The translations under genes and the position numbers were made by a program. A DNA stretch of 64,000 nt from a virus. Positions 1-64,000 of the stretch are shown here, piece by piece (positions within the stretch are counted from its first letter, which is position 1; every line of letters starts with the position of its first letter). The DNA lies in the IMG/VR virus record IMGVR_UViG_3300046820_002141, positions 1-64,000 of that record. One strand, given 5' to 3'. The notes beneath the pieces are model-generated. The model saw only the letters and a program-made list of their open reading frames with translations. It searched no databases and was not told the origin of the DNA.

Positions 1-3000
1 AAGACGTATGGACAAGATTGTGTATTTGTTTGGGTAGGAGTTACTGTATTTGTAGGAGTTTGAGTTGGTGTTGGCGTATTTGTCGGTGTATTTGTAGGTG
101 TCGGAGTAGGGGTTATAACCACTGAAGTGTCTCCAGTTATAACCCAATTGTATGGACTTCCTGTTAAAATACTTCTCGCAGGTAGTCCTGTAATAGTTGA
201 ATATGTCAAACCTGAAGCTCCTAACTGAACATTAGAATTAATATTAGGAACCTGAGATGACCAACCAACTAAAATACTGTCATAATTAGTAGTATCTAAC
301 CCACATCCATTAAATGCGTTAGACATACTAGTGACCGCACTAACCACCCAATTACCTAAATCTTGGTTAAATGAAGTTGCTCCATTAAATATTAATGACA
401 TATTGGTCACATTAGACACATCCCAACTACTAATATCTTGGTTAAATAAAATTGAATCGGTAAACATACCTATCATTGACGTAGATGCTGATGTATTCCA
501 ATTACCAATATATTGATTAAATGACGAGGTTCCTCTAAACATTGAACTAAATGAGACCCCACTAGATGTATTCCATCCACTTAATGGTTGGTTAAATGAA
601 GTGGCGGCATTAAACATACTTGTAAATGCAGTTACCGAAGAGACATCCCAATTGTTAATATTTTGATTAAAAGAACCATGCAGATTAAACATGGAGGCCA
701 TTGTGGTAACATTAGAAACATCCCATCCGCTAAGTGGTTGACTAAATGAATCGGCATTTTGAAACATAGTCGACATGTTTGTTACTGCAGATACCACCCA
801 ATTATTTATTTCTTGGTTGAAAGCCGCTGAACTTGCGAACATACCACTCATAGTTGTAACATTAGAAACATTCCATCCACTAAGTGGTTGATTGAATATT
901 AATGTGTTTGCAAATGTTGATGACATCCCAGTAACACTTGAAACATCCCAATTATTAATGTTTTGGTTGAAGGAGTCGCAGTTATTAAACATATTGGATA
1001 TGTTGATAACGCTAGAGGTATTCCATCCACTTAATACATCATTAAATAAAGTACAGTCCTTAAACATTGAGTTCATTAATTGTACATTTGACGTATCCCA
1101 ACCGTTTAAATTACTAATTGTTGTTAGTGATGTACAAGATTCAAACATACTTGTAGTTGCAGTAATAGAAGTTAAATTAGGAGTGTCAGTTACACCTGTA
1201 ATAACTAAATTAGCGCATCCAAAGAACATTCCCGAGTTTGAATTATTTTCACCTTTTAAAGAACCCCAGTTTAATATTTGTTTTATACTTGTTCGATATG
1301 TTGTTGCGTAAGTATTAAAGTCCCATCCTTCTATTTGCCCATTAATTTTTATAGTATAATCACCTGATAATGTGTAATTGTGAGTTCTATTGGCATAGGT
1401 GTTAGCCGAAACAAATCCATCACCCCAGTCTATTGTTCCTGAATATATTCCTGTTGGAGAATAAGGTAATGTTATTGGGGATGATGCGGTCCAGATACTT
1501 ATAAATTCTTCACTAAAATTAGTTGGGGTTATAGTGGGGGTAACTGTTTGTGTTATAGTTACTGATGGGGTAGGTGTTAACTCATTAATTCCAGATGTTG
1601 ATGGAGTTACTGTAGTCGTGGGAGTTTCAGTATTTGTTGGAGTTGGTGTTGGTGTATTAACATAATCACATCCAAACCCTTCTCCTAAATCAGAACAATA
1701 ACCGTTTTGATAATATAATAAAGAACCTGAGTCTATTACAGATTGAGCACATAAATTATAAATAGTTTCGGGGTCAACTGGCGTTGAGGTGGAGTTACCA
1801 TAACAATCAATATATTCTATAGTGACTTGTGATAAAGTGTCATTAGTAACCACAAAACATAAACAATTATTAGGACTAACGGTTGGGGTAATTGTTGGTG
1901 TTGGAGTCACAGTAGGTGTTGGTTCAATACATACATTTGATTCGCAAATACCTGATAAAACACCTTGAGCACTTATTTCTATAATGGAATCAAATACTGC
2001 GCATATGAATATAGTTTGACCAGATTCAACATCCGCCTGTGAATACTCTAAAGTTTCACAATTAATATATAATAATCTTCCTCCAGGTTCTCCAGGGTCA
2101 ATTACAGTAACTTGATAACATCTACAATCAATTGTATTTGTCGGAGTTATAGAAGGTGTAACTGTTGGTGTGAGTGTTAATGAACTTGATAATGTTATTG
2201 ATGGAGTAATTGTAGGTGTTACAGTTATAGTATTTGTTGGGGTTACTGTTTTAGTTATCGTAGGTGTTGGTGTGGGTAATGGTGGGCAAGATAATGAAAA
2301 AGACCATCCCACACCGTTTAGTGGAGATGTAATTACTACTGTCGCTGTATTAGGAACATTATTATTTTTACTAAATGTTGCAGTACCTGACCCTATACCT
2401 GATACATTCGGGTAACCTAATGAATTTAACTGAGAGTTATAAAGTGGGTCTCCTCTAAAACCGGTATCAATAACAATATTTCCATCCCATATTACTTGGA
2501 ATCGGTCAGGTATTGAAAATGCATTATAATTTAAAGTTATATTACCAGTATCTGTTCCTAAATTAATTTCATAATAATAAAAACCAGGATTACCGTTTGT
2601 TATGTCATTCTCTATATTACATTCACTAGTACCTGTATAAATATTATTAGGTGTTGTTGAGATTGTTGGTGTACTTGTCGATGTAATAGTTGGGGTGGTT
2701 GTTAATGTTTTAGTAACTGTTGGAGTTGATGTTAATGTTTTGGTAATAGTTTGCGTTGGTGTTAATGTTTTAGTAATTGTTGGAGTTGGTGTTAATGATA
2801 CAGGACAAGATAACATGAATGACCAATTTACTGATGATATTGGTGATAAAACAGACACATACACAAATTCAGGGGTTATTCCTGTTTTATTAAATGTAAT
2901 TAACCCCACAGGACCGGAAACAACGTCAGGGTAACCCAAAGAGTTTAATTGTGAATTATAAGATGGGTCACCTCTAAAACCTGAGTCAGAAACAACACTA

Positions 3001-5585
3001 TCATTCCAAATTATTTGGAATTTATCGGGTGTTATTTGAGTAGAAAAATTTAAAGTTATTTCACCTAAGTCAAAACCAACGTAAATTTCATAATAGTACG
3101 TTCCTAAACCACCATTTATTACTGTTACTTCATTATTACAAACGTCATAACCGTAATAAACACCATTTTGAGTTGGAGTTATTGTGTTAGTAACAGTAGG
3201 AGTAGTTGTTTGAGTTTTAGTAACTGTCGGGGTTTTTGTAACTGTTTTTGTAATTGTTGGTGTAGGATTAATGGTTTTTGTAACTGTTGGAGTTTGAGTG
3301 TTTGTTTTAGTAATAGTATTTGTTGGTGTAGGCGTATTAGTCGGTGTTTTGGTGGGTGGTGGTGTTTTAGTTAATGTAGGGGTTAAAGATATCGTAGGGG
3401 TAACTGTCGGTGTAGTTATAACAAATTCAATATCCCCATAATCACAATTATCTCCACCTTCATTATCAGAACAAGCAGGACAACTAGGATTAAATAAATT
3501 AAATTTATCTTTTAGTAAAATAAAATTATGTCTTACCTCAGGTGCCGATAACGGTTCTACGTAAAATCTAAATTGAGAAATACCTCCCTCAAAAGTACCC
3601 GCAAAATATCTTTCAATTAATATATTTGTTTCAAGTCCGTTAAACGTGGTTCCTGTCAAATCATTTGTTGGGAAGCATTCAGGGTCCTGTTGATATGGTC
3701 CAGTTAACGCAGATAATGATGTGAATGTTAGATTTTCTATAAGTCCTTGAGTTCCTCCTCCCCATGATATGTTAAAAGGAACACCCACTTGTTTTTCTTT
3801 ATCAGTACTTATGGCTCTTGGTATTACCTCTTCAAAATCATCAATAGTATGATGTAGATAACCATTAACAAATATTTTTAAACGACCCCTTCTTGAATCT
3901 TTTTCAGTTAACCAATTTTCATTAAGATTAATAATTTCAATTTGTTCAGAAGTCTGAGCACTATTGGTATATGGTGGGGCAATTAATGCGGATGTGTTAC
4001 CGGCTAATGATTGTAAATAAACTTGTTTAGTAATGGTACTTAGTCCACCTTTTGAACATAGTTCTTCTGAATTAAACCATGAATATCTTTCCCATACAAC
4101 GTTAATTTGTACCCAATGTTCTGTATCTAAAATACTTGGTTCATCGGTATTACAATAATTAACTAAATAATCAAATATTGGTGGTGAACAATAATCCACC
4201 ACTGTATAACCTGTGGTGTAAGTAATTCCGGTTGTGTTACAAGTACCAGTTGTCGAACAATCACCAGTCATTCTTAAAGCCCTTACCCCAATTCCAGGAT
4301 TTTTAATATCACCACAAAGTTTTAAAGAAATATTATTTGACAACCAATCGTACATTGGGTCAGTTTCACAAGTATTTTCTATAGATGAAAATCCTGTATA
4401 TACACAAGTGTCACAATCGGTACAATTTGAACAAGTATTACATGTTGGGGTGCAAACAGGTGACACAATACATCCACTTGATGATGTCGAAGTTGGTGTA
4501 GGTGTTGGAGTTGGGGTGACCTCAACTATTGTGTCACATTCGTGAATTTGACACTCCCATCCACAGGTCTCACAAGCCACTTTATCACAACCACATCCAC
4601 ATGTGGTTTGAACCATAGTATTACCATTACATTGACTACAACTATAATTTGCGTGTGTGTCGTGAACACCTCCCGCTGAGCGTGGGGGATAAACGTAAAT
4701 ACATCTACTGTTTGTGACTGTTTTATTACAACAAGCACATGTTTGAAGTTTAGTTAAAAGTTCTGTAACCCTTGTATAACCTGTAAAACAATTTGGAGTC
4801 CCGTCGGCGTGGTGATAAAATTTATTCTCAGCTCTAGCCCCCAAGAAGAAAAAAGTATTTTTATTATCGGGGTATAATTCATTTAAAGTTGTTTCCCCTG
4901 AATTAACAGTACTTGCGGTAATTCTAGGTTTCAACAACATCTCAACTGTCCAACCCTTATTAACTCTATCAGGAAGAATATCGTAATCGTAACCAAAAAG
5001 TTTATAAAAACCTTGATAAAAACCTCCATATAAATTATGGTAAATTCCTTCAGTTGCCCCAACTACGCTTTCAACATCATATATAATTGTATCATTAAAA
5101 CCTGAGAACCTTATGTTATCAGATGTATTTCCTGTTACTTGAAATAGTTTTAATCTTTTGTCAAAATAAAATCTATTGAATTTATTTATATCATCAACTA
5201 AACCATTTGTAAAATAAATTGTTTGTCCGGTCATTCCCGAAACCAAACCGTTATCAATTCCTGTAAGACCTATATCACATGATGAATGTTCTGTATAACA
5301 ACTTAAACTTTCGTTATCTGTACTATAATAATTTGTTGATACGAATATATTATTTGGGTTATAAACACCTTTTGTGATTACTAATTGTTGTGCGGATAAT
5401 GGGTCATTTATGTCAAAATTAATTGGTAGTTTTTTACCATATGTTTGAGCAATCAAGTACGGAGAATATACAACCTCCATATTAAACCCTCTCTCATCTG
5501 AGGTTAAAGATATATCATAACTCTCTAACGCTAACTTTGGATTTAAATTTGGGTAAACGTATTGATTAATATTCTGACCCGCCAT
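1..5585 (-). CDS. Giant modular adhesin / tail fibre protein, 5' part (runs off left edge)
   Basis: An open minus-strand frame runs without a stop from ATG at 5585 to the window edge, about 1860 codons, starting MAGQNINQY. In order it shows an N-terminal domain (to about 4760), a Cys-rich segment with many CxxC pairs (about 4760-4530), a LamG/concanavalin-like region (about 4480-3480, with 'GRLKIFVNGYLHH'), Thr/Pro linkers (3425-3170, 2800-2645, 2285-2130, 1925-1885, 1660-1525 and 115-1), a duplicated domain ending 'FRGDP.YNSQLNSLGYP' (about 3150-2805 and 2640-2290), two CxC modules (about 2130-1930 and 1885-1670), a PKD-like domain with 'IDWGDG' (about 1520-1330) and roughly ten BspA/DUF285-type repeats of the form 'FNQ.I..WDVS.VT.M..MF' (about 1330-180). 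Such domains are typical of surface binding. Its sister is the gene at 29138-42181. Receptor binding is inferred; the C-terminus lies outside the window. Confidence 0.82.
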   Translation of the reverse strand, partial: MAGQNINQYVYPNLNPKLALESYDISLTSDERGFNMEVVYSPYLIAQTYGKKLPINFDINDPLSAQQLVITKGVYNPNNIFVSTNYYSTDNESLSCYTEHSSCDIGLTGIDNGLVSGMTGQTIYFTNGLVDDINKFNRFYFDKRLKLFQVTGNTSDNIRFSGFNDTIIYDVESVVGATEGIYHNLYGGFYQGFYKLFGYDYDILPDRVNKGWTVEMLLKPRITASTVNSGETTLNELYPDNKNTFFFLGARAENKFYHHADGTPNCFTGYTRVTELLTKLQTCACCNKTVTNSRCIYVYPPRSAGGVHDTHANYSCSQCNGNTMVQTTCGCGCDKVACETCGWECQIHECDTIVEVTPTPTPTPTSTSSSGCIVSPVCTPTCNTCSNCTDCDTCVYTGFSSIENTCETDPMYDWLSNNISLKLCGDIKNPGIGVRALRMTGDCSTTGTCNTTGITYTTGYTVVDYCSPPIFDYLVNYCNTDEPSILDTEHWVQINVVWERYSWFNSEELCSKGGLSTITKQVYLQSLAGNTSALIAPPYTNSAQTSEQIEIINLNENWLTEKDSRRGRLKIFVNGYLHHTIDDFEEVIPRAISTDKEKQVGVPFNISWGGGTQGLIENLTFTSLSALTGPYQQDPECFPTNDLTGTTFNGLETNILIERYFAGTFEGGISQFRFYVEPLSAPEVRHNFILLKDKFNLFNPSCPACSDNEGGDNCDYGDIEFVITTPTVTPTISLTPTLTKTPPPTKTPTNTPTPTNTITKTNTQTPTVTKTINPTPTITKTVTKTPTVTKTQTTTPTVTNTITPTQNGVYYGYDVCNNEVTVINGGLGTYYYEIYVGFDLGEITLNFSTQITPDKFQIIWNDSVVSDSGFRGDPSYNSQLNSLGYPDVVSGPVGLITFNKTGITPEFVYVSVLSPISSVNWSFMLSCPVSLTPTPTITKTLTPTQTITKTLTSTPTVTKTLTTTPTITSTSTPTISTTPNNIYTGTSECNIENDITNGNPGFYYYEINLGTDTGNITLNYNAFSIPDRFQVIWDGNIVIDTGFRGDPLYNSQLNSLGYPNVSGIGSGTATFSKNNNVPNTATVVITSPLNGVGWSFSLSCPPLPTPTPTITKTVTPTNTITVTPTITPSITLSSSLTLTPTVTPSITPTNTIDCRCYQVTVIDPGEPGGRLLYINCETLEYSQADVESGQTIFICAVFDSIIEISAQGVLSGICESNVCIEPTPTVTPTPTITPTVSPNNCLCFVVTNDTLSQVTIEYIDCYGNSTSTPVDPETIYNLCAQSVIDSGSLLYYQNGYCSDLGEGFGCDYVNTPTPTPTNTETPTTTVTPSTSGINELTPTPSVTITQTVTPTITPTNFSEEFISIWTASSPITLPYSPTGIYSGTIDWGDGFVSANTYANRTHNYTLSGDYTIKINGQIEGWDFNTYATTYRTSIKQILNWGSLKGENNSNSGMFFGCANLVITGVTDTPNLTSITATTSMFESCTSLTTISNLNGWDTSNVQLMNSMFKDCTLFNDVLSGWNTSSVINISNMFNNCDSFNQNINNWDVSSVTGMSSTFANTLIFNQPLSGWNVSNVTTMSGMFASSAAFNQEINNWVVSAVTNMSTMFQNADSFSQPLSGWDVSNVTTMASMFNLHGSFNQNINNWDVSSVTAFTSMFNAATSFNQPLSGWNTSSGVSFSSMFRGTSSFNQYIGNWNTSASTSMIGMFTDSILFNQDISSWDVSNVTNMSLIFNGATSFNQDLGNWVVSAVTSMSNAFNGCGLDTTNYDSILVGWSSQVPNINSNVQLGASGLTYSTITGLPARSILTGSPYNWVITGDTSVVITPTPTPTNTPTNTPTPTQTPTNTVTPTQTNTQSCPYV

Positions 5586-5596
5586 TCTTTTTTATT

Positions 5597-5605
5597 GATA
5601 AATAC
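5597..5605 (-). promoter_or_regulatory. Variant of the ATATTTATA motif before the first giant adhesin gene
   Basis: In the minus sense this reads GTATTTATC, 11 bases before the ATG at 5585. It differs from the window's recurrent nonamer at two positions and lies in a 50-base divergent intergenic region. It is a weak member of the set. Confidence 0.3.
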
Positions 5606-5616
5606 ATTGTAACGAA

Positions 5617-5625
5617 GTATTTATT
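5617..5625 (+). promoter_or_regulatory. Variant of the ATATTTATA motif before the 5636 gene
   Basis: In the plus sense this reads GTATTTATT, 10 bases before the ATG at 5636. It is paired back to back with the variant serving the divergent adhesin gene, which suggests a bidirectional promoter region. Confidence 0.35.
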
Positions 5626-5635
5626 GTAAAAAGAT

Positions 5636-6469
5636 ATGATTAATTACAACACCGAATATTTTAGTAATGGTCGTTATTTCTTCTTGAAAGATAGAGGAGA
5701 CACAATTTCTTTATATTATACAACCGCAGAAACTCTTACAGAATCACGAAAAAAAGATGAAAAAAAAGTTTTCGATAAAAAACATGAAAAAAAGTTAAAG
5801 AAAACTGTAGAAAAAATTTTAAATTCAAAACAACACTTAAGCAAAAAAAATATTGACAATGCATTAAAATCGGTAGAAAAAGATGGTGAGATTGATGAGA
5901 TTATTGATGCAGATGGAACAATGTTAGGTTCTAAAATACCACCATTAAACATGACACTACACCCAAAAAAGACTTTGGACCAAACAATAGGTATGTCAAG
6001 AGTAACTAATGACCCTGTAACAAGAGGTTATCGTGTGTACTGGGGTGAAAGCGAAGAAAAAGATGGAGAAGTTGTATCTGAAATAAATATGGAAGACGCT
6101 TTTGGGTACGAAGAAACAAAAGATAAAGATTTTAAAGACACTGTCAAAACTTTAAAAGACATGGGGGTTGATAACGCGGTTGAGAGAACAAAACAATTTG
6201 GTAAATTAAAAAATATAAAAAAGAAGAATGGTAAATTAAAACAAAGAATAGTTGAAAAAGATAATTTAACCGAGGTTCAAAAACAGAAAATGATTAAAAT
6301 GGTTGAGGATATCATTACCAAAAAATCAAAGGATGATTCTGAAGTTGTTGGTAAAGGTTCAACTATTAGTAAAATATTAATGAATAACTTGAAGTCGATT
6401 AAGAAACTTGCGGAAAAAGAGGGTATTAGTTTGACACAATTAATGAGAGCATTAAAGAATAATGAATAA
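5636..6469 (+). CDS. Lys-rich hypothetical protein
   Basis: A 277-residue, highly charged protein that I do not recognise. Residues about 35-70 and 195-225 are dominated by Lys and Glu and are probably long helices. The C-terminus (about 245-277, 'LKSIKKLAEKEGISLTQLM') looks like a small helical bundle, perhaps helix-turn-helix-like. No signal peptide or membrane segment is visible. It opens a tightly packed plus-strand run: the next ATG lies inside its last codons (8-base overlap), so translational coupling is likely. A variant of the recurrent upstream motif sits 10 bases before the start. A virion or assembly role is possible from context only. Confidence 0.7.
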   Translation: MINYNTEYFSNGRYFFLKDRGDTISLYYTTAETLTESRKKDEKKVFDKKHEKKLKKTVEKILNSKQHLSKKNIDNALKSVEKDGEIDEIIDADGTMLGSKIPPLNMTLHPKKTLDQTIGMSRVTNDPVTRGYRVYWGESEEKDGEVVSEINMEDAFGYEETKDKDFKDTVKTLKDMGVDNAVERTKQFGKLKNIKKKNGKLKQRIVEKDNLTEVQKQKMIKMVEDIITKKSKDDSEVVGKGSTISKILMNNLKSIKKLAEKEGISLTQLMRALKNNE

Positions 6470-6932
6470 GGATTTATATGGACATAAAGTACCACTTCCT
6501 GAGGATGTGGTTGGTTATCTCGAACAATGTTATGGGGCAGCTGAAGGTGCCGATGAAACAACTGAGGGGTATCGTAGAAATATTGAATTAAGAGATTCAA
6601 AAGAAGTTACATACCAACAATTAAAAAGAATGAAAAACTTCTTTGATAATTTTAATGGTCGTGAGAATGATTTACCATTTATATTAAATGGAGGTCATTA
6701 TGTTAAAGAATGGGTAAATAGAACTTTAGGTTCAATGAGAACTGATATCGATTTGGGTAAAAAAGTAAAATCTGAAGTATTACCAAATCAATACATACAA
6801 ACACATGAGAAAGATGGTTTGAATAGTGCGAATAGACCTAGTAAAAGTCATAAATCAAATGTTGAATTTTATGATTTGGAAGTTACTGAGAGTTTAAAAA
6901 GAATAAACGATTTAATAAAAAAAATAATTTAA
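6462..6932 (+). CDS. Hypothetical protein, 156 aa
   Basis: Unrecognised 156-residue soluble protein whose ATG overlaps the end of the preceding gene. The middle ('ILNGGHYVKEWVN', about 67-80) looks globular. The C-terminus ends in an amphipathic helix ('ESLKRINDLIKKII') similar in character to the helical tags seen elsewhere in the window, but at the wrong end and without the (I/L)-x-E signature. The next gene starts 4 bases after the stop, so the three small genes from 5636 to 7230 look co-transcribed. Confidence 0.68.
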   Translation: MNKDLYGHKVPLPEDVVGYLEQCYGAAEGADETTEGYRRNIELRDSKEVTYQQLKRMKNFFDNFNGRENDLPFILNGGHYVKEWVNRTLGSMRTDIDLGKKVKSEVLPNQYIQTHEKDGLNSANRPSKSHKSNVEFYDLEVTESLKRINDLIKKII

Positions 6933-6936
6933 CGAC

Positions 6937-7230
6937 ATGCCAAACGTAGAACCACTTAATTTTGAACAACCAAGTAATGAGTTGTCGTCTATAGCGGAAA
7001 TGGAAAGAAAAAAACTTCTAACCAAGAATGATTTTAACAAACAATACGAATATTCTTCCGTTAGTCCTGATGCCATGGCGGATGGTGATGAACAAGGTAA
7101 GGGAACTGGTGTTTTCTTAGATGTTTATAATCAACAAGCAGGTGCGGTTCAAGACATCATCGAAAGAAAAAATGAAATAAAGGTTAATGAATTTCAACCT
7201 AATAATCCATACACTACTCCATCGGCGTAA
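6937..7230 (+). CDS. Hypothetical protein, 97 aa
   Basis: Small polar protein, Asn-, Glu- and Gln-rich, with no recognisable domain and no membrane segment. Its stop overlaps the ATG of the following WYL-like gene in a TAATG arrangement at 7228-7232, which implies coupled translation. Composition suggests a partly disordered structural or adaptor protein; the function is unknown. Confidence 0.62.
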   Translation: MPNVEPLNFEQPSNELSSIAEMERKKLLTKNDFNKQYEYSSVSPDAMADGDEQGKGTGVFLDVYNQQAGAVQDIIERKNEIKVNEFQPNNPYTTPSA

Positions 7231-7628
7231 TGAAACTTTACAACATTACAAAGTCTCTTATCTTAGAAATAGCATCAATCGACTCTATTGTTGATGCTAT
7301 TAAAAAAAGAAATAAGATTATAATCTACTACGATGGTGATGAGCCAGGTGGTAGGGGTCTTAGAGAGATTGAACCTGTTTGTTTCGGTTATAGTAAAGCG
7401 GATAATCCTGTATTAAGAGCATGGGATTATCAAGGAGCTTCACACACCGCATATAAAGGAGAACAACCTTTACCTGGATGGAGGTTATTCAGAGTTGATA
7501 AAATTCTATCCTTTAAACCAACAAACGAAAAGTTTAATACTCCAAGACCAAATTATAATACAAATGGAGATAAAAGTATGGTTAGGGTTATTGCTAATGC
7601 AAGATTCGATAACAGTGAATTTATATAG
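7230..7628 (+). CDS. WYL-like domain protein with N-terminal (I/L)-x-E tag
   Basis: A 132-residue protein. Residues 1-18 (MKLYNITKSLILEIASID) form a short hydrophobic helix ending in I-L-E, like the other tagged proteins here. Residues about 19-110 follow the WYL pattern: 'IVDAIKKRNKIIIYYDG', then 'REIEPVCFGY', a loop, and 'WRLFRVDKILSF'. WYL domains bind nucleic acid or nucleotide ligands and usually sit in transcription regulators or CRISPR/defence regulators, but here there is no helix-turn-helix partner. ATG at 7230 is coupled to the upstream stop. The WYL assignment comes from pattern recognition only. A ligand-sensing cargo or regulator is inferred. Confidence 0.55.
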   Translation: MKLYNITKSLILEIASIDSIVDAIKKRNKIIIYYDGDEPGGRGLREIEPVCFGYSKADNPVLRAWDYQGASHTAYKGEQPLPGWRLFRVDKILSFKPTNEKFNTPRPNYNTNGDKSMVRVIANARFDNSEFI

Positions 7629-7637
7629 TAAATTAAT

Positions 7638-8222
7638 ATGAATGAAAATGATTTAATACAAAAGTTGATGGTTTCCAAAAAGATAATGGAAAAACACAAC
7701 ACAATGCCTCGTAGGTCAGACGCCATGCCTGATATTAATTCACCAATGGTGGAATCATACGAAGCACCTACCGCCAAATATAATTTACCACAAGATTTAG
7801 TACAAGAAAACAATTATCAATCAAAACCACAACAACCGGTTACCCAAGATAAGATTTTATCATCTAAATTACCGGATGAAATTAAGAAATTAATGATTGA
7901 ACATCCAATCGCGCAACCAAACAACATGAGCGGACCAACATTATCCAATGATATTGTTGATAAAGCGGCTCGTCTAATGAGTTTGGGTTCAGATGGAAAT
8001 GGATATCAAGGTAAAGGTTCAATTAAAGAGAATGTAAGTCAAAGACAAAATTTTAGTGATAACCAAAATCTTAGAAGTCTACTGAAAGAAGTTGTACAAG
8101 AAGTATTAACTGAAAATGGTATGATAACTGAATCTGTTTCAAAAACTAATGATGTATTTTCATTTAGAGTTGGGAAACATATATTCGAAGGAAAAGTCAC
8201 GAAAGTGAAAAAAATACAGTAA
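7638..8222 (+). CDS. Hypothetical protein with C-terminal helical motif
   Basis: A 194-residue Asn-, Gln- and Pro-rich protein, probably disordered through the middle. Residues about 144-160 ('LRSLLKEVVQEVLTENG') match the helical (I/L)-x-E tag family but lie near the C-terminus, followed by a small beta-like tail ('FSFRVGKHIFEGKVTKVKK'). It is the last gene before a strong hairpin terminator at 8230-8253. A virion-associated role is inferred from the tag alone. Confidence 0.65.
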   Translation: MNENDLIQKLMVSKKIMEKHNTMPRRSDAMPDINSPMVESYEAPTAKYNLPQDLVQENNYQSKPQQPVTQDKILSSKLPDEIKKLMIEHPIAQPNNMSGPTLSNDIVDKAARLMSLGSDGNGYQGKGSIKENVSQRQNFSDNQNLRSLLKEVVQEVLTENGMITESVSKTNDVFSFRVGKHIFEGKVTKVKKIQ

Positions 8223-8229
8223 TCTTTAA

Positions 8230-8253
8230 CCCTCACAAATGTGGGGGTTTTTT
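8230..8253 (+). terminator. Rho-independent terminator after the 5636-8222 run
   Basis: CCCTCAC / AAAT / GTGGGGG forms a 7-bp stem with a 4-base loop (one G-T pair), followed by six T. It lies 8 bases after the stop at 8222 and separates the left plus-strand run from the glycosyltransferase run. Confidence 0.85.
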
Positions 8254-8312
8254 ATTCATCATAGTTGATAAAGTAAACTTTTGGTCGTATACTTTCATTA
8301 TTATTTTTAATT

Positions 8313-9533
8313 ATGAAAGAAAAAATTAATGTTTTAGTTCTACCTTCAGATAGAACAGGAGTTGGTAAATTTAGGTCTTTAGACCCCCACGTAATGTTAC
8401 AAAATCTTTACCCTGATGATTTTCACGTAGATATTGATTATGAACCAAGAGTAAATGATATTAATTATTGGAAAAAATACCAAATAGTTCACGCTCATAG
8501 AAGTATAGGTAATAACTACGATGTTGCACCTCAGTTAATCAGACAGATAAAATCATTGGGTATTATCGTAATAATCGATATTGATGATTATTGGTTACCA
8601 ACAAAAGAACACCCCATACATCAACTTATACTTAATCATAAGTTACATGAAAAGATAATTGCAAATTTGCGTGAAGCCGACTATGTGACAACAACAACTA
8701 AAATATTTGCAGATGAAATAAGTAAGGTTAATAAAAATGTTATTATTTTTCCGAACGCTATAGACCCAACTGAACCTCAATTTAAACAACCAACATTAGA
8801 ATCTGAAAGAATTAGAGTTGGCTGGTTAGGTGGGTCATCTCACCTTCACGATTTATTATTACTTGATGGTATGGTTGAAAGGAATGGAAAAGAAATTAAT
8901 GACAAAGTTCAATACGTAATTTGTGGATTCGATACTCGTGGAACTATGACAGAAATTAATCCAAAAACAGGTGAAGAAAAAAAGAGAGATATTTTACCTC
9001 ACGAGACGGTATGGGTTAAATATGAAGAAATTTTTACAAATAAGTATTCTATTGTCGGTGAAGAATATAAAAAATTCTTAATGGAGTTTAAAGATATTGA
9101 GTTCCCAAATGAGACTACTTTACCTTACCGTAGAGTTTGGACAAAACCTGTAACTACATACGCTACTAACTATTCTAAATTGGATATTTCTTTAGCACCA
9201 ATCAAAAACCATATCTTTAATAGAATGAAGTCTCAACTTAAGGTTATTGAAGCAGGTTTTTATAAAAAGGCACTTATCGCTTCTGAGATTGGTCCATACA
9301 CTATTGATTTAAAACATAGTTTAAAAAATGGTAATTTTGTTGACGGTAACGCCTTACTTGTTGACGAAAATAGAAATCACAGTGATTGGTCAAAGTACAT
9401 TAAAAAACTCATTCAAAATCCAAATATGATTACTGATATGGGTGAACGACTATATGAAACTGTAAAAGACACTTATGATTTGAGAAATGTTACAAAAAAT
9501 AGAGCCGAGTGGTATAAAACTATTATAAAATAA
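8313..9533 (+). CDS. Glycosyltransferase, GT-B / GT4-like
   Basis: A 406-residue GT-B-type glycosyltransferase. The N-terminal Rossmann half begins 'INVLVLPSDRTGVGKFR' (about 4-20) and includes 'IVIIDIDDYW' (about 86-95). The C-terminal half starts near 'RVGWLGGSSHLHD' (about 167-179) and carries the nucleotide-sugar region 'LKVIEAGFYKKALIASEIGP' (about 309-328), the usual place of the conserved Glu in GT4 enzymes. It would transfer a sugar from an activated donor to a glycan, protein or DNA acceptor, which cannot be told from sequence. It is the first gene after a terminator and heads a run with 3-4 base spacings or overlaps. Confidence 0.8.
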   Translation: MKEKINVLVLPSDRTGVGKFRSLDPHVMLQNLYPDDFHVDIDYEPRVNDINYWKKYQIVHAHRSIGNNYDVAPQLIRQIKSLGIIVIIDIDDYWLPTKEHPIHQLILNHKLHEKIIANLREADYVTTTTKIFADEISKVNKNVIIFPNAIDPTEPQFKQPTLESERIRVGWLGGSSHLHDLLLLDGMVERNGKEINDKVQYVICGFDTRGTMTEINPKTGEEKKRDILPHETVWVKYEEIFTNKYSIVGEEYKKFLMEFKDIEFPNETTLPYRRVWTKPVTTYATNYSKLDISLAPIKNHIFNRMKSQLKVIEAGFYKKALIASEIGPYTIDLKHSLKNGNFVDGNALLVDENRNHSDWSKYIKKLIQNPNMITDMGERLYETVKDTYDLRNVTKNRAEWYKTIIK

Positions 9534-9536
9534 TTT

Positions 9537-9983
9537 ATGTCTAATAAAAAAACTATAGGATTTACTGCAGGTAACTTTGATTTAATACATCCAGGATACA
9601 TTTATTGTTTTGAGGAATCAAAAAAACATTGTGATTATTTAATTGTTTTTTTACAAGAAGACTCTTCTATTGATAGACCGTCCAAATATAAACCAGTGGT
9701 CCCTTTATTCGAGAGGTATAAAGTTTTGATGTCGGTAAAATATGTTGATGAAGTAGTGACATATACAGATGAGAATGATTTAATAAGGTTAATAGAATTC
9801 TATAAGCCAGATGTTAGATTTTTAGGTGATGACTACATAGGTAAAAGATTTACAGGAGACCATTTACCAATTAAAGTGGTCTACACCACAAGGTCTCATG
9901 GATGGTCGACTACATTGTTAAAGAATAAAATCACTATACAAACAATAGAACAAAACCCAATAATCTTAAAAGATTTCAAATGA
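9537..9983 (+). CDS. Cytidylyltransferase-like nucleotidyltransferase
   Basis: A 148-residue protein of the glycerol-3-phosphate cytidylyltransferase / RfaE C-domain superfamily, which activates small phosphates as CDP or ADP derivatives. Residues 7-22 contain 'GFTAGNFDLIHPGY': the first His of the HxGH motif is present but the second is Tyr. The C-terminal motif 'HGWSTTLLKNKI' (about 120-131) corresponds to the ISTT signature. Length is normal for the family. It follows the GT gene by 3 bases and overlaps the exonuclease start (ATGA), so it may supply an activated precursor to the neighbouring transferases. The HxGH change leaves activity uncertain. Confidence 0.75.
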   Translation: MSNKKTIGFTAGNFDLIHPGYIYCFEESKKHCDYLIVFLQEDSSIDRPSKYKPVVPLFERYKVLMSVKYVDEVVTYTDENDLIRLIEFYKPDVRFLGDDYIGKRFTGDHLPIKVVYTTRSHGWSTTLLKNKITIQTIEQNPIILKDFK

Positions 9984-10708
9984 TAAAAATACCTATAACC
10001 AAAATATTATTTATTGATATTGAAACTGTTGGTGGTTGTCCTGATTTCACGACATGTCAGGCATTAAACCCAAAAGTAGCGGCTCAATTTATAAATTATT
10101 ACGATTGGTTTTTAAAAAGATTTCCTGAGGATGATACCGCAGTGAGTAATACACAACAGGAGGAAAAAAAACGAGATAAAATATTTGCAAAAAGAGCCGC
10201 GTTAGTTCCAGAATTTGCAAAGATTGTTTGTGTTAGTGTAGCATTTGTTACTGATAAAGGTGAAACAAAAATGCAAACATTTTCAGGTGACGATGAATTA
10301 GAGTTACTAAAGGATGTTCAAAAATTATTGGACAGATGTGGTAAATTAGATTTCTTTCTATGTGGACACAATCTCAAAAATTTTGACATACCTATGCTTG
10401 CAAAACGTATGATTATCAATGGTCTAATGCCTCCATATATTTTACCTTCATATGACACCAAACCATGGGATATTAAAGCAATTGATACTAAGGAGATATG
10501 GCAGTACGGTGCATATAGTTCAATAGGGTCGTTAGATTTACTTTGTTCTTGTATGGATATACCAACATCAAAAGAAGGTGAAATAACAGGGGATATGGTC
10601 CATAATTCATATTGGATTGATAGAAAATTAAAAGAAATTAGTGAGTATTGTGAAAGAGATGTGCAGGTTTTGATTGATATAATAAAAAAATTAAAAGAAT
10701 TAAAATGA
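9980..10708 (+). CDS. DEDDy-type 3'-5' exonuclease
   Basis: A 242-residue protein with the RNase H-like exonuclease motifs: ExoI 'LFIDIET' (Asp13, Glu15), ExoII 'CGHNLKNFDIP' (Asp136) and ExoIII 'YCERDVQV' (Tyr223, Asp227), making it the DEDDy class related to the stand-alone PolB-like exonuclease family. It would remove nucleotides from DNA 3' ends in repair, proofreading or recycling of host DNA. It starts by a 4-base ATGA overlap with the cytidylyltransferase and overlaps the dUTPase start the same way, so it sits in the nucleotide-metabolism part of the run. Confidence 0.8.
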   Translation: MIKIPITKILFIDIETVGGCPDFTTCQALNPKVAAQFINYYDWFLKRFPEDDTAVSNTQQEEKKRDKIFAKRAALVPEFAKIVCVSVAFVTDKGETKMQTFSGDDELELLKDVQKLLDRCGKLDFFLCGHNLKNFDIPMLAKRMIINGLMPPYILPSYDTKPWDIKAIDTKEIWQYGAYSSIGSLDLLCSCMDIPTSKEGEITGDMVHNSYWIDRKLKEISEYCERDVQVLIDIIKKLKELK

Positions 10709-11301
10709 TAGAAAATCCTAACTCATCCTTTAGTGACCAGCTTAAAGAATTAGAACAATATCTTTCAGATAATATGGAGGACTTTGATTTCAATGAACTA
10801 ATAAAAGAGCACGGTATTGACATTACTGAGTTAAATGAACATTTTACAAATTATTCTCCTCAAATGGATTTAGGTTATACAAAACTTAGAGACGGAGTAA
10901 CTGAACCAAAGTATAATTACCCATCAGATTCTGGTTTTGATTTACATTCAACCGAAGATTTAACAATACCCCCATTTGGTAGAATATTAGTTCCAACAGG
11001 TTTATCATTTGACATAAAAGATGGTTATGAAATTCAAGTTAGGTCAAAAAGTGGTTTAGCTATTAAACAAGGTTTAATGGTCCTTAACTCACCGGGTACT
11101 GTTGATAACGGTTATACAGGTGAAGTTCAAGTGATAGTTTTTAATACAAACAATCATGAGGTTCAAATACCAAAGGGTATGAAAGTAGGTCAAGCGGTAT
11201 TATGTCCGGTTGTTAATGGTAAATGGGTTAATTTAATAAATAAACAAATTGTTTCTCAAAAAGATAGGGGGGACAATGGATTTGGAAGTACAGGGATATA
11301 A
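10705..11301 (+). CDS. dut: dUTP diphosphatase with N-terminal extension
   Basis: A 198-residue trimeric-type dUTPase that hydrolyses dUTP to dUMP, limiting uracil incorporation and feeding thymidylate synthesis. All five motifs are visible: I 'SDSGFDLHS' (about 74-82), II 'VRSKSGLA' (about 112-119), III 'GTVDNGYTGE' (131-140), IV 'KGMKVGQAV' (about 157-165) and V 'RGDNGFGSTG' (188-197). Usual enzymes are about 140-150 residues; here residues 1-52 are an extra acidic helical extension of unknown role. The start overlaps the upstream exonuclease gene by 4 bases. Confidence 0.92.
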   Translation: MIENPNSSFSDQLKELEQYLSDNMEDFDFNELIKEHGIDITELNEHFTNYSPQMDLGYTKLRDGVTEPKYNYPSDSGFDLHSTEDLTIPPFGRILVPTGLSFDIKDGYEIQVRSKSGLAIKQGLMVLNSPGTVDNGYTGEVQVIVFNTNNHEVQIPKGMKVGQAVLCPVVNGKWVNLINKQIVSQKDRGDNGFGSTGI

Positions 11302-11302
11302 T

Positions 11303-11848
11303 ATGGAACATTTTTATGAAAAAATTAAAGGATGGTCAAGTGAAACGGACCAAGGAGCTCTTCTTAAAAAAATTTTAGAAATATTAAATAAAGAAGAAAT
11401 AGTAATTGCAGAGATAGGAGTTTATATGGGTCGTTGTACGGCCATGTGGAATGTTGAATTAATTAATCAAAATATAAAATATAAGTACTACGCAATAGAC
11501 CACTTTGAGGGTTCTTCTGAACATAATAAGAATATTGACTATTATGGGGAGACTAAAAAAAATATAGAAATAATTAAGGAAAACGTTAATTTAATTAAGA
11601 ATGATTCATTGTCTGAATCTAAAAATTACCCTGATGGATTTTTTGACGTTGTTTACATAGACGCATCTCATGATTATGAAAGTGTTAAAAAAGATATAGA
11701 GACATGGTATTCTAAAGTTAAATCAGGTGGAATAATTTGTGGTGATGATTATACTGACGGATGGCCTGGAGTTAAAAAGGCCGTAAATGAAGTTTTTAAA
11801 AATAAAATAACCATTGTAGGACGCCAACAGTGGATGATTAAAAAATAA
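11303..11848 (+). CDS. Class I SAM-dependent methyltransferase
   Basis: A 181-residue Rossmann methyltransferase. Motif I is 'IAEIGVYMGR' (about 36-45), a motif II-like acidic end is 'YAIDHFEG', and motif IV is 'DVVYIDASHDYESVKKDI' (about 114-131), followed by 'GGIICGDDY', as in the Methyltransf_24 family seen in glycan and small-molecule gene clusters. I chose ATG 11303, one base after the dUTPase stop; an in-frame ATG at 11276 behind a G-run would add nine residues and overlap dut. The acceptor is unknown; glycosyltransferase neighbours suggest sugar O-methylation. Confidence 0.75.
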   Translation: MEHFYEKIKGWSSETDQGALLKKILEILNKEEIVIAEIGVYMGRCTAMWNVELINQNIKYKYYAIDHFEGSSEHNKNIDYYGETKKNIEIIKENVNLIKNDSLSESKNYPDGFFDVVYIDASHDYESVKKDIETWYSKVKSGGIICGDDYTDGWPGVKKAVNEVFKNKITIVGRQQWMIKK

Positions 11849-11853
11849 TTTTT

Positions 11854-12447
11854 ATGATACAAAAAATAATTGAGGTTAGTAATGATATTTTAAATTCTAT
11901 TGATTTATCTGAATATAAAAATAGACGAAATGAAAATAAATTACCGGAACATTGGTTTTTTATGGAATCCGGCAAGGAACACTACCGACTCCTTTGTTAT
12001 ATTTCAACATTATATAATGATATAACGTTTATTGATATTGGAACATGGGTTGGTAGTTCTGCATTGGCGTTAGGGTTTAATAAAAATAATAAAGTGATTT
12101 CTTTTGACATAGTTAGACAAAAAAGAGACACCCAAGGAATAATGGTGGATGTTGATGGTGTAATAAAAGATGACAATATAAAATTTGAAATAGGAAATGT
12201 TTTAGAATATAATAAAGAAATTATATTGAGTTCTCCATTTATGATGTTAGACACAAAGCATGATGGTGTTTTTGAAAAGGAGTTCTATGATTTTTTAATT
12301 AGTGAAAAGTATAAAGGTATTGTACTATTTGATGATATTCATTTAAACACACATATGAAAAATTTTTGGTCGAACATAGAACTTGAAAAATACGACATAA
12401 CAAATATTGGACACTGGTCTGGTACTGGCGTTGTTGTTTTTAAATAA
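11854..12447 (+). CDS. Methyltransferase-like protein
   Basis: A 197-residue protein with a Rossmann-type start 'TFIDIGTWVGSSALALGF' (about 58-75) followed by 'KVISFDI', a typical SAM-binding beta-alpha-beta with acidic beta2 end. Later 'PFMMLDTKHDG' and 'GIVLFDDIHLN' match the positions of motif IV and beta5 in CmcI-like and Methyltransf_24-like enzymes. It lies 5 bases after another methyltransferase and 6 bases before a GT92-like gene. The two methyltransferases are divergent and may act in sequence on the same glycan. The substrate is unknown. Confidence 0.65.
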   Translation: MIQKIIEVSNDILNSIDLSEYKNRRNENKLPEHWFFMESGKEHYRLLCYISTLYNDITFIDIGTWVGSSALALGFNKNNKVISFDIVRQKRDTQGIMVDVDGVIKDDNIKFEIGNVLEYNKEIILSSPFMMLDTKHDGVFEKEFYDFLISEKYKGIVLFDDIHLNTHMKNFWSNIELEKYDITNIGHWSGTGVVVFK

Positions 12448-12453
12448 GAAATT

Positions 12454-13167
12454 ATGAAAGTCGCTTTAGTCTGTATTGCAAAAAATGAAGATAACTATAT
12501 CCAAGAATGGATTGATTATAATTTAAAATTAGGTTTTGATAATATTTTTATTTATCAAAATGATTGGAGAACCTCCATTGAGCATCCAAATGTCACTAAG
12601 TTTGAAGTTGACGGAATCAATAAACAAAGGGAGTGTTATAGACATTTTATTCAAAATTATAATTCAGAGTATCATTGGGCGGCTTTTTTTGATGTGGATG
12701 AATTTTTAGTTCTTAAAAAACATAAAAACATTAAGGACTTTATTAATGATTATAAAGATTACAAGGGTATAGGTGTAAATTGGGTATTATTTGGTAATAA
12801 TGGTAAAACAAAAGTTGATGGCGAATACAGTTTAATTAAAAGATTCACTAAAAGACAATGGTCAATAAATGAACATGTTAAATCAATTGTAAAATTACTA
12901 CCTAATTTAGTAATGGATATTCACAATCCTAATTTTGAAATTGTGGATACTAATAAAAAAGTTTTTAGAGGCCCGTTTAATCCAAATGGTTGGAATGATG
13001 TCGCACAAATAAACCATTATTTTTGCAAAACACAAGAAGAGTTTCAAGAAAAATGTGATAGGGGTAGAGCAGATTCACCAGTCTATAGAAGAACTATGGA
13101 TGAATTTGAATCACATAATTTCAACGATATTGAAGACTTAACAGCATACGATTTTTTATACAAATAA
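12454..13167 (+). CDS. Glycosyltransferase, GT92 / GT2_4-like
   Basis: A 237-residue GT-A-fold transferase. It opens 'KVALVCIAKNEDNYIQEWI' (2-20), the signature start of the GT92 / Glyco_tranf_2_4 group, and has the metal-binding DxD motif in 'AAFFDVDEFLVL' (about 72-83). 'INHYFCKTQEEFQEKCDRGR' (about 187-206) matches the conserved C-terminal His/Lys region of this group. These enzymes usually transfer galactose or related hexoses onto glycans. It is tightly packed between a methyltransferase and a double GT2 gene. Confidence 0.82.
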   Translation: MKVALVCIAKNEDNYIQEWIDYNLKLGFDNIFIYQNDWRTSIEHPNVTKFEVDGINKQRECYRHFIQNYNSEYHWAAFFDVDEFLVLKKHKNIKDFINDYKDYKGIGVNWVLFGNNGKTKVDGEYSLIKRFTKRQWSINEHVKSIVKLLPNLVMDIHNPNFEIVDTNKKVFRGPFNPNGWNDVAQINHYFCKTQEEFQEKCDRGRADSPVYRRTMDEFESHNFNDIEDLTAYDFLYK

Positions 13168-13168
13168 T

Positions 13169-14677
13169 ATGATAACTATTATATATTCAACACATAAGGA
13201 TTCTGATTATAATTCTAAATTTAAACAACATTTGTTACAAAATGTCGGATTAAATGATGTTCAAATATTGGAATACCAAAATAATAATGAATATTCACTT
13301 GCTCAAGTTTATAATAGTGGTATTACAGAATCCATTTATGATATCGTTGTTTGTTGTCATAACGATATAAAATTAGAAAAAGGTTGGGGTAAAAAACTTA
13401 TTAAGGATTTTGAAGACAACCCTAACTATGGTATTATAGGTAAAGCAGGTTCTTGTTATTTTCCTGAGAGTGGAGTTTATTGGGAAAAATTACAACAAAC
13501 AATGGTTGGTCAAGTTTACCACCATCCGAATGGTCAAAATAAATGGTTAAACACATATAGTCCTAAATTACCATTTTTAGTTCCTGTTGTTACTATTGAT
13601 GGATTATTTATATCATTTGATAAAACAAAAATTAAACACACATTTGATGAGACTATTGGAAAATTTCACTTTTATGACCATCCATTTTGTTTAAGTAATT
13701 ATTTGGATGGGGTTAAAATAGGAGTAACGTCATCTTTTGAAATAACCCATCAATCTGTAGGAAAACCAAACCAAGAATTTTTTGAGTCTAAAGAAGTGTT
13801 TCTTAAAAAATATAAAGAGAATTTACCTTTAGATTTGAAACCCGAAAAAGTTTACGTACCTAATATACAATTAAAAAAAATTAAAAAACCGTATAAGGTT
13901 TCAATAGTTATACCCACTAAAAATAAATTTGAATTACTTAGAGATTGTATAGAGTCTTTTTATGAATTTTGTGATAACTCTTTATTTGAAATAATAGTTG
14001 CTGACACCGGCTCTGATGAAAATGAAAAATTATTAATTAAAGAATTTTTGTCAAAATACGATAACACTAAAATAGTTGAGTATAACTATTATAATTTTTC
14101 AAAAATAAATAATGATATTGTAAAAAATCATGTAGGTAAAGATGTTGATTTATTACTTTTTTGTAATAATGACATTAAAATTTTGAACAATGTTATTCAT
14201 TATATGATTAATGTTTTTGAGGATATTCCGGTTACCGGTACTGTGGGAGCCAGACTACATTTTAAAGATAACACAATCCAACATGACGGTATTTTAAGTT
14301 ATTACTTGGAAAGTAAAAATTATTTAGGAGTCACTCATATGAATTTAAATAACTATTACAATTACCAAATGGGGGTTAGAGAAGTTATTGGTAATACTGC
14401 GGCGTTAATGATGATTAGAAAAAATGTATTTATTAAGTGTGGAATGTTTAATGAAAATTATACAGAATGTTTAGAAGATGTTGAACTTAATTTAAAATGT
14501 ATTACATTAGGTTATAAGAATTATATATCAAATGCGGTATCCTACCATTATGAATCTCAAACGAGAAATGAAGACCCTAAAAGGGTTGAGAGATTTAATA
14601 ATGATTATAAAAATTTACTAGGTCCATTTATGATTAAAAATTTACAAAAATTGACTAAGTATATAAGAACGGTTTAA
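13169..14677 (+). CDS. Tandem GT2-like glycosyltransferase (two GT-A domains)
   Basis: A 502-residue protein with two GT-A-like halves. The first (about 1-225) begins 'MITIIYSTHKDSDYN', with 'DIVVCCHNDIKLEKGW' in the DxD position. The second (about 240-500) begins 'YKVSIVIPTKNKFELLRDC' and continues with 'DLLLFCNNDIKIL' and 'ECLEDVELNLKC', the usual ED acceptor-side motif of GT2. Two-domain GT2 proteins commonly build repeating or branched glycans. The start is 1 base after the preceding stop. No membrane segment is visible, so it is presumably cytoplasmic. Confidence 0.8.
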   Translation: MITIIYSTHKDSDYNSKFKQHLLQNVGLNDVQILEYQNNNEYSLAQVYNSGITESIYDIVVCCHNDIKLEKGWGKKLIKDFEDNPNYGIIGKAGSCYFPESGVYWEKLQQTMVGQVYHHPNGQNKWLNTYSPKLPFLVPVVTIDGLFISFDKTKIKHTFDETIGKFHFYDHPFCLSNYLDGVKIGVTSSFEITHQSVGKPNQEFFESKEVFLKKYKENLPLDLKPEKVYVPNIQLKKIKKPYKVSIVIPTKNKFELLRDCIESFYEFCDNSLFEIIVADTGSDENEKLLIKEFLSKYDNTKIVEYNYYNFSKINNDIVKNHVGKDVDLLLFCNNDIKILNNVIHYMINVFEDIPVTGTVGARLHFKDNTIQHDGILSYYLESKNYLGVTHMNLNNYYNYQMGVREVIGNTAALMMIRKNVFIKCGMFNENYTECLEDVELNLKCITLGYKNYISNAVSYHYESQTRNEDPKRVERFNNDYKNLLGPFMIKNLQKLTKYIRTV

Positions 14678-14690
14678 TTAAAATTAATAT

Positions 14691-15413
14691 ATGACAAGAA
14701 AGAAACCTATGTCTTCTCAGGAAGAACATAAAAAAAATGTAAGTAGAAAAGACCAAATTACAGAAATAATAAAGAAAAAATCAAAAGAGAAATTTTTATC
14801 TGATAATCAAAAAAAATATTACGATTTATTAGTTAACAATCAAATAACTATCTGTTCAGGTCCGGCAGGTGTTGGTAAAAGTTACATAGCCATGAAAGCT
14901 GCTTTAGATTTATTATCAGACCCATTGACACCTTATGAAAAAATTATAATTGTAAGACCGGCTGTTGAAGCGGAAGAAAAGTTAGGTTCTTTACCAGGTA
15001 ATGTTGAGGAAAAATTAGACCCTTATATTTTTCCATCCTACTATTTGATGAATAAAATAATTGGTAAAGAAGCTCGTGAAAAATTAAAACAAATTGATGT
15101 TATAGAGGTGTTCGCACTGGCATACATGAGAGGAATGAATATTGACAATTCAATTTTAATATTTGAAGAAGCCCAAAATTCTACTCCAAATCAAATGAAA
15201 CTTTTATTGACAAGAATAGGATTCAACAGTAAATTCTTTATATCAGGAGATTTAGAACAAACTGATAGATACAAAGATAAAAGACATTCAGGTCTTTGGG
15301 ATGCCATTGAGAAATTCAAAGACATTGATGATGTTGGTGTTTTTGAATTTGATAATAAGGACGTTGTTAGAAATCCACTTATTAGTAAAATACTTAAAAA
15401 GTACGAATCATGA
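14691..15413 (+). CDS. phoH: PhoH-like ATPase
   Basis: A 240-residue P-loop ATPase of the PhoH family, common in large phages and thought to act in RNA or nucleotide metabolism. Walker A is 'GPAGVGKS' (57-64), followed by the PhoH signature 'RPAVEAEEKLGSLPG' and Walker B 'ILIFEEAQNSTPNQM', then sensor-like 'FISGDLEQTD'. The N-terminus (1-35) is a basic leader. It overlaps the following HAD-like gene by 4 bases (ATGA). It sits among glycan genes, as phoH often does in accessory regions of T4-like phages. Confidence 0.92.
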   Translation: MTRKKPMSSQEEHKKNVSRKDQITEIIKKKSKEKFLSDNQKKYYDLLVNNQITICSGPAGVGKSYIAMKAALDLLSDPLTPYEKIIIVRPAVEAEEKLGSLPGNVEEKLDPYIFPSYYLMNKIIGKEAREKLKQIDVIEVFALAYMRGMNIDNSILIFEEAQNSTPNQMKLLLTRIGFNSKFFISGDLEQTDRYKDKRHSGLWDAIEKFKDIDDVGVFEFDNKDVVRNPLISKILKKYES

Positions 15414-16024
15414 GAATAGGAATTGAGGTTAATGGTGTTCTAAGAAATACTTTAGGTAAATTGGAACAAACTTATCAAAAATATTTAATTGATAAGACTG
15501 AGGGTATTGAGTACGAGGACAATTTTAAATATGAAATTACTCATCCCATTGAAAATATAGAAGTAAAAAAACATTTCTCATTTAGGGATGATAATGAAAT
15601 GTATTCTTTTTTGTATGAAGAATTTCCTATGGAAATTTTCGGTCACTCTCAGTCATCTGAGTATTCAACTTTCAATTATCTAAATGAGATTTACACTAAT
15701 TTAAGAGATGAACACGAATTATTAATAGTGTCCGACGAAATTGGTAAATCAAAACCCGCAACCTTATTTTTCTTATCTAAATTTGGATGTTTAGTTGAAA
15801 AAATTAAATTTTACAGTAATATTACTATTAACTCAATGTGGGATGAAGTGGATATTTTACTTACCTCCAACCCATCCTTATTATTAGAGCATCCGTATGA
15901 TAAAAAAATTATAAAATTCGAAACAGAATATAATAAAAATGTCGAATCTTTTCATGTGATAAACACATTAAGAGATTTCGAAGAAAAATTAAAACAGATT
16001 GAAAATGTTAAAAGTATTGAATGA
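15410..16024 (+). CDS. HAD-like protein with degenerate catalytic motif
   Basis: A 204-residue protein with the outline of a 5'(3')-nucleotidase-type HAD fold: an N-terminal strand and loop 'MRIGIEVNGVLRNTL', a middle 'LLIVSDEIGKSKPATLFFL' (motif II/III region with Lys) and 'WDEVDILLTSNP' (motif IV region). The catalytic DxD of true HAD phosphatases is replaced by E-V-N, so normal aspartyl-phosphate catalysis is unlikely. It may be a binding or regulatory relic, or act by another mechanism. It is coupled to phoH by an ATGA overlap and overlaps the next gene by 20 bases. Confidence 0.5.
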   Translation: MRIGIEVNGVLRNTLGKLEQTYQKYLIDKTEGIEYEDNFKYEITHPIENIEVKKHFSFRDDNEMYSFLYEEFPMEIFGHSQSSEYSTFNYLNEIYTNLRDEHELLIVSDEIGKSKPATLFFLSKFGCLVEKIKFYSNITINSMWDEVDILLTSNPSLLLEHPYDKKIIKFETEYNKNVESFHVINTLRDFEEKLKQIENVKSIE

Positions 16025-16265
16025 AAACTATTATTTGGATTTGGATGAAATAGACACCTATATCAGTATACCAAATACTACCGGAGTCACCGAAAACCAT
16101 ATCAGTGTGGTAAGATATGAAATGGTAAAATTAATGACTGAAATTTTACTTACTGAAAAAGATGAGGTTGATGAAACGTTAGGTCCAAAAAGTTCTGACT
16201 TATCAATACCTTTTAAATTGTCATTTAATACTTTATTGAATAAAAAATTATTAAACAAATATTAA
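16005..16265 (+). CDS. Hypothetical protein, 86 aa
   Basis: Small acidic helical protein (MLKVLNENYYLDLDEIDTYI...) with no recognised domain. I use ATG 16005, overlapping the end of the HAD-like gene by 20 bases; a TTG two codons upstream is less likely. The next gene begins 1 base after the stop. The polar, Leu-spaced sequence could be a subunit or adaptor for a neighbouring enzyme. Confidence 0.6.
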   Translation: MLKVLNENYYLDLDEIDTYISIPNTTGVTENHISVVRYEMVKLMTEILLTEKDEVDETLGPKSSDLSIPFKLSFNTLLNKKLLNKY

Positions 16266-16266
16266 T

Positions 16267-17328
16267 ATGAACCAAGAACAAATTTCCAAATTAGAAAATT
16301 CAATAAATAAATTAAAAGATAAAAAATCTAGAATTTATTTTATTGTTCAGGATACTAGAGGTAATGCCAAGGCCTCAGTTTCGTTTATTTACAAAATGGC
16401 AATGACTCTTTTGAACAATGGTTTTAATCCTATTATTCTTCACGAAAAAACAGACTACACTGGAGTTGGTAGTTGGATGGGAGTTGAATATGATGAAAAA
16501 ATACCTCACAGGTCCATTGAGGGTCAAAACTTAGAGGTTTCTCCTGAGGATTTTATAGTGGTTCCAGAATTGTTCGGATTTGTAATGAGTCAGGTAACAA
16601 AATTACCGTGTGGTAAAATTGTACTTTGTCAAGCTTATGACCATATTTTAGAAACATTACAACCCGGCGAGAACTGGAATCAACTTGGGTTTTTTAAGTG
16701 TATTACAACCTCTGAGACACAAAAAGAACATTTAGAAAGTATTATGAGAAATATATCTTATGATATATTAACACCATATATTTCAGACATTTTTGAAAAA
16801 CAAAAATATCCGCCAAAACCAATAATTGCAATACATGCGAGAGACCAAAGAGATTCTATAAATTTAATTAAAAACTTTTATGTTAAGTTTCCTCAATATA
16901 GATGGGTTACATTTAAAGATATGAGAGGATTAAGTGAAAAAGAATTTGCAAGTGCATTTAAGGATTGTTTTTTATCAGTTTGGATTGATGAAACAAGTGG
17001 TTATGGAACATTCCCATTAGAATCTATGAAATGTGGTATACCTGTTTTAGGTTTAACACCTAATTTAGTACCTAGTTGGATGAATTCAGATAACGGATTG
17101 TGGGTAAATAATAAAATACAATTAGTTGACTATGTTGCCGACTTTCTACAGAACTGGCTTGAGGATAATATTAACGATTCTTTAATTGAATTTATGGATA
17201 AGACAGTTAGTGAATTAAATAGTAAAGAATCATTTGAACAAAATGTAATTTCTTTATTCGATGGATATCTAAACACAAGATTAAATTCATTTGAAGAACA
17301 ATTAAATAAATTAGAAACAATTGAATAA
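16267..17328 (+). CDS. Glycosyltransferase, GT-B-like
   Basis: A 353-residue GT-B-type protein. The N-terminal half contains 'FIVQDTRGNAKASVSFIYK' (about 20-38) and 'NGFNPIILHEK'. The C-terminal half starts near 'PKPIIAIHARDQRD' (about 178-191) and has 'GYGTFPLESMKCGIPVLGL' (about 243-261), the Glu-containing donor-binding segment of GT4-like enzymes. It is immediately followed by a GT2 gene (4-base gap to the chosen ATG). The acceptor is unknown. Confidence 0.75.
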   Translation: MNQEQISKLENSINKLKDKKSRIYFIVQDTRGNAKASVSFIYKMAMTLLNNGFNPIILHEKTDYTGVGSWMGVEYDEKIPHRSIEGQNLEVSPEDFIVVPELFGFVMSQVTKLPCGKIVLCQAYDHILETLQPGENWNQLGFFKCITTSETQKEHLESIMRNISYDILTPYISDIFEKQKYPPKPIIAIHARDQRDSINLIKNFYVKFPQYRWVTFKDMRGLSEKEFASAFKDCFLSVWIDETSGYGTFPLESMKCGIPVLGLTPNLVPSWMNSDNGLWVNNKIQLVDYVADFLQNWLEDNINDSLIEFMDKTVSELNSKESFEQNVISLFDGYLNTRLNSFEEQLNKLETIE

Positions 17329-17332
17329 CAAA

Positions 17333-18151
17333 ATGGAAAATATTACAAAAGAAAAATTTGACGTATCAATAATCTTACCTTTAAAGTCTTCTTCAGCCTT
17401 TTCTTTCGAAGAATATTTTAACAAATGTATTGAATCTATAAAAAATCAAAAAGTGGGTGTCAATGAATTAATAATTGTACATACAAACCAAACCAGTTTG
17501 GTTGAGTTTTTAGACAAATATGATTTCTCAGGAATTAATGTTGTTAAGCATTCTTGGGATGGTGAGGGTAATTATGCTAGCCAAGTTAACGTTGGTGTAA
17601 GACTTGCAAAATCTAAATGGGTTTCATTGTTTGAATTTGATGATGAATACTCTTCTATTTGGTTAAAAAATGTAAAAAAATATACTGAGATATACGATTC
17701 GGTTGATGCTTTTCTACCTATAGTTGTCGATACCGATGACAAAGGATTATTTGCCGGATTCACTAATGAGGCCACTTTCGCACTTAATATGTCGTCTGAA
17801 ATTGGTTATTTAACTAATGAGACATTACAACAATTCCAAAATTTCCAAATTTCAGGAATGGTAATTAAAAAAGATTCATTTATAGATTATGGTTTGATTA
17901 AACCATCTTTTAAATTAACTTTTGGTTATGAATTTTTATTAAGATTAACATATAATTCTGTAAAAATTATGACCATACCTAAAATAGGTTATAAACATAC
18001 AAATTTGAGAACCGGTTCTATATTTTGGAATTACAAAAACGGTGAGGACAGATTAATTGATGATGAGGTTAGATTTTGGATAGAGTCCGCAAAAAAAGAA
18101 TACTTTTTTATTAATGATAGAGCCATAAAATATGAACCAACTGAACCTTGA
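17333..18151 (+). CDS. Glycosyltransferase family 2-like protein
   Basis: A 272-residue GT-A transferase: 'FDVSIILPLKSSSAFSFEEY' near the start, 'NYASQVNVGVRLAKSKWVSL' and the metal-binding acidic motif 'FEFDDEYSS' about 95-103. The start is ATG 17333; a TTG at 17321 in the same frame is less likely. It ends in a TGATG overlap with the sigma-like gene, linking the glycan run to the late-gene regulator. Confidence 0.75.
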   Translation: MENITKEKFDVSIILPLKSSSAFSFEEYFNKCIESIKNQKVGVNELIIVHTNQTSLVEFLDKYDFSGINVVKHSWDGEGNYASQVNVGVRLAKSKWVSLFEFDDEYSSIWLKNVKKYTEIYDSVDAFLPIVVDTDDKGLFAGFTNEATFALNMSSEIGYLTNETLQQFQNFQISGMVIKKDSFIDYGLIKPSFKLTFGYEFLLRLTYNSVKIMTIPKIGYKHTNLRTGSIFWNYKNGEDRLIDDEVRFWIESAKKEYFFINDRAIKYEPTEP

Positions 18152-18900
18152 TGGAAGAAAACTTCAATATAAGTGGAAACACAGAAATTGAGTTAAAAAA
18201 GAAAGGTAGAAAACCAAAACAAGCTAACTATTTTGATGTAAGAGAAGAAATTGCGGTAATTAAATTTTTATCCGCAAACACTTTTGAAGAAAAAAATCAA
18301 ATTTACAACGATTACCTAAGAAAACCTTTGGACAAAATGATATCTTCTATAATAAGAAGATATAAATTATACAGAAAAGACATGGATTTCATAGAAATTC
18401 ATGTGGATACTCACTCGTTCTTAATGACCAAAATAGATAAGTTTAAGCCTTCTAAAGAAAAGAAGGCTTATTCTTACTTTGGGACCATATGTAAAAATTA
18501 TCTGATGGGTCAAATTATAAAGGACCAAAAAGATATGAACAGAAAAATTTCATATGAGGACATTTCAACAGACTTGGAAAACAACCCTGATTATTCTTAT
18601 AGTATTGATGGTGATTTTTTAGATTCAGAATTAATAATAAAAAACTTTTTATTTGAGATTGATTCTCTACTACAAGGTGAAACCTTAAATGATAACGAGA
18701 TTAAATTAGGTCAAGCCTTATATGATATTTTTGAAAATTATGAGGATATTTTTGTAGGTACTTCCAATAATAAATTCAATAAAAATATAATTTTATTGTC
18801 TCTTAGAGAGATGACTAATCTAAGTACTAAGGAAATACGAAGTTCTATGAAAAAATATAAAGTTATATACCAAGGGTTGGTTCAAAATATGTTAAAATAA
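18151..18900 (+). CDS. Sigma-factor-like protein, candidate late sigma (gp55-like)
   Basis: A 249-residue protein whose residues about 50-115 resemble sigma-70 region 2: a helix 'MISSIIRRYKLYRKDMDFIE', then 'IDKFKPSKEKKAYSYFGTIC' and 'NYLMGQIIKDQKD', the 'F.p.k...a..Yf....rn.l' pattern of T4 gp55-type late sigma factors. A C-terminal helical part (about 190-249) with 'SLREMTNLSTKEIRSSMKKY' resembles a helix-turn-helix region 4. The N-terminus is basic (KKKGRKPK). It lies directly before the tail genes. It would direct host RNA polymerase to late promoters, possibly the ATATTTATA elements. The sigma call rests on pattern recognition. Confidence 0.6.
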   Translation: MEENFNISGNTEIELKKKGRKPKQANYFDVREEIAVIKFLSANTFEEKNQIYNDYLRKPLDKMISSIIRRYKLYRKDMDFIEIHVDTHSFLMTKIDKFKPSKEKKAYSYFGTICKNYLMGQIIKDQKDMNRKISYEDISTDLENNPDYSYSIDGDFLDSELIIKNFLFEIDSLLQGETLNDNEIKLGQALYDIFENYEDIFVGTSNNKFNKNIILLSLREMTNLSTKEIRSSMKKYKVIYQGLVQNMLK

Positions 18901-18914
18901 AATGAACAGAAAAA

Positions 18915-18923
18915 CTATTTATT
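18915..18923 (+). promoter_or_regulatory. Variant of the ATATTTATA motif before the tail gene run
   Basis: In the plus sense this reads CTATTTATT, only 3 bases before the ATG at 18927. It differs at two positions from the consensus and lies in the 26-base gap between the sigma-like gene and the first tail-type gene. Confidence 0.3.
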
Positions 18924-18926
18924 TAC

Positions 18927-19301
18927 ATGGCCAGACCTCAAAAAAAAGAAATTAATTTAACACAAGAATCAATCTTGGCTCTTATGCAAGAAATCTACAA
19001 TGAATTAGTAGAACAAAGAAATACCGCCATAAGAATACAAAACAAAATGTTGTCTTTAATGAAAGAAACCGAGGACATGACGGTGTTAGGTCCCATTATT
19101 AAAGAACAACAAAAAATTATAAATGATTGTGTAGAAAAAAAATTAAGTCTATCTAAACTACAATCCGGCATTTGGGAAAAGACTAACTCCTCTAAAGAAT
19201 CGTTTACATTATCTGATTTAGATGTTGACGACGACGTAATCCAAAGCTTGATGGAAAAGGATTTATCTAAAATGGATGAATCCTATAAAATGAAAAAATA
19301 A
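18927..19301 (+). CDS. Coiled-coil hypothetical protein
   Basis: A 124-residue protein, almost all helical by composition, with likely coiled coil about 12-85 and an acidic tail ('SDLDVDDDVIQSLMEKDLSK'). No known domain. It begins what looks like a baseplate or tail run, ends 5 bases before the next start, and may be a chaperone or small structural subunit; this is inferred from position only. Confidence 0.65.
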   Translation: MARPQKKEINLTQESILALMQEIYNELVEQRNTAIRIQNKMLSLMKETEDMTVLGPIIKEQQKIINDCVEKKLSLSKLQSGIWEKTNSSKESFTLSDLDVDDDVIQSLMEKDLSKMDESYKMKK

Positions 19302-19306
19302 TAACC

Positions 19307-21217
19307 ATGCCATCAGTTGATTTAAGTGTTGATTACAAAAAAGTACAGGACAAGATTACCGCTAACAAAACTTATACAGGTTTAAAATCTGATTACAACA
19401 AATTACAAAGAAAGGCCGGTGATACTTTTGAGGACCTTAAATCTGATGTAACCTCAAGTATCGATAAAGTAAAAAATGATGTTAATAGGTATCAAAAACA
19501 AATAAAAGACCAATTAAGTCAATTATTAGATATTAACAATTTATCCTCCCCTCACGGTTCAAACACTATAAGATATCTAAAAAGAACATTATTAGTCGCT
19601 ATAAAAAACATAGAGCCTAAAATTGCGGAAATTATTTTAGAGGAATCTATTAATATTGTTGGTTGTGACCAACAACAAACCTTTACTCCCGGCCCAATTT
19701 TTATAAGAGTTAGCGCAGTTGATTTTGCAGGATTATTAAAATATGACCCAAATGAAAAACCTGGTCTACTTCTATTTGAAAAATTACCTCCGAACCAACC
19801 GCAAGTCTACCCATTCTCAATGAATAGAGAATTATGGAATAGAATTCAAAGTACATCGTCTTATTTTACTGATTATGGTACTTATTACAAAGGACAATCG
19901 GGTCAAGATTTATTCGATATACAATATGTGGAAACAGACTTAGCCGGCGTGACCGGTCCTTGGTTTAGGATTGATTTACAACCTAGAACTGGTGGTATAA
20001 ATAAAGTTGGTGAATTTTTAGCAGATTACTACAAAACAATTAGAATTGTTGATTTTAAAGTAACCATCGCATCAATAATGGAGGCGTTATCAGGAGCGAT
20101 TTCAATTAAAGCAAATATAGGTTTGGTTGAAGTTGAGGACCAAAAAAAATTCGAAGCTATAGTCCAAAGAATTTTAGGATTATGTTTTGATAATAGAAAA
20201 GAAATAGATGTAAGTGGGATTTCTAAATTAGGTGAGCTAGATAACATCGACGAAAGTTTTTTTGAATTTACAGATATTCAGTTAAGACAAATAGAACAAG
20301 AAGTTTCAAATATAAAAAATGGTGTTGTTGAATTTTTAGATTGTACTGATGTTAAATTACCGGTTAATTCAAATGATATTATTGACGGATTGGGTCAAAT
20401 GAATTTTGTACCAGATGACGATGAGATTACTATTGCAAATAATATTACTGACTCTTTAATTAATAACCCTGAATGGGTTAAATTAGGTATCAGGGGTAAT
20501 ATAGAAGCATCAGTTAACTTTAGATTTGTTAAACTGATGGTTCAAGGACTGATATCAGGTTTGCTTTTGCCAAAAGTGTTATTACCCATCTTTACAATGT
20601 TAAAGGCTCTCGGACAATTTATAGATGAACAAATCCAAAGTTACATGGATTTTTTACGACTACTCAAAACAAAAGTTATAAATTTAATTTCAAGGATTGG
20701 GGGGTTATTAATACAAGAGATTTTTAACATAATTAAAAAAGATATAAAAAATTTAATTCAACAAATTATCTCTGATGTTATTAAAGAAAAAGTAGATAAG
20801 AGAATTATTATGATTTTAAAACTAATCCAGTTATTAATTGTTGTTGCGCAATTTATAAAAGATTGGAGAGAGTGTAAAAGTGTGGTCGATGAACTTTTAT
20901 GGTTATTAAGAATTGCAACTAATGGGTGGGGTGGTGAAATACCATTACCTCTACTATTTGCATCTAGACTATTAGATGGTTTCTCAAGTACTAGGGCCTT
21001 TATCGGTACTATAGAGGAATTACAGAAAATAGGAATCCCGACCGGACCAATGCCTGACGGTAGCCCTAATTTGACTGTATTGAGTATGTTTAGTCAAATG
21101 AAAGCATCATCGGCTGAAGAGGCTGAAAATGGAAAAGTACAAATAGCAATAGGTCCTTTGGCTATAACACCAGCGGGGTTAACAATCCCACAAAGTGCTT
21201 TCGGTAAAAAAATATAA
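19307..21217 (+). CDS. Probable tail/baseplate structural protein
   Basis: A 636-residue protein I do not recognise by family. Residues 1-70 are Lys/Asp-rich and coiled-coil-like. The middle is globular. Two hydrophobic helical stretches lie at about 410-440 ('GLISGLLLPKVLLPIFTMLK') and 495-520 ('IIMILKLIQLLIVVAQFI'), resembling membrane-active or tape-measure-like segments. The C-terminal part is Gly/Pro-rich and ends 'GLTIPQSAFGKKI'. It is followed by a 70-residue coiled-coil gene and a gp5/V-like spike gene, so a baseplate hub or tail role is likely but inferred. Confidence 0.6.
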   Translation: MPSVDLSVDYKKVQDKITANKTYTGLKSDYNKLQRKAGDTFEDLKSDVTSSIDKVKNDVNRYQKQIKDQLSQLLDINNLSSPHGSNTIRYLKRTLLVAIKNIEPKIAEIILEESINIVGCDQQQTFTPGPIFIRVSAVDFAGLLKYDPNEKPGLLLFEKLPPNQPQVYPFSMNRELWNRIQSTSSYFTDYGTYYKGQSGQDLFDIQYVETDLAGVTGPWFRIDLQPRTGGINKVGEFLADYYKTIRIVDFKVTIASIMEALSGAISIKANIGLVEVEDQKKFEAIVQRILGLCFDNRKEIDVSGISKLGELDNIDESFFEFTDIQLRQIEQEVSNIKNGVVEFLDCTDVKLPVNSNDIIDGLGQMNFVPDDDEITIANNITDSLINNPEWVKLGIRGNIEASVNFRFVKLMVQGLISGLLLPKVLLPIFTMLKALGQFIDEQIQSYMDFLRLLKTKVINLISRIGGLLIQEIFNIIKKDIKNLIQQIISDVIKEKVDKRIIMILKLIQLLIVVAQFIKDWRECKSVVDELLWLLRIATNGWGGEIPLPLLFASRLLDGFSSTRAFIGTIEELQKIGIPTGPMPDGSPNLTVLSMFSQMKASSAEEAENGKVQIAIGPLAITPAGLTIPQSAFGKKI

Positions 21218-21219
21218 AA

Positions 21220-21432
21220 ATGATAGACAAAGATAATATTCAGAAAGTATCTAACATAATATCGGACTATAAATCACAGTCTAATAAAGATTTAATGTTC
21301 GCCATGGACTTTATTCAAACAGATTTTAATTTTACTAAAGATAAAATTGTTGAATTAACTAATCATTTAGATAAATTAGAAGTTGCTTATAAAAAACTTT
21401 TAGACGAATATAAAAATAGAACTAACACATAA
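21220..21432 (+). CDS. Small coiled-coil protein
   Basis: A 70-residue, fully helical protein (heptad-like 'FTKDKIVELTNHLDKLEVAY'). The start lies 2 bases after the preceding stop, and its TAA overlaps the next ATG (TAATG at 21430). Position between two large tail-type genes suggests a small structural or assembly partner. Confidence 0.62.
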   Translation: MIDKDNIQKVSNIISDYKSQSNKDLMFAMDFIQTDFNFTKDKIVELTNHLDKLEVAYKKLLDEYKNRTNT

Positions 21433-23039
21433 TGAATATAACGAAAGAAAACGAGCATCAAATAATATTTGTTGGCGAAGTTATGGCTAGAAATGACCCA
21501 AAAATGTTAGGTAGGGTTAGAGCTAAACCATTATATAGTGAAAATTTTAATGATATTATCGAGTCTATTGAATCCACGTATTTAAGAAGTGATAGAAAAG
21601 ATTTAAAACAAGAATATTGGTGGACCGAAAAAGATAAATTTGTTTTTTTACCTCTACTACCTTTTTACATTAGCCAAGTTCCAGAAAAGGATGAGTATGT
21701 TCATTTAATTTATCAGAACAAAAAATTCCTTTTTGACAACCAGTTCTATATTCAGGGGCCGTTTTCATCACCAATGAATTCCAAATTTGAATATCAAAAA
21801 TCATCTGAGTCTATTTTGGCTTCGGGAGATAGATACAAACTTGGTATTAATTTGAAAAATAACGATGGTTCTCCTATGGAGGGTTCTACCAAAGGTATAT
21901 TTCCAGACCCTGGTGACAATGCTTTATTAGGTCGCGGTAGTGCCGATGTTATTGTAAAATCAGAAGAGGTTTTAATTAGGGCAGGAAAAACAAAAACAAG
22001 TGATTTAAATCCTAATAATTTTCCGAAAGCTTTAAATAATCGTGGATTTTTACAAATATCTAATTTTTTATCCACTCAAGTTGAGGGCCCAAATCAAACT
22101 AAATTCTCAATGAGAAAAGTAGTTCAAAAAATAAAAAAAATCATTATTTGGAATATAACAGATTTAGGTAATACGGCAAATGTTTTTAACGGTAGTATAA
22201 ATCTATATAAAATGTTAGATGGGACAACCGCAACTACCGAAAATCTAAAATTAGAATCCGCTGAAAAATTATCGGTAGGTACCGACTACGGGGCTTTATT
22301 AGAAAGTATTCCAATAGTAAACAAAACTTTTGATGAAACTATTTTTATATTCAATCAGTTTATTGATAGTTTGTTTGAAGGTAGTAACAAAATACAAAAT
22401 TATCAAATAAATTCTGATTTAAATTTTTCAGGTCCGAATAGATTTCCGTTTGTTGTGATACCTTCAAAAATCACATACCAAACCGCATTTAGATTTAGGT
22501 CTCCAAATAACGATAATGAAATTATTGAACAAAATAACTTTGCAAAATTTTTCGATAATATTAAAGTAAAAAATTCAGACTACGACAAAGGATTTTTTAT
22601 TGTTTCTGCAAATAACGATAATCTGCCCACGTTTAATTCTTTAAGTAAACCAATATCTCAGGATGTTACAGTAACTGACGTATTAGACTCACCTATAACT
22701 TACTCTATTATGGGTGGACAAAGAATTTATTTACTTTCTCACGATTCACAAGGTCCTAAAGGTAGAATAGATATTCCAGAGACAATATACGGTATTCAAC
22801 AGAATGATTTTGTAAAAGATGGAGGCATATACGATAAAAGTTACCCAACTGTAAGAGGTGATGAATTAATTGTGGTATTAAGAAAAATATTCGAATTTGT
22901 TAAAGGTCATGTTCATCCAATTGCAACAGTCGCTCCAATTCCAGTTTCTTCAGGTAATGGTCAAACAACTCTGGAGATTGACCAGTTGCTCGCCAACGCC
23001 GAAAACACCATTCTGAATCAACAAATAAGAATTAATTGA
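21432..23039 (+). CDS. Baseplate spike / gp5-V-like protein with OB-fold
   Basis: A 535-residue protein. The N-terminal region fits the OB-fold of phage baseplate V, gp5 and VgrG proteins: 'IIFVGEVMARNDPKMLGRVR' (about 10-29), then 'FLPLLPFYISQVPEKDEYVH' about 72-91, the usual 'G.V....d....GRvrv...' and '..P..GeyV.v.f' pattern. The C-terminal part ('LRKIFEFVKGHVHPIATVA') matches the terminal segment of such spike proteins. It would sit at the tail tip and puncture the outer membrane. No lysozyme domain is visible, unlike T4 gp5. Confidence 0.65.
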   Translation: MNITKENEHQIIFVGEVMARNDPKMLGRVRAKPLYSENFNDIIESIESTYLRSDRKDLKQEYWWTEKDKFVFLPLLPFYISQVPEKDEYVHLIYQNKKFLFDNQFYIQGPFSSPMNSKFEYQKSSESILASGDRYKLGINLKNNDGSPMEGSTKGIFPDPGDNALLGRGSADVIVKSEEVLIRAGKTKTSDLNPNNFPKALNNRGFLQISNFLSTQVEGPNQTKFSMRKVVQKIKKIIIWNITDLGNTANVFNGSINLYKMLDGTTATTENLKLESAEKLSVGTDYGALLESIPIVNKTFDETIFIFNQFIDSLFEGSNKIQNYQINSDLNFSGPNRFPFVVIPSKITYQTAFRFRSPNNDNEIIEQNNFAKFFDNIKVKNSDYDKGFFIVSANNDNLPTFNSLSKPISQDVTVTDVLDSPITYSIMGGQRIYLLSHDSQGPKGRIDIPETIYGIQQNDFVKDGGIYDKSYPTVRGDELIVVLRKIFEFVKGHVHPIATVAPIPVSSGNGQTTLEIDQLLANAENTILNQQIRIN

Positions 23040-23047
23040 TATTTATA
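23039..23047 (+). promoter_or_regulatory. ATATTTATA motif before the 23062 gene
   Basis: Exact plus-sense nonamer, 14 bases before the ATG at 23062 and overlapping the end of the preceding gene. Spacing matches several minus-strand examples. Confidence 0.5.
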
Positions 23048-23061
23048 TTTAAATAATATCG

Positions 23062-24522
23062 ATGTCAATTCATAATTCCTATTTTAGTAAAAATAACACT
23101 ATAATATCTAACAGTTACGTAAACACGGGTAGAAATCCCGTGACTGAATTATTTTATGGTTCAACTATAGTATTACAATATCCTCAAGGATTTAGTCGAT
23201 TTATTTTCAATCTCGATTTAGAATTACTACAAAGTAAAGTTAATGATGGTACTATAAGTATTGATTGTTCTAATAGTATGAAACATACTCTTAGAATGAC
23301 TAATACTTCTACTTTTGATAAAGAATTATTAAATACTATTACCTCTCAGGGAAGAATGAGAGCCACGTCATTTGATTTAATATTATTTAGAATACCTCAG
23401 AACCAATATTGGGATGAAGGTGTCGGATACGACTTTGGGGACTTGGTTTATGAATTTAGTGAAAATGATAAAAATTATTCAACTCGTCCGTCCAACTGGT
23501 ATCAAACAACAACAATAGGTGAGTGGTCTGAACCAGGTATCTATAATAATAGAAATCAAGGTGTGGTAAACTATAGCGGATTGACTATTGTTGATACTCA
23601 ACATTTCCAATTTGGAGATGAGAATATATCATTTGATATGACAAGTGAAATTAATTCTATTTTAAGTGGTAGTCTTACAGGTGTTACAGGATGGGGAATT
23701 GCCTTTAAACCTGAGGTTGAGGATTTGGCCGACTTAACTGAAACATACGAAGTTCAGTTTTTTACAAGACATACTCAGACATTCTATGAACCATTTTTGG
23801 AAACAAATTATAATGATTTAATAGAGGACGATAGAAATGATTTTATATTAGGTAAACAAAACAAACTATACCTTTACATTTTTGACGATGGAAATCCTAT
23901 TAATTTAGATTCCAATCCAACTGTTACATTATCTGACCAGACAGGTTCCCCGATATTTGGGTTAACAGGGTTAACATCATGTAGAAGAACCAAAGGGGTT
24001 TATGAAGTGACAATACCACCACTTGCGTCTTACAAAACACCATGTACTTTTAATGACAAATGGACTGGACTATTATTAAACGGATTCCCTCTTCCTGATG
24101 TGAATAATACATTTATTTTATACCCACTAAAAAAATCAATACAGATTGGTCCCAAATCATACGACCCTAAACTTTATGGATTTGATTTTTATGGCATAAA
24201 ACAAGACGAAAAAATATATAATAGTGACATTAGAAAAGTTGGTGTTATAATAAAACAGGCCTACACAACTAATAAACAATTACCTAATGTGGATTGTTTT
24301 TATAGAGTTTATGTTAGAGAGGGTCAAACCGAAGTTCAAGTACAGGACTGGACTCAAATTAATAGAACGCCTAATGAATATTACTTTATATTTGATACGA
24401 GAGACAAAATTCCAAATGAGTATTACGTTGATATTAAAGTAGAAAGTAGCGGGGAAATAAACACATATAAAAGAACTTTGAAATTTCAAATAGTTAATTT
24501 GAAATATTTTGAAAACTTATAA
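23062..24522 (+). CDS. Probable baseplate/tail structural protein
   Basis: A 486-residue beta-rich protein. The N-terminal ~230 residues ('FYGSTIVLQYPQGFSRFIFN' about 32-51) resemble a DNRLRE-type beta-sandwich, and the C-terminal part ('FYRVYVREGQTEVQVQDW') looks Ig-like. No enzymatic motif or membrane segment. It carries its own exact upstream nonamer and follows the spike gene, so a baseplate or tail-tip role is likely. The specific T4 counterpart cannot be assigned. Confidence 0.6.
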   Translation: MSIHNSYFSKNNTIISNSYVNTGRNPVTELFYGSTIVLQYPQGFSRFIFNLDLELLQSKVNDGTISIDCSNSMKHTLRMTNTSTFDKELLNTITSQGRMRATSFDLILFRIPQNQYWDEGVGYDFGDLVYEFSENDKNYSTRPSNWYQTTTIGEWSEPGIYNNRNQGVVNYSGLTIVDTQHFQFGDENISFDMTSEINSILSGSLTGVTGWGIAFKPEVEDLADLTETYEVQFFTRHTQTFYEPFLETNYNDLIEDDRNDFILGKQNKLYLYIFDDGNPINLDSNPTVTLSDQTGSPIFGLTGLTSCRRTKGVYEVTIPPLASYKTPCTFNDKWTGLLLNGFPLPDVNNTFILYPLKKSIQIGPKSYDPKLYGFDFYGIKQDEKIYNSDIRKVGVIIKQAYTTNKQLPNVDCFYRVYVREGQTEVQVQDWTQINRTPNEYYFIFDTRDKIPNEYYVDIKVESSGEINTYKRTLKFQIVNLKYFENL

Positions 24523-24530
24523 TATTTATA
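24522..24530 (+). promoter_or_regulatory. ATATTTATA motif before the 24543 gene
   Basis: Exact plus-sense nonamer, 12 bases before the ATG at 24543, starting at the last base of the preceding stop codon. Confidence 0.5.
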
Positions 24531-24542
24531 AAAAAAAACACT

Positions 24543-25118
24543 ATGAAAAAATCATTGAGTATAAGTAACGAAGAAAGAAATCGAATCTCCAAGCTTCATG
24601 AATCTGCCATTAAACGTGAAATAATTTCCGAACAGCCGTATATTGCCGATATGGGTAAATGGGAAAAATTTCCTTGTGTAATGCAACATAAAGACGCTAA
24701 AAGAGCTAAATTATCCGACGGAACTTTCGCATTCTTTATTGGTAAAGACGTTTACTATAACAATGGTAGAAAAAAATTAGCAGATGGGACCATGGCTAAT
24801 TATTCGTGTAATGACGAGATTTTCAAGTCATCAGCTCCTGTTGAGGTATCTCCTGAAACACCAGCCGAAGTATCTCCCGAAACTACGTCCACTACAACAA
24901 AACAACCATTATCTTACTATGTTAAAGAGGCTCAAAAGTTGATTGGTATGCCAGAATCAGAACAAGATGGTAAATTTGGACCTAAAACATTAGAGGCGTT
25001 ACAGAACTTTTTATCTAAAATTAATTCTGCAGAAAAAACAAGCACTGAAGACGCGTCAGAACCTAGTACATCTAAACCAAATTCATTCAAAGATTTTACA
25101 AATCCTTTGGTTGCTTAG
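24543..25118 (+). CDS. Tagged peptidoglycan-binding-domain protein
   Basis: A 191-residue protein. Residues 1-31 are a polar helix ending 'AIKREIISEQ', with the I-S-E signature of the window's tag family. A middle beta-like region (about 37-95) contains 'KLSDGTFAFFIGKDVYY'. A Thr/Pro-rich linker (about 100-120) leads to a PG_binding_1-type domain (about 122-162): 'VKEAQKLIGMPESEQDGKFG' then 'KTLEALQNF', which binds peptidoglycan in lysins and cell-wall enzymes. No catalytic domain is seen, so it may be a wall-binding virion protein. It overlaps a convergent small gene by 23 bases. Confidence 0.7.
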   Translation: MKKSLSISNEERNRISKLHESAIKREIISEQPYIADMGKWEKFPCVMQHKDAKRAKLSDGTFAFFIGKDVYYNNGRKKLADGTMANYSCNDEIFKSSAPVEVSPETPAEVSPETTSTTTKQPLSYYVKEAQKLIGMPESEQDGKFGPKTLEALQNFLSKINSAEKTSTEDASEPSTSKPNSFKDFTNPLVA

Positions 25119-25341
25119 TATCTAAATTTAACTTAGATATAACTCTTATAGATTTTGATATAACCTCAGATTCACCCATTGAGTATGTGTTAAGATGGTA
25201 TGCGTGTTTTACAGCCTGTACCAAAAGATACAATGCATCTTTTTCAGACATAGTTGATAAAATTAAATCTAAATGTTCTTCACTTAATAATGTCACGGTG
25301 TTGAATAACTTTCCAAACTCTTTATTTTCATAATTTTCCAT
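25096..25341 (-). CDS. Hypothetical protein, 81 aa
   Basis: A small helical protein ('LLSEEHLDLILSTMSEKDAL') with no recognised domain. Its 3' end overlaps the convergent peptidoglycan-binding gene by 23 bases. It diverges from the DUF5872-like gene across a 52-base gap that holds an ATATTTATA element pointing the other way. ATG 25341 is preceded by an A/T-rich leader. It is a plausible gene by length and codon pattern, with unknown function. Confidence 0.55.
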   Translation of the reverse strand: MENYENKEFGKLFNTVTLLSEEHLDLILSTMSEKDALYLLVQAVKHAYHLNTYSMGESEVISKSIRVISKLNLDTKQPKDL

Positions 25342-25356
25342 TTTAATTAGTATTAG

Positions 25357-25365
25357 ATATTTATA
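25357..25365 (+). promoter_or_regulatory. ATATTTATA motif before the 25394 gene
   Basis: Exact plus-sense nonamer, 28 bases before the ATG at 25394. The opposite strand (TATAAATAT) faces the divergent 25341 gene. Confidence 0.45.
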
Positions 25366-25393
25366 AGTATAGTAAACAAGAAAGACTTTGTTA

Positions 25394-26113
25394 ATGGATT
25401 TAAAAAATAAAATTATACAATATTTAAAAGAAGCAACTACTGAAAATGGTAGTCGTGGGTCTTACAGTTTACCTATTCAACCAGGATTTAGAAAATTTAA
25501 AAAAACTCAGTTAGGACCATTTACAGACCAAGTATCTAAATATAATAATGCAGAACTAAACTATGATAGTTTAGACGGACACATGGATGAACCTAAAAAA
25601 AAGATTAAAAAAATGGAAAAAAAATCCAATAAAATATCTAACTATAAAAAAAATCATCCAACTATTAATGACGATGACGGAGATATAATTAATCCAACAC
25701 CTGGTAAACTTAATGAATGGATTGAGATTACTGAAAGTACTGTATTAGAAGATTTAGGGGTATGGTTTGGTACTAAAAAGAAACCCAAAGGTAGTAAACA
25801 ACCTAAAGGTCCGTGGGTTAATATATGTAGAAAAAAAGAAGGTGGAGGACATCCTCCTTGTGGTAGACCTGAAGCAGATTCAAAAGGTTATCCCAAGTGT
25901 AGAGCGGCGGGAGTCGCTTCCAAAATGACAGACGCTCAAAAAAGAGCCGCCTGTCAACAAAAAAGAAGAGCCGAAAAAAGTAACCCAAAATCAGGAACTG
26001 GTAATTCGCCAACTATGGTTTCATACAAACCAAAGAAACAAAACGAACAAATTAAACTGACTGAGAGTCAAATGAAGAGACTTATAAACACTGTTTTAAA
26101 CAACGGTCTCTGA
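25394..26113 (+). CDS. Tagged Cys-rich DUF5872-like protein
   Basis: A 239-residue basic protein. It begins 'MDLKNKIIQYLKEATTENG', a tag-type helix ending L-K-E. Residues about 140-195 match the DUF5872-like pattern: 'GPWVNICRKKEGG', 'HPPCGRPE', 'YPKCRAAGVASKMTDAQKR', with four Cys that could bind a metal. The C-terminus is 'IKLTESQMKRLINTVLNNGL', a second copy of the LTES-type helix found at the N-terminus of the 28374 and 59508 genes. The start is ATG 25394, since the upstream TTG is less likely. Function is unknown; DNA or nucleoid association is conceivable from its charge. Confidence 0.62.
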   Translation: MDLKNKIIQYLKEATTENGSRGSYSLPIQPGFRKFKKTQLGPFTDQVSKYNNAELNYDSLDGHMDEPKKKIKKMEKKSNKISNYKKNHPTINDDDGDIINPTPGKLNEWIEITESTVLEDLGVWFGTKKKPKGSKQPKGPWVNICRKKEGGGHPPCGRPEADSKGYPKCRAAGVASKMTDAQKRAACQQKRRAEKSNPKSGTGNSPTMVSYKPKKQNEQIKLTESQMKRLINTVLNNGL

Positions 26114-26518
26114 TTCGTATGAACTTATGGTTGTGAATATCTTATCTAAAGAGTGTTTAATTTGACCCTCTAGTTCACGTTCCATAATCTTAGCCCTAAT
26201 CTCCATTTCTTTAAAAAAGAAATTATTTAACTTTTCAGATTGATTTGGGCTGAGTTTAATGAAATAACTATACGTATGGTTAGTGATTGTTACTTCATGT
26301 CCGTCTTTAGTTATGAATATACCTAATTCTTGGTTTTTAATGTACATCTTTTCAGAGATTGGTGCTATCAACAATTCTGAATTTTTGTCATGGATTAATT
26401 TACGACAAATAAAGGTACATTGACTTGTGTTAACTTTTGATAACTCAGATTCCATAGATGTAAATCTATTTATTTTTCTGAGAAATAACTTGTAGCGGAT
26501 TATTAACTTTTTTAACAT
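26096..26518 (-). CDS. Hypothetical protein, 140 aa
   Basis: A basic, helical-plus-beta protein with no recognised family; a C-terminal helix ('FFFKEMEIRAKIMERELEG') may form a coiled coil. I use ATG 26518; the longer frame begins with TTG at 26566. The 3' end overlaps the convergent DUF5872-like gene by 18 bases. It is the last gene of the small minus-strand group. Confidence 0.52.
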   Translation of the reverse strand: MLKKLIIRYKLFLRKINRFTSMESELSKVNTSQCTFICRKLIHDKNSELLIAPISEKMYIKNQELGIFITKDGHEVTITNHTYSYFIKLSPNQSEKLNNFFFKEMEIRAKIMERELEGQIKHSLDKIFTTISSYESETVV

Positions 26519-26569
26519 ATTAGGTGTTTTGTGGTACAAATATACGACAAAACTCCAATCCCACAAAAA

Positions 26570-27097
26570 TTATTTATTCTTTTTAGGTGTTAAAATATAT
26601 CCCAATTCGACTACGGCACCAACTGCTAAGGCAGGTAACCATACCCCTGTAACGACAGCCGCAACCGCTCCAACTGCGACAATACTAGTACCAACAGTTG
26701 CTCTTTTCCACCTCATTTTCTTTTTCTGTTCTTGTGATATTTTTTCTTGGGCCTGTTCTAATTGACTCTCTAAATTCTGATTTTTTAATGCAGAATTCAT
26801 GGCCTCTTCTTCCAAATCTTTATAATTATCAAATAAACCAAAAAACGCTTCTCTTGATAATAAGAGAGCGTCTGTACAATCACTTGAGTATTTAAAAATT
26901 GAGTCTATCTCACTTTTGTAAGAATCCCTCAACGCTAATCTCTTTAATACTTCTCCCTCCTGTCTTTTGGTTAAGAATATTCCAGTGTCCCCTCGGTACA
27001 CTATCCTCTTTGGACGTATAGTCTGACCAAAGTTTGTCCCTATCACGGTCAACATAAGTACCAATAGAAGGAGTGAGTTTTGTAATATTTGTCTCAT
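26570..27097 (-). CDS. Signal-peptide protein with coiled coil and C-terminal membrane segment
   Basis: A 175-residue protein. Residues 1-25 form a signal peptide ('LLLLVLMLTVIGTNFGQ') with Bacteroidota-style cleavage before or at Gln. Residues about 85-125 are coiled coil ('LKNQNLESQLEQAQEKISQE'). Residues about 133-168 hold one or two hydrophobic segments ('GAVAAVVTGVWLPALAVGAV') and a Lys-rich tail. Its first 188 bases overlap the previous gene in another frame, an arrangement like Rz/Rz1 spanins. Unlike an outer-membrane spanin it has no lipobox Cys. A lysis or envelope role is inferred. Confidence 0.62.
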   Translation of the reverse strand: MRQILQNSLLLLVLMLTVIGTNFGQTIRPKRIVYRGDTGIFLTKRQEGEVLKRLALRDSYKSEIDSIFKYSSDCTDALLLSREAFFGLFDNYKDLEEEAMNSALKNQNLESQLEQAQEKISQEQKKKMRWKRATVGTSIVAVGAVAAVVTGVWLPALAVGAVVELGYILTPKKNK

Positions 27098-27338
27098 AAT
27101 TTATTATAGTTTCATCTTGATAATCACGTTCTCTTTGTAGGAAAGACAACAATAGTTCTTTGTTTGATAACTTTAGTGACTTAATTGAATCTCTTAATTG
27201 TTCTACTTGACGCGATGACGTGACTACCTTTGGTTGTTCTTCCTCATACTTAAAATTATTCTTTAAAAGAAAGATGTAAGCCAAAAGTATTATAATGGCA
27301 AAAATAAAGATATAATCCTTTAATTTACTCTTGTTCAT
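26910..27338 (-). CDS. Membrane-anchored coiled-coil protein, spanin-like
   Basis: A 142-residue protein with a short basic N-terminus (MNKSKLKDY), one membrane helix (about 10-25, 'IFIFAIIILLAYIFLL') and a periplasmic coiled coil (about 42-75). This is the layout of inner-membrane spanins, which act in the last step of lysis. The following gene starts inside it in a different frame, as in Rz/Rz1 pairs. Its start overlaps the HNH endonuclease stop by 14 bases. The spanin role is plausible but unproven. Confidence 0.55.
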   Translation of the reverse strand: MNKSKLKDYIFIFAIIILLAYIFLLKNNFKYEEEQPKVVTSSRQVEQLRDSIKSLKLSNKELLLSFLQRERDYQDETIINYETNITKLTPSIGTYVDRDRDKLWSDYTSKEDSVPRGHWNILNQKTGGRSIKEISVEGFLQK

Positions 27339-27846
27339 TATCTAATAATAAGGATAATTTGTTAAAATTCAAGAGACTGATAAATTCAATCCAAGTTTCT
27401 AAATCATTTTCATTTCTACCTATGTTTGCTGAGTAACAACAAAGAACTACGTTATCTTTTGTATAGCCTTTATTTCTATCTAATCTATCTATTGATGGTT
27501 GTTGGGGGTGTTTAGACTTACTTGAGGGGATTAATGGTATTTTAAACCAATAGCAAAGTCCTTTTTGATTTTCAAACATTTCATTTATATCGGCAACAGT
27601 TAATGTATTTTCAATATTTCTATGTTTTGAATCGTGTATTAAAGTATTTTGCCAAAGTCTGACTCTTCTTTCCTTTTGTTTTTTACCTTCAAGTTTTCTA
27701 AATTCTAAATTTTTTCTTTTTTCTCTTTTATATTCTCTGGTCACATTTAATATACATAATTTACATTTTTTCCCCCTTTGTGATTTGTAAAAATCATCTA
27801 CAGGTTTTGCTTCACCGCAAATATTACAAGTTTTATGTGTTTCCAT
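27325..27846 (-). CDS. HNH endonuclease with zinc-finger-like Cys pairs
   Basis: A 173-residue protein from ATG 27846. Residues about 4-31 carry two Cys pairs ('CNICGEAKPVDDFY', 'KCKLC') typical of phage HNH proteins. The nuclease core is about 118-150: 'PSIDRLDRNKGYTKDNVVLC', matching the D-R-L-D....G-Y-T..N..... pattern. Such free-standing enzymes are often homing endonucleases that nick DNA at intron-less alleles. It sits between small accessory genes with its own ATATTTATA motif 3 bases upstream. Confidence 0.8.
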   Translation of the reverse strand: METHKTCNICGEAKPVDDFYKSQRGKKCKLCILNVTREYKREKRKNLEFRKLEGKKQKERRVRLWQNTLIHDSKHRNIENTLTVADINEMFENQKGLCYWFKIPLIPSSKSKHPQQPSIDRLDRNKGYTKDNVVLCCYSANIGRNENDLETWIEFISLLNFNKLSLLLDNEQE

Positions 27847-27849
27847 ATA

Positions 27850-27858
27850 TATAAATAT
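27850..27858 (-). promoter_or_regulatory. ATATTTATA motif before the HNH gene
   Basis: Exact minus-sense nonamer, 3 bases before the ATG at 27846 and just downstream of the terminator at 27881-27908. Confidence 0.5.
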
Positions 27859-27880
27859 ACGGATATACTTAAAAATACAA

Positions 27881-27908
27881 AAAAAAGAAGAATTACTTCT
27901 TCTTTTTT
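27881..27908 (-). terminator. Hairpin terminator overlapping the end of the 28372 gene
   Basis: AAAAAAGAAGAA / TTAC / TTCTTCTTTTTT is a perfect 12-bp inverted repeat with a 4-base loop. In the minus sense it ends in a T-run. It includes the Lys-rich last codons and stop of the gene ending at 27893. Confidence 0.7.
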
Positions 27909-28372
27909 GAACCACAATATGGTGGAGAACATCTTTTTTTACCATCTAATCCAGGCATCCTTCCTTTACATACTTGAACTCCGTAACCTGAGCTATATGC
28001 GGAAGGAAATACTTTAAACTTCGCCTTTGCGGCAGCGTAACCTCTTGAACACAATTTCGTACCGGCCTTTTTACGACCTTCCATCATAACCATTTCTTCT
28101 TCATCTGATTGGTCATCTAAATCACTTTCATCAGAAGTTTCATTCATTAAAAAATCAAACACTTGGTCCATATTATTCTTCGCTTCGGCAATATGGTCCT
28201 GTGCCCAATCGTGACCGTTGTCCAAAATAGAATCTATCTCATCTCTATTTTTACTTAACAATATATCACATTGTCTTCTCATTTGTTCTAAATTGGAAAA
28301 GAACATGTATCTGTCAGAAGTTTGTTCTTCTAATACTTTTTTAATTAGATTTTGTAGTTTGTTGTTTTTCAT
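27893..28372 (-). CDS. Tagged Cys-rich phage protein
   Basis: A 159-residue protein. It begins with the tag helix 'MKNNKLQNLIKKVLEEQ' (L-E-E). Residues about 22-65 are helical, followed by an acidic stretch (about 78-95), then a basic Cys-containing domain (about 100-159): 'TKLCSRGYAAAKAKFKVFPS', 'GVQVCKGR', 'CSPPYCG'. This C-terminal module resembles small Cys-containing domains in T4-like phage proteins and pairs conceptually with the DUF5872-like gene at 25394. The start overlaps nothing; the upstream gene ends 1 base before. Function unknown. Confidence 0.65.
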   Translation of the reverse strand: MKNNKLQNLIKKVLEEQTSDRYMFFSNLEQMRRQCDILLSKNRDEIDSILDNGHDWAQDHIAEAKNNMDQVFDFLMNETSDESDLDDQSDEEEMVMMEGRKKAGTKLCSRGYAAAKAKFKVFPSAYSSGYGVQVCKGRMPGLDGKKRCSPPYCGSKKKK

Positions 28373-28373
28373 T

Positions 28374-28877
28374 TTAAACCGCTTCGTTTCCTTTTATTTC
28401 TTCACATACGTTATCTAAAAAATTCTCCACTTCATGCTCTAAACCTTCGTATTTTTCAAATAAATTTATACCATCGGCATCCTCAAAATTACAGGTTGAG
28501 TATGTTCCATTAGGTTCACAATAAATTTCACCATAGAACTCATCATTATTAATTTCCAAATAACCACTGTGAATCATTTCATCAGGAGTATCTTCAGTTG
28601 ACTCGTATTTAAATGTCATATCAACTCCACCTATATTATCTGAAAACCTATGTTCATAATCAAATGATTGAGACCTTGTTACAAGTTCCTCATCATCTTT
28701 ATATTCTCCTGTTTCAGAATAATGTCTGAGATACGATTGTTCTTTTGGAGTTAGTCCATCAAAACCAACACGGTTTATCTTATCCAAAATTGAATCAATT
28801 TCAGACTGACCTTCTTTTATAATACGTTTAATAACGTTAATTAATTCTGATTCTGTTAATCTTACTACTTTCTTCAT
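28374..28877 (-). CDS. Tagged protein with DUF6576-like motif
   Basis: A 167-residue acidic protein beginning 'MKKVVRLTESELINVIKRI' and reaching the I-K-E signature at about 20-22. Residues about 25-58 ('IDSILDKINRVGFDGLTPKE') match the short helical motif known as DUF6576 at the C-terminus of Bacteroidota rhomboid proteins, another hint of the host phylum. The rest is acidic and beta-like. It is packed between two other small genes. Function unknown; packaged cargo is a possibility from the tag. Confidence 0.65.
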   Translation of the reverse strand: MKKVVRLTESELINVIKRIIKEGQSEIDSILDKINRVGFDGLTPKEQSYLRHYSETGEYKDDEELVTRSQSFDYEHRFSDNIGGVDMTFKYESTEDTPDEMIHSGYLEINNDEFYGEIYCEPNGTYSTCNFEDADGINLFEKYEGLEHEVENFLDNVCEEIKGNEAV

Positions 28878-28883
28878 AATTAA

Positions 28884-29099
28884 TTATCCGTTTAAACCAA
28901 ATGGTCCCCCTAAAACTACCGAGTCAAGTAATACAACTGTTTTACCTCCTAAGGTACTCCATACGGGATGCGGAGGAGCTATCGTAGTGACAACTTCTCC
29001 GCATAGTTCTTGACAAATTTCATTTGGTGTTCCCGCCGATAATGGTGCAAACGCTCCCGCGATGTCACCATAATAATATACCGGATTTATATCTGCCAT
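28884..29099 (-). CDS. Hypothetical protein, 71 aa
   Basis: A small Gly/Pro/Ala-rich protein ('MADINPVYYYGDIAGAFAPL') with two Cys, no tag and no membrane segment. It follows the giant adhesin gene (stop 29138), with an exact ATATTTATA motif 16 bases upstream. Location suggests a fibre-associated accessory protein or chaperone. Confidence 0.6.
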   Translation of the reverse strand: MADINPVYYYGDIAGAFAPLSAGTPNEICQELCGEVVTTIAPPHPVWSTLGGKTVVLLDSVVLGGPFGLNG

Positions 29100-29115
29100 T
29101 GTTTTGTTTTTATTA

Positions 29116-29124
29116 TATAAATAT
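29116..29124 (-). promoter_or_regulatory. ATATTTATA motif before the 29099 gene
   Basis: Exact minus-sense nonamer in the 38-base gap between the giant adhesin stop and the ATG at 29099, 16 bases upstream of that start. Confidence 0.5.
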
Positions 29125-29137
29125 CATTTATTTTTTA

Positions 29138-32100
29138 TTATACACCAGAGTCTCCCACAAAACTCCAAGAATAATTTGAGATTATGGAACTTCTAGCCGT
29201 TCCGCCCGCACCTGCAGATGTATATGTTAAACCATACGCTCCAAAATACCTTCCAGTTTGTAATGTTAAATTAGCCCATCCTACCAAAGTATTATCATAA
29301 TTCGCAGTTGATATTCCACAGTAGGCCATAAAGTCACTAAAACCAGATACATTAGAAATATCCCAACTACCTAAATTTTGATTAAATGAAGTTGCACTAT
29401 ATAACATGTTAGATACTGAAATTACATTAGAAACATCCCAAGTACTAATATCATCATTAAAATTAATACATCCATTAAACATATTACCAAGATTAGTTAC
29501 GCCAGAAACATTCCAACTTGATATATTGTTTATTGTCGTTATTGAAGTACAACCTGGGAACATATTTAGAGTATTAGTAACACCATTAAAGTCATAGGTA
29601 TCCGTAACGCCTGTTAATACCAAGTTACTACATCCACTAAATGATGCCGCTTGGCCAAATACATTTTTAACATTATTCCATTGTTTTATTTCTAATAATT
29701 TATTATTTTCAGTTGGAGCATTAGACGATGCCCATCCCGTGATAGTTCCGGTAATGGTGATAGTCCATGTACCACTACCTGAATACGTATGTGTTCTATT
29801 TGCAAAAGTATTTGCAGATACAGAACCATCACCCCAATCAATTGTTCCTGAGTAAGTACCAATTCCATTGTAAGGTAATGTAACTGATGAACCTGACCAT
29901 ACACTTATAAATGCCTTTTCAGGTTGAGTTGGTGTTGGAGTAATAGTTGGTGTTAAAGTGTTGGATGGTGTAGGTGTTGGAGTTCCAGGACATCTACCAT
30001 CAGAACAAGGTCCATTATTGGTTTGAACTACAGATGGGTCTGTGCTAATCACTGATGTACAACAGAATCTTGTACTACTACCCGCTTGTAACTTAATGTA
30101 AATCTCATAACTTTCACAACTCATTAACGTGATTTCAACTTCAGTTGTTCCGGTATTTTCAAAACTTAAACATAAACAACTTTGAGTTGGTGTTACTGTT
30201 TTTGTAATGGTAGGACTTTGAGTTGTTGTTTCAGTAACACTTGGAGTGTAGGTTATAGTTGCTGTTATTGTTTTAGTTACTGTTGGAGTCGGAGTTGATG
30301 TTTGAGTTGGTTCTATAGTGGTAGTTATAGTTGGAGTTATAGTTTTTGTAACTGTTGCCGTTTTAGTTACAGTTGGTGTTTTAGTTACTGAAGGAGTTGG
30401 TGTTGGCGGTACTTCTGTAACGTTATCTGAACCTAACCAAAAATCAAGTATTTCATAAATTTCAGGTCCTCCTGTTGAGAATATTGGTCCATCGGTCAAA
30501 ACTTTATCAATTTGACTCTCAGTCATAGTTCTGTTGATTACGTAATCCGATTTTCCGGCCTCTCTAACCAAAAGTTTAACTTGATAAATTTCATTACATT
30601 CAGAACATGATGTGTAGTAAGTGTTACCTTCTGAATAGAAAATATTAGTATCACCTGAGACAACAATACTACCTACATATCCACAAATCACAGTACTTTG
30701 GTTCACTCTTGCTTTAACAACATTATTTGTTGGAGCGGTTGGTAAGTAAACAAATCCTAAAGTACCGTTACATCCTGTAAATTCGTAAAGTTGATATCTA
30801 CCTCCAGCGTAAATCTTAACTAATCTATCGTATGGAGTTTCAAATTCGCCTCCGACGTATAATTCTAAAGTATTTGGTTTAATAAATGTTTTAGATATTG
30901 GTCCGTCAAATGCTGATAAATCAGGGAATGTATCGTCAATAAGTCCATTACTATTAAGTCTTGTTAAACCTGATAATCCACAAGTAGAACCATTAACATC
31001 TTCGTAACAATCAAAATAACCTCCAATAATTAGTTTTCCATCAAATTGTTCAGATACCGATAAAACGTATCCATCAAAACCTGTCGTTGATGAGAATGTT
31101 TGGTCAACATAACCATTAGATTTCAATTTAACAATGTTTGTAGGTGTATTAACTCCTTGGAATGTTGTAAGCCAAGAATTTGAATCCGAATCTCCTCCCA
31201 CGACTAATATAGTACCGTTATAGAATGCTACTACATCCGATACATTTGGAGTGTAACTTGAAGAAACATTAAATCCTCCCTTATAATTAGTTAATAATGA
31301 ACCATCACTATTTAATCTAACTAAACCTCTAGCGGTACCTCCTTGATATTGTGTGAATTTACCTCCAACAACTATTGTTTTATCACTTAAACTCTTAACA
31401 ACGTTTACAGGTCCGTTAAATCCGTTACCTACTTTGAATGTGGTATCTAAATTTCCATTTTTGGTTAATTTAACTAAATTTGTGTATGATGAGGTCATTC
31501 CTGTAACAGTAAAATCTCCTCCCACAATGATACTTCCGTCAGTATTAACAAATGTTGAGTTAACGATGCCACTTATAGAATTTTGTATAAATGTTGAATC
31601 AAAAGTACCGTCATTATTCAATTTAATTAAGTTGTTAACCGAAGTTTCATTGTACATTGTAAACTCACCACCAACTAAAATCTTATTATCATTTAAAACT
31701 GTTAATGACTTAACTTGTGCGGTATCTCCATCACCATTATTAGTCACACCATTACCAATTAACAATGGAGTTTTAGTACTAAATTGTGGTAAATTTAATT
31801 GTCCTCCGTTAGAGTTAAATCTATAAGCCTTTAATGATGAACCATCAAAAATTTGTTGATATCTATCAGAACCGTTACTAATACCACTATTTGGATTAAC
31901 TAAACCTTTTGTTTTATTACTGTTTATTATAACATCAAATACTCCAGGATTATTAGAATAGAATTTATAGATAATATCAGTAAATCCAAGATTGGCTTCG
32001 TCAGCACATTGGAATGTAGCACTTACTGAACCTCCGCAAGGTATACTAATTGTTACGACATTTGTACCGGGACCAAACGCATATCCCTGATAATTCCAAG

Positions 32101-35100
32101 TACCGGCTGCATTAAACACAGGACTATTAGAAATTCCGCTTCCCTGCAGATTATCATCTACTGAAATTGATATAGTACTTCCGGCAGATGGTGTAACTGA
32201 GAAATAGTAATCAAAGTATCCTGGACCTCCATTTAGTTGGTCACCAATGTTAATAGTAATAGTTTGACATTGTCCTGCTGGTATTGAGTAAACAATTGGC
32301 GCTGGCGGGAATGCGTATGGAGTACAATTCACGTTATAAACCTGAGTAGTACAAGGTCCGCATAAATTGTCTTTAGTTCTTGTAACAGTTGGAGTACTAG
32401 TTTTTGTAATAGTTGGGGTTATTGTTGTTGTTACTGTTGGGGTATTAGTAACGGTACTAGTAACAGTCAATGTTGGTGTAACTGTAACCGTTTTAGTTAA
32501 TGTTGGTGTTTGAGTTACTGTTTGTGTAGTTGTAACAGTTTGAGTTTGAGTTACTGTTGATGTTTTTGTGACTGTTGGAGTAACAGTTACAGTTTGAGTT
32601 TGAGTTGATGTAATTGTAGGTGTTATAGTAGACGTTGGAGTGGCGGTTAAAGTTTTAGTCACAGTTGGAGTGGCAGTAACTGTACTTGTTTGTGTTGGAG
32701 TTGGGCTAGGTGCAAAACATGAATAGTTATTATTTACAAGATAACATTCGTCTGAAATAGTTGCAGTTACATTTTCATTGTTAATAGTAAATGCACCATT
32801 GTAAACACAAACCGAAGCCGTATTATTAACTCCGGCAAATACCGTAACTTGGTCATCCTCGAAGAAACAGTTAATGAAAGGAATAATAACACTAGTGTTA
32901 TTATTATTATTTGTAAATGTGAAGCAATAACAACCTTGAGGTGTACGAGTACGAGTAACTGTTGATGTTTGTGTTAATGTTGCTGTTATTGTTTGTGTTA
33001 GAGTTGGTGTCTGTGTTACAGTTGGTGTTACTGTAGATGTTTTTGTTACTGTTTGTGTAACTGTAGGACTAACTGTTAATGATGATGTAATTGTTTGAGA
33101 AATAGTAACTGTTGGAGTTATAGTTGGGGTTACTGTTGGTGTTTGAGTTATAGTTTTTGTTGGTGTGGGTGATTCATTAGGGGAAATGTTACAATCATTA
33201 TTTCCACAACACTGTTGACCTTGAGTAATGATTATTAAATCTTGGATTTCGCTTAAGTTTAATAAAGGAAGAGGACTACAAATATTGACAGAACCTAAAG
33301 CAAATATAGTTTCAGTATCAACATTTAACCCTCCATCACAAAGTACATACTCTATGGTGACAGATTGATTATCGGTTATATTAAATATATTATAACAATA
33401 ACAAGGTATTTGATTACCATAACCACAATCAATTAATTTTGTTGGTGTAATAGTAGGTGTAATTGTAGTTGTTTTTGTAATAGTTGGTGTTAAAGTTTTT
33501 GTTGGTGTTGGAGTAGGGCTATTAGGGACCGGAAGGCAGGTTATCGCGAACTCCATTATCCCCCCACAAGGTCTATCAAAAGTTAAAGTCGCGATAGGGT
33601 TAGGGGTATTATTAGAAGGAATATACAGAATTGGTAAATCTCCCATATTAGTACCTGGCGGGAATATTTCATTTACAAGAATATTACCATTATGGTCTGT
33701 TACTGTAACGGTTACATTGGACCATGGGGGACTATTAATATCCCACATATTAAGTCGCAGGTCTCCGACAAATAAATTAGGAGAATTTAATTCAACTACA
33801 AAAGTCCTACATTCTGTACCTAATCCCGCTCCTAAAGTCACTGGAGAGGTCGGACAATCATATGAAAGATAGACAGTTTCACAAGTTCCGCATGGATTAG
33901 TTGGAGTAACCGTTGGGGTTCTAGTGATTGTTTTAGTAATTGTTGGTGTTGGTGTTGGGGACTCATTTTTTGTAGGAGTTACTGTAGATGTATTAGTAAT
34001 TGTTGGTGTTATTGTAATCGTATGTGTTATTGTTGGAGTTATGGTTAAAGTTTTTGTTACGGTAGGTGTTACGGTAGGTGTTTTGGTACTGGTAGGTGTT
34101 TGAGTTTTAGTTCCGGTAACTGTAGGCGTCACAGTTGGAGTTTTGGTGTTTGTTGGTGTTGGTGTTGGACTTACAGGTTGACAAGAATCAAAATTACATA
34201 AAATTCCAGGTTGAGCGGTTACATCCCCAACAGTTGCTATAGGTTGAATACCTTGCGGTTGACCTAGTTGAACACACACATAGAATTCTGTACCTTCGGA
34301 CGGCATTAATACGGTCGTTGGTTCCGCAGGATGGAATACCCCACATGGGAAATATCTAAATCCACCAGCATTAGGTCCTATATATGTAACCACATGACAT
34401 ACACAAGGAGGTGGAGTTTCACAATCTAAATCAGAATTACATTGAGTATCCACACTTACTATTTCATATTTTGAACCTTGTAAAGGATATTCAGTACAAA
34501 AAGTTTGGAATGGTTGGTTATTATTTAAAGGTAATGTAATCTGAGAATTTGGTTGGTCACATGGTCTATAAGTAACAAAACCAGAAGCGTTAGGAACACC
34601 CCATAACGTAAATTGAACTGTTGTACATCTACAAACTCTTCCTGTTTGAGTAACAGTATTGGTTTGTGTTATTGTTTTGGTAATTGTTTTAGTTACAGTT
34701 GGTGTATTAGTTCTTGTAGGTGTTTTTGTTGGTGTTACTGTGCTTGTTGCTGTTGGAGTAGGTGTTATTGCCTGACAATCATTAGGAGAATATGTACAAA
34801 CTTGTCCAACTTCAACGGCAATTACCGAAGAAACGAATGATATTTTAGCAACACAATCAGTTATTGTTAATACAAAATTGACATTGTCAGGACCAAAAAC
34901 ATAATTATTGGTACCGCCTTCACAATCTTCATAACTTAGTCTACCAAGTACTGGATTCCCGATACTATTGTAGGTTGGAATCCAAGTAAATGTTGTACAT
35001 CTACAAGTAGGGTCAGATATACAACCTGCTATAGAGTTACAAGATACAGTATCATCTATCAATTGTATATTTGGGTCATATGTTGGTACATCACTTGAAC

Positions 35101-38100
35101 ATATACTAATAACCGCAAAATCATAAGTTAAAGTTACCGTGGTTTGTGATGTTGATGTACATGGTGTATATGTTATTTGACCAAAATCAAAAAATCCTTC
35201 GTCCAACATAAAAGTATAACAAAAACAATCTTGTAAAGTTGGAGTAGGTGTTGAGGTTAATGTTTGAGTTACTGTTTTTGTTGGTGTTATAGTTCTTGTT
35301 GGTGTATTAGTAATAGTTCTTGTTGGTGTTTTGGTTGGTGTTGGTGTTGGTGTTTCAGTTAATTGTACACAATTTTGTCCTTCCTCGCATAAATCACCGA
35401 TTTCGACTAGTTGAGCATATGTTAATGCCGGCACTGTTCCTGATTGTACGCAAATTGTTAAAGTTGAACCATTAATTGTGTTAGGACCAATTGGTGTAAC
35501 AATTGTTTGACTAATTCCGTTTGTTCCACATGGGTTGTATTTTACGTTACCATCAATTGGAGTTCCATTAGGACTAAATGCCGGTGTCCATACGTAAGTA
35601 ACACATCTACAATAAGGAGGGTTAGGGCAGTCACCTACTGGTCCAATTGAAAACTGGTCACAAACATCGGTAATTTCCTCTAATTCAACTAAAGAAGGGT
35701 TTGAAATTGTAAAGTCATAAACGCATATATTCCAGTAAGGTCTGGCGGTACTCGCGTTTGATGAAAATAAATTTCCAAACCCTAGAGTAAAATCAGTAGT
35801 ATTTGCAAATCCACATCTTCTTACTGTTATTGTACTATTAGGGTCAGTTGGACCTCCAATATATACAAATCTATGACAACGACAAATTGGGTCTTTAGTG
35901 GAAGTAACTGTTCTTGTAGGTGTTTTTGTTACAGTTGGTGTTACCGTTTTTGTGACAGTTCTTGTTGGTGTTTTTGTTGGTGTTTTTGTTAGTGTTGCGG
36001 TTACAGTAGGTGTTGGTGTTATTGATGGAGGTAATTCAACGGTAGAACATCTGAAATTAGATGACGCTCCAACTATTTGTCTAACATTACCGTAATTTTG
36101 GAATGGTTGTCCTTGTATAAATGGTGTTAATGTTCCATTAATAGTATTAAGAACAAAAAGTCTTGTATCCGATAATGTATTGTTAGTTTGATTAAATATA
36201 AAAATATTATCACAGTTTACTATAATACCGTTAAGTCTAACTGGCTCAATTGCCGAACTAAAACTATTATAAGGAATTATTATTCCTGATTCTAAAACTC
36301 CGGTTGAAATATTCCACTGATAAATTCTGTTTTGATTAGTACCTCCATCAATCCAAACATTAGAATATCCTGCAAAAATTATTTTACTAGGATTATCGTT
36401 ACTATCTCTCGTAACTATAAAATCACCACCAGCAATAGGATTAGCTGTTGAAATTGGATTTGTATTGACATTACATGGAATTATTATATTTGGTACTAAT
36501 GGTGTTGGTACTGCCGTGAATGAACCACCACCAACACTGTAATCAACTAAAGCTAGTCTTTGTCCTTGTGATGTAGTAAAATATTGAGAAATTAATAAGT
36601 ATTGGCTATCATAAACTGTTAATGAGTCTCCTAAAATACTTCCAGCAAAGAAATTTATATTTCTTGCAAAATTCCATTGAAGTGTACTATTAATAGAATA
36701 TTCAAGTATTCTGTTTTGTGTAATACCATTTGTCAGCCTTCTTTTTTGTAAAATCCAACCTCTACCTGTGCTAGTGATTGGGTCCCATGTGTGTGCGATA
36801 TCTGTCCATCTAGCATCAGTAGTCACTTGAGATGTTAGAGATACTCCCCATACATTTGTTGTTGGGTTAAAGCTACGTACCTCCCATCCAAACGTATTAT
36901 TTTGAGCAATAACCGAAGTTCTAATAAGAACAAAGTTTATTTGGGTGAAGCAACATTCCTCAATATCACAAGGTGAATCTTCTAACCCACAAAGTCCTGC
37001 AATATCAATGTCAGTATTAATCGCTTGGGCTTCTAGTTGGGCTAATGACATATTGGAACAAAAACTTCCCGCAGTTGCCGGACTTCCTGGAGTTATTGAT
37101 TGTATTGGTGCAAATGTTATAGGGTTACCATTACAATCAGTGAATGAAATAGACCCAGGAATTGTTGTACTTCCATTAGGCCATTTGTACGTATAACATA
37201 AACACGGTAATAATTCGTGAGGATTACAAATTACATTAGAACTAGCACCCTTAAACGATGAGAAAGTTCCTGCCGAGTTAAACGGAGCAATTAAATTGTT
37301 ATTAAGAGTCCAAGAATTAGGGAATTGAGCAACATTTGCGATATATAAATCGGCTGAGGTATTATTTAAATTTTTAATAATATTAATGAAACCATTTGCA
37401 TCTTGGTATAAACCTGATTCTCCATTTGTAACCAAGTCTGAAGTTGGTATATTTGGTAATTCTTCTATCGTTTCTAATGCAAATGTTGTGTAATTGTATT
37501 GGTAAAGTCTATTAACAAACGGTGAATTTACACTTCTTGTGTTGAATATTAATTTATTAGTGGATGTTAACATAATGTCTCCTTGGACAATGACATCAGG
37601 TAACAAGTTAAACAATTGCTGACTAGTTACAACTCCTGAGTTTAAAGTCAATCTTATAACTCTATTAGGAGATACCGCAGTATTTGTTACTAATACTCTG
37701 TTAAAATCAACACCAGTCATTGCATTTCCAGGTTCCCAAGGGTCTGAAGCTGAATTCGATAAACTAAGAGTATAAACCGTTGGTTGGGTTGTGAATGTAA
37801 GAGTATAAGGTTGAGATTCCCATTCAAAAATTCTACTTTCGTAAAAACCTTGTGTAGACCTTAATTGTCTTGTTAATACCCATATTTTAGTTATACCGGT
37901 ACCAACATTATATGAATGAGCAATGTCTTTCAATATGTTTGAACAATCACCATTAAATCCTATTTGAGTTTGGCAAAAACCAAATCTTAATACAGAATTA
38001 TTTGATATTGGTAATCCTATTTGAGTTTGCGTTGCGGTACCTAATAATCTAACCACTTGAATTAAAACTGTACCGAATAAACCTGTTGGTCTTTCCCATA

Positions 38101-41100
38101 ATAAAAATACATCACATTGTGGTAGTGGTGTATTTGTTGGGGTTTTAGTTAAAGTCCTAGTAACTGTAGGTGTCATTGTTTTTGTAGGGGTTGGAGTTGG
38201 CGTTTCTGGTAGTACGCAGTCTCCTTGATTGGTACAAGTACTTATAAAATCCACAATTGTGACATTAATAGTGTTCACTACCGTAGAAACACAAAATGGA
38301 CCATACGAAGTGTTATCTATGGGGAAATTTACAAGTCCAGTTAACACAACCGGACTACCTTGGCAATCAAGATAACTTATTGTTGTTTGGTTTGAAGGAG
38401 CTTCTGTACCAAATTTAACAAAGAAACTAACACAGGCGCATGGAGGATTGGGTGGGTCACAATCACCATCATTAGTACACGACCCAAGTTCGTTAATTAT
38501 AATATTGTCAGATGTGATTGGACTTGTGTTAGAAACACAAAATGGACCATAAGTGAAGTCGTCAATTAAGAAAAAGGTACTATCTAGTGTTACAAGTTGA
38601 TTTTGGCAGTTTCTATATGTTACAAACCTTATTTCTGTTGTAAAACCTCCGGTTGTAAATGTGTGACAACTACAATCAGGTGGTATTACAACACATATAT
38701 TTTCATCACAATTGTTAGTATTTAACTTATTATCCGCCCCTGAAATTATTACTCCCGCAGGACCATTAGTTATGAAAGTAACATTATTTGCCGGATTAGT
38801 CCATGGACCTGTAAGATTTACTCTATAAATACCATTACCAAAACCTTTTCTAACAATATAAACATTATCTTCCCATACAAAAATACCATCACTTGAGAAC
38901 GGCATTTGGATTTGTACATCTTGAGTCCACACTCCATTAGCATCACTTGACCATTGTTCAAAACGATAAACAGGAGGACCACTATTAGTATCTACTGTTG
39001 TAACGAATATAGTTGGTATATTATTACAAAAAACACCTTTGATATCACCATCTACTAATGTTCTATCACCTAAATTGAAAAGAACGGTTGTTGTTCCTGC
39101 GTTGATTCCTGCAGTAAATATACTAACTACTGAGTGGGATGTGTTAGCAATCCACCCAATTTGAGCCGCTAATACAGATTCTGTTGTGGTAAATGGATTT
39201 CTAGAAAGACCTGGTCCTAAACTAATATTAAATGGTGGTGGTAATAGTGGAGGTATGGTTGTTACTACAATATTTGTAATATTTTGCACACCATCTGGAA
39301 AACAAGTGGTATTACTACCAATTGTCGCTCTTCGTATAATGTTATTTGTATTTTGTGGTAACGTGAACATTGTTGATGTACCAAATGCAACGTCTATTGC
39401 GGAATTTAACCCTGGAATACTAAATTGTGTAAATGTACCCGCATTAAAGTTGTAACTATAAAATAAACCTGGATTGGTTGCTGTTGATAATATTATATAA
39501 CAACCGCTTAAACATAAATCAGGAGTTGATGTGATAGTTTGTGTGATTGTTGGTGTTAATGTTTTTGTAACAGTTGCTGTAGGTGTTGGGGTTTCAGGTA
39601 CGCAATCTCCATCATTTACACACAATGTATTAGTAATGGTAACACTTATTAATTGGCCAGGTACATACGTACCGTCAGAGGGATAACACACGCTAGCAGT
39701 TGGGTTATCGGCGGTTACATAAATATAAGCGATTGGCAATCCTGGTGGAAAATAAATAAATGTTCCGGTTCCATTAGGAAAATCAGGGTTTGGTACGTAT
39801 TGTATAAACCAACAAACTTTGTCAGCGTCTCTGGTTCTTGTAACGGTTCTTGTTACAGTTTTAGTCGGAGTAATTGTTGGAGTATTAGTGGTTGTTGGAG
39901 TTGTAGTTGGAGTTACCGGAGGTGGTGGACAAACGTAAGGTGTTGCCCCATTAGGTTGGACCTCGACTTGACATATACCATTATTCTGATTGATTACAGT
40001 CATAAAAGCCCAAGCCGAGGTCGGATTAGTAATAAATGGTCCATAGTTAAATCCTGAAGCATTTACGATTGGCTCCTCCCAAGCACAAAAAGGAGAAGAT
40101 GTTTCACCTGGTAACATAGTAAATAAGGTTACCGGTGCATTTGTGAATGACGTAGTACAAGGTCTACCTATTATACTTATTGAGGTTGCGTTAGATGGTA
40201 GATTATAATTACTTGATATAGTAACCATATAACATCTACAAAAGGCGTTTAAAGAAGATTTTAAACCTCCTTGTACTCTAACAACAAATGACTCACCGTT
40301 GTCGGTAAATCCTGTAGATATTCTACTTATAAATGATGAATTATCAGAAAAAACATTATCATATGAAGATAAAAATAATCCAGATGACCCCACTTCTGAT
40401 GGTATCTGTTCAGGTAAAACTAAACTACCCGCACCTGAACCCTGGTCAAATGTGATATAATTATTAGAATCTAAGTAAATAGTATCATATTCTTTACCAA
40501 ATAAATCTAGTTTGTAATTGTCAGGTAAGTTTAACGTATAAAAAGAATTATCAATTTTACCGCTAAAAACATCCTTAAATGTACTAGTTGGTATTGGGGT
40601 GTAAGTAATTGGTGTTATTGCCGGTACCGATAATATAAAACTACTAGAATTATTACTTTCATCCACTAAAAATGAACTTTCAGATTTGAAATTCATTAAT
40701 AGTTGAACATCATCAGAAATAATTGAATTAATATTACCGTAACTTGATTGATTTAAAGTTAAAGGTGTTCTTTTAGGTTCAAACTCCCCAGAATAAACTG
40801 AACTATTTGTGATTCGTATATTAGTAATATTAGCGTCAATATATGATGTTTTATCCCAATTTGTGCCAATATAAAATGTGGTTCCTGTAGTTGCCTTTAA
40901 AGTATCTGTAACCGTATTACCTGAATTAACATCTAAAGCTCCGTTAATATATAAATCAATGACATCATTTTCTCTAACTAATGCAACATGATACCAATTA
41001 TTAGGTGATAAAGTAGTACCAAAGTTTAATTGTGTTCCCGAATATTCAAATTCAATTTCACCTGAATCAAAAATATGAAGTTCCCATCCTGTATAACCCG

Positions 41101-42181
41101 TTTCAACGTAAGAAATTAAAGTGGATTTTGCGATTGGAAGGTCAATATAATTTAACCAAAATTCTATTGTAAAGTCTCCATCAAAAATTATTTCATTATT
41201 TAGAAAACTATAAGTATAATTGTCTTGACTTAACAATAAACTACCTTGATTAACAGAATTAAATGTATCGTCTATAGTACCATCGGCATTAAATCTTACA
41301 ATATTATTTATATAATTTAAAGTACCATCATCGATTACCGTAAAATCACCTCCTGCTATTATTTTACCATCTGATTGTGTCGCAATTGAATTTACAATAG
41401 TTGTGCCTGTGTTTCCAGTGCCTCCTGTAAATGTTGCATTTTGGAAATTACCATCAACACCTCCAGCCGCAAAGGTATCTAAACATGTTTTACAATCATT
41501 AAAAACTAAAGAACTTTCTAAAATTGGTGTGCCGCCTGAAACATCTGACCAATCACCCATGTACATACTTGACACTACTGTTTTACAACTTGAGTCTCCA
41601 TAAGGTAAATTAACCACAGAACCTTTATCATAGAAAGGTTGGTGACTTAATATGATGCTTTGAGTTCCTCCTGAACAATCTTCTACCAAATAATATATAC
41701 CATTTGATTCAATAGCTTGATTACAAGTATTGTAAGGTACGTAATTTATTAATTTTGGAATATAACTTTCATATGTAAAAGGTAATATATTCGTTATAAT
41801 CGCCGGAGTTCTTAAAAATTCAATTCCTGAGTCTTCGTAAACAACATCAAGAAAAACTATGTCATTTTTTTTAAATCTTTTATCAACTAATAAGGTCAAT
41901 CCTATTGTATCGACACATCCCGAAACTGTAACTACCTTTGTATTTGAGCTTAAACATGACTCACAATCACCGTATTCTGTTATATAAGAATGGGTAGAAG
42001 CCGTTGATGTAGAAGCCGAATAAAATGTGGCACACACTATTTCATATGGGTTATTAATACTTTGTAAATTAAATGTACCACCAGTAACAGATATATTACT
42101 ACCCACCACGTAAGTTATAGGTGTTCCTGTTATTGGTTGTACACAATCTTGGAAATCATAGTAAAAATTGAAAGCACTCAT
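29138..42181 (-). CDS. Giant modular adhesin / tail fibre protein, 4347 aa
   Basis: A 4347-residue protein from ATG 42181. Order (DNA positions): N-terminal Cys-containing domains (to about 41450), one delta-60 repeat (about 41440-41260), a LamG-like domain (about 41230-40690), then alternating Thr/Pro linkers (near 39880, 39555, 38170, 35960, 35300, 34700, 34030, 33480, 33050, 32540, 30300, 29955), Cys modules that start C-x-C, three beta-propeller-like segments (about 39480-38700, 38110-37215, 36040-36950), a delta-60 propeller (about 31780-30880), a PKD-like domain (about 29920-29700) and BspA/DUF285 repeats to the end. No signal peptide or enzyme motif is visible. The PKD-plus-BspA block is shared with the gene at 1-5585. 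A host-binding fibre is inferred. Confidence 0.88.
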   Translation of the reverse strand: MSAFNFYYDFQDCVQPITGTPITYVVGSNISVTGGTFNLQSINNPYEIVCATFYSASTSTASTHSYITEYGDCESCLSSNTKVVTVSGCVDTIGLTLLVDKRFKKNDIVFLDVVYEDSGIEFLRTPAIITNILPFTYESYIPKLINYVPYNTCNQAIESNGIYYLVEDCSGGTQSIILSHQPFYDKGSVVNLPYGDSSCKTVVSSMYMGDWSDVSGGTPILESSLVFNDCKTCLDTFAAGGVDGNFQNATFTGGTGNTGTTIVNSIATQSDGKIIAGGDFTVIDDGTLNYINNIVRFNADGTIDDTFNSVNQGSLLLSQDNYTYSFLNNEIIFDGDFTIEFWLNYIDLPIAKSTLISYVETGYTGWELHIFDSGEIEFEYSGTQLNFGTTLSPNNWYHVALVRENDVIDLYINGALDVNSGNTVTDTLKATTGTTFYIGTNWDKTSYIDANITNIRITNSSVYSGEFEPKRTPLTLNQSSYGNINSIISDDVQLLMNFKSESSFLVDESNNSSSFILSVPAITPITYTPIPTSTFKDVFSGKIDNSFYTLNLPDNYKLDLFGKEYDTIYLDSNNYITFDQGSGAGSLVLPEQIPSEVGSSGLFLSSYDNVFSDNSSFISRISTGFTDNGESFVVRVQGGLKSSLNAFCRCYMVTISSNYNLPSNATSISIIGRPCTTSFTNAPVTLFTMLPGETSSPFCAWEEPIVNASGFNYGPFITNPTSAWAFMTVINQNNGICQVEVQPNGATPYVCPPPPVTPTTTPTTTNTPTITPTKTVTRTVTRTRDADKVCWFIQYVPNPDFPNGTGTFIYFPPGLPIAYIYVTADNPTASVCYPSDGTYVPGQLISVTITNTLCVNDGDCVPETPTPTATVTKTLTPTITQTITSTPDLCLSGCYIILSTATNPGLFYSYNFNAGTFTQFSIPGLNSAIDVAFGTSTMFTLPQNTNNIIRRATIGSNTTCFPDGVQNITNIVVTTIPPLLPPPFNISLGPGLSRNPFTTTESVLAAQIGWIANTSHSVVSIFTAGINAGTTTVLFNLGDRTLVDGDIKGVFCNNIPTIFVTTVDTNSGPPVYRFEQWSSDANGVWTQDVQIQMPFSSDGIFVWEDNVYIVRKGFGNGIYRVNLTGPWTNPANNVTFITNGPAGVIISGADNKLNTNNCDENICVVIPPDCSCHTFTTGGFTTEIRFVTYRNCQNQLVTLDSTFFLIDDFTYGPFCVSNTSPITSDNIIINELGSCTNDGDCDPPNPPCACVSFFVKFGTEAPSNQTTISYLDCQGSPVVLTGLVNFPIDNTSYGPFCVSTVVNTINVTIVDFISTCTNQGDCVLPETPTPTPTKTMTPTVTRTLTKTPTNTPLPQCDVFLLWERPTGLFGTVLIQVVRLLGTATQTQIGLPISNNSVLRFGFCQTQIGFNGDCSNILKDIAHSYNVGTGITKIWVLTRQLRSTQGFYESRIFEWESQPYTLTFTTQPTVYTLSLSNSASDPWEPGNAMTGVDFNRVLVTNTAVSPNRVIRLTLNSGVVTSQQLFNLLPDVIVQGDIMLTSTNKLIFNTRSVNSPFVNRLYQYNYTTFALETIEELPNIPTSDLVTNGESGLYQDANGFINIIKNLNNTSADLYIANVAQFPNSWTLNNNLIAPFNSAGTFSSFKGASSNVICNPHELLPCLCYTYKWPNGSTTIPGSISFTDCNGNPITFAPIQSITPGSPATAGSFCSNMSLAQLEAQAINTDIDIAGLCGLEDSPCDIEECCFTQINFVLIRTSVIAQNNTFGWEVRSFNPTTNVWGVSLTSQVTTDARWTDIAHTWDPITSTGRGWILQKRRLTNGITQNRILEYSINSTLQWNFARNINFFAGSILGDSLTVYDSQYLLISQYFTTSQGQRLALVDYSVGGGSFTAVPTPLVPNIIIPCNVNTNPISTANPIAGGDFIVTRDSNDNPSKIIFAGYSNVWIDGGTNQNRIYQWNISTGVLESGIIIPYNSFSSAIEPVRLNGIIVNCDNIFIFNQTNNTLSDTRLFVLNTINGTLTPFIQGQPFQNYGNVRQIVGASSNFRCSTVELPPSITPTPTVTATLTKTPTKTPTRTVTKTVTPTVTKTPTRTVTSTKDPICRCHRFVYIGGPTDPNSTITVRRCGFANTTDFTLGFGNLFSSNASTARPYWNICVYDFTISNPSLVELEEITDVCDQFSIGPVGDCPNPPYCRCVTYVWTPAFSPNGTPIDGNVKYNPCGTNGISQTIVTPIGPNTINGSTLTICVQSGTVPALTYAQLVEIGDLCEEGQNCVQLTETPTPTPTKTPTRTITNTPTRTITPTKTVTQTLTSTPTPTLQDCFCYTFMLDEGFFDFGQITYTPCTSTSQTTVTLTYDFAVISICSSDVPTYDPNIQLIDDTVSCNSIAGCISDPTCRCTTFTWIPTYNSIGNPVLGRLSYEDCEGGTNNYVFGPDNVNFVLTITDCVAKISFVSSVIAVEVGQVCTYSPNDCQAITPTPTATSTVTPTKTPTRTNTPTVTKTITKTITQTNTVTQTGRVCRCTTVQFTLWGVPNASGFVTYRPCDQPNSQITLPLNNNQPFQTFCTEYPLQGSKYEIVSVDTQCNSDLDCETPPPCVCHVVTYIGPNAGGFRYFPCGVFHPAEPTTVLMPSEGTEFYVCVQLGQPQGIQPIATVGDVTAQPGILCNFDSCQPVSPTPTPTNTKTPTVTPTVTGTKTQTPTSTKTPTVTPTVTKTLTITPTITHTITITPTITNTSTVTPTKNESPTPTPTITKTITRTPTVTPTNPCGTCETVYLSYDCPTSPVTLGAGLGTECRTFVVELNSPNLFVGDLRLNMWDINSPPWSNVTVTVTDHNGNILVNEIFPPGTNMGDLPILYIPSNNTPNPIATLTFDRPCGGIMEFAITCLPVPNSPTPTPTKTLTPTITKTTTITPTITPTKLIDCGYGNQIPCYCYNIFNITDNQSVTIEYVLCDGGLNVDTETIFALGSVNICSPLPLLNLSEIQDLIIITQGQQCCGNNDCNISPNESPTPTKTITQTPTVTPTITPTVTISQTITSSLTVSPTVTQTVTKTSTVTPTVTQTPTLTQTITATLTQTSTVTRTRTPQGCYCFTFTNNNNNTSVIIPFINCFFEDDQVTVFAGVNNTASVCVYNGAFTINNENVTATISDECYLVNNNYSCFAPSPTPTQTSTVTATPTVTKTLTATPTSTITPTITSTQTQTVTVTPTVTKTSTVTQTQTVTTTQTVTQTPTLTKTVTVTPTLTVTSTVTNTPTVTTTITPTITKTSTPTVTRTKDNLCGPCTTQVYNVNCTPYAFPPAPIVYSIPAGQCQTITINIGDQLNGGPGYFDYYFSVTPSAGSTISISVDDNLQGSGISNSPVFNAAGTWNYQGYAFGPGTNVVTISIPCGGSVSATFQCADEANLGFTDIIYKFYSNNPGVFDVIINSNKTKGLVNPNSGISNGSDRYQQIFDGSSLKAYRFNSNGGQLNLPQFSTKTPLLIGNGVTNNGDGDTAQVKSLTVLNDNKILVGGEFTMYNETSVNNLIKLNNDGTFDSTFIQNSISGIVNSTFVNTDGSIIVGGDFTVTGMTSSYTNLVKLTKNGNLDTTFKVGNGFNGPVNVVKSLSDKTIVVGGKFTQYQGGTARGLVRLNSDGSLLTNYKGGFNVSSSYTPNVSDVVAFYNGTILVVGGDSDSNSWLTTFQGVNTPTNIVKLKSNGYVDQTFSSTTGFDGYVLSVSEQFDGKLIIGGYFDCYEDVNGSTCGLSGLTRLNSNGLIDDTFPDLSAFDGPISKTFIKPNTLELYVGGEFETPYDRLVKIYAGGRYQLYEFTGCNGTLGFVYLPTAPTNNVVKARVNQSTVICGYVGSIVVSGDTNIFYSEGNTYYTSCSECNEIYQVKLLVREAGKSDYVINRTMTESQIDKVLTDGPIFSTGGPEIYEILDFWLGSDNVTEVPPTPTPSVTKTPTVTKTATVTKTITPTITTTIEPTQTSTPTPTVTKTITATITYTPSVTETTTQSPTITKTVTPTQSCLCLSFENTGTTEVEITLMSCESYEIYIKLQAGSSTRFCCTSVISTDPSVVQTNNGPCSDGRCPGTPTPTPSNTLTPTITPTPTQPEKAFISVWSGSSVTLPYNGIGTYSGTIDWGDGSVSANTFANRTHTYSGSGTWTITITGTITGWASSNAPTENNKLLEIKQWNNVKNVFGQAASFSGCSNLVLTGVTDTYDFNGVTNTLNMFPGCTSITTINNISSWNVSGVTNLGNMFNGCINFNDDISTWDVSNVISVSNMLYSATSFNQNLGSWDISNVSGFSDFMAYCGISTANYDNTLVGWANLTLQTGRYFGAYGLTYTSAGAGGTARSSIISNYSWSFVGDSGV
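30182..30415 (-). repeat. Thr/Pro linker repeat DNA
   Basis: Low-complexity stretch made of GTTGGTGTT, GTTTTAGTT and GTAACTGTT-like units on the plus strand, encoding alternating Thr with Pro, Val, Lys or Ile between domains of the giant adhesin. It is imperfect and has no fixed spacer. Confidence 0.75.
32376..32710 (-). repeat. Longest Thr/Pro linker repeat in the giant adhesin
   Basis: About 335 bases of imperfect 6- and 12-base units, encoding T-x-T-P-T-V-type repeats of more than 100 residues. The strand bias is strong: the plus strand is G/T-rich. Confidence 0.75.
32937..33175 (-). repeat. Thr/Pro linker repeat DNA
   Basis: A further imperfect G/T-rich repeat of the same family within the giant adhesin, between two C-x-C modules. 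Confidence 0.72.
33897..34170 (-). repeat. Thr/Pro linker repeat DNA
   Basis: Imperfect G/T-rich repeat encoding a Thr/Pro/Val/Ile linker between a domain starting CGTCETVYLSYDC and the preceding C-x-C module. Confidence 0.72.
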
Positions 42182-42195
42182 TGTTGAATTTTCTT

Positions 42196-42204
42196 TATAA
42201 ATAT
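42196..42204 (-). promoter_or_regulatory. ATATTTATA motif before the giant adhesin gene
   Basis: Exact minus-sense nonamer 14 bases before the ATG at 42181, placed directly after the terminator at 42211-42242. Confidence 0.55.
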
Positions 42205-42210
42205 TATAAA

Positions 42211-42242
42211 AAATAAAAAGGAGGTATAAAACCTCCCTTTTT
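42211..42242 (-). terminator. Terminator between subtilase and giant adhesin genes
   Basis: GGAGGT / ATAAA / ACCTCC stem-loop flanked by A-run and T-run on both sides; in the minus sense it ends in TTTTTATTTTT. It closes the subtilase transcript (stop at 42264). Confidence 0.82.
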
Positions 42243-42263
42243 ATAAATTATATTTTAGTTATT

Positions 42264-44597
42264 TTAATTAACTGAAATCTTTCTTATTTCGACTGTTCCA
42301 TCGGAGTAGTGAATGTGAATTATATTAAGTCCTTTTTCAAGTATTGCCTCATCAATACTACCGTATCTAATTGGTTTTTCATACAAGTTACTAAATTGTC
42401 TAACTTCAACAAATTTAACTTCAGGTGTGTCAGTAACATCTCCGTTGTTAACCGCAGTTGCAAGTCTTGTTACCACACAATCAACTTGATTATTTGCAAG
42501 GTTACTATCACCTGTTCCTCCGTTTACAGTAAGAATTGTAACTCTCATTGTATTAGAACCACCAGGTTGAATTGCACAAGCCGTTGGGCTAAAGCATACC
42601 GCAGATGAGTTCCAAGAAATTGCAATAGGATTTGTTAAAGTTCCTCCATTCGGTAATAATATATATTGGCCAGGTAATAATGGTCCTTGCCAAGAAGTTG
42701 ATGTTGGCCAAGTTAATGTTGTTCCACAAGGACTAAATGGACTTGTAAATCCTGAACAGTCAACCCAAGTTCTTCTCCAAGTAAATGATGTAATTGGAAC
42801 TGAACCGGTATTTGTAACTTTCCATTGTAGTGATACTGCTGCCTGAGAAGCGGGAATTGTTATACTTCCTGATAATGGGGAAGTAAGTACAACTGATAAA
42901 TCCCCTCCTGTAACAATAGGTTGAGTGACTGTGAAACTCGATTGTCTTGTATTATCATTTGAATTAGTCTCTGAAACAGTGCCCATATAATTAGCTCTGC
43001 TAATAATATATCTAACCCCTGTAACATTACCAACATTATAAGTTATTGTTTCAACATCTGTTGCAACTCCTCCACCTAATGTACCACTTGTAACACCTAT
43101 GATAACATCATCAGCGTCTCCCCAAGTTGTGTTAGTTGATAATCTATGTTGAGTCATTACTTCAACTGCTGGATAAGTTGGGTTCTGTGTTGCAATTGTT
43201 GCTGAAATTGTAATATTAGAACCGACTGTAACAGTCGCAGGACTTACAGTTAAAGTATTAATTACAAAGTTGTGAACCAATGTTGGTGGTGGAGGTGGTG
43301 GAACAATTCCTCCAGGATTTGGTGTTGCGTTAATTGCGTCTTTTAGATTAATTCTACCATAACCAAGTTCATTACTTCTTGTTGATAATGGCCAAGTTGC
43401 ATTATTTGAGTAAACATATCCACCAACTTTTTCAGCCGTTGTTGCAAGTATTTGTAAAACTTGGTCATCAGTTAATTCCCAATTCTTATAAAATACAAAG
43501 GCAGCAGCTGCTGCCGTGATAGGACAAGAGAATGATGTTCCATTAATGGAAGTGTAATCACCCGTACTATATCCCGCAGCACCTGGTCTATCAACAGTTC
43601 TGATAGATACTCCTGGTGCTGATATATCACATATTTGACCAAAGTTAGAAAAACTTGCTCTTGTATCGGTTGTTGTTGTAGCACCAATACCCCAAACTCC
43701 ACTGTAATTTGCAGGATATTGTGCCGCAGTTCCTGAATAACCGTTACCTGATGACGCAACTACGACCATACCTTTACCACCTCTTGCCGTTGTTCTTGCC
43801 GCTTGGAAAGCTGCGTCAAGTGCCGATGAATAAGATGAACCACCATAAGACATTGCAATTGCAACACAAGTTGGATTAGCCATAGCTGCATTAACACCAT
43901 TAATCTGAATAACATCTGAAGTAGAGAAACTACCTCCAGCAAAAACCTGAGACATGATATTAACAGGCATTACCTTTACTTTGTTGTTACCAACACTACT
44001 AACTCCGATACTGTTGTTTGTAACCGCCGCTATAGTTCCAGAACATGTTGTTCCATGTTTATCTTCAGCATTTACATAAGGAATGTTTGTAGTACTGTTA
44101 ACAGCGTTAAATGGGTTAGTTGTATTACCAACCAAGTCAGGAATTGTTAAATCAAGTCCGCCATCAAACATCGCAACACTTACAGTTGGGTTATTTGCCG
44201 GAACTAAATCCCAAGCTTCATCAGCATCAATGTCTTTATCACTTGTTTGTTTTAAATGCCAACACTGAGAAAATTCCACATCATTTGGAATATAATCGAG
44301 CGTCATTTCTACTTTTTGGTCTTTATAGACCTCTTTAATAAATGGAAGGTCTTTAGATGACCTAACGAATGAATCTTGAGTTAAGTTCTCAGGTAGTAAT
44401 ACAACATACCATCCGAGCTGCTCAAAATTTACAACAATCTGTGCGTTACTCCTTTGGATAAACGCTTGAGTTTGTGATTCCATTCCTTTTTGTGGAACCA
44501 CCATTACTTGTCTGTCTATATTTTTGGATAGGTCATACTGACTATACCCGAAAATAAAGGAGAGACAAAGGGTTAATAATAAAACGACTTTTTTCAT
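42264..44597 (-). CDS. Secreted subtilisin-like (S8) protease
   Basis: A 777-residue protein. Residues 1-20 form a signal peptide ending 'FGYSQ'. The propeptide region is about 21-105. The S8 domain (about 106-400) has the full triad: Asp145 ('VAMFDGGLD'), His181 ('DKHGTTCSG') and Ser355 ('INGTSFSCP'), with the oxyanion Asn285 ('SSGNG'). A Pro-rich linker (about 425-435) leads to CARDB/Ig-like domains (about 440-720). The last ~40 residues ('GLNIIHIHYSDGTVEIRK') look like a type IX secretion sorting domain. A terminator follows the gene. Role in phage biology is unknown: breakdown of surface protein, or fibre maturation. A subtilase is uncommon in a phage structural region. Confidence 0.88.
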   Translation of the reverse strand: MKKVVLLLTLCLSFIFGYSQYDLSKNIDRQVMVVPQKGMESQTQAFIQRSNAQIVVNFEQLGWYVVLLPENLTQDSFVRSSKDLPFIKEVYKDQKVEMTLDYIPNDVEFSQCWHLKQTSDKDIDADEAWDLVPANNPTVSVAMFDGGLDLTIPDLVGNTTNPFNAVNSTTNIPYVNAEDKHGTTCSGTIAAVTNNSIGVSSVGNNKVKVMPVNIMSQVFAGGSFSTSDVIQINGVNAAMANPTCVAIAMSYGGSSYSSALDAAFQAARTTARGGKGMVVVASSGNGYSGTAAQYPANYSGVWGIGATTTTDTRASFSNFGQICDISAPGVSIRTVDRPGAAGYSTGDYTSINGTSFSCPITAAAAAFVFYKNWELTDDQVLQILATTAEKVGGYVYSNNATWPLSTRSNELGYGRINLKDAINATPNPGGIVPPPPPPTLVHNFVINTLTVSPATVTVGSNITISATIATQNPTYPAVEVMTQHRLSTNTTWGDADDVIIGVTSGTLGGGVATDVETITYNVGNVTGVRYIISRANYMGTVSETNSNDNTRQSSFTVTQPIVTGGDLSVVLTSPLSGSITIPASQAAVSLQWKVTNTGSVPITSFTWRRTWVDCSGFTSPFSPCGTTLTWPTSTSWQGPLLPGQYILLPNGGTLTNPIAISWNSSAVCFSPTACAIQPGGSNTMRVTILTVNGGTGDSNLANNQVDCVVTRLATAVNNGDVTDTPEVKFVEVRQFSNLYEKPIRYGSIDEAILEKGLNIIHIHYSDGTVEIRKISVN

Positions 44598-44624
44598 TTT
44601 TTTTATTTATTTAATTGTTTATTA

Positions 44625-45200
44625 TCATTTGACCTTGTAATTGTTATAGTCAGACGATTTTGGCTCTTCATTTTTGAAGAAATATTTTTCTTTTTTATTT
44701 CCGTAAGTTATAATTTTTGTAAAAGAATCAGGTACAGTTGCTCCTGTAGACAAAATTTTTGAATTTTTAGTATAATTCATCCTGATTTCAACTGAGACAG
44801 TGTTACTTTTTGCGAGTTCCCTTTCACGAACCTCAAGAAGTCTCCATACTCCACGATTAAGTTTCTCATGTTGGAGTACACAATTAAGATATGAGAAACT
44901 TTGTTTTAAATTTTCTTTATTACAGTTAAAGTCTGCGGCTGGCGCCAAATGACCCTTATCGTATACATTATTTTCATAGTCTTCCTCACTTGAGGTAACA
45001 ATTCCTTTCACAGGGTAAAAATCAAGACCTTTACGAGATATTGTACCATCAGTACATAATACCTTATATTCTACCCATTTTGGTTGTTGCAACTTTTCAG
45101 AATATACTACATTAAAAATAGATGTGGTCACATAAACCGAATCTCTAAGTTGTGCATTTGTTAGTAATGGTAGAAAAAACAATAAAAATAAAAACCTCAT
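44625..45200 (-). CDS. Secreted DNA/RNA non-specific endonuclease
   Basis: A 191-residue protein. Residues 1-16 form a signal peptide ('LLFFLPLLTNAQ'). The beta-beta-alpha-metal nuclease signature is present: 'YDKGHLAPAADF' (catalytic His84; family consensus is DRGH, here DKGH) and 'LNCVLQHEKLNRGVW' (about 105-119), with metal-binding Asn115. Family members such as Serratia NucA degrade DNA and RNA outside the cytoplasm. It has its own ATATTTATA motif and lies 27 bases before the subtilase gene, so both secreted enzymes may be co-expressed. Degrading host or competing phage DNA in the periplasm is one possible role. Confidence 0.85.
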   Translation of the reverse strand: MRFLFLLFFLPLLTNAQLRDSVYVTTSIFNVVYSEKLQQPKWVEYKVLCTDGTISRKGLDFYPVKGIVTSSEEDYENNVYDKGHLAPAADFNCNKENLKQSFSYLNCVLQHEKLNRGVWRLLEVRERELAKSNTVSVEIRMNYTKNSKILSTGATVPDSFTKIITYGNKKEKYFFKNEEPKSSDYNNYKVK

Positions 45201-45218
45201 ATGTAAAAAACATTTACA

Positions 45219-45227
45219 TATAAATAT
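45219..45227 (-). promoter_or_regulatory. ATATTTATA motif before the secreted nuclease gene
   Basis: Exact minus-sense nonamer, 18 bases before the ATG at 45200. It probably drives the nuclease-subtilase pair, since only 27 bases without a motif separate those two genes. Confidence 0.5.
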
Positions 45228-45291
45228 CGTTGTTTAAGTTTGGTGACTCTTGTGTTAAACCACTTTATGTCGAATCATAATAAGGTTTCGT

Positions 45292-45702
45292 CTACTTTTC
45301 TATTACAACTTGGTTTTCACCCACTTTGAATCTATAAAGGTCTGATTGTCTGAATACAGTTATTACTACAAGTTTCCAATAAGTACCTGTTTGTTTTTCA
45401 GGTGAAACCGCCATCGCAAGTTCCCACCTGTTAGATACTAGAACAAATGGCTCACTTTCTTCAATTTCACCATTTATGATTTTTTCAGCAATATCTCTTT
45501 TAAACATTCGTATGAATTCCACAATTTCTGAGTTAGATACCGGTCTCTGATTATAGTCCTCTAAGTCTCTTCCCCCGCCTCTGTAATTGGAATGTTTCGT
45601 AGTGATAATATCAAAACCAAAAACAATTTCAAAATTAGTTGATATTTGACCTATCTTCTTTTCAAGAATTAGATGTTTTTTTATAGTCTCTCTAAGATTC
45701 AT
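45292..45702 (-). CDS. Tagged hypothetical protein, 136 aa
   Basis: Begins 'MNLRETIKKHLILEKKIGQ', closely resembling the T4 internal-protein capsid-targeting peptide in layout: a short amphipathic helix ending I-L-E. The remaining ~117 residues form an alpha/beta domain ('YWKLVVITVFRQSDLYRFKV') that I do not recognise. It lies directly downstream of the major capsid gene behind a terminator and its own motif. Its position makes a packaged head protein the best guess. Confidence 0.65.
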   Translation of the reverse strand: MNLRETIKKHLILEKKIGQISTNFEIVFGFDIITTKHSNYRGGGRDLEDYNQRPVSNSEIVEFIRMFKRDIAEKIINGEIEESEPFVLVSNRWELAMAVSPEKQTGTYWKLVVITVFRQSDLYRFKVGENQVVIEK

Positions 45703-45706
45703 ATTA

Positions 45707-45715
45707 TATAAATAT
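45707..45715 (-). promoter_or_regulatory. ATATTTATA motif before the 45702 gene
   Basis: Exact minus-sense nonamer, 4 bases before the ATG at 45702, and following the capsid-gene terminator. If it is a promoter -10 element, the transcript would be leaderless or nearly so. Confidence 0.5.
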
Positions 45716-45734
45716 TTTGTTAAATAAAAGATAA

Positions 45735-45763
45735 TAAAAAAGGGACGATTTCTCGTCCCTTTT
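45735..45763 (-). terminator. Terminator after the major capsid gene
   Basis: GGGACGA / TTTC / TCGTCCC 7-bp stem with a 4-base loop; in the minus sense it is followed by a run of T. It lies 20 bases after the capsid stop at 45783. Confidence 0.88.
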
Positions 45764-45782
45764 AAATATACTATAGATAAGA

Positions 45783-47645
45783 TTATCTAAGTTCTTGTAA
45801 ATCAAATGTACGTACACCATCAACTGTGATACGTCCGTAGAAACGGTTATTAACCATCTTCTTAGCATAACGTGTCATGATACCCTTAATAGGTGTAAAG
45901 TTGAATGGATTGTACATAGTTGGAGTTAATTGAAGTGGTACATACGGTGCGTAAATGTAACCAGTGTCAAGTAACGATGTACCTTTGTGACCAATCAATA
46001 CTTGGTTTGGTGGGAAGTATGGGTCACGATAAACCTGGTAACGACCAGCTAAAGTACCCACTCTTTCAATACCCATGTTGTATTGGTCTTGCTCAGGTGA
46101 TGCATTAGAAACGTGGAAGTATTCTAAGTCATCAAAGATTGCAGAAACCTCAGATGATACAACAATCCAGTTAGCTCCACCACGAAGTGTTGACTTGTGG
46201 ATTTGAGCCGACAATTGGTTGATTGCCGTAATCAAAGTTTGGTTCCAATCTTTCTGAGTGTAAGATGTAGTTTGAGAAACTCTTCTCCAACCGTTGTAGT
46301 CCCAACGTAAGTTCCAAGCGGCACCCTTACGAAGGTCACGAAGAATTTCACGGTCAATTTCTGCCGCTACTTGCTCTGACAATAAAGCCGTCAATTCAGC
46401 TTCCGCATCAATGTTGTGGAATGCCGCAACGTCTTGAGCGAGTTCTGGAGACCACTGAGCTCTTAATTTTCTTTCAGCAACTGAAACAGTTACAGACTCA
46501 AGGTCAAAAGAAACCTCACCGATTTGGTCTTCAAATTCTAAGTTCTTGTAACGTCTGAACACAGCACTAAAGTCATTTGGTCCTAAACCGTCAATAGTGG
46601 TACCAGTGTAACCATCTAATGATGTTGAATCACAATTAGCACATGCAGGACAAGAAAGGTCAACTTCAACATAAATGCAACCAGTTGGGTCACAGATATT
46701 GTTGTAATAACCATTGTTACCTTCAGAAGGCCATGCCGCTTGTGCACGTGAAGAAAGACCTGATACGATACCTTGTCCGTATTGTTGAGTTACCACTCTG
46801 AACAATAAAGAATTAGGATTACCAAGTGCATCAAATGCGTTTTGGCAACCACCATCTTCCCATCCTGAAGTATTAGCAAATACTCTCAAATCAGACAAGA
46901 AAGTTTCTGAATCGTATTCATTACCGTCAGGTCCGATAAGTTTACCGTTACCTACATTAGCAAAACCACAGAATTTAACGATAGCTTTTCTAACGTTAAG
47001 TGTGTCAAATTCATTAGTGTAGTCAACCAAAGTACCGGCAGACCAAATCTGAACTGTACCTGTTACTGTAACTGCAGACCACTGACCTTTTGAGTAGTCG
47101 AATAAACCTGGAGGGTCTAATTGACCTTCATTACCTTCGTAGAATAAATCATAAAGATTCTTACCAAATTGGTTACCAACTGTATAACCAGCGTTAGGAT
47201 TACCAGGGTAGTTACCAGGACCTCCTACAGGAGATAAGTGACTTCCTGATGCTCCATCATAATCCGCAGAACCTAACTGAGCAGTTTCGTAAGGATTACC
47301 ACCACTGTAAGCTTGAATCTTTGGTACAAAGTAGAACAATTTACCGATAGGTAAGTTCATAGCTTGTACTGATACGATGTCATTAGCAAGTAATTTTGAG
47401 AATACACGTCTAACGATTGGGAATACAACAGTTTCAAATGAACCTGAAGAACCGTCAGAAGTTGCTTCGTTAATCAAATGTGACGCTTGGTTTTCATATA
47501 ACTGCGCAACATTTTCTTTTAGGTGACCACGAAGGCCTTCAAGGAACCCTAATTTGTCCCATTTGTTAATAGTATCTTCTTTGATAACTTTAAGGTGCTT
47601 AAGACCGATGTTACCAACAAGACCTGATTCTAATAATGCTCCCAT
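45783..47645 (-). CDS. Major capsid protein, T4 gp23-like
   Basis: A 620-residue homologue of T4 gp23 (521 residues). Shared elements: the N-terminal helical prodomain with 'LYENQ', cleavage site 'HLINE|ATSDG' after Glu60 (T4 'FLTE|A'), 'VVFPIVRRVFSKLLANDIVS', 'LRAQWSPELAQDVAAFHNID', 'GRYQVYRDPYF' and 'GYIYAPYVPLQLTPTMYNPF'. It forms the hexamer lattice of the prohead and would be trimmed by the protease at 49580. It carries extra sequence compared with T4, including a Cys cluster 'CPACANC' (about 46645). No nonamer precedes it; it probably shares the scaffold transcript, 26 bases upstream. Confidence 0.95.
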   Translation of the reverse strand: MGALLESGLVGNIGLKHLKVIKEDTINKWDKLGFLEGLRGHLKENVAQLYENQASHLINEATSDGSSGSFETVVFPIVRRVFSKLLANDIVSVQAMNLPIGKLFYFVPKIQAYSGGNPYETAQLGSADYDGASGSHLSPVGGPGNYPGNPNAGYTVGNQFGKNLYDLFYEGNEGQLDPPGLFDYSKGQWSAVTVTGTVQIWSAGTLVDYTNEFDTLNVRKAIVKFCGFANVGNGKLIGPDGNEYDSETFLSDLRVFANTSGWEDGGCQNAFDALGNPNSLLFRVVTQQYGQGIVSGLSSRAQAAWPSEGNNGYYNNICDPTGCIYVEVDLSCPACANCDSTSLDGYTGTTIDGLGPNDFSAVFRRYKNLEFEDQIGEVSFDLESVTVSVAERKLRAQWSPELAQDVAAFHNIDAEAELTALLSEQVAAEIDREILRDLRKGAAWNLRWDYNGWRRVSQTTSYTQKDWNQTLITAINQLSAQIHKSTLRGGANWIVVSSEVSAIFDDLEYFHVSNASPEQDQYNMGIERVGTLAGRYQVYRDPYFPPNQVLIGHKGTSLLDTGYIYAPYVPLQLTPTMYNPFNFTPIKGIMTRYAKKMVNNRFYGRITVDGVRTFDLQELR

Positions 47646-47671
47646 TGTTTTAATTTTTATTTATTTTAAGT

Positions 47672-49228
47672 TTATTTTAATTTTGCCATCAAGTCTTTCA
47701 TTCTCAGGAATTGAGGATTTTCATAAGTTTTTGACTCAATTAAGTTAACCGCAGAACCTGTAGCTGGAGCTGATTCAATTTTACGCTCTATCGACTCGTT
47801 CATTGGTTGACCTTGTACCGTTGAAAGTTCATCCTTGATTGTTTTATACAAATTTTTAGATTCTTTAATAGTTTCAACACCATCAAATCTTTTCAAGATA
47901 TTAATTTTTTCTTGTTTAGATGTTGAGTGTTCAGTAAACAAACGTGTCGCGTAAGCTAAATTTGAATTAAATACGGCAACTTCGTTTAATTTATTTCTGA
48001 ACACATTAAGTGCCTTTCTATACTCTTCGTTTTTCTCTCTAAGAATTTGTAATTCTGAAGAATCTACAGACTCAACTTTTAAGTGACGTGGTGCGGCTTT
48101 AGGTTTGTTCAAACCTTTTCTACCCCATCTCTTACCACTACCAAGTGTTCTTGAAGCTTCATTTGCTTCCACTTTCTTAGGCTTGTGTTTAAATTCACCA
48201 TCAAGAGTTTCCTTATCTTTGTATACATTAACTTTTTTAGCATTACCTGTACCCATAGTTTTGTCGGCACTCTTTTTAACTACTTTAAACCCTTGGCCTT
48301 GATTTGGATTTTTATTATATGAGAATTTTGGTTTACCCATACCCTTACCTTTGGCGTTAAATCCTTTTTTAGACTCTTCTAAAGATTCATTGTATTCTTC
48401 ATACTCTTCTTCTCCTTCTTCGCCTTCTTCTTCAGACATTTCGATTTCATACATTACCTCGTCTTCTTCAGACATTGGTTCAATGTCATCATCTGTAGGT
48501 TCAGACATTTCGATTTCGTACATAATTTCTTCACCTTCAGATTCTTCTTCATAAGACTCTTCATCTTCGTCTTCTTCATCTTCAGGATAGTCCATATACA
48601 CTTCGCCTTTGTCATATTTATCGCCAAATTTTTCTCTAGCTCTAGAAGCGATATTATCCCAAGGATTTTCTTCCTCTTCATCTTCAGAATCTTCGTCATC
48701 CCACATCTTACCAACGATATCGTCGATTGATTCATCGGTTGACCATGATTCTTCCATTTCTTGGGGAAGTTCTTCTTCATAGAACTCTTCTTCCATATCA
48801 GATTCACCTACAATCATGTATTCGTTTTCATCATCTTTAAGGTTGATGTTACCAGCATCGTCTTTTGTAACAATGATGTTATCATCAGGTCCCATAAGTT
48901 GGAATACACGAAGTACTTCTTCGTCTGATTTGTCGGTAAGGTCGATAGGTTCTTCCATATCTTCCTCTTCATCATCAGTATCCATGTCCATACCCATTTC
49001 CATGTCATCAGAGTCCATTTCGTCATCTGTTTCCATTTCAGGTTCTTCCATGTCTACGTCAGTCATTTCAATCTCATCTTCTTGTTCAGATAGAGATTCT
49101 TTTACTAATTCTTTGATTTCTTCCTTCATAGTAGAAGCAAGTATTCCTTTTGCATTTTCAGCAACCGCTTCTTCCAAATTTTTCATTTGGATGATTGCTT
49201 CCTCAACAATTGATTTTTCTTTTGCCAT
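47672..49228 (-). CDS. Scaffold / prohead core protein, T4 gp22-like by position
   Basis: A 518-residue, extremely acidic protein (Glu/Asp/Met runs from about 45 to 290) with a basic middle (about 290-385) and helical C-terminal part. It lies between protease and capsid genes, where T4 keeps gene 22, the main scaffold core. It contains several (I/L)-x-E sites, such as 'NLIESKTYENP' near the end, suited to digestion by the prohead protease during maturation. Its length is nearly twice that of T4 gp22. The call rests on position and composition, as sequence similarity of cores is low. Confidence 0.75.
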   Translation of the reverse strand: MAKEKSIVEEAIIQMKNLEEAVAENAKGILASTMKEEIKELVKESLSEQEDEIEMTDVDMEEPEMETDDEMDSDDMEMGMDMDTDDEEEDMEEPIDLTDKSDEEVLRVFQLMGPDDNIIVTKDDAGNINLKDDENEYMIVGESDMEEEFYEEELPQEMEESWSTDESIDDIVGKMWDDEDSEDEEEENPWDNIASRAREKFGDKYDKGEVYMDYPEDEEDEDEESYEEESEGEEIMYEIEMSEPTDDDIEPMSEEDEVMYEIEMSEEEGEEGEEEYEEYNESLEESKKGFNAKGKGMGKPKFSYNKNPNQGQGFKVVKKSADKTMGTGNAKKVNVYKDKETLDGEFKHKPKKVEANEASRTLGSGKRWGRKGLNKPKAAPRHLKVESVDSSELQILREKNEEYRKALNVFRNKLNEVAVFNSNLAYATRLFTEHSTSKQEKINILKRFDGVETIKESKNLYKTIKDELSTVQGQPMNESIERKIESAPATGSAVNLIESKTYENPQFLRMKDLMAKLK

Positions 49229-49247
49229 TTTTTGGTTTTAATTTTTA

Positions 49248-49256
49248 TATAAATAT
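49248..49256 (-). promoter_or_regulatory. ATATTTATA motif before the scaffold gene
   Basis: Exact minus-sense nonamer, 19 bases before the ATG at 49228, downstream of the terminator at 49309-49336. Confidence 0.55.
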
Positions 49257-49308
49257 TGTACAAATTCAAAAAAATTATCTATAATTGATATTTTGAATTA
49301 AATAAAAT

Positions 49309-49336
49309 AAAAAAAGGAGGGATAAACCCTCCTTTT
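49309..49336 (-). terminator. Terminator between the 49574 gene and the scaffold gene
   Basis: GGAGGG / ATAAA / CCCTCC 6-bp stem with A-run and T-run flanks; in the minus sense it ends in a T-run. The 130-base gap 49229-49358 holds only this and the promoter-like motif. Confidence 0.85.
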
Positions 49337-49358
49337 CTTTCTTATTGTTATACTAAGA

Positions 49359-49574
49359 TTATTCTATCACTTCATCAATCTTACTTTCATCAATTGCGGT
49401 TATTCTCCAATCTTCAGAATAATTTTCAAAAACTTTAGTCACTTTTGCTTCTACATCTGTTGGTGAATAACCTTTAACTAATTTTTCTTGTCTTAGTTTT
49501 TTAATTTTACCTGTCTCTGGGTCAGGCATGTCTGTCGTAATTTTTGCTACAAAATATTTTTCGTCCATATTCAT
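49359..49574 (-). CDS. Small protein, DUF4494-like
   Basis: A 71-residue protein ('KYFVAKITTDMPDPETGKIK', 'EKLVKGYSPTDVEAKV') with the pattern of DUF4494, a small family typical of Bacteroidota: a strand, a Lys-rich turn and 'A.s..eAea.v'. It starts 5 bases after the protease stop and is closed by a terminator. Function unknown; position suggests a head-assembly helper. The family match is tentative. Confidence 0.5.
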   Translation of the reverse strand: MNMDEKYFVAKITTDMPDPETGKIKKLRQEKLVKGYSPTDVEAKVTKVFENYSEDWRITAIDESKIDEVIE

Positions 49575-49579
49575 TGTTT

Positions 49580-50305
49580 TTAATATTTCAAATAATCGTT
49601 TAATTTTTTCATTAAGTCAAGTGACTTGTTTGAACTTTCTCCAGAAGTTCTTTCGGATTTCATTTTTTTTTCATCATCTAAATTTTCCTCAAAATTAAAT
49701 CTATCATTTGGCTCCAAGAATAAATAAGCACCAGGTGTAGATGGTGACCATACAAGGTCAAAACAGATTAATTCAAAATCATCCTGAACTTCATTTTGTT
49801 CTCCCACTTTTTTTAATGACCCAACACCACGAGATGATATACCTAAAGTAACTCCTTGTCTTAATAGATTTGCCGCTTGGTCTCCCTTAGTTGAGACAAT
49901 TCCTCTTTCGTGAAATCCTGGTGAAGTTAACAATTTTAATTTCCCCATCAAAACAGGACCTTCCCACCAGATTTCAGTTATCGCATGCGAAACCCTATCT
50001 AAGTCAACAAGTGAAGACTCAGGATGGTTAAGCTCAGATAAAGCAATACCCTTATCAATCATTTTTGTATAATTGTTAGCTTCTCTTTTTAATATTTTTT
50101 CAGGATATATTCTACCGTTTCTATTCGGAGTATTATACTTTTGTAAAACCGCATAAAACTCGAATGGTTTTGAGTGGTCTAACATTCCTTTAGATTCACG
50201 TATTAAATTAGCATTACGCTCATCTGTTGGTGATATGTACCCAGCATCGTATTCAACAAGTATCCCTTTTCCAACTTGACCTGGCTGTATGATTTGATGA
50301 TTCAT
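49580..50305 (-). CDS. Prohead protease, T4 gp21-like (S77 type)
   Basis: A 241-residue serine protease of the T4 prohead type. Visible signature regions are 'RNGRIYPEKIL' (about 62-72), His94 in 'ELNHPESSL', 'GKLKLLTSPGFHERG' and 'LGISSRGVGS' (about 154-163, nucleophile Ser157 or Ser158). It would cleave scaffold, capsid and targeted internal proteins after (L/I)-x-E. The C-terminal ~35 residues are acidic and Ser-rich, possibly removed by self-cleavage. It is the key link to the tagged proteins in this window. Confidence 0.93.
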   Translation of the reverse strand: MNHQIIQPGQVGKGILVEYDAGYISPTDERNANLIRESKGMLDHSKPFEFYAVLQKYNTPNRNGRIYPEKILKREANNYTKMIDKGIALSELNHPESSLVDLDRVSHAITEIWWEGPVLMGKLKLLTSPGFHERGIVSTKGDQAANLLRQGVTLGISSRGVGSLKKVGEQNEVQDDFELICFDLVWSPSTPGAYLFLEPNDRFNFEENLDDEKKMKSERTSGESSNKSLDLMKKLNDYLKY

Positions 50306-50319
50306 CTTTAATTTTTCTT

Positions 50320-50328
50320 TATAAATAT
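50320..50328 (-). promoter_or_regulatory. ATATTTATA motif before the prohead protease gene
   Basis: Exact minus-sense nonamer, 14 bases before the ATG at 50305, overlapping the stop codon of the preceding gene. Confidence 0.52.
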
Positions 50329-50798
50329 TAAAGATTATCGGTTTCTGTTTTATCTACCTTAGTTTTTTTAGTTTTAGTTAGATGAAATTTAAAATATTCG
50401 TTGTTTGTAAAATTATCTTGAAACACCTGTTTACATACTTTCTTTAAAGCGTCCTTAATTCTTTTTGATTTAAAATCTGTTTCTGAACCTGATAAATAAA
50501 AATTAACTTCTAAGTTTAAAAATGATTTTTTACCTTTTTGTAGTCCGCTGGACCTTAAATCCAAATCAACAATAAATTTGTTGTCAAATAAAATTTTATC
50601 TAATGATTCTAAAACTGAATGTTTTATAGACCTGCTTAAATTTAAAACTATCCTATTCCAATTTTCTGAGTTTATTTTGGGGTCAACCCATGTTTGAATG
50701 TTGAGGTATAGTGATTTTAAATTAACCGAATCAACTGTGCCATAGATTACCTTGGCAGTTTTGAACCCCTGAATTTGCGAGGTCTTCCCCTTTTTCAT
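50328..50798 (-). CDS. Hypothetical head-region protein, 156 aa
   Basis: A basic alpha/beta protein ('KVIYGTVDSVNLKSLYLNIQ') of unknown family. I use ATG 50798; a TTG immediately before it would add one residue. It lies between portal and protease genes, where T4 has the small core genes 67 and 68, but I see no sequence similarity to those. No membrane segment or tag. The 93 bases upstream contain the divergent bS21 promoter region. Confidence 0.6.
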   Translation of the reverse strand: MKKGKTSQIQGFKTAKVIYGTVDSVNLKSLYLNIQTWVDPKINSENWNRIVLNLSRSIKHSVLESLDKILFDNKFIVDLDLRSSGLQKGKKSFLNLEVNFYLSGSETDFKSKRIKDALKKVCKQVFQDNFTNNEYFKFHLTKTKKTKVDKTETDNL

Positions 50799-50840
50799 CA
50801 ACTTTTCATATTATACAAGTTTATTTTTAAAAAAAATAAG

Positions 50841-50848
50841 TATATTTG
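50841..50848 (+). promoter_or_regulatory. Possible host-type promoter for bS21
   Basis: TATATTTG exactly fits the Bacteroidota -7 consensus TAnnTTTG, 43 bases before the ATG at 50892. No clear -33 TTG element is visible at the expected distance, so confidence is modest. It differs from the ATATTTATA elements used by the surrounding genes. Confidence 0.4.
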
Positions 50849-50891
50849 TATCGATAGTCAAAAAAAATTTATTTATAGATATTTCTAATAT

Positions 50892-51083
50892 ATGATAATA
50901 GTTAAGTTAGATAAAAATACAAACATTGAGAGGGCACTTAAAATTCTCAAGAGCAAGGTTATTAGAACAAAACAAACTGCTGAGTTGGTTAATAGAAAAG
51001 AATATACCAAAAAATCTGTTAAAAAGAGAGATATTCTTAAAAAAGCCAAATACGTTCAAAAAAAGAAAGATTCCGAAAATTAA
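50892..51083 (+). CDS. rpsU: Ribosomal protein bS21 homologue
   Basis: A 63-residue basic protein with the bS21 pattern over its full length, and specifically the Bacteroidota form: 'MIIVKLDKNTNIERALKILK' (start strand and first helix), then 'RKEYTKKSVKKRDILKKAKY' and a Lys-rich tail. bS21 joins the small subunit late, near the 3' end of 16S rRNA, and helps hide the anti-Shine-Dalgarno sequence in Flavobacterium ribosomes. A phage copy could replace the host protein and alter which mRNAs are translated. It is alone on the plus strand within the head cluster, ends 4 bases into the convergent gene and has a host-like -7 element upstream. Confidence 0.85.
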   Translation: MIIVKLDKNTNIERALKILKSKVIRTKQTAELVNRKEYTKKSVKKRDILKKAKYVQKKKDSEN

Positions 51084-51802
51084 AGGCTTTCGTTTAATCC
51101 CTTTAATTTGAAGAATGACAATTTGTTATACGTCTCAGAATCAACTTTTGTTATTGTTTCCTCGACTCTATTTAAAGTGTCAGTATCTGTCGTGCTTTCT
51201 TTTAATGAAGTTAATTTTGATTTAACCTCATCTTTGATTGATTCAAATTGTGGCTCTAATTCAGAATCCTCAGTTTTCAAAAATTTAATTAATTCCTGTC
51301 TATCTGATTCGTTTAAATTTTCCACATAGTTTGAAAATGTTTTATTTGCAATATTAACCATTGTTGATATTGGTAACTTAACAGTTTCTTTATTTTTAGT
51401 TACGGGTGACCTAGATAAATTTTCAGAAATTATTTTTTTACTTTTTAAACGAGATTCAATTGTTAGAACGTCAGTTGAAAATAAATTATCAATATTCTCG
51501 TATTTATTTTCACACTTAACAGTTGAGACCCACGACTTTAATTTAGATATTGTTGATTCATCAATTTTGTTTATAGTGTTTTCATAAATTGTAATACACT
51601 CATAAATGTAATCATTAACCAAAGATTCACTTAAACCTTTATTAGAACTCATCTCATCATATAGATAAAACAATTTACTAATATTTTTATTACCTAAAAC
51701 TAAAGATTTAAAATTCTTCATTTCAGATTTAAAAGTATTATTAGAATAAGATTCAAGTAACTTTTCTTCAATCTTTGATTTAATATTTCCGAACTTAATC
51801 AT
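51080..51802 (-). CDS. Hypothetical head-region protein, 240 aa
   Basis: A predominantly helical, Ser/Lys/Glu-rich protein between portal and protease genes. Sequence runs such as 'NESDRQELIKFLKTEDSELE' and 'VEETITKVDSETYNKL' suggest long helices. It ends 'LKGLNESL', an L-N-E site. By position it may be a core or assembly protein like T4 gp67/68, though the sequence gives no proof. It overlaps the convergent bS21 gene by 4 bases. Confidence 0.65.
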   Translation of the reverse strand: MIKFGNIKSKIEEKLLESYSNNTFKSEMKNFKSLVLGNKNISKLFYLYDEMSSNKGLSESLVNDYIYECITIYENTINKIDESTISKLKSWVSTVKCENKYENIDNLFSTDVLTIESRLKSKKIISENLSRSPVTKNKETVKLPISTMVNIANKTFSNYVENLNESDRQELIKFLKTEDSELEPQFESIKDEVKSKLTSLKESTTDTDTLNRVEETITKVDSETYNKLSFFKLKGLNESL

Positions 51803-51815
51803 TTTCTTTTTTTAT

Positions 51816-51824
51816 TATAAATAT
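51816..51824 (-). promoter_or_regulatory. ATATTTATA motif before the 51802 gene
   Basis: Exact minus-sense nonamer, 13 bases before the ATG at 51802 and touching the portal stop codon. Confidence 0.52.
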
Positions 51825-53623
51825 CAATCTCTTAGAAGTTTTTCTAACTGAGATTCCATTTGACCCAATGAATTTCTAGCCTTGGATAAATCTATATAAG
51901 ATTCTTCGTCAATAAGGGAATCACTTTCTAATAGAATATTTAAATTATCCCTATTAAATGATTCCGGTGTCACTCCTCCTTCCACAGGTGCCGGTGGTGG
52001 GGGTAATTCAGCTCCTCCGGCCTCACCACCAGGAGGTGGAGGAGGAGTTGCGGCTGATGAAGCGGTCGCTCCTGAACCAGGACCACCGTATAATTTATCA
52101 ACATTATCAAATACTCCAGTGTGAGCAATTATTGTTGCAGTGTTTGTTAATTCAGCACCAACTGCCTTTTCAATTCGCTGTTGTTGTAAATCAAGTTTAA
52201 TTTCTTCATCAGAGAAACCTAAAATATGTTTCTTAGCCCAAGAAACCGATACCGGAGCTATACCTTCAATAGCGGTAACCGCATCTTTGTATAATAACAT
52301 TTTTTCTTTCCAAACATCGATTTTGAGTAAGTCAGCTTGGGTAGATGGATTAGTTAATCCTAAAGTAAAATTGTTTAACTCATCCTCAAAACCTAATAGA
52401 AATAAGTGAATAATAGCAACCTTATTTAACTCCGCAATCATACACTTTTGAATTCTATTAATAGTACGAGCGAAACGAATGTCCTGTAATGATAAGTTTT
52501 TACCTTCTCCTACGACTTCTTCAAAACCTAAAAACGCTTTTGGTACACGAAGCGCAGTTAATAGTTTCTTTTGAATATATTCAATATCTGCAATTTCAGA
52601 TAAATTTTGAGCACCTGCTAAAGTTTCGATTGGAGATGCTTGTGCTGGGTCACGAACTGGAATAAAATAATCCTGGTCAACCGCCATTTGGTTAAATCTC
52701 AAATCAACATTACCCGTTTGACTGTCAACGACTTGACTTCTCTTAAATTTGTTGGCAACACGTTGTACATACGCCTCAACATCTTTATCGTCCATATTAC
52801 CAACAAACACTTTAAACACTCTTCTTTCAGGTGCCCTTGATGTTCTGTATATCAACATAGCATCTTCAGATAACAATAATTGTTTCCAAATACGACGAGC
52901 CTTTTCAAGCATAGAAGTTCCATATGGAAGTTTTCTATCGTCACCCATTAATCTAAAGTGAGCTATTTCCCATGAATTAAACTCCATGTCCTTAGCCTTC
53001 CATTTAAATCTTAAACCTCTGTTTTCTTTGGGTTCCTCAACGTTCTGAGATTTTGCCGGCATACCTCTTTCCAAACGTTCAATTTCAATATTTGGAAGTT
53101 GCATACATCCAACAACTCCTTTATCAGAATCTAATTTTAAATAAACAAAATTATCACCATATTTACATGTGTTTCTTGTCCACATTGGTAAATTGGTATT
53201 AACATCAAGTACATTATTAAACAAATCCGCCAAAATCCCTTTTATTCTTTTTGATTCAGAATAAATCTGTAACATAAAACCATTTTGGTCTACAGTTGTT
53301 GATTCTTCCCCATAAATGTCCAAAGCGGCAGAAATTTCTGGTGTATATTCCATTGATTCGTAATCATAAAACGACGCCAATCTTGTTGGCTCGTAATATA
53401 CCGCTTGGGTATAAAGATTACTTTCTATTTTTGTCCACTGGTTTGCAAGATAATATGTTTGTTGAGCTTGTAATAACTCTTTTTCGTACTCTTGCTTAGA
53501 TGTGGTTTTTAATAACTCTTGTTTGTCAAACTTATATGTTGGGTAATCTTGATTAAGTAACGCATTTGGTCCAAACGCTCTTGTTAATCTTTGCCATACC
53601 GTTAACTGCTTATTATTTTCCAT
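51824..53623 (-). CDS. Portal protein, T4 gp20-like
   Basis: A 599-residue portal protein that would form the dodecameric DNA-entry vertex, connect to the tail and bind the terminase. Typical T4-portal-type segments are visible: 'EYTPEISAALDIYGEESTTV' (about 92-111), 'YGTSMLEKARRIWKQLLLSE' (about 234-253), 'LLIYRTSRAPERRVFKV' region, 'FKRSQVVDSQTGNVD' and 'IEYIQKKLLTALRVPKAFL'. The C-terminal 90 residues include a Gly/Pro-rich insert ('TPPPPPGGEAGG') and acidic helices. It lies 36 bases after the terminase stop. Confidence 0.93.
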   Translation of the reverse strand: MENNKQLTVWQRLTRAFGPNALLNQDYPTYKFDKQELLKTTSKQEYEKELLQAQQTYYLANQWTKIESNLYTQAVYYEPTRLASFYDYESMEYTPEISAALDIYGEESTTVDQNGFMLQIYSESKRIKGILADLFNNVLDVNTNLPMWTRNTCKYGDNFVYLKLDSDKGVVGCMQLPNIEIERLERGMPAKSQNVEEPKENRGLRFKWKAKDMEFNSWEIAHFRLMGDDRKLPYGTSMLEKARRIWKQLLLSEDAMLIYRTSRAPERRVFKVFVGNMDDKDVEAYVQRVANKFKRSQVVDSQTGNVDLRFNQMAVDQDYFIPVRDPAQASPIETLAGAQNLSEIADIEYIQKKLLTALRVPKAFLGFEEVVGEGKNLSLQDIRFARTINRIQKCMIAELNKVAIIHLFLLGFEDELNNFTLGLTNPSTQADLLKIDVWKEKMLLYKDAVTAIEGIAPVSVSWAKKHILGFSDEEIKLDLQQQRIEKAVGAELTNTATIIAHTGVFDNVDKLYGGPGSGATASSAATPPPPPGGEAGGAELPPPPAPVEGGVTPESFNRDNLNILLESDSLIDEESYIDLSKARNSLGQMESQLEKLLRD

Positions 53624-53651
53624 TAAGTTAATTTAAACACTTTATCAATAA

Positions 53652-53660
53652 TATAAATAC
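53652..53660 (-). promoter_or_regulatory. Near-exact ATATTTATA motif before the portal gene
   Basis: In the minus sense this reads GTATTTATA, 28 bases before the ATG at 53623 and overlapping the terminase stop codon. One mismatch from the consensus. Confidence 0.42.
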
Positions 53661-55420
53661 TATCTACCTCCGAATAACCATCCATATTTCATATAATCGT
53701 CTTTAGTCACGTTTTGTTGGTTATGTTGATTCATCCTTTCATTGAAATTAGGGATAACAGGATTAAACGCCAATTGATTGGTAACATTTTCATTATTACT
53801 AACAGACCACGATTCAATCATGGCTTTAGTTTGTTCTGTAACTTTTGTTAATTGACTGAATGATGATTCCGCAACGTATGTTGCCATGGCTATGGACATA
53901 ATTAAGTCATCGTGGTGTCCTTTTTGGTGGTCAGGTCTTCCGTTAATGTAAACAAAAGTGTTCATTTCATTGAACAATCTATTACTGTAAATTTTAAAGT
54001 CGTGTCTCATAACTTCCTCAAATGAGGCAATAATTTGAACTCTTTTGTTATTAAAATTAATTCCGGGTATTTTTTCAGCGGCTTTGGGGTCCCATTTCCA
54101 TTTGTTTGCAATATCAACACCATCAACATATAGATTTTTAAATCCCATTTCTTGCATTTTTCTTGCGGTTGATACACCCATCCCTCCTGTGATATCTATA
54201 ACAACAAAACAAGAATACATATTGGCCCACTTATAACAAACCTCAGCCATTGTATCGGGAGGTAATTTACCCACGTACTCAGCAACTTGCTCTCTCTCAT
54301 CAAAATCTATAATTTGAAATGAACTAAAGTCCTCACTATCTCCCCTACTAACGTCTACACCCATAACATATTTGTGACCAACAACAGGTTCTTTCCAAAT
54401 CCAAAGAGCATTACCCATCATTTTATTTTGCGGTTCTCTTATATAATTTTCCCTAACTTTCTGTAATAAATTAGAATCAAATACGTTGTCACCAGAGCCC
54501 AAAAAGTTACATTCCAACTCTTGAGAAACTTTACGTTTGTCGTATTTTAATTTCTTAACCATACCCTCAAACCAATTTGAACATGGTTTGTACCCCGTAT
54601 CCATAATAAGTTTAAGCTCTTCATAGTTTCTATCATCAAACGGAATACTTTCCCAACTGATAATATCATCCTGTTTATATTCTTCTTTATTCAACAAGTA
54701 ATGAATAATATCTTTTGTTTTAACCAAATATAAATCTCTAGTATATCTTGGGTCTCTAAACCAATACATTTCAGAAATTTTGAAATCGTTCATATTTCTT
54801 AATGCTTGGTCATAAATTTCATAATAGATTGGGTCATATCCGTTAGGTGTTGAAACAACAATTACTTTACCTCCCGTAGATAGGGATGCCATACAAGCCG
54901 CCCAAAAGTCAGAATCGGCATCGATAAACGCCGCCTCGTCAAATATTAATATTGTTGGTGTGAATCCACGAAGTGCGTCCTTAGATGTTGCAACCGCTTT
55001 TACTTCACAACCATTATTTAATTTATAATGTTTTTGAGAATCTTTTTCCGCAGAAAATCCAACTCCAACCCAATCAGGCCATTGTGTTATAAAAGCCCTT
55101 ATTTTATTCGCCATTTCTTGGGAAGTATCAAGTTTGTTGGCGATAATTAGAATTTTTTCAGGTTTGTTTTTCTTTGCGAAAGCTAACTTCTTAGATACCC
55201 AAGCGGCCGTAACCGTCGAAACTCCCGCCTGTCTATATTTTAACGCAATATTTTCGTTAAAGTTCTCATAGTCATTAAGTAATGAAATTTGGTCAGGAAA
55301 TAATTCCAGCGGGACGTATTTTGAAACCGTGTTATCGTATGTCTGCAAATAAGTACGGAGAGCATATGGAGTATCCTTCATACATTTCACATACTCTAAC
55401 ATTAATTGTTCTTTTGTCAT
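53660..55420 (-). CDS. terL: Terminase large subunit, T4 gp17-like
   Basis: A 586-residue packaging motor and nuclease. The ATPase part: a variant Walker A 'KYRQAGVST' (61-69), lacking the usual Lys before Ser/Thr but with Lys61 at the start, as in lambda-type motors; Walker B 'ILIFDEAAFID' (about 157-167) and motif III 'VIVVSTPNG'. The RNase H-like nuclease part: Asp356 ('GVDVSRGD'), Asp409 ('VVIDITGG') and Asp504/505 ('GHHDDLIM'). It would cut concatemers and drive DNA into the prohead through the portal. The gene follows a terminator and carries an exact promoter-like motif. Confidence 0.95.
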   Translation of the reverse strand: MTKEQLMLEYVKCMKDTPYALRTYLQTYDNTVSKYVPLELFPDQISLLNDYENFNENIALKYRQAGVSTVTAAWVSKKLAFAKKNKPEKILIIANKLDTSQEMANKIRAFITQWPDWVGVGFSAEKDSQKHYKLNNGCEVKAVATSKDALRGFTPTILIFDEAAFIDADSDFWAACMASLSTGGKVIVVSTPNGYDPIYYEIYDQALRNMNDFKISEMYWFRDPRYTRDLYLVKTKDIIHYLLNKEEYKQDDIISWESIPFDDRNYEELKLIMDTGYKPCSNWFEGMVKKLKYDKRKVSQELECNFLGSGDNVFDSNLLQKVRENYIREPQNKMMGNALWIWKEPVVGHKYVMGVDVSRGDSEDFSSFQIIDFDEREQVAEYVGKLPPDTMAEVCYKWANMYSCFVVIDITGGMGVSTARKMQEMGFKNLYVDGVDIANKWKWDPKAAEKIPGINFNNKRVQIIASFEEVMRHDFKIYSNRLFNEMNTFVYINGRPDHQKGHHDDLIMSIAMATYVAESSFSQLTKVTEQTKAMIESWSVSNNENVTNQLAFNPVIPNFNERMNQHNQQNVTKDDYMKYGWLFGGR

Positions 55421-55435
55421 AAGACTGTATTTGTA

Positions 55436-55444
55436 TATAAATAT
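55436..55444 (-). promoter_or_regulatory. ATATTTATA motif before the terminase gene
   Basis: Exact minus-sense nonamer, 15 bases before the ATG at 55420, directly downstream of a terminator hairpin. Confidence 0.55.
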
Positions 55445-55445
55445 T

Positions 55446-55471
55446 AAACCCCCAACTAAGTGGGGGTTTTT
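55446..55471 (-). terminator. Terminator before the terminase gene
   Basis: AACCCCCA / ACTAAG / TGGGGGTT gives an 8-bp stem with a 6-base loop just past the stop at 55473. In the minus sense the T-run is short (TTTAATATTT), but the stem is strong. Confidence 0.75.
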
Positions 55472-55472
55472 A

Positions 55473-56798
55473 TTATAGACCTAAACTTGAAAGGTCAACA
55501 TCATCGATATCATCGTCCTCCCATTTGGAGGATTCTTGTTCATATTCTTGTTTCTTTAAATCTGAAACAATCTCATCAACCATTCTTTGCATGGCCTTTG
55601 TTCCTGATGGGTCTCCGTTTAATACTGCCTTAGCAAATTTGAAGAATTCTTCTGCCGGTAATTTAGAAAATCTCATGAACAAATAATGTTGAATATGTTT
55701 CTTATCTTCATCGAATAATTCGATTGGATAGGCCTCGGTGAATTTTTCCCAAAATACAGGTCCTAATCTCATATCCCATATTTCTGCAGGTAGGGTATCT
55801 TCAGCTCCCATAACCATTTCGGCTTGACGTGGGTCATCCGGTAAACCGTGAGTACCAAATATTTCATAAATACCCTTAATCAATTCGTGAATAAGAAGTG
55901 GGAATGTTGCGGCTCTCGCTTTTACAGTTGGTGGGTCGGTTTCAGGGTCAACACTTGTTTGCCCCATCTGACCTTCACCACTTGCCGCCATACCTTCCAT
56001 ATCAGGCATTACCCAATAAAGGTGGTCCATAAGTGATTGATTAACACCATATAGATTTACTAAATTAGGGTCAAGACGACTTAATTCATCTCTAACCAAT
56101 TCAAACATATAGTGACCTTTCTTAGAGGCTCCTTGAATTAATGAATTAATAAACCTTCTTTTTGCTTTTTCTAAATTAAATTTTTCAAACTCGTCGGCAA
56201 AATCTTCCAATTCTTCTTGATGTTTAAAAGCTTGTTTAACATCTTCTTTACTTGGTTTTTGTGGTTCGCTCCTCATACCTTCAGCGGATGACAAAGGTCC
56301 CTGGACCAATTTTGCATCAAATTGCATCGCTCCGTCAGGAATACCCATTTCTTTTTTAACCAAATCAACCGCCAATCTCTCGAGATATTCTTTATTTTGA
56401 AATTCAATCCTCATCACTTGTTGTAGAGACTGCATGGCCATACCCATAAGTTGCATGAGTGGATTACCACCCTGTAAAGGTGCTGTAGTACCCAAATATC
56501 GTCTTACAGTATCAACGGAATCTTTGAATCTTTTTGAAGAAACTAACTCAACAAAGTCTCTATCACCCTTAGGTAAAGCCGGATTTTCAGAATATGGAGT
56601 TTCTTTACTAGTTATTTTTCTCTCGATGTCACGACCCATTCTTTCAGGACCTTCGTAATCAATCGGAGCCTCGTTCAACTTTGATTTAAGTTTTTTCAAT
56701 GTTTGTTTTTCTTTTGTCGTTAGACCTTCAGAAACCAATTTTTTTTCTAAATTGTTCCTTTCTGTAATAACTTTTTTCATATTAGGATTGAAACTCAT
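55473..56798 (-). CDS. Probable virion protein, 441 aa
   Basis: A helical, charged protein I cannot assign. The N-terminus (about 10-48) is a coiled-coil-like Lys/Glu helix followed by 'LNEAPIDYEGP', an L-N-E site. The middle has an amphipathic Met-rich patch ('LMQLMGMAMQSLQQVM'), and the C-terminus is acidic ('WEDDDIDDVDLSSLGL'). It lies immediately upstream of terminase in the same direction and 1 base after the 56800 gene. Location suggests a neck, completion or packaging-associated role, which is inference only. Confidence 0.62.
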   Translation of the reverse strand: MSFNPNMKKVITERNNLEKKLVSEGLTTKEKQTLKKLKSKLNEAPIDYEGPERMGRDIERKITSKETPYSENPALPKGDRDFVELVSSKRFKDSVDTVRRYLGTTAPLQGGNPLMQLMGMAMQSLQQVMRIEFQNKEYLERLAVDLVKKEMGIPDGAMQFDAKLVQGPLSSAEGMRSEPQKPSKEDVKQAFKHQEELEDFADEFEKFNLEKAKRRFINSLIQGASKKGHYMFELVRDELSRLDPNLVNLYGVNQSLMDHLYWVMPDMEGMAASGEGQMGQTSVDPETDPPTVKARAATFPLLIHELIKGIYEIFGTHGLPDDPRQAEMVMGAEDTLPAEIWDMRLGPVFWEKFTEAYPIELFDEDKKHIQHYLFMRFSKLPAEEFFKFAKAVLNGDPSGTKAMQRMVDEIVSDLKKQEYEQESSKWEDDDIDDVDLSSLGL

Positions 56799-56799
56799 T

Positions 56800-57726
56800 T
56801 TATTTCAAATTAATACCAATAGAACCGAAAGTTAACCATTGTGGTATATCCTCGGCTTTTGGAGCTGGTTTATGTTTTGGTTGATATGGAGTTTGAGGTA
56901 TTTGTCTTTCAGGTTTAACGTCAGGTTTGACAGGGGTTTCTACTTCTTTTTCGCCGGCTTTTGGAGCTGGTTTATGTTTTGGTTGATATGGAGTCTGAGG
57001 TCTTGGTCTTTCGGGTTTAATATCGGGTTTAACCGGTGTCTCAACTTCTTTTTCAGCCTCGATTATGATATTCATTAAGTCTCTTTTGTTCATTTTTGGT
57101 GGTAAATGTTTTTCTACTAAATTACTAATTTTCTTTTCTAATTTACTTTCCGCAAATTTAACAGAAGGTGTTATTTGTCCAATCTTATCACTCATATTTT
57201 TTTGAAAAACGTTAGCAACCAAATCTGTGTAATCTTCGTTAGTTTCTTTTTTCTTTTCTGGTAATTTACTAAAATTTTTTGTAGAATCTGAAAATTCTTT
57301 TGCCATCTTACACCATTTTTTCTGTTCTTTGGTTTTTCCTTCACCACACTTGTACCAAAAATATTTTTGTTGTTTTTTTGATTCAAATTTTTCACTAACT
57401 TCTTGTGATTGTACAGCTAAAGCTAAATCAGTATCCGATTCTTCAGACATTTCTGATTCAGTTTGAGTCACTTTAAAAGTATTTGGGGAGTTAGGGTCTT
57501 TTGATAATGATAAAGTTTTTTTTGTTGGGTCTATCTTAATTTGACCACCCTCAGGACCTATCCTTTGAACTTCTATCGTTTGTTTAGTAACCTGTTCTGT
57601 TGTTTCTTTCCTAGATTCTTCTAATCTTTGATATAAAGATTCAACTTGTCTTTCATTTAGATTTGAAAGCAGAGAATCACTAAACCCGTGATTTAGTAAC
57701 TCCATGATTTTTTTATTCGCTTTCAT
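56800..57726 (-). CDS. Repeat-containing hypothetical protein
   Basis: A 308-residue, Lys/Glu-rich protein from ATG 57726 (a TTG six codons upstream is less likely). After 'LMNIIIEAEKEVETP' (an I-I-E site) come two nearly identical 34-residue units 'EKEVETPVKPD.KPER' ... 'QTPYQPKHKPAPKA', Pro/Lys-rich and probably extended, then a hydrophobic C-terminus 'IPQWLTFGSIGINLK'. A small Cys motif ('YKCGEGKTKEQKKWC') lies in the middle. Unknown function; virion or scaffold-like by context. Confidence 0.6.
   Translation of the reverse strand: MKANKKIMELLNHGFSDSLLSNLNERQVESLYQRLEESRKETTEQVTKQTIEVQRIGPEGGQIKIDPTKKTLSLSKDPNSPNTFKVTQTESEMSEESDTDLALAVQSQEVSEKFESKKQQKYFWYKCGEGKTKEQKKWCKMAKEFSDSTKNFSKLPEKKKETNEDYTDLVANVFQKNMSDKIGQITPSVKFAESKLEKKISNLVEKHLPPKMNKRDLMNIIIEAEKEVETPVKPDIKPERPRPQTPYQPKHKPAPKAGEKEVETPVKPDVKPERQIPQTPYQPKHKPAPKAEDIPQWLTFGSIGINLK
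56855..57058 (-). repeat. Two-copy 102-base tandem repeat
   Basis: Two imperfect tandem copies, period 102 bases (34 codons), inside the 56800 gene. The copies are about 90% alike by eye, differing at scattered positions. Confidence 0.75.
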
Positions 57727-58126
57727 ATTGTAATTTTTTTTCAAATTCTAATACGATATCTCTTTCGTATAGTTTATTTTTAACAGTTTCTTCTGGTTCT
57801 CCGAACCTAAAAACTAATCGTTTGGTTCTTTCAAAATCAATCCCATCAGTTTCATTTTCCCAACACAAAGCTATCACACCATCAATCGCATCAACCATTG
57901 AAAAATAATCAGAGTTTTGAACTACAGACATTGTTATCATGTCGTTTTTCAAAACTCCAACTTTTTTTATATGTTCTAAATCAGGTGGGAGGGGATATCC
58001 GTTTGATGGTTTTGATTCCCATGAATCTCCCCACACACCTTCCAAATCGTCAGAAAAAATAAACTCGTATATGTTATCTCCCTTATAATTTGGTCCTAAT
58101 TCATTTACAAATATCAAATAACTCAT
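57713..58126 (-). CDS. Hypothetical protein, 137 aa
   Basis: An acidic alpha/beta protein ('YLIFVNELGPNYKGDNIYEF', 'VVQNSDYFSMVDAIDG') with no recognised family. Its start overlaps the upstream gene by 4 bases (ATGA), and its end overlaps the next start by 14 bases, so it is coupled within this group. No tag or membrane segment. Confidence 0.6.
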   Translation of the reverse strand: MSYLIFVNELGPNYKGDNIYEFIFSDDLEGVWGDSWESKPSNGYPLPPDLEHIKKVGVLKNDMITMSVVQNSDYFSMVDAIDGVIALCWENETDGIDFERTKRLVFRFGEPEETVKNKLYERDIVLEFEKKLQYESE

Positions 58127-59445
58127 ATAACATCACCCTTAGGAGTAATCTTAATTTTAGATTCGTTTACCTGAAAAACCAAATTTTTGTTTTTAGTTTT
58201 TCCTAACAATTTCGCATCAGGGTATTGAGTAATAAGTTTCTTTGATTTCAAATACTGAGTTTCACTTTCAGAAACATATTGAACTCTCTTAACTAATTTT
58301 TTACGTTCAACTTCTTCCGAAACTACTTTTGGTTTTTTATTTTGAACCTCTCTTTTTTCAGCCTCATCGATTTGGAAGTATTTTCTTAAAATTTTATCAA
58401 TTTTAGATTCAGAAAAAATTCCCTCAATCATTTCTTCCATTTTATATGCGTGGTCATCCTTTATACGTCTATCTTTAATTTTTCTATGTCTTGGTTGTGA
58501 TGGGTAGTCCTCATCATCCATTGATTGACCTTCTGCAAAAATATCCTCAACATCAGACATAGTCAAACCATCACCATCTTCAGAAAAGTCAAAATCTTCG
58601 GCCATCTCACCTTCAGGTGATGGAGGTGCCGGTTCTTCCGTTGGCATCTCACTTCCCATATCTTCCATACCCATATCTTCCATACCCATATCTTCCATAC
58701 CTTCTTCAGGTTCAAATTTAGACATAATTTCTTCTAAATCCTCAGGTTCTAATTGATTTAAATCAAATGCCGAAAGAACTGAATTTATAACATATTTCAT
58801 ATCTTTAGATGACATCGGATTTTCTTCGTCTGAAGCTAATGTACGAATTTTTTGGGCTAACTTACCTGTAAGTTTTTGAATGGTTTTAAAAGTAACCATC
58901 TCATCATCAGGAGTATCTTCCATAGGAGCCTCCATCCCCATATCATCTGCAGGCATCGCTTCTGCATCTACAGGTGCGGGGGCATCAACAGGTGCCGGTG
59001 CTGGTTCAGGAGCGGGGGCAGGAGCGGGGGCAGGAGCGGGGGCCGCTTGCTCGTTTGTAGAAAATTTTAAGTAATATTTTTTGTCAGAATCCTCACTCTC
59101 GTTAAATAATGAAATATTTTTATCATATCCCTCAAGTAAATTTACTTCTTTTGCAATTAAGTTTAGTCTCTTAAATGCTGCCGAATATGATGAATAATAT
59201 TTCCTATTTTTCATTGGTTCCACGTAATCCAAAGATTCATTTAAACCTTTTTTGATTACATAACCATTTTTTTCTTTAACTATTTCATAGTTATATCCAT
59301 CGGCTAATGTTATTTTATATTCATTTGAAGAATCTTCATTTATTGGTTGTGGGATATGTTCTTTGTATTTGGCAATTTCCATAATACGACTAATTTTATC
59401 CATACCCTCTAATTTTTCACTACCAACTGGTTTTAACTTTCCCAT
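58123..59445 (-). CDS. Acidic Ala/Pro- and Met-rich protein, probable virion/core protein
   Basis: A 440-residue protein. Features: several L-N-E/I-N-E sites ('PINEDSS', 'GLNESLD', 'VNESKIK'), an Ala-Pro repeat (about 133-158, coded near 58975-59045), an acidic core with three copies of 'GMEDM' (about 251-265), a basic stretch 'RHRKIKDRRIKDD' and a C-terminal small domain. The many cleavable sites and acidic composition resemble prohead core proteins. It has an exact ATATTTATA motif 31 bases upstream. The function is unknown. Confidence 0.6.
   Translation of the reverse strand: MGKLKPVGSEKLEGMDKISRIMEIAKYKEHIPQPINEDSSNEYKITLADGYNYEIVKEKNGYVIKKGLNESLDYVEPMKNRKYYSSYSAAFKRLNLIAKEVNLLEGYDKNISLFNESEDSDKKYYLKFSTNEQAAPAPAPAPAPAPEPAPAPVDAPAPVDAEAMPADDMGMEAPMEDTPDDEMVTFKTIQKLTGKLAQKIRTLASDEENPMSSKDMKYVINSVLSAFDLNQLEPEDLEEIMSKFEPEEGMEDMGMEDMGMEDMGSEMPTEEPAPPSPEGEMAEDFDFSEDGDGLTMSDVEDIFAEGQSMDDEDYPSQPRHRKIKDRRIKDDHAYKMEEMIEGIFSESKIDKILRKYFQIDEAEKREVQNKKPKVVSEEVERKKLVKRVQYVSESETQYLKSKKLITQYPDAKLLGKTKNKNLVFQVNESKIKITPKGDVI
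58655..58699 (-). repeat. Three-copy 15-base tandem repeat
   Basis: CCCATATCTTCCATA three times in tandem, encoding G-M-E-D-M units in the acidic part of the 58123 gene. Such repeats vary readily in copy number. Confidence 0.8.
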
Positions 59446-59476
59446 TTTTTGTTTTTTTTAAAAAATTAATTTTATA

Positions 59477-59485
59477 TATAAATAT
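59477..59485 (-). promoter_or_regulatory. ATATTTATA motif before the 59445 gene
   Basis: Exact minus-sense nonamer, 31 bases before the ATG at 59445 within a very A/T-rich leader. Confidence 0.48.
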
Positions 59486-59507
59486 ACAGTTATTGTGAAA
59501 ATTTAAA

Positions 59508-60548
59508 TTACATCTTACCTCCATACTGGTCGTAAAAAGATTTTAATATTCCAAAATTCATGTGGGTTCCTCCTTTATTGAAGCAAACCACTTTTCCACT
59601 ATATTCATTTTTATGTTCACAATACCATTCTAATCTACGTCTTGTTTGCCCATAAAATCCACTAGTTCCCCAATTTTTTGGGTCACAATATAAAATAGTA
59701 TTAGCACCAAACGATACTCCTGTTTCATATGTTGATGGGTCAATTAACCCGACTAAACTTAGAGAACTATTACCTGCGTGTTCCCATGTTTCTTTACCCC
59801 CTTGTGAAAATCCAGCGATTGATGTTACCACACCACCAAATTTTTCCTTAACATAAGCTCTTACATTACCCAAACTATTCATATGATGGGTGATTACTAT
59901 GATAATATTATTAGCATATGGTGTCATTACATTGACGTATTTTTTAATCGCATCAGGTCTTGCACTATTTTTTGAATACCCTGAGGTATGTGACCCACCA
60001 AATAAAACATGTACTCTGTTTCCTGTATAACCTTGTGGTTTTATGATTGCATATTCTTTATCTGAAGTAAAACTAAATTCATTATTTGATTTTTGTGGTT
60101 TTGATTCTTTTGGTTTCGATTCTTTTGGTTTTGATTCTTTTGATTTTGATGACATTTTATTTCTTAAAACGTCAGATATTTTTGTAAGAGTTAGTTCACC
60201 GGCAATTCCGTCATCTTCCAAATCATTTTTAGACTGAAACGATGTCAATGCCCTTTCAGTCTCTCCACCAAATTTACCATCAGAACCATAATTAGGAAGT
60301 TCGTACCCAAGCATAATTAAAGCTTTTTGTAATGTTTCTGAATCTTTATCATACATGTTATTTTTTTTCAAAACTTTACCTTTAGACAATATGTTGTCAA
60401 TCTCATCGGCAATTTTAATTTTTTCATCTATTCTACCTAATTTTAATATAGAATCACCAAATGATGGTTGGTAATTTTTTTGTTCGGAGATAACTCGTTT
60501 TACTATTCTCTCCAAATCTAATTCTGTCAATTTAATAATTTTTTTCAT
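59508..60548 (-). CDS. Tagged peptidoglycan-binding alpha/beta hydrolase
   Basis: A 346-residue protein. Residues 1-23 form the tag helix 'MKKIIKLTELDLERIVKRV', ending I-S-E. A PG_binding_1-type domain follows (about 66-125: 'LQKALIMLGYELPNYGSDGK', 'TERALTSFQ'). After a SKPKE repeat linker (about 135-155) comes an alpha/beta-hydrolase-like domain (about 165-346) with a GxSxG elbow 'GFSQG' (Ser248), a candidate acid Asp270 ('GLIDPS') and His329 ('GGTHMNFG'). It may be a wall-directed esterase, for example deacetylating or trimming peptidoglycan or an attached polymer. Its tag suggests delivery from the head. The start overlaps the nucleotidyltransferase stop by 17 bases. Confidence 0.72.
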   Translation of the reverse strand: MKKIIKLTELDLERIVKRVISEQKNYQPSFGDSILKLGRIDEKIKIADEIDNILSKGKVLKKNNMYDKDSETLQKALIMLGYELPNYGSDGKFGGETERALTSFQSKNDLEDDGIAGELTLTKISDVLRNKMSSKSKESKPKESKPKESKPQKSNNEFSFTSDKEYAIIKPQGYTGNRVHVLFGGSHTSGYSKNSARPDAIKKYVNVMTPYANNIIIVITHHMNSLGNVRAYVKEKFGGVVTSIAGFSQGGKETWEHAGNSSLSLVGLIDPSTYETGVSFGANTILYCDPKNWGTSGFYGQTRRRLEWYCEHKNEYSGKVVCFNKGGTHMNFGILKSFYDQYGGKM

Positions 60549-61278
60549 ATTCTTTCAATGATAACATTTTATCAACATGATTGGATTCGAAATCATATAG
60601 TTTTTCAATATAACCGTTTCTTCTTAGTACCTTGAATACTAAATTTTCATCCGAATATTCACCATCTTTTTCCAAACCGCAAGTACGGTATTTTTTAAGT
60701 TTATCTTTGTACTTTTTGAGTAATTTTTTTGCGTTCTCAATCGGTTCGTCAGATGCATTTTCAATTACACTATCAATAATATCCATCCATTGTTGTGATT
60801 TAACTTTAATAAGTTCTTTATCAACTTTAACGGATTCTTTTTTAGGTTCGTTACTCCATTCATCAAATAATACGGAATAAACACCACTACTAAAATGGAT
60901 TTCAGTTTCATTTTGGACATATAATTCAACATCATAACCAAAAATCTTTATATTGTGTTTTTCATTATATAAAGTTTTTTTCAGTTTGAACAATTCTTCA
61001 TATAGTGGTAATTGTTCTTTAGAAAATTGAGAAAAATTTGCAACTACGTGTAAATCTATGTCTGAAAATTTAGACCAGTTGTAGTTGGCTAATGAGCCGG
61101 TCATTATCACATCTGTAACAATGACATCTACCCCCAAAAATTCCATGAAATTATTGGTTATCTCCAACAACCTTTCACGGACTTTTGGATTCATTTTTTG
61201 ACCATCTTTGGACCAAATTTTTGGATTCAGTTCATCTTGTAAATGGAAACTTGAAAGAATATCTTTTAAACTACTCAT
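60532..61278 (-). CDS. Nucleotidyltransferase-fold protein
   Basis: A 248-residue member of the polymerase-beta-like nucleotidyltransferase superfamily. The core is 'IMTGSLANYNWSKFSDIDLH' (about 58-77): helix-turn Gly-Ser followed by the catalytic D-x-D pair (Asp73, Asp75). A third acidic position may be the Glu in 'GYDVELYV' (about 114-121). These enzymes add nucleotides to protein, RNA or small molecules (AMPylation, antibiotic modification, tRNA addition). Members occur in T4-like phages near head genes. The target is unknown. It lacks a tag. Confidence 0.75.
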   Translation of the reverse strand: MSSLKDILSSFHLQDELNPKIWSKDGQKMNPKVRERLLEITNNFMEFLGVDVIVTDVIMTGSLANYNWSKFSDIDLHVVANFSQFSKEQLPLYEELFKLKKTLYNEKHNIKIFGYDVELYVQNETEIHFSSGVYSVLFDEWSNEPKKESVKVDKELIKVKSQQWMDIIDSVIENASDEPIENAKKLLKKYKDKLKKYRTCGLEKDGEYSDENLVFKVLRRNGYIEKLYDFESNHVDKMLSLKEYEKNY

Positions 61279-61282
61279 CAGA

Positions 61283-61291
61283 AATAAATAT
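61283..61291 (-). promoter_or_regulatory. Variant of the ATATTTATA motif before the 61278 gene
   Basis: In the minus sense this reads ATATTTATT, 4 bases before the ATG at 61278. One mismatch from the consensus. Confidence 0.35.
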
Positions 61292-61308
61292 TTGAGTAGT
61301 CTTAATTG

Positions 61309-61551
61309 TTAAATTTTTCTATATTTATATGTTTTAGAAATTTTTGAATTAAAGAATTTTCCTTGGGATTCCGAAAGTCTAAATTGGGTATAAACTTGAT
61401 GGGGGACCTCAATGTATTCATATTTAGCCCCGCTATTAAATTCAACCAACATTTTTTTGGTTTCAGTATCATATTCAGTTTTTTTAAGATTACTTGACTG
61501 AATTTCATTAATAATTTTTGTTCCGATAATTTCTTCTTTGATTATTCCCAT
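61309..61551 (-). CDS. KTSC-domain protein
   Basis: An 80-residue protein matching the KTSC pattern: 'SSNLKKTEYDTETKKMLVEF', then 'YEYIEVPHQVYTQFRLSESQ', then 'KFFNSKISKTYKY'. KTSC domains are found next to lysyl-tRNA synthetase-like and phage proteins, with a proposed RNA- or nucleic-acid-binding role. It sits 30 bases before the nucleotidyltransferase gene and diverges from the ClpC-like gene. Confidence 0.82.
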   Translation of the reverse strand: MGIIKEEIIGTKIINEIQSSNLKKTEYDTETKKMLVEFNSGAKYEYIEVPHQVYTQFRLSESQGKFFNSKISKTYKYRKI

Positions 61552-61598
61552 AACTTTTTTTTTAAAAAATAATTGTTATTATTAAAAAAAAAATAGTT

Positions 61599-63644
61599 AT
61601 GACCGAACCAATGGATAATGACGGAAAGAGCAAAAGCAAATCAAAAGGAGATTCGTCAACTCCAGTCCTTGATAATTTCAGTAGAGATTTGATAAAACTA
61701 GCCGAGGAAGGTAAACTAGACCCTGTTATTGGTAGAGAAAGAGAGATAACAAGAATCGCTCAGATTTTAGCAAGGAGAAAAAAGAATAATCCAATCATCA
61801 TTGGTGAACCAGGTTGTGGTAAAACCGCCATTGTTGAGGGGCTAGCCATTAAAATTTTCAATGGTGATTGTCCAAGAAATCTTATGGACAAAAGAATTGT
61901 ATCTTTAGATATGACATCGATTGTTGCAGGAACTAAGTATCGCGGTCAGTTTGAAGAAAGAATGAAGGTTATCATCGAAGAACTACAATCTTCACCAAAT
62001 ATCATCGTATTCATTGATGAAATTCATACTATAGTTGGAGCAGGAAATTCATCTGGTTCATTAGACGCTTCCAACATATTCAAACCAGCACTTGCCCGTG
62101 GGGAAATTCAATGCGTCGGAGCTACAACGTTGGATGAATATAGAAAGAATTTTGAGAAAGATGGGGCATTAGAAAGGAGATTCCAAAAAGTTATTGTTGA
62201 TTCCGCAACAAAACACGAAACATTTCTTATTTTAAAAAATATTAAGGATAAGTATGAAAATTATCACAAAGTTAAATATTCTGACGAAATTTTAACCCTA
62301 TGCGTTGATTTGGCCGAGCGATATATTACAGATAGAGAATTCCCTGATAAGGCTTTCGATATTATCGACGAAGTTGGGGCCAGAAGTCAAGTTGAGATTA
62401 AAGTACCTGAAGTAATTGACCAACTAAAACAACAAGCAGCCGAAATAAAACAACAAAAAATAGAAGTTGTTAAGAAACAAAACTATGAAGAAGCCGCAAA
62501 CCTTAGGGATAAGGAAAAGAAAATTTTGGGTAAACTTGAGGATGAGAAAAAGAAATTTGATGAGGATTTGATATTACAAAAAAAGGAAATAACCACTGAT
62601 TTAGTTTATGAAACGGTATCAAATATGACCAAAATACCTATCTCTAAATTAAATTCAGATGAAACCAAAAAATTGGCATCATTAGAGGAGGAACTTTCAG
62701 GAAAGGTTATTGGTCAGGATTCCGCAGTATCTAAAATCGCCAAATCAATTAGAAGAAATAGATTAGGTATTAAGGACCCAAACAAACCAATTGGTTCATT
62801 TATATTCTTAGGTTCCACAGGTATTGGAAAAACATTGTTAGCAAAAGAACTTGCAAAACAAATATTTGGAAGTGAGGATAATCTAATTAGAATTGATATG
62901 TCAGAATTTCAAGAAAAACATACAATATCTCGTTTGATTGGTGCTCCTCCCGGTTATGTTGGATATGATGAAGGAGGACAGTTGACAGAACAAGTTAAAA
63001 ATAAACCATATTCGGTTATTTTATTTGATGAAATTGAAAAGGCCAATAAGGATATTTTCTCAACTCTACTTCAGGTGTTGGATGATGGTCACGTAACCGA
63101 TGGATTGGGAAGAAAAATCAACTTTAAAAATTGTGTCATTATTATGACCTCTAATATTGGGGCCAAAAAATTACAAGAATTCGGCGCCGGAATTGGATTT
63201 AAAAGTGTTAACTCTTATATTGAGGAGGAATATAAAAGAGATGTTCTTAAAAAAGAACTTCAAAAGTTTTTTGCTCCTGAATTTTTAAATCGTATTGATG
63301 AGGTTATTGTATTTAACAATTTGAAAAAAGAAGACATACAACAAATTGTTAAACTTGAACTTGATAAACTTTGTAAGCGTTTAGTAAATTTAAAATACAA
63401 TATTTCTTACGAAGAGAATGTTGTTGAACTAATATCAGAGGTTGGTTTTGACGAGCAGTTCGGTGCCAGACCTCTTAAGAGAGCCATTCAAGATAAAATT
63501 GAAGACTATATTTCTGAAGAAGTTCTAAAGGGTAATATCATCGAAAATGGAGAATATCGACTATCCGTAGACAATAAAGAAATAAAGATTATTGAAAATA
63601 AACCTATTACGGTTAAAAAACCAAGAAAGAAAAAAGGGGAATAA
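61599..63644 (+). CDS. ClpC/ClpA-like AAA+ unfoldase
   Basis: A 681-residue Clp/HSP100 with two AAA+ modules. D1: Walker A 'GEPGCGKT' (69-76), Walker B 'IIVFIDE' (135-141), 'EYRKNFEKDGALERRFQ' arginine-finger region. A short UVR-like middle helix pair 'KQNYEEAANLRDKEKKIL' (293-310) is ClpC-like. D2: Walker A 'GSTGIGKT' (405-412), Walker B 'VILFDE' (473-478). Between D2 Walker B and 'FAPEFLNRIDE' is 'GAGIGFKS' with I-G-F at 532-534, the ClpP-docking loop position. The usual N-domain is missing; the N-terminus is a 25-residue Lys/Ser-rich leader. It could feed substrates into host ClpP or act alone in assembly. Confidence 0.92.
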   Translation: MTEPMDNDGKSKSKSKGDSSTPVLDNFSRDLIKLAEEGKLDPVIGREREITRIAQILARRKKNNPIIIGEPGCGKTAIVEGLAIKIFNGDCPRNLMDKRIVSLDMTSIVAGTKYRGQFEERMKVIIEELQSSPNIIVFIDEIHTIVGAGNSSGSLDASNIFKPALARGEIQCVGATTLDEYRKNFEKDGALERRFQKVIVDSATKHETFLILKNIKDKYENYHKVKYSDEILTLCVDLAERYITDREFPDKAFDIIDEVGARSQVEIKVPEVIDQLKQQAAEIKQQKIEVVKKQNYEEAANLRDKEKKILGKLEDEKKKFDEDLILQKKEITTDLVYETVSNMTKIPISKLNSDETKKLASLEEELSGKVIGQDSAVSKIAKSIRRNRLGIKDPNKPIGSFIFLGSTGIGKTLLAKELAKQIFGSEDNLIRIDMSEFQEKHTISRLIGAPPGYVGYDEGGQLTEQVKNKPYSVILFDEIEKANKDIFSTLLQVLDDGHVTDGLGRKINFKNCVIIMTSNIGAKKLQEFGAGIGFKSVNSYIEEEYKRDVLKKELQKFFAPEFLNRIDEVIVFNNLKKEDIQQIVKLELDKLCKRLVNLKYNISYEENVVELISEVGFDEQFGARPLKRAIQDKIEDYISEEVLKGNIIENGEYRLSVDNKEIKIIENKPITVKKPRKKKGE

Positions 63645-63657
63645 ATCCCCTTTTTTT
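63631..63657. terminator. Bidirectional terminator between convergent genes
   Basis: AAAAAGGGGA / ATAAA / TCCCCTTTTT: 10-bp A/T-flanked stem, with the ClpC-like stop codon inside. It serves both the plus-strand gene ending at 63644 and the minus-strand gene ending at 63656. Confidence 0.82.
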
Positions 63658-64000
63658 ATGCTAATTTTTGTGTTGATAACTGCTCAATTTTATTAATTAA
63701 AGTTGAATACGATTTAAAGTGGTCCATAGCGGCGTCGATAGTATTAAGTAAATTACTTTTTTTATCCGTTGGCATTTTAGATGTATCCACTTTAGTCCTG
63801 AGTTGATATAAATCACCCATGACTCTAACATTAGGTTCATCTAATTTTTTTAATTTACGAGTAATACCTCTTAAAGAACTTAAATATTTAAAATAGTCAT
63901 AACCTTCTCCTCTCCAAAAACCCTTCAAACCTTGGTATATATCACCTAAACCTTCTTGGGTTTCTTGTTCCTCAATTACTTTTTGTACTATTTTTTCTAA
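63656..64000 (-). CDS. Tagged hypothetical protein, 5' end beyond window
   Basis: A minus-strand frame open to the right edge (114 codons visible, no start seen). At the edge it reads 'LEKIVQKVIEEQETQEGLG', closely matching the tag of the 59508 gene ('LERIVKRVISEQ'), so the true start is probably only about ten codons outside. The rest is helical ('YLSSLRGITRKLKKLDEPNV') without a known domain. An apparent TTG start at 63928 inside the frame is not needed. Confidence 0.65.
   Translation of the reverse strand, partial: LEKIVQKVIEEQETQEGLGDIYQGLKGFWRGEGYDYFKYLSSLRGITRKLKKLDEPNVRVMGDLYQLRTKVDTSKMPTDKKSNLLNTIDAAMDHFKSYSTLINKIEQLSTQKLA

Follow-up and report, generated by a model that had tools for sequence, protein, structure and literature searches.

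The locus described here raises the question of why a phage should carry a gene for a ribosomal protein among the genes for its own head. We analyzed a window of 64,000 nucleotides, the first part of a linear IMG/VR virus record of 71,445 bases (IMGVR_UViG_3300046820_002141), in which a short open reading frame had been assigned to bS21. No ribosomal protein is commoner among phages than bS21, which in Bacteroidia lies directly on the anti-Shine-Dalgarno (anti-SD) sequence. The reading frame opens with ATG and closes with TAA (Table 1), and its product matched the Pfam family Ribosomal_S21 (PF01165) over profile positions 2 to 54 of 55 with 36.3 bits (E value of 4.5e-9), above the curated cut-off of 27 bits. 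Residues 1 to 61 matched chain z of PDB entry 7jil, annotated as 30S bS21 (E value of 1.8e-6), and a second 30S bS21 chain in the PDB was matched across residues 1 to 59. Entry 7JIL is taken as the Flavobacterium johnsoniae ribosome by Chen et al. 2022 (PMC9723584). The Pfam score and the first of the PDB matches bear out the claim, made in an earlier sequence-only reading of the window, that all 63 residues belong to bS21. No close copies of the window protein were found in the bacterial genomes that we searched.

Table 1. Features of the bS21 locus, in window coordinates
Feature	Position	Strand	Basis or remark
Phage bS21 (rpsU homologue), 63 aa, Y54 kept	50892..51083	+	Pfam, PDB, tree, residue pattern
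TATATTTG, −7-like box	50841..50848	+	TATATTT[GA] form in 23/57 distinct upstream regions
ATAGTCAAAAA element	50854..50864	+	GTCAA core in 56/57 distinct phage bS21 upstream regions; kept in L187
GATATTTCTAATAT, directly before ATG	50878..50891	+	putative function
AAAATAAAC element, upstream of the divergent 156-aa gene	50819..50827	−	conserved across relatives
Divergent neighbor, 156 aa, hypothetical	50328..50798	−	one of two candidates for bS21_CN of Chen et al.
Convergent neighbor, 240 aa	51080..51802	−	4-base overlap with the bS21 stop
Prohead protease (Peptidase_S77)	49580..50305	−	profile match
Portal (Gp20-like)	51824..53623	−	profile match
Terminase large subunit (T4-like)	53660..55420	−	profile match
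Major capsid protein (Gp23)	45783..47645	−	profile match

In a tree of 106 proteins, 56 phage bS21 proteins formed a single clade (support of 99/92), placed on the same side as Flavobacterium and huge-phage bS21 and away from most other Bacteroidota, in a tree built on 64 columns only and with unreliable deeper forks. The phage protein thus falls within bS21, near Flavobacteriales, and its earlier assignment to the Bacteroidota form was correct, the protein being a genuine bS21 of Flavobacteriales type. The virus is a myovirus of Bacteroidota, most likely of Flavobacteriales. Over 240 pairs of phage bS21 copies the median pairwise dN/dS was 0.18, and the copies are under purifying selection. 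We collected relatives of the locus from viral contigs by searching with the portal rather than with bS21, so the count of occupied slots is unbiased with respect to bS21. In 66 of the 67 portal-selected loci that hold both flanking genes, a bS21 gene lies between the two, encoded on the other strand. The one exception, contig L187, has no coding remnant of bS21 but has kept the upstream element (alignment score of 54, compared with 45 for the highest of 100 mononucleotide shuffles), which looks like gene loss; judging by this contig, the gene can be dispensed with or can have moved elsewhere. At positions 2533 to 2662 of L187, a GC-rich hairpin and a T run now come after the kept element. Collectively, these data identify the reading frame as a real, selected, phage-encoded bS21 of a published kind.

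As had been noted from the letters alone, bS21 stands by itself on its strand: it is the sole plus-strand gene within a block that holds the terminase, portal, prohead protease and major capsid protein (MCP) genes, all of them on the minus strand. Between its start and the divergent 156-aa gene lies a short intergenic region. The AlphaFold model of this neighbor (pLDDT of 89.6) has an alpha/beta fold, whose one close structural relative among viral proteins is A0A8S5L9A5 (TM scores of 0.79/0.84, 23% identity), and searches for solved relatives with Foldseek and VIA-align returned nothing convincing. The gene is retained in L187, so if it is bS21_CN, its presence is independent of bS21 in the slot. 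We considered the 156-aa and 240-aa neighbors as T4 gp68 and gp67, respectively, and rejected both for want of profile support. For the 240-aa gene, a possible relative is the post-portal gene of Flavobacterium phage vB_FspM_immuto (MW353176), a lead rather than a result given the weak match (173 columns, E value of 0.022, probability only 2%). Both phages possess a T4-like head cluster and their portals are 37.6% identical, whereas the immuto cluster is devoid of bS21 and all genes of its annotated stretch lie on one strand. A search for Rfam elements over positions 45000 to 56000 found none. The structural block also contains a single open reading frame of 4347 aa (29138-42181, minus strand).

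This arrangement was described by Chen et al. 2022 (PMC9723584), whose 47 jumbo myovirus genomes (clades a to e), from phages of freshwater Bacteroidetes, have a reverse-strand bS21 gene between two hypothetical genes in the region of the terminase, portal, protease and MCP genes. These authors also reported the aromatic residue 54, the divergence of the first helix, late co-transcription and the hypothesis that phage mRNAs are preferred. Our locus shares with these phages the slot, the strand, aromatic 54, the divergent first helix and a Flavobacteriales-like bS21, and it shows no clear difference from them, the likeness being drawn from the published description and for a 71-kb record that is probably a fragment. 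The genomes of Chen et al. measure 293 to 331 kb, and the largest of the portal relatives collected here has 203 kb, likewise lacking end repeats.

The protein itself was examined by comparing 56 distinct phage proteins with 47 distinct Flavobacterium proteins. Positions 18 to 31 of the first helix diverge strongly and consistently between phage and host. Arginine 21 is replaced by serine or glycine, phenylalanine 23 by valine or isoleucine, aspartate 24 by isoleucine, glycine 27 by arginine or lysine and threonine 28 by glutamine, and at these positions the phage set is unlike all or nearly all host residues. The divergent first-helix residues listed by Chen et al. (21, 23, 25 and 28) are matched here at 21, 23, 24 and 28, their Asp25 probably being D24 in our numbering. 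The residues A15, L16, K17, K20, K22, L32, R35, K40, S42, R46, K51 and A52 are kept. Residue 54 is aromatic in all 56 phage proteins (tyrosine in 45, including the window protein, and histidine in 11). In F. johnsoniae, the Y54 contact contributes to masking of the anti-SD (PMC9723584, PMC9976891), and the Y54A mutation raises the output of an rpsU reporter (PMC9976891). Since aromatic 54 is kept, masking should persist in ribosomes carrying the phage protein, and may do so where histidine replaces tyrosine, as in a fifth of the relatives. Any phage-specific effect probably lies in the altered first helix.

The phage gene and the host gene differ sharply in front of the start codon. In the host, loss of bS21 from ribosomes improves their translation of rpsU, by way of an extended SD, and impairs their initiation on SD-less mRNAs (McNutt et al. 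2023, PMC9976891). We counted as an extended SD any pairing to the 16S tail stronger than −13 kcal/mol and found one, at −18.4 to −22.8 kcal/mol, before rpsU in all 80 Flavobacterium loci analyzed. These loci had been selected for closeness to the F. johnsoniae protein, so they cover Flavobacterium and its near relatives rather than Bacteroidota as a whole. An extended SD is absent from all 68 distinct phage copies; the best pairing reached −8.5 kcal/mol, and the window copy, at −1.1 kcal/mol, lies outside the range of autoregulated Flavobacteriales rpsU. The phage protein and F. johnsoniae bS21 are therefore members of one family with a common aromatic 54, differing in that an extended SD and autoregulation are features of the host gene (PMC9976891), whereas the phage gene is SD-less and encodes a different first helix. 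With the extended SD before host rpsU and none before the phage gene, we infer that phage bS21 stands outside the feedback and host rpsU inside it. The gene, slot, strand, host phylum and retuning hypothesis are already published (PMC9723584); our additions are this 80/80 versus 0/68 contrast and the predicted escape from feedback.

The absence of an SD is not peculiar to bS21. Across 54 genes of the window, the median SD pairing was −1.55 kcal/mol, compared with −3.15 kcal/mol for mock windows, and no gene fell below −13 kcal/mol, which agrees with the A-rich, SD-less starts already noticed in the sequence-only reading. The missing SD before phage bS21 may thus be the genome-wide default rather than an adaptation. 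The strongest SD-like site of the 54 is AGGGGGG before the ATG of a methyltransferase gene (11276-11848, plus strand; −13.0 kcal/mol); it may be due to chance, as 6 mock windows were at or below −7 kcal/mol. Outside the group studied and unlike it, the bS21 gene of a 735-kb phage (L201, LR756501.1) is preceded by an SD-like AAGGAGG (−12.1 kcal/mol).

The time at which bS21 is made was approached through the upstream regions. Their strongest signal is GTCAA, the core of the ATAGTCAAAAA element, which is probably a promoter or 5′ leader. Of the 68 distinct phage copies, 41 have a form of GATATTTCTAATAT, RATATWT-N1/2-TA, no more than 25 nt from the ATG. The host-like −7 box that had been proposed does exist as TATATTTG, but it is exact within the window's own subclade and patchy elsewhere in the group, and for this patchiness we discarded it as a marker of host-like control. 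The pattern TAnnTTTG occurs 118 times in the window compared with 106 expected. The AAAATAAAC element recurs upstream of the MCP gene (47670-47678, minus strand) and is common to the upstream regions of both genes across relatives, in 40 of 50 for the 156-aa gene and 23 of 39 for MCP. Another motif, RATATTTATA, precedes many minus-strand structural genes at 13 to 40 nt from their starts (12 to 13 of 54 upstream regions; 0.58 expected for the core 8-mers) and is likely a phage promoter element. Taken in reverse complement, it reads as the T4 late promoter TATAAATA. Its core, ATATTTAT, was found upstream of the 240-aa gene in 41/41 cases and of the protease gene in 42/42, but of bS21 in only 1/57 and of MCP in 0/39, and it is likewise missing before the 156-aa gene. 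On these counts we rejected the idea that bS21 shares the head-gene motif, and our first reading of its upstream element as a late promoter was dropped, ATATTTAT being uninformative on timing. Because MCP also lacks ATATTTAT, its absence is no mark of early expression, and the split between ATATTTAT and AAAATAAAC suggests that promoter classes differ inside the head cluster. The sequence itself does not reveal when bS21 is made. In metatranscriptomes of phages with such an arrangement, bS21 transcripts accompanied those of MCP and further structural genes (PMC9723584), and by analogy with these relatives the data point to late expression together with the capsid genes. In view of these metatranscriptomes and of the patchy −7 box, the earlier suggestion that bS21 may be expressed at a different time from the head genes is not supported.

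The explanation that we favor, and consider probable, is that phage bS21 replaces its host counterpart in one direction only, so that ribosomes stay replete with bS21 for the SD-less messages of the phage. It builds on direct observations of the gene, its family, the fixed slot, selection, the residue pattern and the SD difference. From a gene fixed among what would be late head genes of a Bacteroidota myovirus, we infer that the protein would enter the host 30S subunit in place of host bS21 during capsid production. Aromatic 54 would keep the anti-SD masked, as in F. johnsoniae ribosomes. As bS21 fills the ribosomes, translation of host rpsU would fall but that of the phage message, with no extended SD, would continue unchecked, and the replete ribosomes would serve the SD-less phage mRNAs. 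That the phage captures the ribosomes of the cell by way of host autoregulation, its bS21 being made from an SD-less message well suited to bS21-replete ribosomes, filling the 30S subunits and thereby turning SD-dependent rpsU off, is a tentative suggestion short of probable; we found no earlier statement of it in the literature cited here, in which McNutt et al. suggest that host autoregulation counters the phage (PMC9976891). Because the phage gene has no SD and every Flavobacterium gene sampled has one, phage bS21 expressed by itself in F. johnsoniae is clearly predicted to lower the output of an rpsU reporter.

The most serious competitor is the proposal of Chen et al. 2022 that the altered first helix makes ribosomes favor phage over host mRNA. 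The consistent divergence of positions 18 to 31, with C-terminal contacts such as aromatic 54 kept, speaks for it, as does late expression alongside the capsid genes (PMC9723584). However, we found no feature that would discriminate phage from host mRNAs: the phage starts are A-rich and SD-less, and most Bacteroidia genes are likewise (PMC9976891). With no SD enrichment in phage genes, a preference exerted by unmasking the anti-SD is unlikely, and selective translation as a whole is possible rather than probable. The phage might instead merely replenish bS21, providing infected cells or the virion with extra protein for completing 30S subunits or for acting from the start of infection, with specificity unchanged. 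This idea accords with bS21 being exchangeable and a late joiner in assembly (PMC9976891) and with the virion packaging raised by Chen et al. (PMC9723584), but phage-specific first-helix residues consistent over 56 proteins suggest more than a spare copy, and we regard it as unlikely.

Experimental precedent comes from Pelagibacter phage HTVC008M, like our virus a large myovirus with bS21 under purifying selection. Unlike the Flavobacteriales-like window protein, its bS21 is of alphaproteobacterial origin; it was shown to enter E. coli 70S ribosomes (Mizuno et al. 2019, PMC6375957). When assayed in vitro in a system based on E. coli, the resulting ribosomes retained only about 5% of activity (PMC6375957), which fits poisoning as well as retuning and would favor a host shut-off in which phage bS21 lowers translation generally. 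Nevertheless, an alphaproteobacterial phage protein was paired there with E. coli ribosomes, so incompatibility may explain the loss; the phage itself needs heavy late translation, and the window protein resembles Flavobacteriales bS21 with its anchoring residues kept, which makes a shut-off quite improbable. An extraribosomal or capsid-related role of a bS21-like RNA-binding protein, which the fixed position between two head-cluster genes might suggest, is hardly credible, given that the conserved residues are those of ribosomal bS21, aromatic 54 included, that the gene is antisense to all its neighbors and that the published viral bS21 goes into ribosomes (PMC6375957).

Speculating further, McNutt et al. 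consider a protease, encoded by such phages, that might remove host bS21 (PMC9976891). About 10 kb from bS21, the window contains a gene for a Clp-type double AAA ATPase (61599-63644, plus strand) with matches to ClpB_D2-small and to phrog_4871, "ATP-dependent protease".
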